The notes below the pieces were generated by a model that searched no databases, was not told where the DNA came from, and worked only from the letters and a program-made list of their open reading frames with translations. Below, one piece after another: positions 1 to 47,329 of a stretch of DNA of 47,329 bases (within the stretch, counting starts at the first letter, position 1; each line of letters opens with the position of its first letter). Position numbers and translations under genes: made by a program. This DNA comes from an uncultured bacterium (GTDB lineage Bacteria > Bacillota > Clostridia > Lachnospirales > Lachnospiraceae): contig CANSLJ010000028.1 of the NCBI GenBank assembly GCA_947647735.1, positions 1 to 47,329 on the forward strand, in the 5' to 3' direction.

Positions 1-2
1 AG

Positions 3-590
3 GACGGCTGGATCAAGGTGGATATCGAGGAAGGTTACGGCTGGGTATCCATGGATTATGTATCCCTGCGGACAGACTTTGTGAAGGCTGAGAGCAAGGC
101 GGAGGAAGAGGCAAGGCTGGCAAAAGAGGAAGAAGAGAGAAGAAAAGCCCAGGCTGCAGCTTCCGCAAACTCCAAGAAGCCGGAATCCAGCGGCAATAAG
201 AATTATAACTCCGCAAGCAGTTATATCCCTGCGGGCGGCGGCAGCGCATCCGGTAACGCGGTGGCACAGTTTGCCCTGCAGTTCCAGGGAAATCCGTATG
301 TATGGGGCGGCACAAGCCTGACAAACGGAGCGGACTGTTCCGGATTCGTTATGAGTGTTTACAAGAACTTCGGCGTGAGCCTGCCTCACTCCTCCACAGC
401 GGACAGAAATGTGGGCAGCGCAGTGGGAAGCCTTGCCGAGGCACAGCCGGGCGATATCATCTGCTACTCCGGGCATGTGGGAATTTATGTGGGCGGAAAC
501 CAGATCGTGCACGCATCCACATCCAAGACGGGCATCATTGTTTCCAACGCAAGTTACAGAAATATTCTGGCGATCCGAAGAATCTTCTAG
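3..590 (+). CDS. SH3b-NlpC/P60 cell-wall peptidase, 3' part only
   Basis: The reading frame is open from the left edge, so the true start lies outside the window. The first visible residues (DGWIKV...GYGWVSMDYV) look like the end of a bacterial SH3 domain. A charged Glu/Lys/Ala-rich helix and a Ser/Asn/Gly linker follow, then an NlpC/P60 domain filling the last 110 residues or so. Its catalytic cysteine is in DCSGFV, and the histidine is in the GHVGIYVG strand followed by IVHAS. Family members are secreted peptidases that cut peptide cross-links or stems of peptidoglycan, and the SH3b part binds the wall. The gene is followed by a hairpin terminator and is not part of the next operon. The domain call is secure; the bond cut cannot be told. 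Confidence 0.9.
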   Translation, partial: DGWIKVDIEEGYGWVSMDYVSLRTDFVKAESKAEEEARLAKEEEERRKAQAAASANSKKPESSGNKNYNSASSYIPAGGGSASGNAVAQFALQFQGNPYVWGGTSLTNGADCSGFVMSVYKNFGVSLPHSSTADRNVGSAVGSLAEAQPGDIICYSGHVGIYVGGNQIVHASTSKTGIIVSNASYRNILAIRRIF

Positions 591-617
591 TCAGATACTA
601 TAAAGTATTTATAAAAG

Positions 618-651
618 GAGCTGTTGCACAATTGCGTGTGACGGCTCTTTT
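618..651 (+). terminator. Rho-independent terminator after the NlpC/P60 gene
   Basis: A 12-pair stem with a few G-T wobbles joins 618-629 to 636-647 around a six-base loop and is followed by TTTT. It starts 28 bases after the stop codon. Confidence 0.75.
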
Positions 652-776
652 CCTGTACATAAGGCGGCGCTGTAAACAGACAAAAATAATCAAATATTCA
701 CATAAAAGACAGTACCGAAAAAACCGGATCCACGTTATACTGAACATAATGGGGAATGATGGAAGGAGGGGTTACG

Positions 777-3176
777 ATGCGGTACGGGTATTTTGATGAT
801 GAGAGAAGGGAGTATGTGATCGATCGGGTGGATCTGCCGGTTTCCTGGACAAACTATCTGGGGGTGGAGGACACCTGTGTGGTGGTAAACCATACGGCGG
901 GCGGATATATGTTCTATAAAACGCCGGAGTACCACCGGATCACGAGGTTTCGTGGCAATGCGGTTCCCATGGACCGGCCGGGGCATTATGTGTATCTGCG
1001 GGACAAGGAGAGCGGTGACTACTGGAGTGTTTCCTGGCAGCCGGTGGGAAAACCGCTGGAGGAGGCGAAATATGCCTGCCGGCACGGATTGTCATACTCG
1101 ATCTATGAGTGTGATTACGGAAATATCAAGGCAAGCCAGAAGCTTTTTGTGCCGCTGGGGGAAAATCTGGAACTCTGGGATGTCAAGATCAAAAATGAGG
1201 GGGATACGCCCCGCAAGCTGCAGGTTTTCTCCTACTGTGAGTTTTCGTTTCACCATATTATGATCGACAACCAGAATTTTCAGATGAGCATGTACTGCGC
1301 GGGCTCAAGCTATGAGGACGGCATCATAGAACATGATCTTTTTTATGAGGAGTTCGGTTATCAGTATTTTACGATGAATGAAGAACCGGATGGATTTGAC
1401 TGCCTGCGGGATAAATTTCTGGGAGCGTACCATACGGAGGATGATCCGCGGGCAGTGATGGAGGGAAGATGCGGCGGATCGTTTGAAAAGGGAAATAACC
1501 ACTGTGGAGCGCTGCAAAAGGACATTTGCCTGCAGCCCGGTGAGGAGAGGCGGATCTTATTCCTTTTAGGAGAAGGAAACAGGGAGGCCGGGAGAGCGGC
1601 AAGGAAAAAATACGGTGATCTTTCCGCGGTGGATGCCGCCTATGACCAGATGGCGGTGTTCTGGGAGGAAAAGCTGCAAAAACTGCAGATCCATACGCCG
1701 AATCCCGGGATGAATACTCTGACCAATATCTGGACGTTATATCAGGCGGAGATCAATGTCATGTTTTCCCGTTTTGCCTCTTTTATAGAGGTGGGAGGAC
1801 GGGTGGGGCTGGGCTATCGCGACACAGCCCAGGACGCTATGGCGATCCCCCATTCGAATCCGGGAAAATGCCGGCAGCGGATTGTGGAACTGCTGCGGGG
1901 GCTGGTCTTCGAGGGGTACGGGCTCCATCTGTTCCAGCCCGAGTGGTTTGAACCGGATCAGGAGGTGAAGCCCTTTAAGTCGCCGACCGTCATACCGGAG
2001 TTTGACCGGAAGGGCATGATACACGGGCTGGATGACGCCTGTTCGGATGATGCACTGTGGCTGGTCTCTGCCATTGTGGAATATGTGAAGGAAACCGGGG
2101 AGATATCGTTTCTGGATGAGATGGTCACCTACGCGGATGGCGGGGAGGGGACAGTCTATGAGCATATGATGCGTATCCTTGATTTTTCCGACAGACAGGT
2201 CGGGGAGAGCGGCATCTGCAAAGGGCTGCGGGCGGACTGGAACGACTGCCTGAATCTGGGCGGCGGGGAGAGCGCCCTGGTATCCTTCCTGCACTACTGG
2301 GCGATCGAAAATTTCCTGGAGGCGGCCGAGTATCTGGGAAGAGAGGCGGATGTCAGAAAGTACATCGCTATGGCGGAAAAGGTAAAGAAAGTATGCGATG
2401 AACAGCTCTGGGATGAAAAATGGTTTATCCGGGGCATCACAAAAAACGGGAAACGGATCGGCACGATGCGGGATGAGGAGGGGAAGGTACATCTGGAATC
2501 CAATGCATGGGCTGTTCTGTCGGGGGCGGCTTCAAGGGAAAAGGGGCTGCAGGCGATGGACAGCGTCAGGGAATATCTGTTTACGCCCTACGGCATCATG
2601 CTGAACGCACCGTCCTATACCGTGCCGGATGACGATATCGGTTTTGTCACAAGGGTGTATCCGGGGGTGAAGGAAAACGGCGCCATTTTCTCCCATCCGA
2701 ATCCCTGGGCCTGGGCGGCGGAGTGCAGGCTGGGCAGAGGGGATCGGGCTATGGAATTTTACAATGCCCTCTGCCCCTATTATCAGAATGACAGGATAGA
2801 GATCCGGGAATCCGAGCCCTACTCCTACTGTCAGTTTGTGATGGGAAGAGACCATACCGCCTTCGGGCGGGCAAGGCATCCCTTTATGACCGGAACAGGA
2901 GGCTGGGCATATTTCAGTACCACCCGGTATATGCTGGGCATCAGGCCTCAGATGGACCATCTGGAGATCGATCCCTGCATCCCGGCGGACTGGAAAGGAT
3001 TCCGGGTGAAAAGAGCGTGGCGCGGCGCCCTGTTCCACATTCAGGTGGAAAATCCTGCGGGGGTGATGAAGGGCGTAAAGGAACTGTGGGTTGACGGGAA
3101 GGCGGCGGAGAAGGTTCCTGTTATGGAAGAGGGAACAGAGCATCAGATCAGAGTGATCATGGGGGACAAACAATGA
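777..3176 (+). CDS. GH94 glycoside phosphorylase, probably N,N'-diacetylchitobiose phosphorylase-like
   Basis: Start 777 is chosen over ATG 756 because AAGGAGG (763-769) lies seven bases upstream and the protein then begins MRYGYFDD, the usual start of the family. At 799 residues it has normal full length. The order is an N-terminal beta-sandwich, a helical linker and an (alpha/alpha)6 catalytic barrel. The catalytic acid is Asp490 in ADWNDCLN; the substrate-site motif GYRDTAQD is near residues 346-353. GYRDTAQD and the HLFQPEWFE stretch look more like chitobiose than cellobiose phosphorylases, but this is recognition by eye. Such enzymes act in the cytoplasm and split an imported beta-linked disaccharide with phosphate into a sugar 1-phosphate and a free sugar. 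The next gene overlaps by four bases (ATGA) and encodes a mutase suited to that product. A weak -10 (TATACT, 736-741) is visible upstream. Confidence 0.85.
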   Translation: MRYGYFDDERREYVIDRVDLPVSWTNYLGVEDTCVVVNHTAGGYMFYKTPEYHRITRFRGNAVPMDRPGHYVYLRDKESGDYWSVSWQPVGKPLEEAKYACRHGLSYSIYECDYGNIKASQKLFVPLGENLELWDVKIKNEGDTPRKLQVFSYCEFSFHHIMIDNQNFQMSMYCAGSSYEDGIIEHDLFYEEFGYQYFTMNEEPDGFDCLRDKFLGAYHTEDDPRAVMEGRCGGSFEKGNNHCGALQKDICLQPGEERRILFLLGEGNREAGRAARKKYGDLSAVDAAYDQMAVFWEEKLQKLQIHTPNPGMNTLTNIWTLYQAEINVMFSRFASFIEVGGRVGLGYRDTAQDAMAIPHSNPGKCRQRIVELLRGLVFEGYGLHLFQPEWFEPDQEVKPFKSPTVIPEFDRKGMIHGLDDACSDDALWLVSAIVEYVKETGEISFLDEMVTYADGGEGTVYEHMMRILDFSDRQVGESGICKGLRADWNDCLNLGGGESALVSFLHYWAIENFLEAAEYLGREADVRKYIAMAEKVKKVCDEQLWDEKWFIRGITKNGKRIGTMRDEEGKVHLESNAWAVLSGAASREKGLQAMDSVREYLFTPYGIMLNAPSYTVPDDDIGFVTRVYPGVKENGAIFSHPNPWAWAAECRLGRGDRAMEFYNALCPYYQNDRIEIRESEPYSYCQFVMGRDHTAFGRARHPFMTGTGGWAYFSTTRYMLGIRPQMDHLEIDPCIPADWKGFRVKRAWRGALFHIQVENPAGVMKGVKELWVDGKAAEKVPVMEEGTEHQIRVIMGDKQ

Positions 3177-4588
3177 TAAAATTCGGAACGGGCGGGTGGA
3201 GAGCCGTCATAGGAGATGAGTTTACCAAGGAAAATATTCAGATACTGGCAAAGGCGCTGGCGGATAAGATGCATGCGGAGAGAGCGGCGGAAAAGGGAAT
3301 TGTTCTGGGATATGACAGGAGATTTCTGTCCAAGGAAGCCATGCAGTGGGCGGGAGAGGTTTTCGCGAAGGAAGGCATTACGGCTTATCTGATCAATAAA
3401 TCCGCACCCACGCCGCTTGTCATGTTCTATGTGATGAAGCATGCCTTTCCTTACGGCATGATGATCACAGCCAGCCACAATCCGGCAATCTATAACGGGA
3501 TCAAAGTGTTTACGGCGGGCGGAAGGGACGCTGACGAGATACAGACTGCGGAAATAGAAAGTTATATCCGGGATGTGACGGATATCCCGCCGGAGGCGAT
3601 GGAGTATGATGAAGCGCTGGAGAGGGGACTGATACAGGAGATCTATCCGTTGAATGAGTATCTGGACGAGATCATTGCGGCGGTGGATATGAAAAAGATA
3701 CGGGAGGCGGGATTGAAGGTGGCATTGGATCCCATGTACGGGGTGAGCGAGACATCGCTAAAGACGATCCTGCTTACCGCGAGGTGCGATGTGGAGACGA
3801 TCCATGAGCGGCATGATACGCTGTTCGGAGGAAAGCTTCCCGCTCCTTCGGCGGCGACTCTGCGCACGCTGCAGAATTATGTGCTGGACAAAAACTGTGA
3901 TATCGGGATCGCCACGGACGGGGATGCGGACAGGATCGGCGTGATCGATGACAAAGGGAGATTTCTGCATCCCAATGATATCCTGGTGCTGTTATATTAC
4001 TATCTGGTCAGATACAAGGGATGGAAAGGACCTGTGGTGCGCAATATCTGCACGACGCATACGCTGGACCGGCTGGCGGAGAGATTCGGGGAGAGCTGCT
4101 ATGAGGTGCCCGTGGGGTTTAAGCATATTTCGGCAAAGATGTATGCCGCGGGGGCTGTGATCGGGGGGGAATCCTCCGGCGGACTTACGGTGCGGGGGCA
4201 TATCCGGGGAAAAGACGGTATTTATGCGGCGGCTCTGCTGGTGGAGATGATCGCGGTCACAGGAAAAAAACTTTCTGAGATTTTTGATGATATCGAGGCG
4301 GAATGTGGTAAGATTTATATGGAGGAGAGGGATTATAAATTTAACCGTGAGAAAAAAGAGCAGATCAGAAGTACACTGCTGGAGGCAAGAGAGCTGCCGG
4401 AACTTCCTTTTGAGATAGAGAAGGTATCTTATCTGGACGGCAGCAAGGTCTATTTTAAAAACGGCGGCTGGGTGACCGCCAGGTTTTCCGGCACGGAACC
4501 GCTCCTTCGGATCTTCTGCGAGATGCCCGCAGAGCAGGAGGCAAAAAAAGTCTGCGGCATTTATGAAACATTTCTGGGACTGAGATAG
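3173..4588 (+). CDS. alpha-D-phosphohexomutase (phosphoglucomutase/phosphoglucosamine mutase family)
   Basis: All four family loops are present in the 471 residues: phosphoserine Ser101 in TASHNP, the metal loop DGDADR at 249-254, the sugar loop GESSGG at 332-337 and the phosphate loop RFSGTEPLLR near the C terminus. The family moves phosphate between C1 and C6 of a hexose through a phosphoserine. The sugar loop differs from the GEMSGH of typical bacterial GlmM, so glucose 1-phosphate or N-acetylglucosamine 1-phosphate is as likely as glucosamine phosphate. The start codon overlaps the stop of the GH94 gene, which implies translational coupling. I infer that it converts the 1-phosphate released by that phosphorylase into a 6-phosphate for glycolysis. 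Confidence 0.88.
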   Translation: MIKFGTGGWRAVIGDEFTKENIQILAKALADKMHAERAAEKGIVLGYDRRFLSKEAMQWAGEVFAKEGITAYLINKSAPTPLVMFYVMKHAFPYGMMITASHNPAIYNGIKVFTAGGRDADEIQTAEIESYIRDVTDIPPEAMEYDEALERGLIQEIYPLNEYLDEIIAAVDMKKIREAGLKVALDPMYGVSETSLKTILLTARCDVETIHERHDTLFGGKLPAPSAATLRTLQNYVLDKNCDIGIATDGDADRIGVIDDKGRFLHPNDILVLLYYYLVRYKGWKGPVVRNICTTHTLDRLAERFGESCYEVPVGFKHISAKMYAAGAVIGGESSGGLTVRGHIRGKDGIYAAALLVEMIAVTGKKLSEIFDDIEAECGKIYMEERDYKFNREKKEQIRSTLLEARELPELPFEIEKVSYLDGSKVYFKNGGWVTARFSGTEPLLRIFCEMPAEQEAKKVCGIYETFLGLR

Positions 4589-4607
4589 AAGCCGGGAGGG
4601 GAAGGAT

Positions 4608-6347
4608 ATGAGAAAGAGCGCAGAGAGCAGACAACTGAAGTGGAGCATGATCCAGATGCTGGCTGCCTGCTGGTTTCTTCCCCTCCTTCTGATCGCATTT
4701 CTTTTATTTTTCTTTGTGTCACAGAGAATGGAGAAACAGCAGCGGGACACTATCGTGACATCCGCTGATAAGTCCATCGAGCTCTGCCAGCTCCGGCTGA
4801 GCAAGGCGATGGAGTCCTCCAAGGACGCCTCCTATCTGCCGGATCTGAAGGAAAGCTATGCACAGTATCTGCGGGATGGAGACGAGAGGGAACTGAACCG
4901 GAGGGCTTCTCATTTTATCTCGCAGCATTACCGCATCAATACGGATTTTAATATGACCTATCTTTACTTCATCTACGACCCGGGAAATTCCTGCGTGACT
5001 TATCAGGGGATCAATACCTATGCCAATGTACAGGCGTTTACGCAGTACGCGCTGGAGGAGATCATGGAACTGAGCGGGGAGTTGGACACTTCCATCGCCT
5101 TTGTCAATATCAACAACAGGATCTATATGGTAAGAAATATTGTGGGCAGCGATTTTCAGCCTTTCGCGGTACTGATCATGGAGCTGAATGTGGAGGATAT
5201 GTTTGGCAGCCTTAAAGGAATCTGGGGGTACAGCGAGGGGGATGTGCTGATCGACGGGGTATCGCTGTTTCGGGTGTATGAAAAAGATCCCTGCGCGGAA
5301 CTGCTTGAGGAAAAAGATATGGAAGAACCCTGGTATTACCGCAGGGGCGGGGATGCCTATGTCTATATGAGGCTGGAGAGCGGGAGGCACGAGGTGGTCT
5401 ACGCAGTTACGCTGGACGGGGCGGTGATCACCGGGGAGCAGACAGTGATCAAATATCTGCTGGGGATACTGATCGTCTTTATGATACCGCTGATCGTTAT
5501 CGTTTTTGTTTTTTTCCATCAGAGGGTGAATAAGCCGATCGAAGTGCTGCGGGATGCCTATAAAGAGATTGAAAAAGAACATTACGGATTTCATATCAGG
5601 CCGGACGCCCACCATGAGGAGTTTGCGGATCTGGATGAGGCGTTCAATTCCATGTCGGATAAACTGCGGTATCAGTTCGAGAAGATCTATCTGGAGGAAC
5701 TGGCGCTGCGGGATGCCAATATCATGGCGCTGCAGTCCCAGATCAATCCCCATTTTCTGAATAATACGCTGGAGATCATCAACTGGGAAGCCAGGATGGC
5801 GGAAAACTATAAGATCAGCGCGATGATAGAGGCGCTCTCCACCATGCTGGAGGCAACCATGAACCGGAAGCGGGAGCAGCTCATCCCGCTCTCGGAGGAG
5901 ATGAGCTATGCGGACGCCTATCTGTATATCATTTCCCGGCGTTTCGGGGAAAAGCTGGAGATCGTAAAGGAGATCGATGAAAGCTGCATGCAGGTGAAAG
6001 TGCCGCGGCTGATCGTACAGCCGATCCTGGAAAACGCCATCGAGCACGGCGTAAATCTCACGGGCAGGGGAAAAGTCTGTATCCGGGTATATGCGGCGGG
6101 GGAGAAGCTCTTCATAGAGGTGATGAACAACGGAAAGCTGACGGAGGAGGACTGCAGAAAGATTGAGGAGCTGCTGGGCGGCGGGGAGATGGAAGAGGGG
6201 GGCTCCGTAAGGCTGGGTATCAGAAATGTGAACAAAAGATGCAGGATACTGTACGGGGAAGAGTGCGGGCTTACCATCAAAAGTGACAAGAACGGCAATA
6301 CTGTCAGCACAATAATGGTCAAAATAGACAATGCAAGAGAACAATAA
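4608..6347 (+). CDS. YesM-type sensor histidine kinase
   Basis: This 579-residue protein has one membrane helix at about 18-38, an extracytoplasmic sensor region of some 240 residues, a second helix at about 282-305, a HAMP-like linker and a His_kinase/HATPase pair. The phospho-acceptor is His382 in SQINPHFLNN, the signature of the YesM/LytS group. The ATP site follows in QPILENAIEHG and the Gly-rich LGIRNVNKR segment. It starts 19 bases after the mutase gene behind a GGGAGGGGAAGG site. Kinases of this group pair with AraC-type regulators and report extracellular sugars, often through the binding protein of a neighbouring importer. The regulator at 9694-10536 is the evident partner. Confidence 0.9.
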   Translation: MRKSAESRQLKWSMIQMLAACWFLPLLLIAFLLFFFVSQRMEKQQRDTIVTSADKSIELCQLRLSKAMESSKDASYLPDLKESYAQYLRDGDERELNRRASHFISQHYRINTDFNMTYLYFIYDPGNSCVTYQGINTYANVQAFTQYALEEIMELSGELDTSIAFVNINNRIYMVRNIVGSDFQPFAVLIMELNVEDMFGSLKGIWGYSEGDVLIDGVSLFRVYEKDPCAELLEEKDMEEPWYYRRGGDAYVYMRLESGRHEVVYAVTLDGAVITGEQTVIKYLLGILIVFMIPLIVIVFVFFHQRVNKPIEVLRDAYKEIEKEHYGFHIRPDAHHEEFADLDEAFNSMSDKLRYQFEKIYLEELALRDANIMALQSQINPHFLNNTLEIINWEARMAENYKISAMIEALSTMLEATMNRKREQLIPLSEEMSYADAYLYIISRRFGEKLEIVKEIDESCMQVKVPRLIVQPILENAIEHGVNLTGRGKVCIRVYAAGEKLFIEVMNNGKLTEEDCRKIEELLGGGEMEEGGSVRLGIRNVNKRCRILYGEECGLTIKSDKNGNTVSTIMVKIDNAREQ

Positions 6348-6363
6348 AAGACAAATAATCACA

Positions 6364-6402
6364 ATTCCCGTCATTAACCTTCCTGCGGGAATCGGATATG
6401 AT
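6364..6402 (+). promoter_or_regulatory. Likely promoter with an inverted repeat before the CUT1 binding-protein gene
   Basis: A -35-like TTAACC (6374-6379) and a -10-like TATGAT (6397-6402) are 17 bases apart. A seven-base inverted repeat, ATTCCCG at 6364-6370 and CGGGAAT at 6386-6392, brackets the -35 and enters the spacer. It may be a regulator site, perhaps for the YesN-like protein encoded downstream; that is inference. Confidence 0.45.
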
Positions 6403-6438
6403 AGAGGTGTCAAATAAAACAACAGGGAGGTAAATGGA

Positions 6439-7767
6439 ATGAAAAAAAGAATGATAGCATTAGCACTCGCATCTGTCATGGCACTTTCTCTGACGGCATG
6501 CGGAAGCGGTAAAGACGCGCCGACGGGCGGCTCTGTAAAACTGAATGTGACGACGACGTTCGCGGGGGAGGACGGCAACGCACAGAACTTTAAAGCAGCG
6601 GTGGATGCCTGGTGTGCGGAGACCGGCAATACGGTGGCGGACGCTTCCGCAACTTCCGACGAAACCTTTAAGACAAGGGTGATCACCGACTTTGAGACAG
6701 GTTCCGAACCGGATGTGCTGTTTTTCTTTAACGGGGCGGACGCCAACAGCTTTATCGAGGCGGGGAAGGTGGTTTCCATCGATGATATCCGCAAAGAATA
6801 TCCGGAATATGCGGACAATATGAACGACGACCTGATCGCGGATTCTCTGGTGGACGGCAAAAAATATGCGGTTCCGGTAAACGGCTTCTGGGAGGCGATG
6901 TTTGTGAACACGGAAGTTCTTGATGCGGCAGGGGTTTCCATGCCGGGGGCGGATTACACATGGGATATGTTCCAGGCGGACTGCCAGAAGATCAAGGATG
7001 CGGGCTATACGCCGATCGCCTGCGCGCTGGGCAACATTCCTCATTACTGGTGGGAGTTTGCGATCTTCAACCATACTTCACCGGCAACCCATCTGCAGGT
7101 GCCCGAATCCATGGACAGCGATCAGGCAAAGGCGTGGACGGCAGGTATGGAAGATATCAAGGCATTGTATGAGGCGGGATATTTCCCCGACAACACACTG
7201 TCTGCGACGGACGACGAAACCTTTGCAATGTTTATGGACGGAAAGGCGGCATTTCTGATCGACGGTTCCTGGAAGGTGGGCGGTATCGTCAACGCGTGTC
7301 AGTCCGATCCGGAAGACGCATCCACACTGGATGAAGAGAAACTGGCTAAATTTGATGTGACTTATGTGCCGGGACAGGGCGAGAGAAAGGCAACCGACCT
7401 GGTGGGCGGCCTCTCCATGGGCTACTATATCACAACGAAGGCATGGGAAGATCCCGACAGAAGAGCGGCAGCAGTCAGCTTCGTGGAATATATGACTTCC
7501 GATGAGATCGTACCGGTGTTTGCACAGCATACGGCATCCGGCTTAAAGAATGCGCCGGAGGTGGACGAGGCTGCATTCAATCCTCTTCAGGTGAAATCCA
7601 TGGAGATGATGTCCGGTGTTACTTCCCTGACGGGAGCGGTACAGGATATTTTCCAGGGAGACTGCAGGGTATCCACATTCGACGGCATGCCGGAGATCGT
7701 GACCGGAAAGGTTGACGCGGCGGATGCGGTGGCGGACGGTATCGCGGCATATAACGACGCGCAGTAG
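6439..7767 (+). CDS. CUT1-family sugar-binding lipoprotein of an ABC importer
   Basis: The N terminus is a lipoprotein signal, with a lysine-rich start, hydrophobic core and lipobox LTAC ending at Cys21, so the mature protein is anchored outside the membrane. The remaining 420 residues have the MalE/UgpB-type solute-binding pattern (DVLFFFNGADA near the first third, then AVPVNGFWEAMFVNT and GKAAFLIDGSW). It delivers an oligosaccharide to the two permeases downstream. The substrate cannot be read directly; the phosphorylase and mutase in the cluster suggest a beta-linked disaccharide. AGGGAGG precedes the start. Confidence 0.9.
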   Translation: MKKRMIALALASVMALSLTACGSGKDAPTGGSVKLNVTTTFAGEDGNAQNFKAAVDAWCAETGNTVADASATSDETFKTRVITDFETGSEPDVLFFFNGADANSFIEAGKVVSIDDIRKEYPEYADNMNDDLIADSLVDGKKYAVPVNGFWEAMFVNTEVLDAAGVSMPGADYTWDMFQADCQKIKDAGYTPIACALGNIPHYWWEFAIFNHTSPATHLQVPESMDSDQAKAWTAGMEDIKALYEAGYFPDNTLSATDDETFAMFMDGKAAFLIDGSWKVGGIVNACQSDPEDASTLDEEKLAKFDVTYVPGQGERKATDLVGGLSMGYYITTKAWEDPDRRAAAVSFVEYMTSDEIVPVFAQHTASGLKNAPEVDEAAFNPLQVKSMEMMSGVTSLTGAVQDIFQGDCRVSTFDGMPEIVTGKVDAADAVADGIAAYNDAQ

Positions 7768-7860
7768 GACAGGGATCAAGAGGATATGACAGCGGTGTCA
7801 GAAAAGTGGGGCATCGGGGCACCGCCGGACATATCGTATATATAACAGCAGTGAGCGATG

Positions 7861-7887
7861 GAAGAATGCCCGATCAGGGCATTCTTC
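7861..7887 (+). terminator. Intercistronic hairpin between binding-protein and permease genes
   Basis: A perfect 11-base stem (GAAGAATGCCC at 7861-7871, GGGCATTCTTC at 7877-7887) closes a five-base loop. It has only a weak T run after it, so partial termination or protection of the upstream message is likelier than a full stop. It stands where importers commonly set binding protein above permease level. Confidence 0.6.
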
Positions 7888-7923
7888 TTACACCATAGGA
7901 AAAGAAAGAGGATGGTGGCTTGA

Positions 7924-8811
7924 ATGGGGGCAAACATATATAAAAATAAAAAACCGCTGACCGTATTTTTACTGCCGGCATTTTTATTTATCATAGTCTA
8001 TCTGTACTATCCGTTTTTTATGAATGTCATAAACAGTTTCCGGAAGATCAAGACACTGGGGCAGATGCAGGCACAGTGGAATGATCCCTGGTATACCAAT
8101 TATGTGGAACTGTTTCACGATCCGGTGGTGGGGATATCCCTCAGGAATACGCTGATCATGATGGTCGTGACGATCATAGGGCAGGTAGGTATTGCATTGA
8201 TCCTGGCGCTTCTGGTGGATAATATCAAGACCGGGGCAAAATTTTTCCGTACCGTTTATTTTTTCCCGATCGTCATTTCAGCGACGGCGCTGGGGCTTTT
8301 GTTCAATCTGATCTTTTTGTACGACAAGGGGATGCTGAACCAGTTTCTGGAGAGCATGGGGAAGACATCGCTGACGGACTGGAAAAGTGAGGGAATCGCG
8401 CTCTTTACCATGATGCTGCCGGTCATGTGGCAGTATGTGGGCTTTTATTTTGTGATCCTGATCACGGGGCTGAACAATATTTCGGAGGAGCTTTACGAGT
8501 CGGCGGCGATCGACGGGGCGACACGTTTTCAGCGGGTAAAATATATTTCCATACCGCTTCTGCACAATGTGATCTGCACCTGTGTGGTGCTGGCGGTGAC
8601 GGGGGCGCTGAAAGTGTTCGATCTGCCCTGGACCATGTTCCCCAACGGCATGCCTTTAAAGACAACCTTCCTGACAGGGACTTATATGTATTATCAGACG
8701 ATGATAGCGAAGGATGTGGACTACGGTTCCACGCTGGCGATCATGCTGGTGGTGCTGGGGGTTGTGACGTCCCGTATTGTAAACCGGATATTTAAAGAGA
8801 AAGATTACTGA
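7924..8811 (+). CDS. CUT1 sugar ABC permease, MalF/UgpA type
   Basis: The 295-residue protein has six hydrophobic segments, the first near residues 12-32. The EAA coupling loop is in ELYESAAIDGATRFQRVKYI (about 190-210), which docks on the ATPase. It forms the translocation pore with the product of the next gene. The ribosome binding site is poor (AAAGAGGA), and translation may depend on what happens at the upstream hairpin. No ATPase gene occurs in the cluster, so a multitask MsmX/MsiK-like ATPase encoded elsewhere is presumably used, as is common in Firmicutes. Confidence 0.9.
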   Translation: MGANIYKNKKPLTVFLLPAFLFIIVYLYYPFFMNVINSFRKIKTLGQMQAQWNDPWYTNYVELFHDPVVGISLRNTLIMMVVTIIGQVGIALILALLVDNIKTGAKFFRTVYFFPIVISATALGLLFNLIFLYDKGMLNQFLESMGKTSLTDWKSEGIALFTMMLPVMWQYVGFYFVILITGLNNISEELYESAAIDGATRFQRVKYISIPLLHNVICTCVVLAVTGALKVFDLPWTMFPNGMPLKTTFLTGTYMYYQTMIAKDVDYGSTLAIMLVVLGVVTSRIVNRIFKEKDY

Positions 8812-8825
8812 GGGAGGGATGCGGG

Positions 8826-9683
8826 ATGAAAAAGAAAAAATACAGTATATCCTCAGCGCTGATCTATCTGGTGCTGACAGTATGGGCACTGACGACGATC
8901 TATCCGATCCTGTGGGTGGTGCAGAACTCCTTTAAGGCGAAGGATAAGATCCTTTCAGACTCCTTTTCCCTGCCGGTCGGAGATCTGTTCACCCTGGCAA
9001 ATTACAGGCGGGCTTTCGGAAATCTGAATATATTCGGCGCCTACCGGAACAGCATTTTTATCTCCTGTATGGTGGCGCTGGTTGTGGTGGTGCTGGCGGG
9101 GATGGCGTCTTTTGCGCTGGTGCGTTATCAGTTCCGGCTGAGGGGATTTCTGCAGTCGATGGTTGTGGCGGCGATGATGTTTCCGGTGTTTGCGACGATC
9201 ATTCCGGTTTTCCGGATGGAGGCGGGCTGGGGGATCGCCAATACGGACAGCTGGGGACTGACAATGTTGTCGGTTATTTTGCCGCAGATAGCAGGGAATC
9301 TGTCCTTTGCCATTGTGGTACTGACGGGATTTATCCGTGGGCTGCCGCTGGAGCTGGAGGAGGCGGCCTATATGGAAGGGTGCAATGCCTTCCAGATCTT
9401 TTTCAAAGTGGTGGTGCCGCTGACAAAGCCGTCCTTTGCGACAGTGGCGATCTTTTCTTTTCTGTGGAGTTATAACGACCTGTTCACCCAGATGTTTTTC
9501 CTGCGGACAAAGGATATGTGGGCGATCACAAGGCTGTTAAACGAATTGACATCCATGGAAGGGACAAACTATGGACTGATGGCGGCGGCGGTGACGCTGG
9601 TGGTGGTACCGGTGGTCATTGTCTATATTTTCCTGCAGAAGTATATCATTAAAGGCATGACGGCAGGTGCGGTCAAGGGGTGA
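8826..9683 (+). CDS. CUT1 sugar ABC permease, MalG/UgpE type
   Basis: This is the second pore subunit, 285 residues with six membrane segments. The EAA loop is in LELEEAAYMEGCNAFQIFFK at about 175-195, and the end, KYIIKGMTAGAVKG, is the standard C terminus of MalG-type permeases. It lies 14 bases after its partner with GAGGGAGGG in the gap, so the two are cotranslated at similar levels. Confidence 0.92.
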   Translation: MKKKKYSISSALIYLVLTVWALTTIYPILWVVQNSFKAKDKILSDSFSLPVGDLFTLANYRRAFGNLNIFGAYRNSIFISCMVALVVVVLAGMASFALVRYQFRLRGFLQSMVVAAMMFPVFATIIPVFRMEAGWGIANTDSWGLTMLSVILPQIAGNLSFAIVVLTGFIRGLPLELEEAAYMEGCNAFQIFFKVVVPLTKPSFATVAIFSFLWSYNDLFTQMFFLRTKDMWAITRLLNELTSMEGTNYGLMAAAVTLVVVPVVIVYIFLQKYIIKGMTAGAVKG

Positions 9684-9693
9684 GAAGGGTTTC

Positions 9694-10536
9694 ATGTATA
9701 AGGTTGTGATTATTGACGATGAGCCAATCATTGCGGAGGGGCTCGGGAAAAGTGTGGACTGGGGAAAGTTTGGCGCTTCGGTTGCCGGGATTGCTTTTGA
9801 CGGGGAGGAAGGGCTGAAACTGATCCGGGAGATCCGGCCGGATATCGTTTTTACGGATATCAGGATGCCCTGCATGGACGGGCTTACCATGATAGCGGCG
9901 ATCCGGTCGGAGTTCCCTGAAACACAGATCGCCATATTGACGGGATACAGGGATTTTGACTATGCCCAGCGGGCGATCAGCCTGGGGGTCGCGAGGTTTT
10001 TATTAAAGCCCTCTAAGATGGACGAGATCATGGAGGCGCTGGATGCCATGACGGGAAGGCTTTCGGAGCGCAGGAGGGGGACGACGCTGCTTTTCCCGGA
10101 GAGTGGCATGGAAGAGAGGGATGTGCCGGCGGAGGTAAAGCGCGATGGAAAAGCGGAGGAGACGGCGGAGGATAGGGAGCGAAAGGCGTCTGAACAGGAT
10201 CTGCCGGAAAGCGCGGCGGGCAGCTTTCTCGTGAGAAATGCGGTTGCCTATATCGAGGAGCATTGCAGGGAGAAGCTGAAACTGTCGGATGTGGCGGATC
10301 AGGTTTATGTGAGCCAGTGGCATCTGAGCAAACTGTTAAACCGCTATCTGGGGCAGAACTTTTCGGAGATACTGAACGGGGTCCGGATCGAAAAGGCGAA
10401 GGAACTGCTGGAGGATGCCTCCCTGCGGATCGGTGATATCGCGGAGGAGGTCGGATTTTCGGATATGGCACATTTTTCCCGGGTGTTTAAAAAGGTGGTG
10501 GGGATTTCCGCCAATGAATACAGGAATCGTCTGTGA
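9694..10536 (+). CDS. YesN-type response regulator with AraC DNA-binding domain
   Basis: I start the gene at 9694 (MYKVVIIDDEP) behind AGAAGGG, ten bases after the permease stop; the longer reading from 9667 would add nine residues that overlap the permease. The receiver domain has the acidic pair in IIDDE, phospho-acceptor Asp55 in FTDIRMP and Lys105 in LLKP. A charged linker of about 50 residues leads to a two-helix-turn-helix AraC domain filling the last 100 residues (DVADQVYVSQWHLSKLLNR, then IGDIAEEVGFSDMAHFSRVFK). It should be phosphorylated by the kinase at 4608-6347 and activate the importer, most likely at the promoter near 6374-6402. Confidence 0.93.
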   Translation: MYKVVIIDDEPIIAEGLGKSVDWGKFGASVAGIAFDGEEGLKLIREIRPDIVFTDIRMPCMDGLTMIAAIRSEFPETQIAILTGYRDFDYAQRAISLGVARFLLKPSKMDEIMEALDAMTGRLSERRRGTTLLFPESGMEERDVPAEVKRDGKAEETAEDRERKASEQDLPESAAGSFLVRNAVAYIEEHCREKLKLSDVADQVYVSQWHLSKLLNRYLGQNFSEILNGVRIEKAKELLEDASLRIGDIAEEVGFSDMAHFSRVFKKVVGISANEYRNRL

Positions 10537-10558
10537 GAGATAAATGAGAAGTGAGTAT

Positions 10559-10593
10559 TGCGGTATGGCTGTGGGGCTGTACCGCAGTTTTTT
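10559..10593 (+). terminator. Terminator of the sugar operon (repeat copy A)
   Basis: TGCGGTA at 10559-10565 pairs with TACCGCA at 10580-10586 and is followed by GTTTTTT. Apart from three or four loop bases it matches the terminator at 21348-21384. Confidence 0.85.
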
Positions 10594-10637
10594 GTTGGAG
10601 ACATTTATTAAGCAGTAATCGTGCAAAAACACATAAA

Positions 10638-10647
10638 TGTAAACGAT
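10638..10647 (+). promoter_or_regulatory. Candidate LacI-type half operator
   Basis: TGTAAACGAT matches the left half and CG centre of the operators at 14220-14233 and 20104-20117, but the right arm is not palindromic. It is about 120 bases upstream of the promoter at 10762-10789 and could be an auxiliary site. Confidence 0.35.
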
Positions 10648-10761
10648 ATTAGTATTAAACAGGCAATAAATAGAGGGCTTTGCATCTGTAAAAGAGTATA
10701 ATTGTTTATATTTAACAAATATAATGGAGAAAATATGTAATAAATAACCAATAAAATTGAC

Positions 10762-10789
10762 TTGACATAAAAAATATGTTAGCTATAAT
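10762..10789 (+). promoter_or_regulatory. Sigma-A-type promoter of the first M24 gene
   Basis: A perfect -35 TTGACA (10762-10767) and a perfect -10 TATAAT (10784-10789) are 16 bases apart in AT-rich DNA. The start of transcription would fall near 10796, just before the operator-like sequence at 10801-10824. Confidence 0.8.
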
Positions 10790-10800
10790 TAAAATATAAA

Positions 10801-10824
10801 AAGAAACGTTTACATTTTGTAAAC
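10801..10824 (+). promoter_or_regulatory. Operator region over the start of transcription
   Basis: AAACGTTTACA (10804-10814) carries the same CG-centred half site as the operators at 14220 and 20104. GTTTACA (10808-10814) is repeated inverted as TGTAAAC at 10818-10824 with three T between. The site directly follows the promoter and precedes the ribosome binding site, the usual place for a LacI-family repressor. Confidence 0.65.
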
Positions 10825-10845
10825 AAGAAAAGGAGGAAATGAGAT

Positions 10846-12018
10846 ATGTCATATTACAACATGGAGGAAACAGGCAAAAGGCTGGCGAATGTCCGGAAGT
10901 TATTAAAAGAAAAAAATCTGGATGCGGCACTGATCTATTATGACGAAGTAAACATTGCTGATGGCTGGTATTTGACAGGCTGGTGTCCTCAGTTTGAGAA
11001 AGGAGCAGTACTGGTGCCTGTGAATGGGGAAGCAATGCTTTTGGGGGGACCGGAATCAGAGCCTTTTGCCAAAATGTCCAGCGCTATTACAGAGACAAGA
11101 TGTTTTGTTCCGTTTATGGTGCCGGAGGAAGAGTATCCGAATGCGACGATCAGCACATTCGAAACATTATTTGATGAACTGGCAGAGAAAGGTATCACTT
11201 TTAAGAGAGTGGGTATTGTAGGAACCAGTTATTTCCCGTATTCCGTGTATGTGCAGTTCCAGGCGGGATTTAAAGGCGTTGAGCTGGTGGATATCACGGA
11301 TGATTATGATAAATTCCGATATGTTAAGAGTCCATGGGAAATCGAAAATATCCGCAAGGCATTTTCTTTTACCTATGATTCTTTCCTGGCGATGCAGAAA
11401 AAGGTTGCTCCGGGGGCAACTGAAATAGAAGTGGCGGCAGAAGGAGAATATGTATCCAGAAGACAAAATGCAAATAATTTTGCTTTTTCCTGTATGGTTG
11501 GATCAGGACCTCAGACAAATGCAGTGGTTCCGACAGCGACAAACCGTATCATGCAGGCAGGAGAACTGGTAATGCTTGGCCTTGCCCCAAGATATAACGG
11601 ATATGCGGGCGTAATGGGTGAGACGCTTCCGGTCAGTGGAGAATATACACAGGCTCAGAAAGATGTTCTGAATGTGATCAGGGAAACATACCGGGCGACC
11701 AGAGATATGTTGAAACCCGGATACAGTGGAAAACAGATTGATGTAGTTGGCGCCAAAATCTTCGAGAAACATGGGCTGACACCTTATATTGTATGTCCGT
11801 TCCTGCATACGATCGGTTTGATGGAAGCTGAGAGGCCGTTCTTTGGTCCTAATGGAACAGATGAATTAGTACCCGGTATGACTGTTTCTGTAGATATCAG
11901 TTTCTTCGGACATCCGGTACATCACGGCGTGAGAATCGAGACAGGCTTCCTGATCACAGAAGATGGATATGAGGCGTTGTCACCGGAAATGGATGCAAGA
12001 TTGAGCGCTGAACTGTAG
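10846..12018 (+). CDS. Creatinase-fold M24-family protein A, metal site degenerate
   Basis: The 390 residues have the two-domain layout of creatinase/prolidase proteins: an N-terminal domain to about residue 160 (LDAALIYYDEVNIADGWYLTG) and a pita-bread domain. Active M24 peptidases hold two metals with Asp, Asp, His, Glu, Glu. Here the aligned residues are Gly245, Val256, His321, Asp350 and Glu365, so both aspartates are gone. Creatinase itself works without metal, but its catalytic histidine is not obvious here either. A dipeptidase role is therefore unlikely; hydrolysis of a small C-N bonded compound or a binding role is possible. A closely similar copy lies at 20133-21320. The start is fixed by AGGAGG five to ten bases upstream. 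Confidence 0.8.
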   Translation: MSYYNMEETGKRLANVRKLLKEKNLDAALIYYDEVNIADGWYLTGWCPQFEKGAVLVPVNGEAMLLGGPESEPFAKMSSAITETRCFVPFMVPEEEYPNATISTFETLFDELAEKGITFKRVGIVGTSYFPYSVYVQFQAGFKGVELVDITDDYDKFRYVKSPWEIENIRKAFSFTYDSFLAMQKKVAPGATEIEVAAEGEYVSRRQNANNFAFSCMVGSGPQTNAVVPTATNRIMQAGELVMLGLAPRYNGYAGVMGETLPVSGEYTQAQKDVLNVIRETYRATRDMLKPGYSGKQIDVVGAKIFEKHGLTPYIVCPFLHTIGLMEAERPFFGPNGTDELVPGMTVSVDISFFGHPVHHGVRIETGFLITEDGYEALSPEMDARLSAEL

Positions 12019-12032
12019 AGAGGAGAAGTAGA

Positions 12033-12395
12033 ATGAGTTACGGAAAAAAAGTATGGATTTTTGTGGATGGTGACCTGCCGCCTCAGGGGGATATTGAACC
12101 CTTTGGACATGAGGCTCTGAGTATAACGAATTGTAATGATGAGGATGCGGTGATCAAGACCATAGTTTATTTTTCTGACAGGGAGCCGGATGAACTGGAA
12201 CTTGTGGTGCCTGCCCGCAGGGTAAACTGTCTGCGCCTGGATTATCCGATCGGTGAGGCAAACTATCAAATACCGATGGGACAATATTCCCTCTGCCTGA
12301 TCAGTAATGTTCCGATCGTGGCAGTATTGGGGCGACTGGACCGCCGGAAAGATTTTGCATATTATGAAATGGATGGTTTTGCCTGCGATGCATGA
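12033..12395 (+). CDS. ASRT-like small protein (sensory-rhodopsin-transducer family)
   Basis: This 120-residue protein resembles the Anabaena sensory rhodopsin transducer: GHEALSITNCNDEDAVIKTIVYFSD at 25-49, VPARRVNCLRL at 59-69 and SNVPIVAVLGRLD at 91-103 correspond to its core beta strands. The family forms small beta-sandwich oligomers and has been proposed to bind small molecules, often in carbohydrate-related contexts; no rhodopsin is encoded here. It sits 14 bases after the M24 gene behind AGAGGAGAAG and 16 bases before the acetyltransferase, clearly within one operon. I infer a ligand-binding or sensing role for the compound handled by this module. Family assignment was made by eye from remembered sequence. 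Confidence 0.7.
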   Translation: MSYGKKVWIFVDGDLPPQGDIEPFGHEALSITNCNDEDAVIKTIVYFSDREPDELELVVPARRVNCLRLDYPIGEANYQIPMGQYSLCLISNVPIVAVLGRLDRRKDFAYYEMDGFACDA

Positions 12396-12411
12396 GGCGG
12401 AAGCAAAAATG

Positions 12412-13035
12412 ATGACAGATAGAGAAAAAATGCTGCAGGGGGCATTATATAATCCGGCAGATAAGGAACTGGAAAAGATACGTCTCCACGTACATGCACA
12501 GATTAAAAAATATAATTTGTCGGAGGACACCGAACAGAAGCTGCGACAGGAGATACTGAAGGATATCACGGGCAGCCTTGGAGAGAATGTTACGATACAG
12601 CCGCCAGTTTATTTTGACTATGGAAATCTGTTTATCGGTTCGGACTCTTTTATGAATTTTCGGTTTACGGCGATAGATTGCGCAAAGATTGAAATTGGGG
12701 AGAATGTTTTAATGGGACCCTGCGTAACGCTGGCGACAGCTATGCATCCGATGCTGGCAGAGGAAAGAAAAACAAAGTGCCATCCGGACGGGAATATTTA
12801 TGGAATAGAGTATGCGCTGCCAATTCGGATCGCCGACCATGTGTGGGTCGGCAGCAATGTGGTTGTTTTGCCGGGAGTCTGTATAGGCAAAGGGGCTGTG
12901 ATCGGGGCGGGGAGTGTGGTGACAAAAGACATTCCAGCCGGTGTACTCGCAGTCGGGAATCCCTGCCGTGTGGTCCGGGAGCTGACAGAGGCTGATAGTA
13001 TGAGATGGAATACCAGAGTTAGCAATAGCTGTTAA
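12412..13035 (+). CDS. Hexapeptide O-acetyltransferase (maltose/galactoside acetyltransferase type)
   Basis: I place the start at 12412 (MTDREKMLQG), the normal beginning of Maa/LacA-type enzymes, with TGAGGCGG overlapping the stop codon of the ASRT-like gene as a modest ribosome binding site. An in-frame ATG at 12307 would add an unconserved tail inside the previous gene. The 207 residues comprise a short helical N-terminal domain and a left-handed beta helix of hexapeptide repeats (IEIGENVLMG, IGKGAVIGAGSVVTKDIPAG). The catalytic histidine is in AMHP. Such enzymes transfer acetyl from acetyl-CoA to a sugar hydroxyl. In this operon it may acetylate a non-metabolised or product sugar. Confidence 0.88.
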   Translation: MTDREKMLQGALYNPADKELEKIRLHVHAQIKKYNLSEDTEQKLRQEILKDITGSLGENVTIQPPVYFDYGNLFIGSDSFMNFRFTAIDCAKIEIGENVLMGPCVTLATAMHPMLAEERKTKCHPDGNIYGIEYALPIRIADHVWVGSNVVVLPGVCIGKGAVIGAGSVVTKDIPAGVLAVGNPCRVVRELTEADSMRWNTRVSNSC

Positions 13036-13110
13036 TTTACTTTTGGAACTTGGGATGTTATGATATAAAAATAGCGGAATATTTTTAGAAGATAAGGTGG
13101 CAGAAATAAC

Positions 13111-14154
13111 ATGGCAAGTTCATTAAAAGTAATCGCTGCGAAATATAAGGTTTCTGTATCGACATTGTCCAAGGTGATCAATGATCAGGACGGCATAAGA
13201 CCCGAAACGAGGCAGCGGATACTCGAAATTTTACAAAAAGAAAATTATATACCCAACAATATTGCCAGATCGCTCAGGAAAAACAGTACCGGCATTATAG
13301 GAGTTATTATCCCGGATATTAAACAGCAGTTTTTTAATATGATCACCAGAGGAATAGAGAAACATATTTCAGAAGAAGGATATCTGATATTACTTTCTGA
13401 TACGGAAGAAAGTCCGGAAAAGGAAGAGAAGTATCTGGAGCTGATGTTTCGTCAGTGTGTGGACGCTTTGGTTGTGGCAACGGTCGATGCAAAACATATT
13501 GATCTGCAGAAAATATACAATATGGGAATCCCTGTGGTATTTATTGACACAATTCCGGAAACTGATCTGTGTATGGATGCAGTTCTGGTTGATGATTATT
13601 TAATTGGTGAGAAAATTGCAAGGCACCTGTTGCAGCTTGGGCATAAAGAAATAGCAGCGATCACCGGTAATGCGGAGGATTCCACGCCGAGTGTCAGACG
13701 TTTGGAGGGACTTGTAGAAACATGCAAAAAGGGCGGTTGTCCGATATCGGAGAAGTTGATCTGTAAAGCCGGATATGAGGAAAGGCATGGATATGAGGCG
13801 ATGCAGAAGCTGCTGCGATGCAGGGATAAACATAATTTTACAGCAGTTGCAGTGATGCATGAACTGATAGCCATTGGTGCGATAAAGGCGATTCGTGAAC
13901 AGGGACTGAAGATAGGGGAAGATATTTCTTTGATCGGATGCGATTTAAATGAACGGGTTCAGCTATCTTCACCGCAGATCACTAATGTAAGACAGCCGGA
14001 GCAGGAAATAGGCCGAATGGTGGCAGATTTACTTTTGCAGAGACTGGAGCAGAAAAGGATGGGAGGGACAGAGGAAATGTTACAGAATATCGGCCATAAG
14101 ATTCTGCTGTCTCCTATCATGGATATACGGGAAAGCTGTAAAAAACTGGAGTAA
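13111..14154 (+). CDS. LacI-family transcription regulator A
   Basis: An N-terminal helix-turn-helix (SLKVIAAKYKVSVSTLSKVIN, residues 4-24) and hinge helix (NNIARSLRKNST) precede a periplasmic-binding-protein-like ligand domain of about 280 residues. The 347 residues are normal length. It is strongly similar to the regulator at 19017-20063, for example in HELxAIGAxKAIREQ and EDISLIGCDLNER. Recognition-helix residues are nearly the same (VSVST against ISVAT), so both probably bind the same operators. AAGGTGG precedes the ATG, and an extended -10 (TG-A-TATAAA, 13061-13069) suggests its own promoter. The ligand is unknown. Confidence 0.93.
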   Translation: MASSLKVIAAKYKVSVSTLSKVINDQDGIRPETRQRILEILQKENYIPNNIARSLRKNSTGIIGVIIPDIKQQFFNMITRGIEKHISEEGYLILLSDTEESPEKEEKYLELMFRQCVDALVVATVDAKHIDLQKIYNMGIPVVFIDTIPETDLCMDAVLVDDYLIGEKIARHLLQLGHKEIAAITGNAEDSTPSVRRLEGLVETCKKGGCPISEKLICKAGYEERHGYEAMQKLLRCRDKHNFTAVAVMHELIAIGAIKAIREQGLKIGEDISLIGCDLNERVQLSSPQITNVRQPEQEIGRMVADLLLQRLEQKRMGGTEEMLQNIGHKILLSPIMDIRESCKKLE

Positions 14155-14181
14155 AAAGTGAACTGATTATTTATCCGGCCA

Positions 14182-14187
14182 TATAAT
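14182..14187 (+). promoter_or_regulatory. Possible -10 of the CUT2 importer operon
   Basis: TATAAT stands about 130 bases before the binding-protein gene and 32 bases before the operator at 14220. The -35 region (GTGAAC, 14158-14163) is poor, so an activator or another promoter may be involved. Confidence 0.4.
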
Positions 14188-14219
14188 TTATGTGCAACGC
14201 GGCAATGATTACCTAAAAA

Positions 14220-14233
14220 TGTAATCGTTTACA
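14220..14233 (+). promoter_or_regulatory. LacI-type operator before the CUT2 importer
   Basis: TGTAATCGTTTACA is a 14-base palindrome around CG with one mismatched pair. It is the best copy of the motif shared by three genes of this module. Confidence 0.7.
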
Positions 14234-14317
14234 AAAAATGGAAATAAAATGATCTGAAATATGAATGCAGAAGCAGCATTTATATAAAATTTATGTTTCA
14301 CAAAAGGAGGAAAGCTA

Positions 14318-15379
14318 ATGAGAAAGAGAACAAGCAGTACAGTGAAAAAAATGATATCTATGATTCTTGCAGTGCTTATGATTGCAGGACTTATGGGTTG
14401 CGGAGCTTCACCGGCAACGCAGCAGAATGCGGAAGAGGCTTCCACGCAGGAAACAGCGGAACCTGCAGAAAGCTCTGCTGTGGAAGAGAGCACGGCAGGA
14501 AGTGAGGAGACGTCCGGCCAGACAAAGATCTTTTTTACAAATGCGATACTGACAGCTCCATACTGTGCACTGCAGTTGGATGCTATGCAGCAGTATGCAA
14601 CGGCAAACAATATCGACCTTCAGGTTGCCGATGGTAAAGAGGACGCACAGACACAGCTTGATCAGATCAAGAATGCGGTGACGCAGGGCGTGGATGGTAT
14701 CATCTACTTCCCGGGGGATGAAGCTTCTACGATTCCGGTTGTACGTTATCTGGATGAGAGCGGAGTTCCGTTTATTGTATTAAATTCTAAAGTAGATGAG
14801 TCTGTTCGTGATCTGGTTCCAAGCTATGTTGGTTCTGACTACGAAGAAATGGGTAAAATGGCAGGAGAGCTTGCGCTGGATGCATTGGGGGATGAAGGCG
14901 GAAATATTGTTATCATCAACGGACTTTCCGGTACAGAAGTTGCTAACTCTACAACCAAAGGCTTTATGGATGTGATCGGTACAAATTCCAATATTGAGAT
15001 ACTGGCGGATCAGCCGGCAGACTGGGATACCGCAAAAGCAATGACGATCATGGAAGATTACATTACGACCTTCGGAGATAAGATAGACCTGGTATTTGCA
15101 GTGGACAGCGGTATGACAAAGGGCGCAGCACAGGCACTGGAAAATGCGGGCCTCTGGGGTGAGATACCTGTGGTCTGTTCCGATCAGGGGCAGTTTGTAT
15201 TGGATGCGATCGCAAATGGAGAAATGAAAGGAACAGCAAAGCAGGATGCTGTTGACGAAGGAAACCTTGCAATGGAGACGATCATGAAGCTTGTGAATGG
15301 TGAAGCAGTCGAGACATGGGAGATCGTTCCGACAGAGATGCTTACTGTTGACAACATAGAAGGCTTGAAGGGCTATTGA
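14318..15379 (+). CDS. CUT2-family (RbsB-like) binding lipoprotein
   Basis: The start at 14318 follows an AAAGGAGGAAAGC site. The first 28 residues are a lipoprotein signal with lipobox LMGC, and an Ala/Glu/Ser-rich spacer to about residue 67 tethers the protein to the membrane. The rest is a Peripla_BP_4 fold (KIFFTNAILTAPYCALQLDAMQQYA at the start, VDGIIYFPGDEASTIPVVRYL, VFAVDSGMTKGAAQAL). CUT2 binding proteins take monosaccharides, autoinducer-2 or other small polar molecules rather than oligosaccharides. The ligand cannot be read. It heads an operon with one ATPase and two permeases. Confidence 0.92.
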   Translation: MRKRTSSTVKKMISMILAVLMIAGLMGCGASPATQQNAEEASTQETAEPAESSAVEESTAGSEETSGQTKIFFTNAILTAPYCALQLDAMQQYATANNIDLQVADGKEDAQTQLDQIKNAVTQGVDGIIYFPGDEASTIPVVRYLDESGVPFIVLNSKVDESVRDLVPSYVGSDYEEMGKMAGELALDALGDEGGNIVIINGLSGTEVANSTTKGFMDVIGTNSNIEILADQPADWDTAKAMTIMEDYITTFGDKIDLVFAVDSGMTKGAAQALENAGLWGEIPVVCSDQGQFVLDAIANGEMKGTAKQDAVDEGNLAMETIMKLVNGEAVETWEIVPTEMLTVDNIEGLKGY

Positions 15380-15417
15380 TCACGACAGTATGACAGGAAA
15401 CAGTAAATAATAAGATT

Positions 15418-15450
15418 GGATGTTTCTGCCGGATGCCGGTGGAAACATCC
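15418..15450 (+). terminator. Intercistronic hairpin after the CUT2 binding-protein gene
   Basis: GGATGTTTC (15418-15426) pairs with GAAACATCC (15442-15450), and inner CCGG arms extend the stem. A weak GTCTTT follows. As at 7861-7887, partial termination or message protection would keep binding protein above ATPase and permease level. Confidence 0.6.
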
Positions 15451-15485
15451 GTCTTTAAAACCGCCTGACGGTTAGGAGAGGAAAA

Positions 15486-16976
15486 ATGAGTGAAATAGCT
15501 TTAGAAATGAGAAATATTACAAAAACATTTCCCGGCGTCAAAGCACTGAATCAGGTGTGTTTTCAGGTGAAAAAAGGTGAAGTACATGCGATCGTCGGAG
15601 AAAACGGCGCAGGAAAGTCTACATTGATGAAGGTGTTAAATGGTGTATATCAAGCGGATTCAGGGCAGATATTTTTAGAGGGAAAAGAAGTAAAGATTGA
15701 AAATATCAATAAAGCACAGGAACTGGGTATCAGCCTGATCTTTCAGGAAACTAATCTGATTCCGCAGCTTTCGGTAGCCGAGAATTTCTTTCTGGGAAAG
15801 CTTCCGAAAACAAAGGTGGGACTCGTGAACTGGAAATATATGGAAGAACAGGTGACTTCTATTTTTTCTCAACTCAATTATAAGATCAAACCTAAAGAGG
15901 TTGTGGTCAATCTGAGTGCGGCGGATAAACAGATGGTGGAAATAGCCCGGGCAATCTCTCGAAATGCTAAGATCATTATAATGGATGAGCCTACATCATC
16001 GCTGACGGATGTGGAGGTTGAGAATCTGTTTTCCATCATAAATGATCTGAAGAAAAAAGGTACGACGATCATTTTTATCTCTCATAAAATGGAGGAAATT
16101 TTTACTATAGCAGATACAGTTTCCATACAGAGAGATGGAGAAATGATTCATACGGCGCCCATAACTGGCTTGACCAGTGATCAGATTGTTGAATGGATGG
16201 TAGGACGCAGTGTGGATACGGAGTTCCCGGCCAGGGAAAGCAAGATCGGAGAAGTTGTGCTTGAGGCGAAAAAAGTATGCCGAAAAAATCTGATCTATGA
16301 TGTGGACTTTTCGCTGCATAAGGGGGAAGTGCTCGGTTTTGCAGGGCTTGTGGGAGCGGGAAGAACGGAACTCGCAGAGACGATTTTCGGTGAGGGAAAA
16401 CTAAGCGGTGGAGAAATTTATTTACACGGTAAGAAAGTTTCTATTAAAAATACCACACAGGCGATCAGGCATTCTATTGGTATGTTGACGGAGGAGCGAA
16501 AAGAGACGGGATTGGCGTTGGATGCGTCTGTGAAGAGTAATATAGTGATAGCAAAGCTTTCAAAATTGTGTTTTGGTAAGAATCTTTTCATTAATCGGAA
16601 GGCCGAAAAGGAAGTTGCAGATCAATATGTAAAAGAATTAAAGATAAAAACACCTTCTATCAATCAGACTGCCTATAATCTTTCCGGTGGAAACCAGCAG
16701 AAGATCGTTATTGCAAAATGGCTGTTTTCGGATGCGGATATTCTGATCTTTGATGAACCTACCCGGGGAATCGATGTGGGAGCAAAACATGAGATTTATA
16801 ATATCATGAATGATCTCGTCAGCAAAGGAAAGTCCATTATATTTATTTCCTCGGAACTGCCGGAACTGATGGGAATGAGTGACCGTATCATCGTGATGCA
16901 TGAAGGACATAAAAAAGGGGAACTGCTCAGAGAAGAGTTTTCCTCCGAAGGCATCATGAAGCTTGCGGTAAGTTAG
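15486..16976 (+). CDS. CUT2 sugar ABC ATPase with two nucleotide domains (RbsA/MglA type)
   Basis: The 496 residues hold two ABC domains. The first has Walker A GENGAGKST, a variant signature NLSAADKQMVEIARA and Walker B IIIMDEPTSSL. The second has the degenerate Walker A GLVGAGRTE that typifies the C-terminal half of this family, signature LSGGNQQK and Walker B ILIFDEPTRGID. It energises import through the two permeases that follow. The start is preceded by TTAGGAGAGG. It belongs to the operon headed by the gene at 14318. Confidence 0.95.
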   Translation: MSEIALEMRNITKTFPGVKALNQVCFQVKKGEVHAIVGENGAGKSTLMKVLNGVYQADSGQIFLEGKEVKIENINKAQELGISLIFQETNLIPQLSVAENFFLGKLPKTKVGLVNWKYMEEQVTSIFSQLNYKIKPKEVVVNLSAADKQMVEIARAISRNAKIIIMDEPTSSLTDVEVENLFSIINDLKKKGTTIIFISHKMEEIFTIADTVSIQRDGEMIHTAPITGLTSDQIVEWMVGRSVDTEFPARESKIGEVVLEAKKVCRKNLIYDVDFSLHKGEVLGFAGLVGAGRTELAETIFGEGKLSGGEIYLHGKKVSIKNTTQAIRHSIGMLTEERKETGLALDASVKSNIVIAKLSKLCFGKNLFINRKAEKEVADQYVKELKIKTPSINQTAYNLSGGNQQKIVIAKWLFSDADILIFDEPTRGIDVGAKHEIYNIMNDLVSKGKSIIFISSELPELMGMSDRIIVMHEGHKKGELLREEFSSEGIMKLAVS

Positions 16977-16986
16977 GAGGTACGGT

Positions 16987-17967
16987 ATGACTGAAAAAGG
17001 AAAAAAGCTGGACATTGTACAAGTTCTGCTGAATTATGGCTTGATCATAGCTTTATGCATTATTATTGTTATTGTTTCTATCAGTACGGAGAATTTTCTG
17101 ACAGTCAGAAATATTATTAATATTCTGCGTCAGGTGGCACCTACCGGAATCATGGCGTTGGGGGTTGTGGCTGTTATTGTCGCGGGACACATGGATCTGT
17201 CTATTTCTTCCACGGTTACGATGTCGGGAGTAGTCTGTGTTTCCTATGTGAAATATCTTCAGGCGGATGTGAAGGGTATCTGTCTCGCACTGCTGACAGG
17301 CGCAGGGATCGGATTGTTAAATGGCGCTATTATCGCCAATATCACGAGTAAAAAGGGAAGAAAAGGCGAGAGTTTTATCATTACCTACGGAATGCAGGCT
17401 GCGATTGCAGCGGCAGCGCTGCTTTATACAAACGGAATTTATATGAATCTGCAGGAGAAGTCCTTGCACAGTTTTTTCGGAAAGGGATATGTACCGATCA
17501 TAATATTTGTTCTTACGACGGTGATCCTGGAATACGTGATGAAATGCACACCGTTCGGACAATCCATTTATTACATTGGTTCAAACGAGGCGGCAGCCCG
17601 TATGTCAGGAATCAATGTAAAAAGAAACACGATGATCATCTTTACGATTTCCGGTTTTTTTGCGGCCGTGGCCGGCGTTGTCCTGACATCAAGGGTCGGT
17701 GCGGCTTCGAGCACGTCCGGAAATGGCTTGGAATTGGATGCTATAGCAGCAGTAGTTGTGGGTGGAACAGCTCTTTCAGGTGGTAAAGGCGGCGTGATGA
17801 AAACGGTGCTTGGTGTGATCGTTATGGGAGTTTTATCAAATGCCCTGCGTCTTTTAAATATTGATACCTATCCCCAGATGATGATAAGAGGTGTCATTAT
17901 CATTCTGGCGGTGCTGCTGGATGTATTTGCGACACAGTTCAAGGCAAAAGGAGGTGCAAAGGCATGA
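16987..17967 (+). CDS. CUT2 ABC permease 1 (RbsC-like)
   Basis: The protein has 326 residues with eight or more hydrophobic segments and the BPD_transp_2 pattern (TGIMALGVVAVIVAGHMDLSISS near residue 60, LDAIAAVVVGGTALSGGKG near 255). It begins ten bases after the ATPase gene, which ends in AGGAGG, and overlaps the next permease by four bases. Two different permease genes imply a heterodimeric pore rather than the homodimer of ribose systems. Confidence 0.93.
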   Translation: MTEKGKKLDIVQVLLNYGLIIALCIIIVIVSISTENFLTVRNIINILRQVAPTGIMALGVVAVIVAGHMDLSISSTVTMSGVVCVSYVKYLQADVKGICLALLTGAGIGLLNGAIIANITSKKGRKGESFIITYGMQAAIAAAALLYTNGIYMNLQEKSLHSFFGKGYVPIIIFVLTTVILEYVMKCTPFGQSIYYIGSNEAAARMSGINVKRNTMIIFTISGFFAAVAGVVLTSRVGAASSTSGNGLELDAIAAVVVGGTALSGGKGGVMKTVLGVIVMGVLSNALRLLNIDTYPQMMIRGVIIILAVLLDVFATQFKAKGGAKA

Positions 17968-18917
17968 CACAGAAAAAACGAATCTTTGAAGTGAATATGC
18001 TGGCCAGGCAGATGGTACCGATCGTGCTTGTAGTTATGGTGGTATTGTTCTCCGCTTTTATACCGAATTTTTGTACGGTCAACAATATTGTTAATATCTT
18101 TTCAAGTTTTTCGGTGTATGGCGTAGTGACGATTGCCATGGCGTTTGCTTTGATCTGTGGTGAATTTGATCTGTCAGTGGGGAGCACAATGGCCTTATCT
18201 TCGCTGATCTTTGCCACATTGGTTAATGAAAAGTCTTTTATTATTGCGGCTGTGGCAGCGCTGTTGACGGGAGCTGTTGTCGGGGCGTTAAATGGATTTT
18301 TGGTCTCAAAATTTAATATTCCTTCTTTTGTGGTGACCATGGGAATGCAGATTACTGTGAAAGGAGTAGCCTGTCTTTATACGGATGCGAAACCTGTTGC
18401 GATTTACAGTGATTTTTGTTATCAGATTGGAAATGGAACATTGCTTGGGATTCCCTATCTGGTATGGCTTTTCTTTCTGATCCTGTTTCTGGCGGGAGGT
18501 GTGTTGAAATATACTAGTTTTGGCAGAGGTTTATATGCTGTTGGTGGAAACTATCTGATGGCGAAAAATGCGGGGATCAATGCACCGATCTATAAGTTTA
18601 TGATTTTCTTTATTCTGGGAATCGCCTCATCACTGGGGGGCATTATGATGGCTTGTCGTATATCGGCGGGGAACGCTCTGTATGGAACGGATCTGACTAT
18701 GGCGGCTATTTCCGCTAATGTGGTAGGTGGAACCAGTACGGTAGGCGGGACGGGAAATATCTGGAAAACATTGCTTGGCCTGATCGTTCTTTATGTGTTA
18801 TATAATGCGTTGATGCTGCTGGGGATACAGGCCTATGTACAGCAGTTGATCAAGGGTCTGATAGTGATCATTGTTATTGTTGTAGATGGATTGAGCCGTG
18901 TGGCAAACGAAAACTGA
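17964..18917 (+). CDS. CUT2 ABC permease 2
   Basis: This second BPD_transp_2 permease has 317 residues, with the motifs ALICGEFDLSVGSTMALSS near residue 70 and MAAISANVVGGTSTVGGTG near 250. The ATGA overlap with permease 1 and AAGGAGGTG upstream imply coupled translation. The C terminus (VIIVIVVDGLSRVANEN) is as expected for the family. No terminator is obvious in the 99 bases after it, so the regulator gene downstream may receive readthrough. Confidence 0.93.
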   Translation: MTQKKRIFEVNMLARQMVPIVLVVMVVLFSAFIPNFCTVNNIVNIFSSFSVYGVVTIAMAFALICGEFDLSVGSTMALSSLIFATLVNEKSFIIAAVAALLTGAVVGALNGFLVSKFNIPSFVVTMGMQITVKGVACLYTDAKPVAIYSDFCYQIGNGTLLGIPYLVWLFFLILFLAGGVLKYTSFGRGLYAVGGNYLMAKNAGINAPIYKFMIFFILGIASSLGGIMMACRISAGNALYGTDLTMAAISANVVGGTSTVGGTGNIWKTLLGLIVLYVLYNALMLLGIQAYVQQLIKGLIVIIVIVVDGLSRVANEN

Positions 18918-18968
18918 GAGAGTTTGGCAAAAGAGTATTGTTTTAATGATTTTTTTGCATTAGATTTA

Positions 18969-18977
18969 TGCTATAAT
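18969..18977 (+). promoter_or_regulatory. Extended -10 promoter of the second LacI gene
   Basis: TG-C-TATAAT forms an extended -10, 39 bases before the start codon. There is no convincing -35, which extended -10 promoters can lack. Confidence 0.55.
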
Positions 18978-19016
18978 ATCCGAGAAACAGAAATTTGATA
19001 TGAGAAGGGTACCACT

Positions 19017-20063
19017 ATGGAAAAATCATTAAAAAAAATTGCTGAAACTTATAATATCTCAGTCGCAACACTTTCGCGAGTAGTAAACAATAAAGGGAAT
19101 GTGCGTCCTGAGACAAAGGAGCGGGTGCTTGAGATATTAAAGAAGGAACAATATGTGCCTAATTATATGGCCAGATCCTTAAAGACAAACAGCAGCACAA
19201 CGATTGGGATCATAGTACCTGATATCAGTCAAAAATTATTTGCGGGTATTATACGAGGGATCAACCGAAAGCTGTTTGAGAGTGGTTATCTGGTTTTATT
19301 GTCCGATTCGGAGGAAAGTGCACAGAAAGAAAAGCGATATCTGGATCTGATGCTGAGACAGTGTGTGGATGGATTGGTGATTGCTACGGTAGATCCCGAA
19401 CATATAGACTTTCGGCGGTTTTATGCACTGGGGATTCCGGTGGTATTCATTGATACGATCCCGGATACAGATCTGCAGGTTGATGCCGTATTGGTGGATG
19501 ATTATATGGTTGGTCAGAAGATGGCAAAACATTTTATACAGGAGGGGCATACAAAAACTGTGGTGCTGACCGGTACCTCCAGCGGATTTTCTCCCAGTGT
19601 ACAGAGGTTGAAGGGATTTTTAGATACCTATGAAAAGTATGGTACATCCATACCAAAAGATATGATATACAAATTGCCCTACGATCAGGAAGAGAGTTAT
19701 CAGGTGGTAAAAAAACTGATAAATAAACGGGATGCCAGGCCGTTTACATCGATCGCAGCTATGCATGAACTGATGGCGATCGGGGCGGTCAAAGCAATCA
19801 GGGAACAGAATTTGATGATCGGAGAAGATATTTCTCTGATAGGCTGCGATTTAAATGAAAGGATTCAGTTATTTAAACCTCAGATCACAGGGGTGGAGCA
19901 GCCGGAAGAGGAAATCGGGGAGACAGTGGCGGGGCTTTTGCTGCAACGCCTGCGTCAGAAGATGGCAGAGGGAGCGGATGCAATGAGGGAGAGCATGGGA
20001 CAGAAAATCCTGTTAAATCCTCGTTTTGTTATCCGCGATAGCTGCAAAAACCTAAAAAAGTAG
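19017..20063 (+). CDS. LacI-family transcription regulator B
   Basis: This 348-residue paralogue of the regulator at 13111 has the helix-turn-helix SLKKIAETYNISVATLSRVVN (4-24), hinge NYMARSLKTNSS and the same sugar-binding core. Blocks shared almost word for word, such as VVFIDTIP-TDL and DAVLVDDY, indicate a recent common ancestor and probably related effectors. AGAAGGG precedes the ATG. The gene is followed 69 bases later by the second M24 gene, with an operator in the gap that it or its twin should bind. Confidence 0.93.
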   Translation: MEKSLKKIAETYNISVATLSRVVNNKGNVRPETKERVLEILKKEQYVPNYMARSLKTNSSTTIGIIVPDISQKLFAGIIRGINRKLFESGYLVLLSDSEESAQKEKRYLDLMLRQCVDGLVIATVDPEHIDFRRFYALGIPVVFIDTIPDTDLQVDAVLVDDYMVGQKMAKHFIQEGHTKTVVLTGTSSGFSPSVQRLKGFLDTYEKYGTSIPKDMIYKLPYDQEESYQVVKKLINKRDARPFTSIAAMHELMAIGAVKAIREQNLMIGEDISLIGCDLNERIQLFKPQITGVEQPEEEIGETVAGLLLQRLRQKMAEGADAMRESMGQKILLNPRFVIRDSCKNLKK

Positions 20064-20103
20064 TACTATTTTATAGAAGGAAAGAGAGTATTACATCAAA
20101 AAA

Positions 20104-20117
20104 TGAAAACGTTTACA
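20104..20117 (+). promoter_or_regulatory. LacI-type operator overlapping the M24-B leader
   Basis: TGAAAACGTTTACA is a CG-centred palindrome with one mismatched pair and touches the GAGGAGG ribosome binding site. Its position so close to the start codon would suit a repressor acting as a roadblock. Confidence 0.65.
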
Positions 20118-20132
20118 GAGGAGGTAGATAAG

Positions 20133-21320
20133 ATGTCATTTTATAATATGAAGGAAACGGATATACGTATTGGGAAGATCAGAGAACTGTTGGAAAATAA
20201 AAAGCTTGATGCGGCACTGATTTATTATGATATGGTGAATATTGCAAACGGGTGGTATTTAACCGGATGGTGTCCACAGTTTGAGTATGGCGCAGTTCTT
20301 GTGCCGCTGCGGGGAGAGCCTTTGCTTCTGGGAGGTTCTGAGAGTGAAGAATTTGCAAAACAGGATTCTGCGATTAAGAATACAAGAAATTTCAGTGTAT
20401 TTATGCAGCCTGGAATAGAATTTCTGAATTCTAAAATGTATGATTTTGAGGAATTAAATAAAGAATTATCAGCGTCGGGAACAACGCTGAAGAGAATTGG
20501 ATTTGTGGCGCCAGATAAGATGCCGACAAAGTTATACCGTGATTTTTGTGCCGGATTTGAGGGAATTGAGATTGTTGACATTACTTTTGATTTTGAACTG
20601 CTTCGTCTGGTAAAATCCTCCTGGGAGTTGTCCTGTATGGAGAAAGCCAATACACTTGCAGATGCAGCTTATGATGCAATGATAAAAACCATAAAACCGG
20701 GAGTTTCTGAACTTCAGGTTGCTGCGGCAGGAGAGTATGCGGCAAGATGGAATGGAGCAAGTGGTTATGGATTTGATACGATCATTGCATCCGGAAAACG
20801 TGTGGAGGGAATCGTATCTACGCCTGTTGATAAAATATTACAGGATGGTGAGATGATCATGTTCGGTATGGCTCCTCAGTGGTGCGGGTATACAGGAACG
20901 TTTGGTGATACAGTACCTGTATCCGGGGAGTATACGAAAGAACAGCGCGATATGATGAATGCCATGCGCCATGCGCTTCAGCTTTGCAAGGAAAAACTGT
21001 ATCCGGGTGAAAAACCGGTTGATATTGATAAGGTGGGGATGGACTATCTTAGAAAACTTGGATATGGGGATTATCTGGTAGCACAGTTTGCTCATTCCAC
21101 CGGTTTGATGGAGTGTGAGGGGGCAAGCTATACTACTTATGACTGCTGCGATGGCGGTATGCCCCTGGAGCCGGGGATGACGATCATGATTGATGTCAGT
21201 ATGTTTAAAATACCGGGAGTGATCGGCGGCAGGATTGAAACAGGGTATCGTATCACAGAAAACGGGCCGGTTGCTCTATCTCCTAAGATGGATCAGCTTT
21301 TTGCAACGGAAATTAAATAG
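20133..21320 (+). CDS. Creatinase-fold M24-family protein B, metal site degenerate
   Basis: I place the start at 20133 (MSFYNMKETD), because it matches the start of the paralogue at 10846 and has GAGGAGG at a proper distance; ATG 20103 would put ten extra residues over the operator. The product has 395 residues. In the first 50 positions 36 match protein A. The metal-ligand positions read Gly245, Thr256, His321, Asp354 and Glu369, so the two aspartates required by M24 peptidases are lost, as in A. The substrate-side residues differ between the copies (for example QWCGYTGTFGDT against RYNGYAGVMGET), which suggests related but different substrates or a heteromer. The gene ends the module. Confidence 0.8.
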   Translation: MSFYNMKETDIRIGKIRELLENKKLDAALIYYDMVNIANGWYLTGWCPQFEYGAVLVPLRGEPLLLGGSESEEFAKQDSAIKNTRNFSVFMQPGIEFLNSKMYDFEELNKELSASGTTLKRIGFVAPDKMPTKLYRDFCAGFEGIEIVDITFDFELLRLVKSSWELSCMEKANTLADAAYDAMIKTIKPGVSELQVAAAGEYAARWNGASGYGFDTIIASGKRVEGIVSTPVDKILQDGEMIMFGMAPQWCGYTGTFGDTVPVSGEYTKEQRDMMNAMRHALQLCKEKLYPGEKPVDIDKVGMDYLRKLGYGDYLVAQFAHSTGLMECEGASYTTYDCCDGGMPLEPGMTIMIDVSMFKIPGVIGGRIETGYRITENGPVALSPKMDQLFATEIK

Positions 21321-21347
21321 AAAAGAGAGAAGCATCATGACAGGAAC

Positions 21348-21384
21348 TGCGGTATGGCATATGGGGGCTGTACCGCAGTTTTTT
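21348..21384 (+). terminator. Terminator of the M24-B gene (repeat copy B)
   Basis: TGCGGTA pairs with TACCGCA and is followed by GTTTTTT. It shares the first 11 and last 21 bases with the terminator at 10559-10593, differing only in the loop. Confidence 0.85.
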
Positions 21385-21470
21385 ATGTGCAGTTATCTTA
21401 TCTGACGATATTTGGAAGAGGATTTTCTGATGATTTTTGCGGAGGAAGAAAATTTCCTGCGTAATATATG

Positions 21471-21530
21471 TTGACAAATAATATTATACGAGATATAGTA
21501 TTGATATAATATTATACGCCATATAATATT
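21471..21530 (+). promoter_or_regulatory. Promoter with two tandem palindromic operators of the PadR operon
   Basis: -35 TTGACA (21471-21476) and -10 TATAGT (21494-21499) are 17 bases apart. Two 25-base copies (21478-21502, 21506-21530; three differences) follow. Each is a palindrome with arms AATATTATA and TATAATATT around five bases (8 of 9 pairs in the first copy, 9 of 9 in the second). The first copy covers the -10. This fits autorepression by the PadR protein encoded next. Confidence 0.75.
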
Positions 21531-21552
21531 ATAGATTACAACAGGAGGTAAG

Positions 21553-21882
21553 ATGATGGTATTTAACACGGGAGCGGCGCTGCTGGATGCGATCGTGCTG
21601 GCGGTAGTTTCGTGGACGAAAGACGGTACTTACGGCTATAAGATAACCAGGGAAGTGCAGCAGTTGATCGATGTATCGGAATCCACTTTATATCCGGTGC
21701 TCAGACGCCTTCAGAAGGACGAATGCCTGGAAATATATGACAGGGCTATTGACGGCAGGAATCGGCGGTATTATAAGATTACGGCTAAAGGAGATGCCCA
21801 GCTCAATTTGTATAAAGCGGAATGGTTCAGGTATTCGCGGAAGATCACGGCAATATTTGAGGGAGGACAGAATGTTGGATAA
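21553..21882 (+). CDS. PadR-family transcription regulator
   Basis: The 109-residue protein is a winged helix-turn-helix (YGYKITREVQQLIDVSESTLYPVLRRLQKDECLEIY, then RRYYKITAKGDAQLNLYKAEW) with a short C-terminal helix for dimer formation. The strict TLYPVLRRL recognition-helix motif identifies PadR. AGGAGGT sits four bases before the ATG. The next gene starts inside its 3' end (11-base overlap), so it is translated with the DUF1700 gene. Such PadR-DUF1700-DUF4097 operons occur across Firmicutes and are usually linked to envelope or antimicrobial stress; the signal here is unknown. Confidence 0.93.
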   Translation: MMVFNTGAALLDAIVLAVVSWTKDGTYGYKITREVQQLIDVSESTLYPVLRRLQKDECLEIYDRAIDGRNRRYYKITAKGDAQLNLYKAEWFRYSRKITAIFEGGQNVG

Positions 21883-22843
21883 ACAGAACTTTTTAAACAG
21901 GCTGCAGGCGGAACTTGCTGATCTGACCAGTGAGGAACGCAGGGAAGCGCTGGAATATTATGAGGAATATTTTGCGGATGCAGGGGAGGAAAACGAGGCA
22001 GATGTGTTGATCTCTCTGGGGAGTCCGGAGCAGGTGGCAGAACAGATCAAAGCGGGGCTGCACAAGGCTGACGAGGGTATGTTTACGGAGAACGGTTATC
22101 GGGAGAAGGCGGAGCATGGAAATCTGCCGGAGATTTACGGGAAGAGAGAAGAGAGCCGGGACGGATCTGCAGGTCAGGGCGAAGAGCGGAGTGATGCGCA
22201 GGATCGTGGCGGCTGTGGTGGCGGGGCACAGAACCGGAATGGGTATGCCGGTTTTGATGGAACACAGAATCAGGGCGGGCCTGCAGGTCAGAGCGGGGCA
22301 CAGAGCCAGAACGGGTATGCCTATCAGAACAACGGATACCGGAATCAGACAGGCGGTTATAGGCAAAACGGAGGCAGGCAGAGCGCACACGGACAAAATC
22401 AATACGGCTGTCAGGGACAGCAGGCCGGGGAGAAGAAAAACAAGATGAGCGGCGGTACGCTTGCACTGCTGATCATATTCGGAATCTTTTTACTGCCGGT
22501 TGCCGTTGGACTGGGAATAGGGGCTTTCGGCATTATTTTAGGAATACTGGGGACGATATTCGGCGTGATCGTCACATTTCTGGTGGTGGTCGTTGCGCTG
22601 CTCGTGCTGGGAATCACCTTGTTTGCGGGGGGATTTCCGATCCTGTTTTATAATCCCTTCGGCGGGATACTCTGTATTGCGACAGGCTGTATTTTTATTG
22701 CACTGTTCCTTTTGTGCCTGGCGCTGCTGGTGGCGATCTGCGGAAAGTTTTTCCCCTGGCTGATCCGGGAAGTGGAGAGTTTCGGGAAGTATCTGAGCAG
22801 AAAATGGTCTGAGAGAAAACAGAAAGGCGGGAGAACGGTATGA
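21872..22843 (+). CDS. DUF1700/HAAS-domain membrane protein with low-complexity linker
   Basis: The start at 21872 (MLDKQNFLNRLQAEL) has GGGAGG in the end of the PadR gene; upstream frame extension is not conserved. Residues 1-70 form the HAAS helical domain (ELADLTSEERREALEYYEEYFADAG). About 100 residues rich in Gly, Gln, Asn and Tyr follow, then three or so membrane segments (LALLIIFGIFLLPVAVGLGIG onward) and a basic tail. HAAS domains are thought to mediate protein contacts with partner regulators. The gene overlaps the next by four bases (ATGA). Confidence 0.85.
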   Translation: MLDKQNFLNRLQAELADLTSEERREALEYYEEYFADAGEENEADVLISLGSPEQVAEQIKAGLHKADEGMFTENGYREKAEHGNLPEIYGKREESRDGSAGQGEERSDAQDRGGCGGGAQNRNGYAGFDGTQNQGGPAGQSGAQSQNGYAYQNNGYRNQTGGYRQNGGRQSAHGQNQYGCQGQQAGEKKNKMSGGTLALLIIFGIFLLPVAVGLGIGAFGIILGILGTIFGVIVTFLVVVVALLVLGITLFAGGFPILFYNPFGGILCIATGCIFIALFLLCLALLVAICGKFFPWLIREVESFGKYLSRKWSERKQKGGRTV

Positions 22844-24150
22844 ATAAGTTTATAAAGAGAGTGCTGATCGTGGCAGGCTGCTTTTTGGGAGTTGGCGTTG
22901 TGCTTGGCTGCATCGGGGCTGTCGGCGGTGTTTATGAAAATAAGAAATCAGGGAATGCGGGGCATTATAGTGTGGCGCAGGAAACCTGGGATATACTGAG
23001 AAAATATGATTTTCACTGGTTAAAAGGAAGAGAGAGGGGGCTTGTCGTAACCTATGACGACATAGAGTATGACGAAAACCATGATATTGTCTATGCCAGT
23101 TTCACGGACGACAGTCTGCGCGCTGAGGATATTTATAATCTGGATCTGGAGATCGGCGGGGGGAAGCTGGTTCTGCGCAGAGGGGATAAAATGGAGCTGA
23201 AAAAGGACGGCGGATCGGAATGCCAGTATTATATAGAGGGAAGCACCTTCTATCTGAAGCAGAAAACTCCCGTGGGAGCTTTTCAGGCGGATTTTACGCT
23301 GACACTGCCGGAGGGGATCGATCTGGAGGAAGTGGATATTGAAATGGGAGCAGGTGAGATCATCGCAGAGGATGTATTTACGGCGGAGAGGATCAATCTG
23401 GAAGTCTCCGCCGGTGAGATCACGATAGAAGAAGTGAAAGCGGGACATTTTAGCGCGGAAGTGGCGACAGGCACTGTAGTGGTGAAAAAAATGGATGCAG
23501 GAGACTGTGAGGTGGAAGTCAATATGGGCAACATCACCCTGCAGGACAGTTTTATCACGGGCAATCTGGACGCAGAAGTCAATATGGGCGATATGGATAT
23601 CTTTCTGAGGGATTCTTATGAAAACCATGATTACGAAGTGAACTGCAGTATGGGAGATATCACGATAGTGCCAGAAAATGGAAACAGTAAGGAATTTTCA
23701 GGATTATCTAATGCGATGGAACTGTCCGGAAAAAATGTTGCCGGGGACAGCGTATATGATCTGACCTGCAGCATGGGAAGTATTCTTGTGCGGTTTTCCG
23801 GGGGGCAGAATGGACTGCAGGAACCGGAGAGCATGCCTGAGTTAAAAGAAATTTATGGCATTGAGGATAACTGGCCGGAGAGTATCGGCAGAGAGAACAA
23901 GGGAACAACTGCTGAAAATTTCTCTTTTGAGATCAGAGTTTCGGAGCCTATGACGCTGGTGATCTCCTGTGTGACAGAAAGCGGGGAACTGGATCTTGAA
24001 ATTGAGAACGAGAAGGGGAAGGATATCTTTGAGAAAGATGATATCCAGACCGGATCTTATACCGTAAACGCGGATTCGGCAGGAATCTATAAGGTTTCCT
24101 TTGATTGCGAAAACCATACGGGGAGCTTCTGGATCAGGCCGGAAAGTTAA
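22840..24150 (+). CDS. DUF4097-family beta-repeat envelope protein
   Basis: One N-terminal membrane helix (VLIVAGCFLGVGVVLGCIGAVGG) anchors 436 residues. The bulk is a right-handed beta-helix-like repeat rich in xVxxxxGxIxI units (EVDIEMGAGEIIAEDVF, LEVSAGEITIEEVKAG, CEVEVNMGNITLQDSFI), the DUF4097 adhesin-like fold. A further beta domain of about 110 residues after residue 325 resembles a small jelly-roll (FSFEIRVSEPMTLVISC). It is the last gene of the PadR operon and ends at a strong terminator. Its biochemical role is not known. Confidence 0.85.
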   Translation: MNKFIKRVLIVAGCFLGVGVVLGCIGAVGGVYENKKSGNAGHYSVAQETWDILRKYDFHWLKGRERGLVVTYDDIEYDENHDIVYASFTDDSLRAEDIYNLDLEIGGGKLVLRRGDKMELKKDGGSECQYYIEGSTFYLKQKTPVGAFQADFTLTLPEGIDLEEVDIEMGAGEIIAEDVFTAERINLEVSAGEITIEEVKAGHFSAEVATGTVVVKKMDAGDCEVEVNMGNITLQDSFITGNLDAEVNMGDMDIFLRDSYENHDYEVNCSMGDITIVPENGNSKEFSGLSNAMELSGKNVAGDSVYDLTCSMGSILVRFSGGQNGLQEPESMPELKEIYGIEDNWPESIGRENKGTTAENFSFEIRVSEPMTLVISCVTESGELDLEIENEKGKDIFEKDDIQTGSYTVNADSAGIYKVSFDCENHTGSFWIRPES

Positions 24151-24176
24151 ATATAGAAATTTGCGGATAAAAAAAG

Positions 24177-24216
24177 AAGGCGAAGCGCTGAGAAATATAC
24201 GGGCTTCGCCTTTTAT
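24177..24216 (+). terminator. Terminator of the PadR-DUF1700-DUF4097 operon
   Basis: AAGGCGAAGC (24177-24186) pairs perfectly with GCTTCGCCTT (24203-24212), followed by TTTAT-like sequence. The 180 bases between this and the next regulatory hairpin hold no gene that I can see. Confidence 0.8.
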
Positions 24217-24396
24217 GGTTACTGTTCTCCTTGAGTTGCAATATGATGCTGTCTGAACAGTAATTTTTATAAAAGTTTTATCATATTTATTATTGGAATA
24301 TGTTGCAGAATATGACTGCTTGTAGTAGTATATAAATACATATCTGGGAACTTCAATGATTTCTTTCAAATCTTATCACACTCGTGAAAACAAAGA

Positions 24397-24427
24397 CTCC
24401 CTTATATGAAAAAATAACATAAGGGAG
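24397..24427 (+). promoter_or_regulatory. Hairpin hiding the ribosome binding site of the Rpn-like gene
   Basis: CTCCCTTAT (24397-24405) is perfectly complementary to ATAAGGGAG (24419-24427), which contains most of the AGGGAGG ribosome binding site of the next gene. Translation should be low when the message folds. Confidence 0.65.
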
Positions 24428-24436
24428 GAAAATGAC

Positions 24437-25384
24437 ATGGGAAAAACAGATGTCTATGAGAGCGATTATCTGGAAAATGCGGAAGTTTTTGCAGATCTGG
24501 TAAACGGTATCCTGTATCAGGGAAAGCGGGTAGTAAAGGCGCAGGAATTAAGCGAACAGGATGGAGAGCTGAGAAGTGTTTCGGGAAGCCAGGTGAAAAA
24601 AGCAGTCAGGGATAAGGTGAGGCTATGGAAGGGCACGATTCTTGCTGTGTTCGTAGTGGAAAACCAGACAAAGGTGGATTATCATATGGTGATCCGGGCG
24701 ATGCTTTCAGAGAGCATGGCTTATGATAAACAGTGGAAGAAATTAAAAAGCCAGAGCGCATCTGAAAAGGAAGTATTATCGTCGGATGAATTTATTTCAG
24801 GAATGGGGAAAGATGACAGGTTCATTCCGGTGATCACGATCGTTGTGTACTATGGAACAGATAAACCCTGGGATGGCGCAAGGACGCTCTATGAACTGCT
24901 GGATACGGAGGGAATGGAAGAAGAGATACTTCCCTTTATATCAAATTATCAGTTGAATGTGTTTGATTATCACGATTATGAAGATTTTGGGCAGTTTCAC
25001 TCGGAACTTCAATCGGTTTTTGAATTTTTGAGGTATTCGAATGATAGAGAACAGTTGGAAAAAAGGCTGACAAAAAATAGAGAACAATACGAAAAGCTGA
25101 GCGGACAGGCAAAAATGCTATTGACACAGCTTACTAATATTAAGAAGATACCGGATGTAGGAGAGAAACAATTTAGAGGAGGAGAATTCAGTATGTGTAA
25201 GGCGTTTGAGGATATGGAGAAAAAGGGGAGAATAGAAGAGATTATAGAGACCGGCCGGGAATTCCATTTCTCAGAAGATAAAATATTAGAAAGACTGCAG
25301 AAGAGATTAAATATATCTATAGAGGAAGCCGGAGCATATTTGACTGAATTTGATAAAGAGCATTCCATTATTCATATTCTCTAG
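24437..25384 (+). CDS. Rpn-family PD-(D/E)XK nuclease/putative transposase
   Basis: The N-terminal 200 residues resemble the Rpn/transposase_31 family, with Asp59 in VRDK, then a strand and the E-x-Q motif at Glu75-Gln77 in VVENQTKVDYHMVIRAML, equivalent to the PD-(D/E)XK core, and VITIVVYYGTDKPW downstream. The C-terminal third is helical (FSEDKILERLQKRLNISIEEAGAYL). Rpn proteins are DNA endonucleases that raise RecA-independent recombination, and many copies occur in Lachnospiraceae genomes. The gene is solitary, has a masked ribosome binding site and overlaps the convergent MATE gene by 17 bases. Confidence 0.8.
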   Translation: MGKTDVYESDYLENAEVFADLVNGILYQGKRVVKAQELSEQDGELRSVSGSQVKKAVRDKVRLWKGTILAVFVVENQTKVDYHMVIRAMLSESMAYDKQWKKLKSQSASEKEVLSSDEFISGMGKDDRFIPVITIVVYYGTDKPWDGARTLYELLDTEGMEEEILPFISNYQLNVFDYHDYEDFGQFHSELQSVFEFLRYSNDREQLEKRLTKNREQYEKLSGQAKMLLTQLTNIKKIPDVGEKQFRGGEFSMCKAFEDMEKKGRIEEIIETGREFHFSEDKILERLQKRLNISIEEAGAYLTEFDKEHSIIHIL

Positions 25385-26738
25385 TTATATTATTCAACCA
25401 CTTCCCGCTCCTGTAATATTTCCAGACTACAGGAATTTTCCAGAACTCATCCAGACAAAGAATAAAATAGACCACTTTGGGCGGCAGATGCAGCACAAAA
25501 GCACAGATAAAGCCGAGCGGGACCGAAATAACCCACATCACGATGATATCGCAGATCAGCCCGAAGCGTGAGTTGCCGCCGGCGCGGAAAATACCGGCGA
25601 TGGTCAGTGTGTTCATCGCCTGCCCGATCACATAGTAGGAGCTGACAAGCAGCATAAAATTCAGATAATCCTGTGCCTGAGGCGTCAGATCAAAAATACC
25701 GGCAACAGGTTTTCTTACAATGATGATGACCAGAGCGGTCAATGCGCTCACGGCAAAGGTTGAACGGCAAAGGCTTGAAGCGTCTTCTTTTGCCTTATCC
25801 ATCCGCTGTTCGCCGAGAGACTTGCCGAGGAGCACGGTTCCGGCGCTGCCAAGGCCGTAACAGACAACAGTGAGCAGATCGCGGATCGTGGTAGCCACAG
25901 AGGAAGCGGCAACCATGTCGGAATTCATATGCCCTAAGATGATGGAATAGGTAGAAAAGGCAAAAGTCCAGATACAGTCGTTGAGCAGGGCAGGGATGGA
26001 GTATTTCAGGAAATCCTGGAACAGCAGCCTGTGCCTGCCGAATAAAACAGAAAAGTCCGGTTTAAAAATGCGCCCTTTGAAAAGGTCGATAAAGCAGAGC
26101 AGGATTTCCACGATCCGGGCGATCAGCGTGGCGAGGGCAACCCCGATCACGCCGAGCTTTGGCGCACCGAGCAGTCCGAAAATGAACACTGCATTTAAAA
26201 ATACATTCAAAAACAGGGCGGTGCAGCTGATCATGGTGCTTGTGGCGGCTCTCTCCACACTTTTCAGGACACTTAGGTAAGTCTGGGAAAAACCGGTCAG
26301 AACGTAGGAAATTCCGATGACTCTTAAATAGGAAGCTCCTATGGCGATCAGTTCCGCATCCGGTGTAAAGATCCGCATCAGGAGCGAGGGAAAGGAAACC
26401 GCTGCAAGGGATATTATCAGGGTAAAAGCCAGGGCGATCTTCAGGGCAATGCCGAATACTGCCTGGATAGAGTTCATATCTTTCTTGCCCCAGTACTGTG
26501 AGCAGAGCATGGTTGTCCCGGAGGTGATGCCGAAGAAAAAGCCGCCAAGGATAAACTGATACTGGTTGGCAAGAGAAACAGCCGACATGGAGGACTGCCC
26601 TACATAGTTGAGCATCAGCACATCGGCGGAGTTTACGGCGTTTGTGATCAGGTTCTGGATTGTGATCGGAATGACAAGGGAAAGCAGAGACCTGTAAAAA
26701 AGACGCTTTTCCGGTGTCAGTTTTCTGTATGTATTCAT
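25368..26738 (-). CDS. MATE-family multidrug/solute exporter
   Basis: I start at 26738 (MNTYRKLTPEKRLFYRSLL), giving 456 residues, the usual MATE length; the frame is open for 135 further codons upstream, but they are not conserved. Twelve hydrophobic segments and two MATE repeats are visible, the first starting SLVIPITIQNLITNAVNSADVLMLNYVG and the second near DFLKYSIPALLNDCIWTFAFSTYSIILGHM. These proteins export cationic drugs or metabolites with sodium or protons. No good ribosome binding site precedes the ATG, so the start is uncertain by a few codons. The gene is divergent from hpf and convergent with the Rpn gene. Confidence 0.9.
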   Translation of the reverse strand: MNTYRKLTPEKRLFYRSLLSLVIPITIQNLITNAVNSADVLMLNYVGQSSMSAVSLANQYQFILGGFFFGITSGTTMLCSQYWGKKDMNSIQAVFGIALKIALAFTLIISLAAVSFPSLLMRIFTPDAELIAIGASYLRVIGISYVLTGFSQTYLSVLKSVERAATSTMISCTALFLNVFLNAVFIFGLLGAPKLGVIGVALATLIARIVEILLCFIDLFKGRIFKPDFSVLFGRHRLLFQDFLKYSIPALLNDCIWTFAFSTYSIILGHMNSDMVAASSVATTIRDLLTVVCYGLGSAGTVLLGKSLGEQRMDKAKEDASSLCRSTFAVSALTALVIIIVRKPVAGIFDLTPQAQDYLNFMLLVSSYYVIGQAMNTLTIAGIFRAGGNSRFGLICDIIVMWVISVPLGFICAFVLHLPPKVVYFILCLDEFWKIPVVWKYYRSGKWLNNITREYE

Positions 26739-26828
26739 AATGCTGAAAGCATAGCAGATAAAGCTCGTTTTGTAAAGAAAAAACACACAAAAATTATATA
26801 TTAGGTGCTGTCTATTTCGGACAGGATA

Positions 26829-26837
26829 TGGTATACT
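26829..26837 (+). promoter_or_regulatory. Extended -10 promoter of hpf
   Basis: TG-G-TATACT lies 86 bases before the start codon in the 184-base gap between the divergent MATE and hpf genes. The -35 region is poor. Confidence 0.5.
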
Positions 26838-26922
26838 GTACGTAGCTGATAAAGCTGAAAATAATGGCAGTTTTTTCCGGATGTGGGAAGAACTGCCGGG
26901 AGACCGAAAAGGAGGTACGCCT

Positions 26923-27450
26923 ATGAAAATTATTATTACCGGAAAGAATCTCGAAGTGAGCGAAGGGCTGAAAAATGCGGTGGAAGAGAAGATCGGCAAG
27001 CTGGACAAATACTTTGCGGATGATACGACTGCCAAAGTAACGCTGAGTGTGGAAAAAGACAGACAGAAGATCGAGGTAACGATCCCTGTGAAGGGGAATA
27101 TCATCCGTTCCGAGCAGACAAGCAGCGATATGTATGTTTCCATCGATCTGGTTCAGGAGATCATCGAACGCCAGCTTAAAAAATATAAGAAGAAACTCAT
27201 TGATAAAAAGCAGAATGCGATGTCTTTCAGTGAGGCATTTATGGAGAAGGTTGATGATGACGAGGAAGAGGTAAAGATCGTCAGAACAAAGCAGTTCGAT
27301 ATCAAGCCCATGTATCCGGAGGATGCCTGTGTGCAGATGGAGCTTTTAGGACATGATTTCTATGTATTCTGCAATGCGGAGACGGAGCAGGTCTGTGTGG
27401 TTTACAAGAGGAAGGGAGGCACTTACGGGTTGATCGAGCCGGAGGTGTAG
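26923..27450 (+). CDS. hpf: Long-form ribosome hibernation promoting factor
   Basis: The start at 26923 (MKIIITGKNLEVSEGLKNAVEEKIGKLDKYF) has AAAAGGAGG nine bases upstream. The N-terminal 100 residues are the beta-alpha-beta-beta-beta-alpha RaiA fold that occupies the decoding centre of the 30S subunit. An acidic linker (DDDEEEVKIVRTKQFDIKPM) leads to the C-terminal dimerisation domain of about 55 residues (EDACVQMELLGHDFYVFCNAETEQVCVVYKRKGGTYGLIEPE). Long forms make 100S ribosome dimers in slow-growing Gram-positive cells. It stands alone, 126 bases before thl. Confidence 0.95.
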   Translation: MKIIITGKNLEVSEGLKNAVEEKIGKLDKYFADDTTAKVTLSVEKDRQKIEVTIPVKGNIIRSEQTSSDMYVSIDLVQEIIERQLKKYKKKLIDKKQNAMSFSEAFMEKVDDDEEEVKIVRTKQFDIKPMYPEDACVQMELLGHDFYVFCNAETEQVCVVYKRKGGTYGLIEPEV

Positions 27451-27483
27451 ACATATTTCTGCATAAATTTACATGCCTCTGTG

Positions 27484-27512
27484 TTGCAAAAACCCGAGTG
27501 CTGTGATATAAT
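27484..27512 (+). promoter_or_regulatory. Strong promoter of the butyryl-CoA operon
   Basis: TTGCAA (27484-27489) and TATAAT (27507-27512) are 17 bases apart, with TG one base before the -10. Consensus elements and optimal spacing fit a highly expressed fermentation operon. Confidence 0.8.
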
Positions 27513-27525
27513 AGAAAAAGTGAGT

Positions 27526-27543
27526 TTGTCAAAAAAATAACAA
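27526..27543 (+). promoter_or_regulatory. Candidate Rex operator
   Basis: TTGTCAA-AAAA-ATAACAA agrees with the Rex consensus TTGTTAA-N4-TTAACAA at 12 of 14 defined positions. It begins 14 bases after the -10, over the start of transcription. Rex is the NADH-sensing repressor known to control butyrate genes in clostridia. Confidence 0.65.
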
Positions 27544-27576
27544 ACAAATAAACAAGTTAAATGGAGGGCTATTCAA

Positions 27577-28764
27577 ATGGCAAAAAAAGTAGTATTAGCG
27601 GGTGCTTGTCGTACCGCTATCGGTAAAATGGGCGGAGCTCTTGGAAATACTCCGGCACCTGTACTCGGTTCCATCGTTATTAAGGAAGCACTGAAGAGAG
27701 CCGGCGTTCCGGCAGACCAGGTTGACCATGTTTACATGGGCTGTGTTATCCAGGCAGGCCTTGGCCAGAACGTTGCACGTCAGGCATCTATCAAAGCGGG
27801 ACTTCCTGTAGAGACTCCTGCGGTAACAGTTAACGTGGTATGTGGTTCCGGTCTGAACTGCGTGAATATGGCGGCGCAGATGATCCAGGCAGGGGACGCT
27901 GATATCGTGGTGGCAGGCGGTATGGAAAACATGTCCATGGCTCCTTATGCGATGATGAATGGCCGTTATGGTTATAGAATGAACAATGGTACTCTGGTAG
28001 ATACCATGGTAAATGACGCACTGTGGGATGCTTTCAACCAGTATCATATGATGATCACTGCTGAAAACATTGCAGACCAGTGGAAACTGACAAGAGAAGA
28101 ACTGGATGAGTTCTCCGTAAACAGCCAGCAGAAATGTGAGAAGGCTATCAGCGAAGGCAAATTTGATGACGAGATCGTACCTGTTCCGGTTAAAGTGAAA
28201 AAGGAGATCGTTGACTTCGTAAAAGATGAAGGTCCTCGTCCGGGTACAACGATGGAAGCTCTGGCGAAACTGAAATGCTGCTCCGGTAAGAAGGAAGGCG
28301 GCGTGGTAACAGCAGGTAACGCTTCCGGTATCAACGACGGCGCTGCTGCGATCGTTGTGATGAGCGAGGAGAAGGCAAAAGAGCTTGGCGTAACGCCTAT
28401 GGCTACTTTCGTAGGCGGCGCTCTGGGCGGTGTTGATCCTTCCATCATGGGTATCGGCCCTGTAGCTGCAACAAAGAAAGTAATGGCTAAGACAGGCCTG
28501 ACTGTAGACGACATGGATCTGATCGAAGCGAATGAAGCTTTCGCAGCACAGTCTGTAGCAGTGGCAAAAGAGCTTGGCTTTGACCCTGCAAAACTGAATG
28601 TAAACGGCGGCGCTATCGCTCTGGGACACCCTGTAGGAGCTTCCGGATGCCGTATCCTTGTAACACTGCTGCATGAGATGGTGAAGAGAGATGCAAAGAA
28701 AGGCCTTGCAACACTCTGTATCGGCGGCGGCATGGGCTGCGCAACTATCGTTGAGAGAGACTAA
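27577..28764 (+). CDS. thl: Acetyl-CoA acetyltransferase (thiolase)
   Basis: Thiolase condenses two acetyl-CoA into acetoacetyl-CoA, the first step of butyrate formation. The 395 residues carry nucleophile Cys89 in NVVCGSGLN, His351 in [10 protein letters not shown] and Cys381 in CIGGGMG. The gene heads thl-crt-hbd-bcd-etfB-etfA in the order known from colonic butyrate producers. ATGGAGGG precedes the start. Codon choice is more selective than in the neighbouring regions, with preferred codons throughout, as expected for an abundant protein. Confidence 0.97.
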
Positions 28765-28792
28765 GACGATCTTAAGTAAATCATGAAATCAG

Positions 28793-28824
28793 ATACCGGG
28801 AAGCTTTTCGGGGCTTCTCGGTAT
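28793..28824 (+). other. Hairpin between thl and crt
   Basis: ATACCGGGAAGC (28793-28804) pairs with GCTTCTCGGTAT (28813-28824) with a single G-T wobble. No T run follows, so I read it as an RNA processing or stability element that may raise thl message, not as a full terminator. Confidence 0.5.
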
Positions 28825-28880
28825 TCGGGTGTTTAAAACAGCATCTACGCAGATGCGGAACTGGAATAGGAGAGTGAAAA

Positions 28881-29666
28881 ATGGAATTTGTTTTATATGA
28901 AGTAAACGGCCAGGTTGGCACGATCACGATCAATCGTGAAAAAGCATTAAACGCACTGAACTCCACTGTACTGGAAGAGCTTGATGCAACTCTGGATGCA
29001 GTGGATCTTGATCAGGTAAGATGCCTGATCCTGACAGGCGCAGGTACAAAATCCTTTGTTGCAGGCGCTGATATCGGCGAGATGAGTACACTGACAAAGG
29101 CAGAAGGCGAAGCTTTCGGTAAGAAAGGAAACGATGTCTTCCGGAAACTGGAAACATTCCCGATCCCTGTTATCGCGGCAGTGAACGGCTTTGCACTGGG
29201 CGGCGGCTGTGAGATCTCCATGAGCTGCGATATCCGTATCTGTTCTGATAATGCAGTGTTTGGTCAGCCGGAAGTGGGCCTTGGCATCACACCGGGCTTT
29301 GGCGGTACGCAGAGACTGGCTCGTCTGGTAAGCCCCGGCATGGCAAAACAGCTTATCTACACAGCAAGAAATATCAAAGCAGACGAAGCGCTGAGGATCG
29401 GCCTTGTGAATGCCGTTTATTCTCAGGAAGAGCTGATGCCCGCAGCACAGAAGATGGCGGCAGGCATTGCAAAGAACGCGCCGATCGCTGTTCGCAACTG
29501 CAAGAAAGCGATCAATGACGGACTGGAAGTCAATATGGATGAAGCGATCGTGATCGAAGAAAAGCTTTTCGGCGACTGCTTCGAGACAGAAGACCAGAGA
29601 TACGGCATGGCTTTCTTCCTTGACAAGAACAAAGAGAAAGTGAAAGAGCCGTTCAAAAACTGCTAA
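28881..29666 (+). CDS. crt: 3-hydroxybutyryl-CoA dehydratase (crotonase)
   Basis: This 261-residue crotonase-fold enzyme turns 3-hydroxybutyryl-CoA into crotonyl-CoA. Oxyanion-hole glycines are in AGADIGEM and ALGGGCE. The two catalytic glutamates are in GGGCEISMSCD and GQPEVGLGITPGFGGTQRL, both spaced as in clostridial Crt. The gene follows thl after 116 bases, has AGGAGAG upstream and lies 39 bases before hbd. Confidence 0.96.
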   Translation: MEFVLYEVNGQVGTITINREKALNALNSTVLEELDATLDAVDLDQVRCLILTGAGTKSFVAGADIGEMSTLTKAEGEAFGKKGNDVFRKLETFPIPVIAAVNGFALGGGCEISMSCDIRICSDNAVFGQPEVGLGITPGFGGTQRLARLVSPGMAKQLIYTARNIKADEALRIGLVNAVYSQEELMPAAQKMAAGIAKNAPIAVRNCKKAINDGLEVNMDEAIVIEEKLFGDCFETEDQRYGMAFFLDKNKEKVKEPFKNC

Positions 29667-29705
29667 AAATAAAAAGTTAAATATATCAAACAGGAGGATT
29701 TTAAA

Positions 29706-30545
29706 ATGAAGGTAGGTATTATTGGCGCTGGTACAATGGGTTCCGGTATTGCGCAGGCATTTGCGATGACTGACGGTTATGAAGTATGTCTCTGCGATAT
29801 CAAGGAAGAGTACGCGGAAGGCGGCAAAGCGAAAATTCAGAAGAACATGAATTTCCTTGTGGGCAAGGAAAAGATCACACAGGAAAAGGCTGACGAGATC
29901 ATGGGCAAGATCACCACAGGCCTGAACGCCATCTGCACAGACTGCGACCTGATCGTGGAAGTTGCTCTGGAAAACCTGGAGATCAAGAAAAACATCTTTA
30001 CTGAGCTGATGGGCATCGTGAAAAAGGACTGCATGTTTGCATCCAATACTTCTTCCCTTTCCATCACAAAGATCGGCGAAGGTTTAGACAGACCGATGAT
30101 CGGCATGCATTTCTTCAACCCTGCTGACAGAATGAAACTGGTAGAGGTGATCAAAGGTGAGAACACACCTCAGGAAATGGTTGACAAGATCGTTGCCATC
30201 TCCAAGGAAATCGGCAAGACTCCTGTAGAAGTAAAGGAAGCTCCGGGCTTCGTTGTAAACAGGATCCTGATCCCGATGATCAATGAAGCGATCGGCGTTC
30301 TGGATGCCGGAACAGCTTCCGCAGAAGATATCGATGTGGCTATGCAGCTCGGCGCATCCCATCCTATGGGACCTCTGCACCTCGGCGATCTGATCGGACT
30401 GGATATCTGCCTTGCTATCATGGAAGTTCTTTACAATGAGACAAAAGATGAGAAGTATGCTCCTCAGCCTCTGCTGAAGAAGATGGTGGAAGAGAAGAAA
30501 CTCGGCAGAAAGACAGGCGTTGGTTTCTTTGATTACAGCAAGTAA
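29706..30545 (+). CDS. hbd: 3-hydroxybutyryl-CoA dehydrogenase
   Basis: Hbd reduces acetoacetyl-CoA to 3-hydroxybutyryl-CoA with NAD(P)H. The Rossmann nucleotide loop GAGTMGSGIAQAF starts at residue 7; the family signature is in MHFFNPADRMKLVEVI, with the catalytic histidine, and the C-terminal helical domain contains PGFVVNRILIPMINEA. The 279 residues are standard length. It precedes crt in the pathway though not in gene order. CAGGAGG is upstream. Confidence 0.96.
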   Translation: MKVGIIGAGTMGSGIAQAFAMTDGYEVCLCDIKEEYAEGGKAKIQKNMNFLVGKEKITQEKADEIMGKITTGLNAICTDCDLIVEVALENLEIKKNIFTELMGIVKKDCMFASNTSSLSITKIGEGLDRPMIGMHFFNPADRMKLVEVIKGENTPQEMVDKIVAISKEIGKTPVEVKEAPGFVVNRILIPMINEAIGVLDAGTASAEDIDVAMQLGASHPMGPLHLGDLIGLDICLAIMEVLYNETKDEKYAPQPLLKKMVEEKKLGRKTGVGFFDYSK

Positions 30546-30577
30546 GAATAAATAATATAAAATGGAGGAAATAAATC

Positions 30578-31744
30578 ATGGATTTTTCTTTATCTAAAAA
30601 ACATGAAATGGCAAGAACTCTTTTCAGAGAATTTGCTGAAAAAGAAGTAAAGCCTTTAGCGCAGGAAGTTGATGAGACAGAAGAATTCCCCCGCGCAACA
30701 GTCGAGAAAATGGCAAAGGCAGGCTTTATGGGTATTCCTGTACCGAAGGAGTACGGCGGACAGGGCTGTGACATCTTAACATATGCTATGTGCGTGGAAG
30801 AGCTCTCCAAAGTCTGCGGCACAACAGGCGTTATCGTTTCCGCACATACTTCTCTCTGCTGCGATCCTATCCTGACATACGGTACGGAAGAGCAGAAACA
30901 GAAATACTTACCCGATCTGGCAGCAGGCCGTAAGATCGGTGCATTCGGCCTGACAGAGCCCGGCGCAGGTACTGACGCCCAGGGTCAGCAGACAAAGGCT
31001 GTTTTAGAGGGAGACGAGTGGGTACTGAACGGTTCCAAGATCTTCATCACAAACGGTAAAGAGGCAGATGTATATGTGATCATCGCTGTAACAGGCACTG
31101 TTGAGAAGCGTGGCAGAAAGCAGAAAGAGATCTCCGCATTTATCGTAGAAAAGGGAACACCCGGCTTTACCTTTGGTACAAAGGAAAAGAAGATGGGTAT
31201 CCGCGGTTCTTCTACATATGAGCTGATCTTCACAGACTGCCGTATCCCGAAGGAGAATATTTTAGGACAGCAGGGCAAGGGCTTTGGTATCGCTATGCAT
31301 ACACTGGACGGCGGACGTATCGGTATCGCTGCACAGGCACTTGGTCTTGGCGAGGGCGCTCTGGAGAGAACCATCGACTATGTAAAGGAAAGAAAACAGT
31401 TCGGCCGCAGCATCGCTCAGTTCCAGAATACACAGTTCCAGCTTGCTGATATGGCAACAAAGGCACAGGCTGCTCAGCTTCTTGTTTACAAGGCAGCAAT
31501 GACAAAAGACCAGTATACAAAGGATCACAAGACTTCTTACGGCGTGGAAGCTGCTATGGCAAAACTGTACGCTGCAGAGATGGCTATGGAAGTTACCACA
31601 AAGGCTGTACAGCTTCACGGCGGTTATGGTTACACAAGAGAGTACGATGTAGAGCGCATGATGCGTGATGCGAAGATCACCGAGATCTACGAAGGTACAT
31701 CCGAAGTACAGAGAATGGTAATTTCCGCGGCTCTGCTTAAGTAA
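30578..31744 (+). CDS. bcd: Butyryl-CoA dehydrogenase
   Basis: This acyl-CoA dehydrogenase family flavoprotein reduces crotonyl-CoA to butyryl-CoA. It has 388 residues; the FAD/substrate motifs are AFGLTEPGAGTDAQG and FITNG, and the catalytic base is Glu372 in EIYEGTSEVQR. With EtfAB next to it, it should form the bifurcating complex that reduces ferredoxin at the expense of NADH, as established for clostridial Bcd-EtfAB. It is the step that conserves energy in this pathway. TGGAGG precedes the start. Confidence 0.96.
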   Translation: MDFSLSKKHEMARTLFREFAEKEVKPLAQEVDETEEFPRATVEKMAKAGFMGIPVPKEYGGQGCDILTYAMCVEELSKVCGTTGVIVSAHTSLCCDPILTYGTEEQKQKYLPDLAAGRKIGAFGLTEPGAGTDAQGQQTKAVLEGDEWVLNGSKIFITNGKEADVYVIIAVTGTVEKRGRKQKEISAFIVEKGTPGFTFGTKEKKMGIRGSSTYELIFTDCRIPKENILGQQGKGFGIAMHTLDGGRIGIAAQALGLGEGALERTIDYVKERKQFGRSIAQFQNTQFQLADMATKAQAAQLLVYKAAMTKDQYTKDHKTSYGVEAAMAKLYAAEMAMEVTTKAVQLHGGYGYTREYDVERMMRDAKITEIYEGTSEVQRMVISAALLK

Positions 31745-31789
31745 GACGGAAAGATAGAAGATAGAAAATAAAAAAGGAGAGAAATTACA

Positions 31790-32572
31790 ATGAAAATTGT
31801 TGTTTGTGTAAAACAGGTGCCTGATACAAAGGGCGGCGTAAAGTTCAATCCCGATGGTACGCTGGACCGTGGCGCAATGCTTGCTATCATGAATCCTGAT
31901 GACAAGGCAGGTCTGGAAGCAGCTCTTAGATTAAAAGATCAGTATGGTGCAGAAGTTACCGTTGTGACAATGGGTCTGCCGAAGGCAGAGGAAGTGCTCC
32001 GTGAAGCACTGGCAATGGGTGCCGACAAGGGTATCCTTGTGACAGACAGAGTGCTCGGCGGCGCAGATACATGGGCTACATCCCAGACACTGGCAGGCGC
32101 TATCCGCAATCTGGAATATGACCTGATCATCACAGGACGTCAGGCTATCGACGGTGATACAGCACAGGTTGGCCCTCAGATCTCCGAGCATCTGAACATT
32201 CCTGTTATCAGCTATGCGCAGGATATCAAGATCGAAGGCGACAGTGTGATCGTACAGCGTCAGTATGACGACAGATATCATGTGTTAAAGGCACAGATGC
32301 CCTGCCTGATCACAGCACTGGCTGAGTTAAATGAGCCTCGTTATATGACACCCGGCGGGATCTTTGATGCATATGATGCAGAGATCACCGTATGGGGCAG
32401 AGCTGACCTGAAAGATGTAGAAGATTCCAATCTGGGCCTGAAAGGTTCCCCGACACAGATCGCAAGAGCTTCCGATAAGGTAAGAAAGGGCGCCGGCGAG
32501 AAGGTTAACCTTGGTGTTGCAGAATCCGTGGACTACATCGTGGATAAGCTGAAAGTGAAACACGTTATCTAA
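31790..32572 (+). CDS. etfB: Electron transfer flavoprotein beta subunit
   Basis: The 260 residues begin MKIVVCVKQVPDT, the ETF-beta signature, and include the DGDTAQVGPQ loop and LITALAELNEPRYMTP. In bifurcating ETFs the beta subunit carries the FAD at which NADH is oxidised and electrons are split. It lies between bcd and etfA with an AAGGAGAG site. A bifurcating rather than ordinary role is inferred from context. Confidence 0.95.
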   Translation: MKIVVCVKQVPDTKGGVKFNPDGTLDRGAMLAIMNPDDKAGLEAALRLKDQYGAEVTVVTMGLPKAEEVLREALAMGADKGILVTDRVLGGADTWATSQTLAGAIRNLEYDLIITGRQAIDGDTAQVGPQISEHLNIPVISYAQDIKIEGDSVIVQRQYDDRYHVLKAQMPCLITALAELNEPRYMTPGGIFDAYDAEITVWGRADLKDVEDSNLGLKGSPTQIARASDKVRKGAGEKVNLGVAESVDYIVDKLKVKHVI

Positions 32573-32606
32573 TGAGCGTAAAGTGAAAATTAATGGAGGT
32601 TCAATC

Positions 32607-33650
32607 ATGAATATTCAAGATTATAAAGGAGTATTTGTCTTTGCCCAGCAGGTAGACAATGTACTCAGCGGAATTGCTTTGGAATTAGTGGGCAAGGGAA
32701 AAGACCTTGCAAAAGATCTGGGCGTAGATGTAACAGCAGTACTTGTGGGTTCCGGTGTGGCTCCTCTTGCTGATGAGCTGGCTGAATACGGTGCAGATAA
32801 GGTTATCGTTGTAGATGACCCTGAACTGAAAGAATACAGAACAGAGCCTTATGCCCATGCGCTGGCATCTGTGATCAACGAATACAAGCCTGAAATTTTC
32901 CTGATCGGCGCAACAGCGATCGGCCGTGACCTTGGCCCTCGTGTATCCGCAAGGATTCACACAGGTTTAACAGCAGACTGTACACAGCTTGAGATCGGTG
33001 ATTTCCCGATCAACCCGATTCCGGGCAGAGAACAGCTTCACAACCAGCTTCTGATGACCCGTCCGGCATTCGGCGGAAATACGATTGCAACGATCGCATG
33101 TCCTGAGTTCCGTCCTCAGATGGCAACGGTTCGTCCGGGCGTTATGCAGAAGGCTCCGAGAGAGGCAGGCAGAAAAGCGGAAGTGATCAATTACAATCCT
33201 GGTTTCACACCTGATAACAAGTATGTTGAGATCCTGGAAGTAGTAAAAGCTGTTGCTGATACAGTGGATATCATGGATGCAAAGATCCTTGTTTCCGGCG
33301 GCCGTGGTATGGGAAGCCCTGAAAACTTCAAGATCCTGGAAGATCTGGCAGAAGTGCTGGATGGCACAGTAAGCTGTTCACGTGCTGTTGTAGATGCAGG
33401 CTGGAAGCCGAAAGATCTGCAGGTTGGCCAGACCGGTAAGACAGTTCGTCCGAACGTATACTTTGCAATCGGTATCTCCGGTGCGATCCAGCATCTGGCA
33501 GGCATGGAAGAGTCCGATATCATCGTTGCGATCAATAAAGACGAGACAGCTCCTATCTTTGATGTGGCTGATTACGGTATCGTTGGCGATCTGAATAAGA
33601 TCGTTCCGGCTCTGACAGAGAAGCTGAAAGAGGCTATTGCGAATAAATAA
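32607..33650 (+). CDS. etfA: Electron transfer flavoprotein alpha subunit
   Basis: The start is placed at 32607 (MNIQDYKGVFVFAQQ) behind TGGAGG rather than at ATG 32583, giving 347 residues. The C-terminal third holds the FAD-binding domain: SGGRGMGSPENF, VVDAGW, QVGQTGKTVRPNVYFAIGISGAIQH and AINKD. It transfers electrons from the beta-subunit flavin to Bcd. As last gene of the operon it is followed 20 bases later by a terminator. Confidence 0.96.
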   Translation: MNIQDYKGVFVFAQQVDNVLSGIALELVGKGKDLAKDLGVDVTAVLVGSGVAPLADELAEYGADKVIVVDDPELKEYRTEPYAHALASVINEYKPEIFLIGATAIGRDLGPRVSARIHTGLTADCTQLEIGDFPINPIPGREQLHNQLLMTRPAFGGNTIATIACPEFRPQMATVRPGVMQKAPREAGRKAEVINYNPGFTPDNKYVEILEVVKAVADTVDIMDAKILVSGGRGMGSPENFKILEDLAEVLDGTVSCSRAVVDAGWKPKDLQVGQTGKTVRPNVYFAIGISGAIQHLAGMEESDIIVAINKDETAPIFDVADYGIVGDLNKIVPALTEKLKEAIANK

Positions 33651-33670
33651 GAAGTAAAAAATAAAGGAGT

Positions 33671-33710
33671 AAAAGTCCCAATTAGGGTGATAACCTGTTG
33701 GGACTTTTAT
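33671..33710 (+). terminator. Terminator of the butyryl-CoA operon
   Basis: AAAAGTCCCAA (33671-33681) and TTGGGACTTTT (33698-33708) form a perfect 11-base stem ending in a T run. It separates the fermentation operon from the surface-polymer genes. Confidence 0.88.
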
Positions 33711-33734
33711 TCTTGCCGGGGGCGGGAGTCAGTT

Positions 33735-35225
33735 ATGCTGTTTAATTCTATTGATTTTATTATCTTTTTTCCTGTTGTCACGATATTATATTTTCTTATT
33801 CCCAAAAAGTACAGATATCTGTGGCTGTTGGTTGCTTCTTATTATTTCTATATGAAATGGGAAGTGAGATATGTATTTTTGCTGCTTTTTTCGACTGCGA
33901 TTACCTATCTGTGCGGAATACTGATAGATAAGATCAACGGGAGGGAATTGCCGGAAGATAAAAAGATATTAAGGAAAAAGCTGTGTATTGCGGGAAGCCT
34001 TTTTTTAAATCTGGGTATATTAGGATATTTTAAGTATCTGAATTTTATGATCGAATCATGGAATAAAATATCGGAACGTATACATCTGGGCGGCTCTCTT
34101 TCGACAATGGAGATTTTATTACCGGTAGGAATTTCATTTTACATTTTTCAGGCCATCGGGTATACGATAGATGTTTACAGGGGAGATATTTATGCAGAAA
34201 GAAATTTTCTGAAATATGCTCTTTTTGTTTCCTTTTTTCCACAGCTTGTGGCAGGACCTATTGAGCGTTCCAAAAATCTGTTGAAACAGCTTGGCACTCC
34301 GAAATCCTTTTCGTATGAGAATCTTCGAAGAGGTTTATTGCTGATGCTTTGGGGATATTTCTTGAAAATGGTCATAGCGGACAGGGCCGCCATCATTGTA
34401 AATACGGTATACGAGAACAGTGTCTTTCACACGGGAATGTATGTTATTGTAGCAACACTGTTTTTTGCCATGCAGATATACTGTGACTTTTCGGGTTATT
34501 CAACGATAGCACGGGGGGCGGCGCTTGTGCTGGGGTTTGAACTGACAGATAATTTCAATGCTCCATATTATGCGACGAGCGTAAAGGACTTCTGGAGAAG
34601 ATGGCATATTTCCCTGACGAGCTGGTTTCGGGATTATCTTTATATTCCGCTGGGGGGAAACAGAAAAGGAAAGCTCAGGAAGGAATGTAACCTGTTATTT
34701 GTATTTGCTGTCAGCGGGTTATGGCATGGGGCAGCAGTTTCATATATCGTCTGGGGAGCGTTGAATGGTATTTATCAGGTGGTAAGTGATTTTATCCGGT
34801 CAATTACAACTAAAATACATATTTCAGACAGAAGTGAGGAAACTGCGTCAGATAAATTGGGCAAACGGTTTTTAACCTTTATTTTTATTTGTTTTGCATG
34901 GCTTTTTTTCAGAGCGGGAAGTCTGGTAAAAGCATTGGAACTTATAAAAGGTATCCGACAGATGGATTGGATGATTCTGATCAATGGCAGTCTTTATAAT
35001 CTGGGGGTACCGGTCGGGTATTTCCGGGTATTGCTTTTGGCAATCATTTTATTGTTCTGGGCAGATGGAAAAAAGAATAAGGGAGTCGATCTGGTGGAGC
35101 GGTTTCTGGCACAGCGCTGGTGGTTCAGAGTTGCCGCTGAACTATTCCTGATCATCATAATATTACTGTTTGGCTGTTATGGAGAACTGTATGATACAAC
35201 GCAATTTATTTACTTCCAATTTTAA
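33735..35225 (+). CDS. MBOAT-family O-acyltransferase (AlgI/DltB/PatA type)
   Basis: I start at 33735 (MLFNSIDFIIFFPVVTILYF), since the extra 16 residues from 33687 are not conserved and overlap the terminator. The 496-residue protein has about eleven membrane segments. Conserved motifs are PQLVAGPIER (170-178), DFWRRWHISLTSWFRDYLYIPLGG with His291, and SGLWHG with the catalytic His331. Such proteins pass an acyl group, mostly acetyl, across the membrane to a polysaccharide or teichoic acid with help from an SGNH-type partner. That partner is the next gene, which overlaps this one by 35 bases. Confidence 0.92.
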   Translation: MLFNSIDFIIFFPVVTILYFLIPKKYRYLWLLVASYYFYMKWEVRYVFLLLFSTAITYLCGILIDKINGRELPEDKKILRKKLCIAGSLFLNLGILGYFKYLNFMIESWNKISERIHLGGSLSTMEILLPVGISFYIFQAIGYTIDVYRGDIYAERNFLKYALFVSFFPQLVAGPIERSKNLLKQLGTPKSFSYENLRRGLLLMLWGYFLKMVIADRAAIIVNTVYENSVFHTGMYVIVATLFFAMQIYCDFSGYSTIARGAALVLGFELTDNFNAPYYATSVKDFWRRWHISLTSWFRDYLYIPLGGNRKGKLRKECNLLFVFAVSGLWHGAAVSYIVWGALNGIYQVVSDFIRSITTKIHISDRSEETASDKLGKRFLTFIFICFAWLFFRAGSLVKALELIKGIRQMDWMILINGSLYNLGVPVGYFRVLLLAIILLFWADGKKNKGVDLVERFLAQRWWFRVAAELFLIIIILLFGCYGELYDTTQFIYFQF

Positions 35226-36567
35226 ATTATATCTGAAAAGACTGCTGGGAATCGCCGGCGGATGTATTTTGTTCATAATTGCCTGCAGAATATTGAATTT
35301 CCTGTATCTGGAAGATGATGAAAGAGCCCGTATCATGTGGCATAATTTTTATGAGCAGGATGAAAATATTGACTATATTTGTGTCGGGTCCTCCCATGTA
35401 TACAGTGGGATCGATCCAGAACTGCTGGATGAAAAAACTGGGGATAATTATTATAATATGTCAACAGGGGGACAGAATTTAAAAGAATCTTATTATATTA
35501 TCAGGGAGGCAGACCGTAGAAATGAGTTAAAAGGTGTGTACCTGGAATTATATTTTGTTCCGTCCATAGCAGGTCAGGGAAATTATGATGAATTTGGTGC
35601 GATTAGTAACGGATGGAAAAATCTGGATTACATGAAAAATTCATCGGACAAGCTGAGATATTTTCTGGACTTAAATCCACCGGAATATTATATCAGTGCC
35701 GCTCTGCCATTTACAAGATTTCGAGAGCATTTATGTGATGTTGAGTGGATTTATTCCATGCAAAAAAATAAAAATAGAGAGGAATACCATAATTATTGGT
35801 ATGGCTGGGAATCTGAGAACAGTAAAACGGAATATACGGAAGAAGGGTATTTCTATCACTCACAGGAAATGGAGAACCCGTATCTGCATGTGGAGGATGC
35901 ACCGGAGGATATGCGGATGACGGAAGATGCAAAAGAGTATTTGAGGAAGATTATAGAATATTGTCAGAAGAAAGAGATGACAATTACATTATTTCAGGCA
36001 CCTGTTTACCAACTGGAAACGATGGCATATGAGAAATATGATGATTATACTGCTGATGTAAAAGAAATTGCAGAAGAATATCAAGTGTCGTATTATGACT
36101 TTAATTTGGTGAAGGAAGAATGTCTTCCAATTCAAGATATGAAAAATTTTGTGGATACAGGACATTTGAATGGGAATGGCGCAGAGATGTTTACAAATTT
36201 TTTCTATGAGGTAGCAGCGGGAATGCCAGAAGAAAATAAAAGGTTGTTTCATGAATCTTTTCAGGAAAAGTTGGAGACGGAAAGCGCAGAAGTGACAGGG
36301 GTCTACTACCGTAAGGGTACGGCGGAGGAATTGCAAAGAGGAGAGATAGCAGAGGGTATGTATCGGATGACAATCGCCTCCAACAGGGAAAGAGGACTGG
36401 AGTATCAGATTTACCTGACGCCGGAAGGTGGCGAAACCGTGATGCTGCAGGACTTCTCGGAGAATAAACAGTTTGATGTGCCGATGGAAGAGCATGGCAT
36501 GTGCAGGATTGTATGGAACGAAGCTGGTGATGCGGGAAATGGTGGAGAAATTGAAGTAGGGTATTAG
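35191..36567 (+). CDS. SGNH/AlgX-like membrane-anchored partner of the MBOAT protein
   Basis: The start at 35191 (MIQRNLFTSNFKLYLKRLL) has TGGAGA upstream, inside the MBOAT gene. One membrane helix (residues 20-38) is followed by an outward-facing domain. The nucleophile block is GSSH with Ser67 or Ser68, and the Asp322-x-x-His325 pair in DTGHLNGNG completes the SGNH triad. The C-terminal 100 residues look like a separate beta domain. Together with MBOAT it should acetylate an extracellular polymer, like AlgX/AlgJ with AlgI. Sequence similarity to named families is low, so the acceptor is unknown. Confidence 0.75.
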   Translation: MIQRNLFTSNFKLYLKRLLGIAGGCILFIIACRILNFLYLEDDERARIMWHNFYEQDENIDYICVGSSHVYSGIDPELLDEKTGDNYYNMSTGGQNLKESYYIIREADRRNELKGVYLELYFVPSIAGQGNYDEFGAISNGWKNLDYMKNSSDKLRYFLDLNPPEYYISAALPFTRFREHLCDVEWIYSMQKNKNREEYHNYWYGWESENSKTEYTEEGYFYHSQEMENPYLHVEDAPEDMRMTEDAKEYLRKIIEYCQKKEMTITLFQAPVYQLETMAYEKYDDYTADVKEIAEEYQVSYYDFNLVKEECLPIQDMKNFVDTGHLNGNGAEMFTNFFYEVAAGMPEENKRLFHESFQEKLETESAEVTGVYYRKGTAEELQRGEIAEGMYRMTIASNRERGLEYQIYLTPEGGETVMLQDFSENKQFDVPMEEHGMCRIVWNEAGDAGNGGEIEVGY

Positions 36568-36649
36568 CAAAAAAGAATTATTACCAGAAAAGTGTAAGTA
36601 CAATTAGAATTAAGAATAGAGTTTGAAAGAAAAATTACAGGAAATTAAA

Positions 36650-38434
36650 ATGCGAAGAAAAATTTTTGCAATTGAAATATCTGTGATAGTTTTGGCACTT
36701 TGCAGTATTTATTTGATGTGGAGCAAGGCTATGATCAGACCAGATAAACCGATGGTGTCTGCCCTAGGGGGTATATATGATGATGAGTTTTTGTTGGAAT
36801 TATCTACGACATGGGGAAATGAAATTTATTATACAATAGATGGAAGCATTCCTACATATGAATCTTTGAAGTATGAAAAACCGATTAAAATAAGAGATAG
36901 AAGTCAAGACGAAAATAACTATAGAAATATAAGAAATGTTGTTGAGAATTGGTTGGAATATGAACCTGATTCTACCCCTGTAGAAAAGGGGACAGTGATT
37001 AGGGCAATTTCTGTTAGTAAATGGGGAAACTCCAGTGATGTTGTAACGGAAACTTATTTTATAGGACGAAATGATTTGTATGATGTAGATTCTTATATTC
37101 TTTCGTTGGTAGCTGATCCAGAAGATATTTTTGGTGATAATGGAATCTATGTTACAGGGAAAGAGTATGATGAATGGTATTTGGCGGGAAAACCTAAAAT
37201 AGAGGAGGAACCAATTCCGAATTATTTGAAAAAGATAGAGGTAGAAGGAAATTTAGAAATTTTTGAAAAAAAAGAGAGAATTTTAAATCAGTTAATAGGA
37301 ATTAAGATAAGAGGAGCGAGTAGTCGGTGGGGATATTCAAAAAACTTTAGCTTATTTTCCAGAGAGGAATATAGTGGAAGTAAAGTTTTTGATACGGCGT
37401 TGTATGAAAATATAAAAACGCATTCTGTGATGTTAAAGCCACAGAGTATATATGTGATGGCCTCAGATGTTCTTTCTGATCGAAGTGTTTCTACGCAAAA
37501 AAGTAAAAAGGTTAAAGTGTTTTTGAATGGGGAGTTTTGGTATGATATTTATATGTTAGAGAGATATGATCAGGAATATTTTAAAGAGCATTATGACGTA
37601 CAAGACACAGTACTTGTAGCAGATGGTGGGCATTATGAATGTAAAGAATATAAAACGCAAGAACAATATGAAGAAACGATAGAATGGATTAAAAATACAG
37701 ATTTTGCTGAGGATGAGCAATGGGAGTTGTTGAAAGAGAAAATTGATATTCAAAGCTATATAGATTATATGGTATCTAATATATATCTTTGTAATACCGA
37801 TTTTTCACAGCATAAAAACTATAGATATTGGTTTGCTGAGAGCGTAGGTGGGCCTTATGAGGATGGACGTATACGTTGGGCAATTTATGATTTGGACCTT
37901 ACAGGAGAGGTAGAAATGAATACATTTTCGGAAGAGTTGCCATATGGAAATGGGGCGGTAAACAAAAACCCTTTCTACCAAGCATTTTATGTAAACGAAG
38001 AATACCGCAAACAGTTTGTGCTGTCTTTTATGGATATGGCAAATAATAACTTTTCGCCCGAAAATATGGAGCCTATTTTAAATAAATATGGTTTGGGCAT
38101 TTCTTGGAACGATGATTTCTTTTTAAAGAGATTTGACTATATAACAGGCTATTTAGCAGATGAATTTCAACTGGCCGGGACATTAGAAACAGTAGATATA
38201 TCCGTAAATGATATTGAAGGTGGCAGTATTACTGTAAATACATCTGTTATCAGTTTATCTGATGGAAATTGGAGTGGAAAGTATTATACAGATTATCCCG
38301 TTACGATAACAGCTAAAGCAGATGAAGGATATATTTTTGCAGGCTGGGAGGGGGATATTTCACAGACGGATGAAGTGATTGTAACATCAGTGGAGAATGG
38401 GGTGAAGCTGAAGGCAATATTTTATGAAAAATAG
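36650..38434 (+). CDS. CotH-like secreted kinase with accessory domains
   Basis: I choose ATG 36650 (MRRKIFAIEISVIV, with AGGA upstream) over TTG 36623. One membrane anchor at 4-24 is followed by a chitobiase-C/FN3-like domain (YYTIDGSIPTYES), the CotH domain, and a C-terminal InlB-type repeat (VTITAKADEGYIFAGWEGDI). The CotH core shows GIKIRGASSRWGYSKNFSL, then Asp384 in NTDFSQHKNYRYW, and Asp414/Asp416 in YDLD as catalytic and metal residues. CotH proteins are atypical protein kinases known from spore coat. The gene is clearly more AT-rich than its neighbours. CotH, VTC and DUF4956 genes often stand together in Firmicutes. Confidence 0.85.
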   Translation: MRRKIFAIEISVIVLALCSIYLMWSKAMIRPDKPMVSALGGIYDDEFLLELSTTWGNEIYYTIDGSIPTYESLKYEKPIKIRDRSQDENNYRNIRNVVENWLEYEPDSTPVEKGTVIRAISVSKWGNSSDVVTETYFIGRNDLYDVDSYILSLVADPEDIFGDNGIYVTGKEYDEWYLAGKPKIEEEPIPNYLKKIEVEGNLEIFEKKERILNQLIGIKIRGASSRWGYSKNFSLFSREEYSGSKVFDTALYENIKTHSVMLKPQSIYVMASDVLSDRSVSTQKSKKVKVFLNGEFWYDIYMLERYDQEYFKEHYDVQDTVLVADGGHYECKEYKTQEQYEETIEWIKNTDFAEDEQWELLKEKIDIQSYIDYMVSNIYLCNTDFSQHKNYRYWFAESVGGPYEDGRIRWAIYDLDLTGEVEMNTFSEELPYGNGAVNKNPFYQAFYVNEEYRKQFVLSFMDMANNNFSPENMEPILNKYGLGISWNDDFFLKRFDYITGYLADEFQLAGTLETVDISVNDIEGGSITVNTSVISLSDGNWSGKYYTDYPVTITAKADEGYIFAGWEGDISQTDEVIVTSVENGVKLKAIFYEK

Positions 38435-38443
38435 GGGGAATAG

Positions 38444-39157
38444 ATGATTTTATCAGATGAAGGAAACTTGAGAGAAGAAAAAATATATCGTAATGAATTG
38501 AAATATGTATGTTCAGATGGGGAGCTGATGCAGATCAAGGAAAGAATCAAGCCATTGTGTAAGCTGGATCCTCATGTAGGAAAAGATGGAAGATACAAGA
38601 TCCGAAGTATATACTTCGATGATAAAAAAAATAACTGCTTTTATGAAAATGAAAACGGAACAGATCCAAGAGAAAAGTTTCGGATCAGAATTTATGATGG
38701 GGATTTTTCAACTATTTTTTTGGAATGCAAGGGAAAAGAGAATGGCATGACATATAAAGAGCATTCTTTAATAACAGAAGAGATGTGCAGGAATATATTG
38801 AGGGGGAAGTTTCTGGCAGATGGAAAAAACGACAAATTACTTTCAAAATTTTTCCTTCAGTGTAGAGGAAGGGGATTACGTCCTAAGGTGATTGTCGCAT
38901 ATGAGAGAACACCATTTATCTATCCTGCTGGTAATGTTCGGATCACGTTGGACAGGAATATAGGTGGAAACATAAAAGTTAGTGATTTTTTTGAGGGGTA
39001 TCTTCCGGCACGGCCTGTGATGCCGCAGGGAAAACATATACTGGAAGTAAAATATGATGGATTTTTGCCAGATTTTTTATATAGAATAATGAATTTGGGA
39101 GATCTAAGGCAGACAGCTTATTCAAAATATTATTACTGTAGAAAATTTACAATGTAA
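38444..39157 (+). CDS. VTC-domain polyphosphate polymerase
   Basis: The 237-residue protein has the tunnel motifs of VTC/triphosphate-tunnel enzymes: YRNELKYVC at the start, YKIRSIYFDD, REKFRIRIY, FLECKGK, VIVAYERTPF, RITLDRNI and ILEVKYDGFLP, with the alternating Arg/Lys and Glu residues that bind phosphates and metal. Eukaryotic VTC4 makes polyphosphate from ATP; bacterial copies next to CotH genes are less studied. It starts nine bases after the CotH gene and twelve before DUF4956. I infer a cytoplasmic polymerase that supplies a phosphate chain to its partners. Confidence 0.88.
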   Translation: MILSDEGNLREEKIYRNELKYVCSDGELMQIKERIKPLCKLDPHVGKDGRYKIRSIYFDDKKNNCFYENENGTDPREKFRIRIYDGDFSTIFLECKGKENGMTYKEHSLITEEMCRNILRGKFLADGKNDKLLSKFFLQCRGRGLRPKVIVAYERTPFIYPAGNVRITLDRNIGGNIKVSDFFEGYLPARPVMPQGKHILEVKYDGFLPDFLYRIMNLGDLRQTAYSKYYYCRKFTM

Positions 39158-39168
39158 GGGAGAAAAAA

Positions 39169-39840
39169 ATGAGTGTAAGAGATGTACTGAAGAATTCTTT
39201 TTTAAATCAGATCAATACGAATGTATCAACAATGAATGTTTTGATCGTTTTGCTTGCGACGGCAATTCTTGGAGTTTATTTATTTTTTGTATATCGTATG
39301 ATTTGCAAAAAAGCATTTTATTCTAAGAGTTTTGCAATCTCGCTGGTCGTTATTGCACTGGTCACATCGATCATCATTGTAACAATACAGTCAAGTGTTG
39401 TAATCTCGCTGGGAATGGTTGGCGCATTGTCAATTGTTCGATTTAGAACAGCAATTAAGGAACCGATGGATCTGGCGTTTCTTTTTTGGGCGATTTCCAT
39501 AGGAATTATATGTGGTGCCGGCTTGTATGAAATAGCCTTGGAAGGTTCCTTAGTTATTACGATTATTATGTTATTGCTCTACTTGATTCCCAATGTGCAG
39601 CCAGCTCTTCTTTTGTTAGTAAATTCAACAGATTTGAAAGTAGAAGAAGCGATAGAAGATGTTTTGAAAAAAGGGACACGTTACTATAAAGTAAAATCCA
39701 GAAATATGACATCAGTTGGAATAGATATGATAATAGAGCTGAAAACAAAAGATGAGGCAGATCTGATTCAAAAGATATCAGCGATTGAAAAAGTAGAAAG
39801 CGCAACATTGATGGCACATGATGGAGAGATTACATATTGA
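39169..39840 (+). CDS. DUF4956 membrane protein
   Basis: The 223 residues contain four membrane segments (VLIVLLATAILGVYLFFVY, FAISLVVIALVTSIIIV, the GAL-SIVRFRTAIKEPMDLAFLFWAISIGIICG segment and VITIIMLLLYLIP) and a C-terminal cytoplasmic domain of about 80 residues that resembles a ferredoxin-like sensory fold. SIVRFRTAIKEP is the family hallmark. It habitually accompanies VTC and CotH genes and is a likely membrane channel or anchor for the polymerase product. The function is unproven. Confidence 0.85.
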   Translation: MSVRDVLKNSFLNQINTNVSTMNVLIVLLATAILGVYLFFVYRMICKKAFYSKSFAISLVVIALVTSIIIVTIQSSVVISLGMVGALSIVRFRTAIKEPMDLAFLFWAISIGIICGAGLYEIALEGSLVITIIMLLLYLIPNVQPALLLLVNSTDLKVEEAIEDVLKKGTRYYKVKSRNMTSVGIDMIIELKTKDEADLIQKISAIEKVESATLMAHDGEITY

Positions 39841-39941
39841 GATTACAAAAATGCAGATATATTGAAGAATAACATGTTCGGGAAATAATATAGTGAATAT
39901 GGATGGACATGATAATAAAATGATTGTTTCAGGAGAGGATT

Positions 39942-40589
39942 GTGGGAAAAATTATCTATCAAGTGATTAATATAACTGCAGGATATGGGAAAAAAACTGT
40001 CTTGGAGAATCTGTCGCTGGAACTGGAGAAGGGAAGCTGTACGATTGTCATCGGAGCGAATGGCTGTGGAAAGTCAACGCTGTTTTCTGTTATGGCAGGT
40101 ATCAAGAAGGTAAGAAGCGGGCAGCTCCTGATAGAAGGGAAAGTGGCGGGCGCAAAAGAGTTGCAGAGGTTAATCGGATATGTGCCTCAGGATAGTCCAC
40201 TTTTTCCGGAACTTACGGTAAAGGATAATCTGCTTTTGTGGTATGGAGGAAAAAAGGTTTTACAGGAGGAACTGGAAGGCGGGATCATAGAGAAGCTTGG
40301 CTTGCAGGAGATGCTGAAAAAACGGGTTAATACTTTGTCCGGCGGTATGCTGAGAAGGGTATGCATCGGCTGTGCTATGGCGGGAAATCCGTCAGTTTTA
40401 ATTATGGATGAGCCGGGAGCGGCACTTGACATAGAATGTAAAGAGATTTTGTATGGCTGCTTGAGGGCGTATCGAGAGGAAGGCGGAACGGTACTGATGT
40501 CATCTCATGAGAAGACAGACTGGGAAATGGGAGATGTGGTGTATTTGCTGAGGGAAGGAAAATTATACCGGAAGGAAGAGTTTTGGTAA
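39942..40589 (+). CDS. ABC exporter ATPase
   Basis: The start is a GTG at 39942 with AGGAG six bases upstream. The 215 residues hold one nucleotide-binding domain: Walker A GANGCGKST, Q-loop YVPQDSPLFPELT, signature LSGGMLRR, Walker B VLIMDEPGAALD and switch His in SSHEK. This is the short, exporter-type ATPase (CcmA/NatA group). The two ABC-2 permeases encoded downstream at 42142 and 43362 complete the transporter. The gene follows DUF4956 after 101 bases without a visible terminator, so it may belong to the same transcript. Confidence 0.9.
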   Translation: MGKIIYQVINITAGYGKKTVLENLSLELEKGSCTIVIGANGCGKSTLFSVMAGIKKVRSGQLLIEGKVAGAKELQRLIGYVPQDSPLFPELTVKDNLLLWYGGKKVLQEELEGGIIEKLGLQEMLKKRVNTLSGGMLRRVCIGCAMAGNPSVLIMDEPGAALDIECKEILYGCLRAYREEGGTVLMSSHEKTDWEMGDVVYLLREGKLYRKEEFW

Positions 40590-40668
40590 AAAGTAATGAG
40601 CATGTGATAGCATAGATTGTAAAGTAGTTAAAAATGTATTTTATAGGGTTTGGTTGGAGGAAGGCTGA

Positions 40669-42075
40669 TTGGTAGAAAACAGGAAAAAGCAAAAATTTAT
40701 TGTTGGGATCTGTATTTTGGCGGGAGTATGCCTGATGGGAGCAGTGATTACGGTATTAGCAGTTTTGCAGAAAAGGAATCCTTTGTCAGCAGGTTTGGTA
40801 GGGCTGGCGGAGGAAGTGGTCACATGGGAAGAAGAGATGGGAGAAAGTTTCTGGACAGATGTGATTAATCAGATCGGAAATGGAAATATACAAGCGGAAT
40901 ATTCCTTTAACATTGGCGGGATTCCTGTATTGCAGAATGTGACCATAGGTTTGGATGGTGAGATCAGGCGGGATATGGAAGAGCAACTTTTTGAAAGCGA
41001 TATCCGAGTGAGTGTGACGAATGCAGAAATTGCTAAAGCATCGATCTATCAAACAACAGATTCTCTTTTTGTGCAGATTCCTTCTATTTGGGATGGCAGT
41101 GTAGTTTTTGATACGGAAAACGTGAGCGGGCAGTGGGATGATTCTTTTGTCAGGGGACAGATTCAGCGATTGACAGAGCTGGAACTTGGTATCAATAAAA
41201 GAATAGACGCAAGGATGTTACGAGGCTTTTCGGTGGAGCCTTTTTCTGTTAATGCTTTTTTGAGGGAAAATGCGGAAGGGTTGAAAGTGTTATATGAGAA
41301 TATGGAAGTGGTTAAAATCGAGAAGGCTAAAAAGGAAGGAATGTTGAGTGATAGCCAGGCCGAAAGTTTGGAAAGTTATATCATTTTGGATGCGCTGGGA
41401 AATCAGATAGAGGCGGTTTGTTATCTGGTTATTTTACCGGAAAAGGAACTGAGAAATGTTTTTTCAGGTGTGACAGGTGATATAAGGCTGGGGCTGTATC
41501 TGGATCGGAATAAGAGGATCGTAAGGATATCTACAATACCAGAAGAGGTTGTTGTGACGAATGGGGGAGAAATAGAGATAGGTGTGAACCTGGTGGGAGC
41601 GGTGTCGACGATAGACAGATTGGATATTACAGTTTCTGGGCTGATGGATGTAAATAAAACGGTTCTTGATTCTTTGGACGAGAATATTGGAAAAATAGAG
41701 ACAGATTGTAATATTGTCATGGAGAAGGAAACCGATAAAAGGGGATTATATGATATAGAAGGGGAGATGGTTTTAACATATCAGGATCATATATGGGAAC
41801 TTTCAGGGGAAGGAAACATACAGGGGGAGAAGAATGAGAGCGAAAAGCAGCTTTCTGTGGATGTAGAAAATCTAACATTAAGATCAGAAGGCGAAGTGGT
41901 AGGAAGATTCAGTGGAGATATTATATTGAGGCCGCTGGCGGATAGTATTGAACTGCCTTCAGGAAAAGAGTATCAGATTGAAAAAATGAATGAAACGGAA
42001 ACTTTGTTTTTTCTTGCAGAGTGCGTGGAGAATGTATATAAAAATTATGCCGGGTATCTGAAAATGATACAGTAA
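40669..42075 (+). CDS. Membrane-anchored extracytoplasmic protein of the ABC exporter operon
   Basis: I do not recognise the family. The start is a TTG at 40669 behind TTGGAGG. One membrane helix (about 10-33) is followed by some 430 extracytoplasmic residues with a beta-rich, LolA-like flavour: alternating strands such as YSFNIGGIPVLQNVTIGLDGEI and ELSGEGNIQGEKNESEKQLSVDV. There are only two cysteines in the mature part and no enzyme motif. Its place between ATPase and permease genes suggests a substrate-capturing or chaperone component of the exporter. Confidence 0.7.
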   Translation: MVENRKKQKFIVGICILAGVCLMGAVITVLAVLQKRNPLSAGLVGLAEEVVTWEEEMGESFWTDVINQIGNGNIQAEYSFNIGGIPVLQNVTIGLDGEIRRDMEEQLFESDIRVSVTNAEIAKASIYQTTDSLFVQIPSIWDGSVVFDTENVSGQWDDSFVRGQIQRLTELELGINKRIDARMLRGFSVEPFSVNAFLRENAEGLKVLYENMEVVKIEKAKKEGMLSDSQAESLESYIILDALGNQIEAVCYLVILPEKELRNVFSGVTGDIRLGLYLDRNKRIVRISTIPEEVVVTNGGEIEIGVNLVGAVSTIDRLDITVSGLMDVNKTVLDSLDENIGKIETDCNIVMEKETDKRGLYDIEGEMVLTYQDHIWELSGEGNIQGEKNESEKQLSVDVENLTLRSEGEVVGRFSGDIILRPLADSIELPSGKEYQIEKMNETETLFFLAECVENVYKNYAGYLKMIQ

Positions 42076-42141
42076 AAACGCCGGAGCCGGATAACAAAAG
42101 AGCATCAGGAGAAAGAGTCTTACGAAAAGGAAAGGGGCAGT

Positions 42142-43365
42142 ATGAGAGAATATATTAAACTGGAAAGCAAACGTCTTTTTCATACCCTGCCTGAACTTTT
42201 TTTAGCTTTATGTAGTGTATTGCTTCTTGGTTTATTTATAATACTTTTGGCAGGGAGATTTTTACCAGAGACACTGGAAGTAAGGCCCTTTCGGATCGGA
42301 CTGTGTGTGGAAGGCAATGATATGATGTCGGATTACGTCAGAGAATATGTGCAACAGATGGAAAGTACCGAAAATCTGATGGAGTTCTGCGAGATGCCCG
42401 GCCGGGAAATAGAGGAGTTACTGCAAGAAGGGAAGCTGACGGCGGGCATTATCATTTCGGAGAGGACAGCAGAATCCATTATGGACGGAAGCAATATTCC
42501 GATCCGAGTACTGATCGGAGCAGGAGCAGATACAACAGAGCGATATCTGCAGACAGAACTGTTGTCAACCCTGACAGAATGCGGGGCAGTGCTGATCGAT
42601 GTGCCTCAAGCGGAGACATTGCTTTTATACGAGATGCAGGTGGAAAATCCGACGGAATTGGGAATGACGCTTGACCTGTTTCATTTTGGCCTGGTACTTG
42701 ATCGGGAAAACTGGTTTGAGAAAGAGAGTATCAGCGCTTTTGGAAGTATTGATATGAAAACATATTATATGGCATCCAGCTTAACGCTGCTGTTTCTGCT
42801 CTGGGGATTGGGAAGCGGAAGCTTTTTCCGGGAACAGGAGAAAAACCTGCCACTTCTTTTGGAAGGGCTGGGGATTCCTTTGTATGCACAGCAGGGTATA
42901 AGGCAGATGCTGTTTTTTCTATTATATCTGTTACCAACTTTGGTACTGTTTTGCGGATGGGAAGTAGGGAAAGAGGCGGAACTGGTACTGGCTGGCAGAA
43001 CAGGTGTGTTTGGAATAGTAGTGCGGGTATTACCCTGTATAGTTATGTTGGCGATGCAGTGCAGCTTTTTCTTTCAGCTTGCGCCGACTACAAGCAGTGG
43101 CATTATATTAAATGGTATCTGGGGATTAGTTGGATTTTTTGGAGCAGGTGGGATCTTACCAGCTATTTTTCTGCCGGGAGATGTCACGGGAATGTGTAGC
43201 GTTCTTCCTGCTGGGATATGTATGGAATTATTCCAGCAGATCATAACTGGAAAAAGAGGAGAAGGGGAGCTAAACCTTCAATATAGTATTTTGTGGAGTA
43301 TTTTCTTCTGTGTGGGAGGGCAGCTTATTTTTTGTGGGAAACAGTGGAGTAAGAGGAAAAAATGA
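42142..43365 (+). CDS. ABC-2-type exporter permease 1
   Basis: The 407 residues follow the ABC-2 layout: one membrane helix near 18-38, an extracytoplasmic region of about 160 residues (RIGLCVEGNDMMSDYVREYVQQ to FEKESISAFGSID), then five helices from TYYMASSLTLLFLLWGLGSG onward. AAAGGAAAGGGGC lies before the ATG. It overlaps permease 2 by four bases (ATGA). The large outer loop resembles lantibiotic or lipid exporters of the YhgE/NatB group; the substrate is unknown. Confidence 0.85.
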   Translation: MREYIKLESKRLFHTLPELFLALCSVLLLGLFIILLAGRFLPETLEVRPFRIGLCVEGNDMMSDYVREYVQQMESTENLMEFCEMPGREIEELLQEGKLTAGIIISERTAESIMDGSNIPIRVLIGAGADTTERYLQTELLSTLTECGAVLIDVPQAETLLLYEMQVENPTELGMTLDLFHFGLVLDRENWFEKESISAFGSIDMKTYYMASSLTLLFLLWGLGSGSFFREQEKNLPLLLEGLGIPLYAQQGIRQMLFFLLYLLPTLVLFCGWEVGKEAELVLAGRTGVFGIVVRVLPCIVMLAMQCSFFFQLAPTTSSGIILNGIWGLVGFFGAGGILPAIFLPGDVTGMCSVLPAGICMELFQQIITGKRGEGELNLQYSILWSIFFCVGGQLIFCGKQWSKRKK

Positions 43366-44516
43366 AGCGAATCGGAATCTGCCTCTGGATGGTGATAAAA
43401 AGGATGGGAAAGCATCCTGTATACTGGATTTTACTGTTGCTGTTTCCGATAGCAGTATTTGCTGTGCCGAGATTTAACGGGGCGGCGGATGAAAAGCAGA
43501 TTCTGGTCGGGTACGTGATGGAAGAGGCGAAGGATCAGTGGGCAGGGACAGGAGAGGGCCGGGAAAGGGTATACACATGTCAGATAATGAATGGGATAGA
43601 GTATAAGTTATCGGAGGGAACAGAAGACAAAAAAGGGCTGTTCCAATATATAAAGTATACTGAACGAGATGATCTTAAAAAGGATATACTGACTGGAGAA
43701 TTATCCGGTGGCATTGTTTTTGATGAAGATTTTATAGAGAAACTCATGAAACAGGACTATTGGCATTGCATTACTCTGTATCTGCCAGAAGGTATGAATG
43801 TCGGAGGCATGATACAGGAAGATGTTTTTGCAAAGGTTTATCAGGCTTATTCAGCAGTCTGCTATACAGAGCTGCTGGAACAGCACGGATATCATATAGA
43901 ATCTGAGGAGGTACTTCAGAAGTTTTCTGAATATCAGAAAGAAGGTAAAGTCTTTGCAGTAGATTATGAAGTTTATGGGAAAAACAGTGAAGTGCTTCAG
44001 AATACAACAGGAGGAGAGAACGTTAATTCTTCGATACTGTCTCTCAGAGGAATTCTCGCATTTCTGACACTGCTGTCAGCCTGCCTCGGAGCATTGGATG
44101 GAAGCCATGACAGAAAAGGAAATATTGGAAAGGGAATGCACGGACAGCGGAATCTTGGAGTTATAACAGTGGGAGCCCCTATCTTAATTGCAACGCTGTT
44201 TCTGATATCAGGCATGATATTTGAGAATTTACACATAACAGAAGTGTCATATATGGAAATAAAAAACTTGTCAACTGGATTATGGGCTTTCGTGGAATTG
44301 AGCAGTGCCATGTTATATGGATTTATCCTATGGTTTCTGGCAATACTTTTCAGCAGACTGCTGCCTGAAAAATTGCTGGAAGGTTTAATGCCCTGTTTTT
44401 TACTGATGGTTCTGATATGCTGCCCGATTTTCTTAAATCTTGGAGAGAATATACCACTTATCAGTTATTTGACAAAACTCTTCCCTGTCAGTTGGTATCT
44501 GGAGTTTTGGGGATAG
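43362..44516 (+). CDS. ABC-2-type exporter permease 2
   Basis: The second subunit, 384 residues, has the same layout: helix 1 at about 20-35, an outer region of some 190 residues, then five or six helices from SILSLRGILAFLTLLSACLG. The last segment ends LFPVSWYLEFW. With permease 1 it forms a heterodimer served by the ATPase at 39942. The gene is followed by a hairpin that can stop transcription from both sides. Confidence 0.85.
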   Translation: MKRIGICLWMVIKRMGKHPVYWILLLLFPIAVFAVPRFNGAADEKQILVGYVMEEAKDQWAGTGEGRERVYTCQIMNGIEYKLSEGTEDKKGLFQYIKYTERDDLKKDILTGELSGGIVFDEDFIEKLMKQDYWHCITLYLPEGMNVGGMIQEDVFAKVYQAYSAVCYTELLEQHGYHIESEEVLQKFSEYQKEGKVFAVDYEVYGKNSEVLQNTTGGENVNSSILSLRGILAFLTLLSACLGALDGSHDRKGNIGKGMHGQRNLGVITVGAPILIATLFLISGMIFENLHITEVSYMEIKNLSTGLWAFVELSSAMLYGFILWFLAILFSRLLPEKLLEGLMPCFLLMVLICCPIFLNLGENIPLISYLTKLFPVSWYLEFWG

Positions 44517-44559
44517 ATCAAAGATCAAATGAAGCGTACAGTTATCATCACAAACGTAA

Positions 44560-44600
44560 TCAGAGGCAGCCTATCCTGTGAAGACTGCCTCTGACGAACT
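44560..44600. terminator. Bidirectional terminator between the exporter operon and buk
   Basis: TCAGAGGCAG (44560-44569) and CTGCCTCTGA (44585-44594) form a perfect ten-base stem. TTTTATT follows on the plus strand; the minus-strand side is moderately T-rich. Confidence 0.75.
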
Positions 44601-44617
44601 TTTATTAATAGCCCTAT

Positions 44618-45688
44618 TTATTTATATTCCATAGCTTTTTCGCTTCCATTCAGAACTCTAAGTCCGCCCTGTACCAGAGCGAGTAGTTCATCTTCGCCGG
44701 GATAAACAGTAACCGGAGCGAGGAATCCGCAACGTTCCTTCAACCCTGCAACAACGTCCTTGTCATAAGCGATTCCACCGGTGATAATGATCTGGTCAAT
44801 CTTACCGGAAAGCACGCATGCCATGGAACCGATATCCTTTGCAACCTGGAAGATAAATGCTCTTCTGAACAGATCTGCTTCTTTATTGCCGTCCTGCACC
44901 ATCTTCTCCACTTCACGCATATCATTTGTGCCAAGCAGAGCATTAAAGCCGCCTGCGCCGACAATCTTCTTATAAACTTCTTTTTCCGTATATTTGCCAG
45001 AGAAGCACATTTTGATCAGGGAACCGGAAGGTACGCTGCCTGCCCGTTCAGGAGAGAATGCGCCGTCGCCGTCCAGAGCATTAAATACATCGATAACCTT
45101 ACCCTGTTTATGTGCACCGACAGAAACGCCGCCGCCCATATGAACAACGATCAGGTTCAGAGATTCATAATCTTTACCGGCTTCCGCAGCATAGCGCTTT
45201 GCCACTGCCTTCTGGTTCAGCGCATGGAAGATGCTGATCCTGGGAAGTTCCGGCACACCGGAGATCCTTGCTTCATCACAGAGCTCATCTACAACTACGG
45301 GATCTACGATAAAGCTGGGCTTGCCGATGGAATCTGCAATTTCCTTTGCCAGAATGCCGCCGAGGTTGGAAGCGTGCTGGCCGGAAACACCGACTTCCAG
45401 ATCGCGTACCAGCGCATCATTCACTGCGTAAGTGCCGCCGGGGATCGGTTTTAACATACCGCCTCTGCCCACGACCATATCCAGAGAATTCACATCGAAA
45501 TCTTTGGATTTCAGGAAATCGAGAATGATATCCCGACGGAAATCCTTCTGGGCGATAATGGAATCATAGCGCGCGATCTCCTCTGTGGAGTGGCGCAGTG
45601 TTTCATCAAATAATAAGGTCTCATCCTCAAAAATACCGATCTTGGTCGAGGTGGAACCGGGATTGATCACTAAGGTTTTAACAGACAT
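44618..45688 (-). CDS. buk: Butyrate kinase
   Basis: Butyrate kinase converts butyryl phosphate and ADP into butyrate and ATP. The 356 residues belong to the ASKHA acetokinase family: the first phosphate loop is in [18 protein letters not shown] (5-22), followed by [36 protein letters not shown] and the second nucleotide loop near [10 protein letters not shown]. It starts twelve bases after ptb behind AGGAGAAC, so the two are cotranslated. It ends the route from the thl-etfA operon on the same segment. Confidence 0.96.
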
Positions 45689-45700
45689 GATTGTTCTCCT

Positions 45701-46615
45701 TTATTTATTCAGTGTTTCTGCAGCGAGTGCAGCAAGTGCGATGGAATTTACCTTCACTTCGCAGGTGTCGGAGCGGGAGGTCAGGATGACCGGTGCTTTT
45801 GTACCTGTCAGGATATTACCGTTCTTTACGTCCACCATATGTACGATGGCTTTATATACAAGGTTTCCGGCATGGATGTCAGGGAATAACAGGATATCTG
45901 CATCGCCGGCTACTTTTCTGTCAAGAGCACCCTTTTCTTCAGCCGCTTCCCTGTACAATGCGATATCCAGAGACAAGGGACCGTCTACGATACAGCCTGT
46001 TATCTTGCCTTCCTCATTCATCTTTGTCAGTTCAGCAGCTTCCACTGTAACCGGCATTTTCGGATTGACAACTTCCACAGCGGCAAGAGGAGCGACTTTC
46101 GGCATTTCCACGCCACAGGCATTGGCAATTTCCACAGTGTAGTTGATGATATTTACTTTATCTTCCAGATTGGGGTAGGGCATGAAAGCCACATCTGTCA
46201 AAAACAGAAGACGGTCGATACCAGGCACCTCGAACACGCAGACATGGGACAGGGGTTTTCCAGTACGAAGTCCTACTTCCTTATCCAGCACGCTCTTTAA
46301 GAAGGTCTTTGTGTCCAGGAGGCCTTTCATGTACATATCAGCCTTGCCTTCATGTACAAGCTGTACGGCTTTCAGGGAAGCGGCTACCGTATCTTCTTCG
46401 TTGATCACGGTATATTCGCTCATATCCATACCTAGTTCTGCGGCGATCTCATTGATCTTTGCCTCATCACCGACTAGAATAGCGTCGGCAATACCCCGTT
46501 CCTTTGCGGCTTTTACGGCTTCCAGAACAGCCTTATCCTGAGCAACTGCTACAGAAAGGGTTTTCTTTTTGCATGCAGAAACCCGGGAGAGTAAATCAGA
46601 AAAATTCTTGCTCAT
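45701..46615 (-). CDS. ptb: Phosphate butyryltransferase
   Basis: Ptb exchanges CoA of butyryl-CoA for phosphate. The 304 residues are one PTA_PTB domain, with DAILVGDEAKI, DMYMKGLLDTKTFLKSVLD, VFEVPGIDRLLFLTDVAFMPYP and the C-terminal SRSDTCEVKVNSIALAAL. A KGLLDT motif with the substrate lysine and arginine is typical of Ptb, and length is below that of Pta. AAAGGAGC precedes the start. Gene order ptb-buk is as in clostridia. Confidence 0.95.
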   Translation of the reverse strand: MSKNFSDLLSRVSACKKKTLSVAVAQDKAVLEAVKAAKERGIADAILVGDEAKINEIAAELGMDMSEYTVINEEDTVAASLKAVQLVHEGKADMYMKGLLDTKTFLKSVLDKEVGLRTGKPLSHVCVFEVPGIDRLLFLTDVAFMPYPNLEDKVNIINYTVEIANACGVEMPKVAPLAAVEVVNPKMPVTVEAAELTKMNEEGKITGCIVDGPLSLDIALYREAAEEKGALDRKVAGDADILLFPDIHAGNLVYKAIVHMVDVKNGNILTGTKAPVILTSRSDTCEVKVNSIALAALAAETLNK

Positions 46616-46663
46616 TTTCTTTGCTCCTTTATCTTCATTTTGCGTATAAAAATTTCTGATAAA

Positions 46664-46692
46664 ATAGTATCACTTAGGCGTGGAAAAATCAA
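46664..46692 (-). promoter_or_regulatory. Promoter of ptb-buk
   Basis: On the minus strand TTGATT (46692-46687) and TACTAT (46669-46664) are 17 bases apart, about 50 bases before the ptb start codon. Confidence 0.65.
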
Positions 46693-46727
46693 GGTTTGTC
46701 ATGTGAATAGAGAAAATAAAGTTTTTA

Positions 46728-46755
46728 TTGACAGAAGTCTGGGGGGGTATATACT
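46728..46755 (+). promoter_or_regulatory. Promoter with a G7 tract in its spacer
   Basis: TTGACA (46728-46733) and TATACT (46750-46755) are 16 bases apart. Seven consecutive G (46741-46747) fill the right half of the spacer, so slippage would change the spacing. Confidence 0.7.
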
Positions 46756-46809
46756 AAACAAAAGGTCGAAGGTTTTAGATATTGGAGCAGTGAGATTAGG
46801 AGGGGGAAA

Positions 46810-47163
46810 ATGAGGACTTACGAGAAACCTTATATGCTGTCGATAGAAGATTTGATGGAAGGGATATATGCAGCAAGCGGAGACGCGGCATCTTCTGGGG
46901 GACCTGAGTGTGATAGTATATATATGAATGGGGTATGGCAGGGACAAGATCATTCTGCTTGGAACGGCGCAGAACGTGGCTATAAACAGCAGTTTGGATG
47001 TCTGGGATGTCCGGCTAATACAGATACTGGATGTGGATTGAGATCACATTATGTGGAATCAGGTGAAGCGGATAGTTATGATGTTGATAAGGGAAATAGG
47101 AAACCTGAATGGGAGAGAAGGGGATATGGTCCTGATGATAAAGTTACTGACTGGAATATGTAA
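46810..47163 (+). CDS. Small protein with leader-like N terminus (possible RiPP-type precursor)
   Basis: The 117 residues follow a very good AGGAGGGGG site. The first 24, MRTYEKPYMLSIEDLMEGIY AASG, have the Y-x-KP ... EGxYAASG pattern that I associate with many small unannotated Lachnospiraceae proteins: a lysine/proline-start acidic leader ending at Ala-Ala-Ser-Gly, like a cleavage site. The rest is rich in Gly, Asp, Ser and aromatic residues and has four Cys (34, 64, 67, 75), three of them in GCLGCPANTDTGCG. There is no signal peptide or membrane helix. No modifying enzyme, protease or transporter lies next to it in the window. A modified-peptide precursor is possible, but a stand-alone function is equally open. 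Confidence 0.7.
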   Translation: MRTYEKPYMLSIEDLMEGIYAASGDAASSGGPECDSIYMNGVWQGQDHSAWNGAERGYKQQFGCLGCPANTDTGCGLRSHYVESGEADSYDVDKGNRKPEWERRGYGPDDKVTDWNM

Positions 47164-47200
47164 GTAGAAAGTCATGAGCATGAATTTTGTAAATAGAAGG

Positions 47201-47235
47201 AGAGGTTGTGTAAATACATGGCCTCTTTTTCTTTA
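47201..47235 (+). terminator. Terminator of the small-protein gene
   Basis: AGAGGTTGTGTA (47201-47212) pairs with TACATGGCCTCT (47215-47226), with G-T wobbles, and TTTTTCTTT follows. Confidence 0.82.
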
Positions 47236-47247
47236 GTACGATGCAAA

Positions 47248-47292
47248 TATAATTTTACCGATGCGTGGAATTAGTCTTAAAGTAAAATTATA
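47248..47292. repeat. Eleven-base inverted repeat near the right edge
   Basis: TATAATTTTAC (47248-47258) is repeated inverted as GTAAAATTATA (47282-47292) around 23 bases. The last 100 bases of the window contain no gene that I can see. The repeat may be an operator or an element end; the edge prevents a decision. Confidence 0.45.
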
Positions 47293-47329
47293 GTTGGCAA
47301 AAATAAAAGGAAGAGGCCGAAACCCCTTC

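What the first reader, a model, noticed from the sequence alone, without database searches (positions are those of the whole stretch)
10600..21390. Self-contained module: two creatinase-fold proteins, an ASRT-like protein, an acetyltransferase, a CUT2 importer and twin LacI regulators
All genes run the same way, are more AT-rich by eye than the DNA before 10.5 kb, and share operator motifs. CUT2 importers carry small polar ligands, LacI proteins sense the same kind of ligand, and ASRT-like proteins are proposed small-molecule binders. No kinase, isomerase or aldolase of a normal sugar pathway is present; the only candidate catabolic enzymes are the M24-like pair and the acetyltransferase. I infer a route for a compound with a sugar-like moiety and a C-N bond. 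This is the best candidate here for an undescribed system.
Basis: partly seen in the sequence, partly recalled or inferred. Interest (0 to 1): 0.8.

Follow-up and report, generated by a model that had tools for sequence, protein, structure and literature searches.

The report
Sugar-importer operon with metal-free peptidase relatives
A bacterium related to gut clostridia carries a self-contained set of genes that seems to import an unidentified sugar-like compound and process it with relatives of peptidases that have lost their metal site, and cousins of this set occur in several distant bacterial groups.

Summary
Ten same-strand genes at 10.85-21.32 kb encode two M24/creatinase-fold proteins, an ASRT (PF07100) protein, a maltose-type acetyltransferase, a complete CUT2 importer and two LacI repressors. 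A congener lacks exactly this block, so it behaves as a unit. The M24 proteins cannot be usual M24 peptidases: both Asp metal ligands and both catalytic His of prolidase are replaced, while a new set of acids plus one His is invariant in 33 aligned sequences. The combination is conserved beyond close relatives. In sampled Lachnospiraceae, 14 of 20 other ASRT loci have such an M24 within 5 kb; M24 with ASRT also occurs in Oscillospiraceae, Kiritimatiellota, Spirochaetota and Atribacterota. M24-linked ASRTs form nearly one clade with a changed ligand pocket, and in three genomes ASRT is fused to the acetyltransferase. Related modules add creatininase, MlrC, rhamnose-mutarotase, sugar-kinase, aldolase or hydroxyproline-type genes. 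Best reading: uptake and metal-free first-step processing of a sugar-like, probably nitrogen-bearing compound. Substrate and reaction are inferred. The absence of kinase and aldolase holds for this operon, not for the family: the same genome's second module has them. The papers searched did not describe the M24-ASRT link.

The parts
10846..12018 (+). M24A: creatinase/prolidase-fold protein without the two Asp metal ligands
12033..12395 (+). ASRT-like protein (PF07100), GHExxS variant of the pocket signature
   Evidence: 69.2 bits against cut-off 25; matches 2ii7 and 1nc7; clade
12409..13035 (+). MAT: maltose/galactoside-type hexapeptide acetyltransferase; start chosen by position and RBS-like GAGGCGG
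   Evidence: PF12464 Mac and PF00132; start region
13111..14154 (+). LacI1 repressor
   Evidence: PF00356 plus Peripla_BP
14318..15379 (+). CUT2 solute-binding protein (lipobox by eye), RbsB-like but with the Asp-Arg sugar pair of RbsB (recalled) replaced by Asn-Ser
   Evidence: PF13407 184.9 bits; alignment to 7e7m; pocket segments
15486..16976 (+). CUT2 double ATPase
   Evidence: PF00005, two stretches; xylose/arabinose/multiple-sugar/ribose ATPases best, below cut-offs
16987..17967 (+). CUT2 permease A
   Evidence: PF02653
17964..18917 (+). CUT2 permease B
   Evidence: PF02653
19017..20063 (+). LacI2 repressor, 57% identical to LacI1
20133..21320 (+). M24B, 47% identical to M24A, same lost Asp ligands and same invariant residues
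   Evidence: start by RBS
10762..10789 (+). promoter match TTGACA-16-TATAAT, 12 of 12, before M24A
10801..10824 (.). operator-like AAACGTTTACATTTTGTAAAC (10804-10824) just after the promoter
   Evidence: CGTTTACA kept in L023 and L024 by eye
14220..14233 (.). operator-like TGTAATCGTTTACA before the binding-protein gene
20104..20117 (.). operator-like TGAAAACGTTTACA before M24B
   Evidence: kept in L023, not in L024
10557..10593 (+). terminator-like hairpin before the module; its last 21 nt recur after the module
21348..21384 (+). similar GC-rich inverted repeat with T run after M24B, sharing 21 identical nt with the first
   Evidence: not listed by the terminator scan

Best explanation
A repressible operon for taking up a sugar-like solute and doing the first processing step. 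The CUT2 importer brings the compound in. It, or a product, releases the twin LacI repressors from operators before M24A, the binding-protein gene and M24B. The two M24 proteins, metal-free pita-bread enzymes as creatinase is (recalled), carry out the first cytoplasmic step, most likely hydrolysis of a C-N link, freeing a sugar that is finished off by kinases and aldolases encoded elsewhere. The ASRT protein, of a clade specialised for M24 partners, binds the same ligand and acts with M24 or the acetyltransferase; the acetyltransferase caps surplus or unusable ligand as LacA does. Shown here: gene content, unit behaviour, conservation of the set, loss of metal ligands, invariant new residues, the ASRT clade and fusion, operator positions. 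Inferred: ligand, reaction, which protein binds the operators, role of ASRT and of acetylation.
For: Families. Empty site. 14 of 20 other ASRT loci above cut-off in the Lachnospiraceae sample have such an M24 within 5 kb. In the genus, M24s of this group (19 genes, 6 of 9 genomes) lie at 12 loci; all 12 have at least one CUT2 gene beside them (L142, cut at its edge, shows only the binding-protein gene) and 7 of 12 have ASRT. Metal ligands D209, D220 and catalytic H192, H291 of prolidase replaced; E51, E70, H321, E327, E329, E365 invariant in 33 of 33. Fold like creatinase and ectoine hydrolase over full length. Creatininase cluster in 7 M24 loci (next to M24 or ASRT in 5) and MlrC cluster in 8 (next to M24 in 5). 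MAT-ASRT fusion in three genomes. M24-linked ASRT: 0 of 29 with the pocket Cys against 11 of 16 unlinked, and nearly one clade.
Against: No substrate is known. The residue aligned with prolidase H192 (equivalent to creatinase's catalytic His, recalled) is Val here, so a creatinase mechanism cannot be carried over. Binding-protein pockets differ widely between modules, so modules may serve different ligands. 5 of the 12 genus loci have no ASRT; L031 and L032 show no ASRT in 21 kb although each genome has one elsewhere. The pairing is rare outside Lachnospiraceae in the phylum sample (1 of 12 fetched loci). No dedicated downstream enzymes in this operon.
Confidence: 0.42

Rival explanations
1. 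The M24 proteins are not hydrolases but sugar isomerases, epimerases or lyases with a rebuilt metal site (His321, Asp350, Glu365 plus Glu327/Glu329); they stand in for the isomerase of the RhaA-type ASRT operons.
For: ASRT operons come in a RhaA type (RhaA + AKR, mostly with FGGY kinase) and an M24 type. M24-type loci L025, L042 (= L083) and L071 share the FGGY kinase cluster with RhaA-type loci, and no M24-linked locus has a member of the RhaA cluster; RhaM mutarotase sits in M24-type loci. Invariant acids and His remain.
Against: No pita-bread isomerase is known to me (recalled). L025 has an AP_endonuc_2 isomerase-like gene (by cluster) as well as M24.
Confidence: 0.2
2. The compound is a conjugate of a sugar with proline or hydroxyproline; M24A splits the bond at the ring nitrogen, as its prolidase ancestors did, and the halves go to sugar kinases and to imino-acid catabolism.
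For: M24A lies among Pyr_redox and DHDPS genes in L025, L026, L027 and L042, with 2Fe-2S genes in L025, L026, L042, a DAO gene in L026, L027, L042, and a proline-racemase gene with both catalytic Cys in L025, L026, L042; MAT-ASRT or ASRT is present in all four and an FGGY kinase in L025 and L042.
Against: The window operon and most others lack imino-acid genes; proline racemase and 4-hydroxyproline epimerase models stay below their cut-offs (363.5 of 556, 294.3 of 376).
Confidence: 0.15
3. The M24 proteins are non-catalytic: ligand-binding regulators or scaffolds that work with ASRT and the LacI pair.
For: Metal ligands and catalytic His lost; pita-bread proteins without enzyme role exist (SPT16 matches the fold; its role is recalled).
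Against: A strict invariant set of acids and one His in the catalytic domain is more than a scaffold needs; then the operon would hold no catabolic enzyme at all.
Confidence: 0.12
4. An ordinary ribose- or rhamnose-type uptake operon with peptidases as passengers.
For: RbsB/RbsR-like scores; ASRT with monosaccharide ABC genes is described (PMC2739507, parts 1 and 2 of 3 read).
Against: Conserved pairing, ASRT clade, no canonical metal site, equivalog cut-offs not reached.
Confidence: 0.05

Closest known systems
ASRT with monosaccharide ABC transporter operons (De Souza, Iyer and Aravind 2009, PMC2739507)
   Same: ASRT gene joined to a monosaccharide ABC importer; ASRT proposed as sugar sensor
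   Different: Partners named in the parts read are isomerase, aldolase, kinase and other sugar enzymes; the main text has no hit for words starting with M24, creatinase, peptidase or acetyltransferase, though it names an inactive zincin-like metallopeptidase beside another, cell-surface ASRAH family. Its supplement was not seen. The ASRT here lacks the pocket Cys of their SHExxC signature.
Creatinase (PDB 1chm, 7yto)
   Different: The position of the catalytic His (recalled equivalence) is Val; the invariant Glu51/Glu70/Glu327 set marks this group; no other creatine gene in the module
Ectoine hydrolase DoeA/EutD (6yo9)
   Different: 77.9 bits against cut-off 575; no doeB-type gene in the module; invariant residues differ
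Xaa-Pro dipeptidase / aminopeptidase P (1pv9, 1wy2, 5cnx)
   Same: Best sequence and fold matches
   Different: Three of five metal ligands and both catalytic His changed
LacA/Maa acetyltransferases
   Same: Mac and hexapeptide domains, placed in a sugar-uptake operon with LacI genes
   Different: 161 bits against cut-off 347 for LacA; fused to ASRT in sister modules

Membership tests
M24 metallopeptidase (prolidase / aminopeptidase P) | five metal ligands Asp, Asp, His, Glu, Glu | tested here: not met
   D209->Gly245, D220->Val256, E313->Asp350; H284->His321 and E327->Glu365 kept
M24 metallopeptidase (prolidase / aminopeptidase P) | catalytic His 192 and His 291 (prolidase numbering) | tested here: not met
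   Val228 and Ala328
Pita-bread (creatinase/M24) fold | two-domain fold over the full length | tested here: met
Creatinase (EC 3.5.3.3) | catalytic His 232 (its equivalence to prolidase His192 is recalled) | tested here: inconclusive
   Val228 in M24A and no His in that column in the 49 rows, by eye; but rows of the L071 subclade have a His two columns earlier, and no creatinase sequence was aligned residue by residue here
Creatinase (EC 3.5.3.3) | hydrolyses creatine | not testable with these tools
   needs an assay
Ectoine hydrolase DoeA | NCBIfam equivalog score | tested here: not met
   46.2 of 613 and 77.9 of 575 bits for M24A
ASRT (PF07100) | Pfam gathering score 25 bits | tested here: met
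   69.2 bits
ASRT-like family of De Souza 2009 | SHExxCxxN pocket signature | tested here: not met
   GHEALSITN: His and Asn kept, the leading Ser is Gly, Cys is Ser
CUT2 importer | Peripla_BP_4 binding protein, double-ABC ATPase, BPD_transp_2 permeases | tested here: met
ASRT sugar operon of De Souza 2009 | sugar isomerase, aldolase and kinase in the operon | tested here: not met
   none among the ten genes; kinases and an aldolase are in the second module L071
RbsR / other named LacI equivalogs | NCBIfam cut-off | tested here: not met
   best 205 and 207 bits against 382

The most novel reading that the evidence does not exclude
M24, ASRT and a sugar importer form an undescribed, diversified class of catabolic modules. 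Their M24 subfamily is a metal-free pita-bread carbohydrate enzyme (splitting sugar-amine or sugar-imino-acid conjugates), and a whole ASRT clade is its dedicated ligand-binding partner, which would give ASRT proteins a first enzyme partner outside rhodopsin sensing.
Probability: 0.3. Interest if true: 0.75.

Novelty: new variant of a known kind. Interest (0 to 1): 0.56.

Why it matters
ASRT proteins have had a proposed sugar-sensing role since 2009 but few concrete partners. A clade of them that travels with one M24 subfamily, and is fused to an acetyltransferase, gives a testable partner set. It also flags a group of proteins that family searches call Xaa-Pro peptidase relatives, that cannot be peptidases of the usual kind and that sit in sugar operons, so present annotation may hide a catabolic route. 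If M24 here cleaves sugar-nitrogen bonds, it would be a new activity for the pita-bread fold and a new way for gut bacteria to use dietary or plant conjugates.

Tried and rejected
Usual M24 peptidase role: rejected on the lost metal ligands and His. Ectoine hydrolase: rejected on cut-offs and residues. Creatinase itself: not supported, but not aligned residue by residue. Plasmid carriage: tblastn of M24A against 72,556 plasmid records gave 510 records; the 25 listed rows are at 28.3% identity or less and all records are under 60%, so no close relative was seen there. Chance operators: the count alone is not significant. Ribose as ligand: the Asp-Arg pair of RbsB (recalled) is Asn-Ser here, which lowers but does not exclude it. 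One ligand for all modules: binding-protein pockets differ.

Results against wide conservation: M24A at E 1e-60 or better in the order: 1 of 196 genomes, the window's own. ASRT in the Spirochaetota sample: 1 of 198 genomes. ASRT in the phylum sample: 20 of 398 genomes; of its 19 new loci I fetched wide DNA for 12 and 1 of 12 (L097) has the M24; one other (L098) is cut by its contig end. L031 and L032 lack ASRT within 21 kb.

Family names of clusters (creatininase, MlrC, RhaM, kinases and so on) rest on Pfam scans of one representative each plus BLAST clustering, except where a protein is named. PadR, response-regulator, two-component and CUT1 labels for window genes outside the module are by eye on translations.

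Literature: ten searches. ASRT with M24 (21), M24 family with creatininase and sugar operon (34) and two more gene-context queries (82, 87) gave 0 papers. PMC2739507: parts 1 and 2 of 3 and a term search read; supplement not seen. All other papers: listing only. Creatinase mechanism, CcpA cre consensus and RbsB pocket residues are recalled.

Dropped rows: the M24 table kept proteins of 331-459 aa only, which leaves out among others the partial L044 and L048 and the over-long L028 copy. The ASRT count dropped 5 duplicates and missed L076. Fisher p 4e-7 ignores relatedness.
Full report
What is there. The window carries ten co-directional genes at 10846-21320: M24A, ASRT, a maltose-type acetyltransferase (MAT), LacI1, a CUT2 importer (binding protein, ATPase, two permeases), LacI2, M24B. 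Pfam assigns each above its cut-off; no NCBIfam cut-off is reached in the rows shown. M24B most likely starts at 20133 and MAT near 12409. M24A and M24B are 47% identical, LacI1 and LacI2 57%, and DNA repeats of 125 and 147 nt at 71-73% link the two lacI genes, so the LacI2-M24B pair probably arose by duplication (inference).

The block is a unit. In congener G184 (L134) the matches to the window's 10203-10527 (end of the upstream gene, a response regulator by eye) and 21470-21533 (before a PadR-like gene, by eye) lie 112 nt apart, with no module between. In two other relatives (L130, same contig as L023; L131, same contig as L024) the module stands before the same PadR-like gene, while the window's 4.6-10.7 kb (L130) or 0.65-10.7 kb (L131) is missing. 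In G1086 (L129) the match goes from window 4581 to 21227 within 21 nt, leaving only the last 94 bases of M24B, which looks like a deletion. GC-rich inverted repeats with a T run, sharing 21 identical bases, stand on both sides of the module; the terminator scan lists only the first. I noticed no integrase-like ORF by eye in 8.5-24 kb but did not search for one.

Control. A 12-of-12 sigma-A promoter match (10762-10789) precedes M24A, with an operator-like AAACGTTTACATTTTGTAAAC at 10804-10824; further sites stand before the binding-protein gene and before M24B. The number of sites is within chance (21 of 100 shuffles reach it). The binding-protein site is kept in L023 and L024, the M24B site in L023 only, and CGTTTACA follows the M24A promoter in both by eye. 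The motif also suits CcpA (recalled).

Conservation of the set. The window's family is Lachnospiraceae by inference: congener contigs equal in length and sequence to the Clostridium symbiosum and Lachnospiraceae records L023 and L024. PF07100 is in 15 of 299 genomes of the family sample, 14 above the cut-off, the window's own included. Of the 20 loci above the cut-off other than the window's, 14 have an M24 of this group within 5 kb (L070, L071, L073, L074, L076-L085; 9 genomes with the own one), four are RhaA-type (L068, L069, L072, L075) and two ADH-type (L086, L087). From the other side, of 26 loci found with M24A in one genome scan 15 hold ASRT within the fetched DNA; six of the 11 others (L037, L039, L040, L044, L045, L048) are under 7 kb long, while L031 and L032 lack ASRT over 21 kb, although their genomes carry one elsewhere. 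The 15 come from Bacillota, Kiritimatiellota (L033, 3.5 kb apart), Spirochaetota (L047), Atribacterota (L038) and one unclassified record (L025). L047 has M24, ASRT and CUT2 together. In the window's genus, 19 M24 genes of this group lie at 12 loci in 6 of 9 genomes; 12 of 12 loci have at least one CUT2 gene beside them (L142 only the binding-protein gene, at its edge), 7 of 12 ASRT, and tandem M24 pairs occur. In the window's own genome the 3 strong matches to this M24 group lie in the two ASRT-bearing modules, while the two weaker M24 matches are on other contigs. With 5 M24 matches in 4.1 Mb a chance neighbour within 5 kb would be expected at about 1 locus in 70 (my estimate).

ASRT. M24-linked ASRTs have HE..[MIVST] where the known signature is SHE..C: 0 of 29 distinct linked sequences have the Cys, 11 of 16 unlinked do (p ignores relatedness). 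In the tree 32 of 33 M24-linked rows form one group with a single unlinked row, L098, whose contig ends 198 bases after its ASRT gene; L038 falls outside on a long branch. Support for the whole group is moderate (88/89), and the label needs 2 changes, not 1. Three genomes (L026, L027, L042) encode MAT and ASRT as one protein of 325-331 aa, MAT first in L042.

What travels with it (cluster members; one representative each scanned). Creatininase (PF02633): next to M24 or ASRT in L073, L076, L078, L079, L080; 3.5-4.4 kb off in L097 and L071; also in L141 and L142. MlrC/M81: next to M24 in L029, L030, L031, L033, L084; within 2.5 kb in L082 and L085; 6.5 kb off in L034. Polysaccharide deacetylase: L038, L039, L040, L043, L046, L048, L097. 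RhaM: L029, L071, L078, L079, and L082. The window genome's second module (L071) holds MAT, flavin reductase, creatininase, RhaM, PfkB kinase, FGGY kinase, class II aldolase, an unassigned 234-aa protein, M24, ASRT, LacI, CUT2. In L025, L026, L027 and L042 M24A lies among Pyr_redox and DHDPS genes, with DAO in three, 2Fe-2S in three, and a proline-racemase gene with both catalytic Cys in three. Sugar genes and C-N chemistry therefore both surround this M24 group, which is the base of the main explanation. It is association, not proof.

Limits. Ligand, reaction, metal content and any M24-ASRT contact are untested. Binding-protein pockets vary between modules, so the modules probably share a chemistry, not one ligand. 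The pairing is rare outside Lachnospiraceae in the sampled phylum (1 of 12 fetched of 19 loci), and close M24A relatives are rare (1 of 196 genomes of the order). The supplement of PMC2739507 was not available and may contain M24 cases.

Noticed in passing
L071 (G000:C9:87300-107200): The same genome has a second M24-ASRT-CUT2 module of another M24 subclade with creatininase, RhaM, two kinases, a class II aldolase, a flavin reductase and an unassigned 234-aa protein.
   Followed up: partly
L042:371-14863, L026, L027, L025: M24A lies among hydroxyproline-type catabolic genes (Pyr_redox, DHDPS, in part DAO, 2Fe-2S and proline racemase); L042 has a Liv-type importer and L026, L027, L042 the MAT-ASRT fusion.
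   Followed up: partly
L129 (G1086): A congener keeps only a match to the last 94 bases of M24B between the upstream gene and the PadR-like gene, a likely scar of module loss.
   Followed up: partly
window 4581-10527: The genes upstream (CUT1-type importer and response regulator, by eye) are a second variable block, present in the window and G184 but absent in L130, L131 and L129.
   Followed up: no
window 21462-21533: The region before the PadR-like gene carries overlapping AT-rich direct and inverted repeats (ATAATATTATA), perhaps its own operator.
   Followed up: no
L139:9194-10540 and L140:9231-10646: A more distant M24 group that shares the Glu51/Glu70/His321/Glu327/Glu329 set sits in CUT2 operons without ASRT; L140 also has a MAT gene.
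   Followed up: partly
L078:4874-6976, with cluster members in L079 and L082: A 700-aa protein with a GH20-type N-terminal domain and weak similarity to O-GlcNAcases lies in three M24-ASRT modules.
   Followed up: partly
L071 subclade of M24 (L071, L073, L074, L076-L080): These M24s carry a conserved His two columns before the lost catalytic His position, so this subclade may have a different catalytic base.
   Followed up: no
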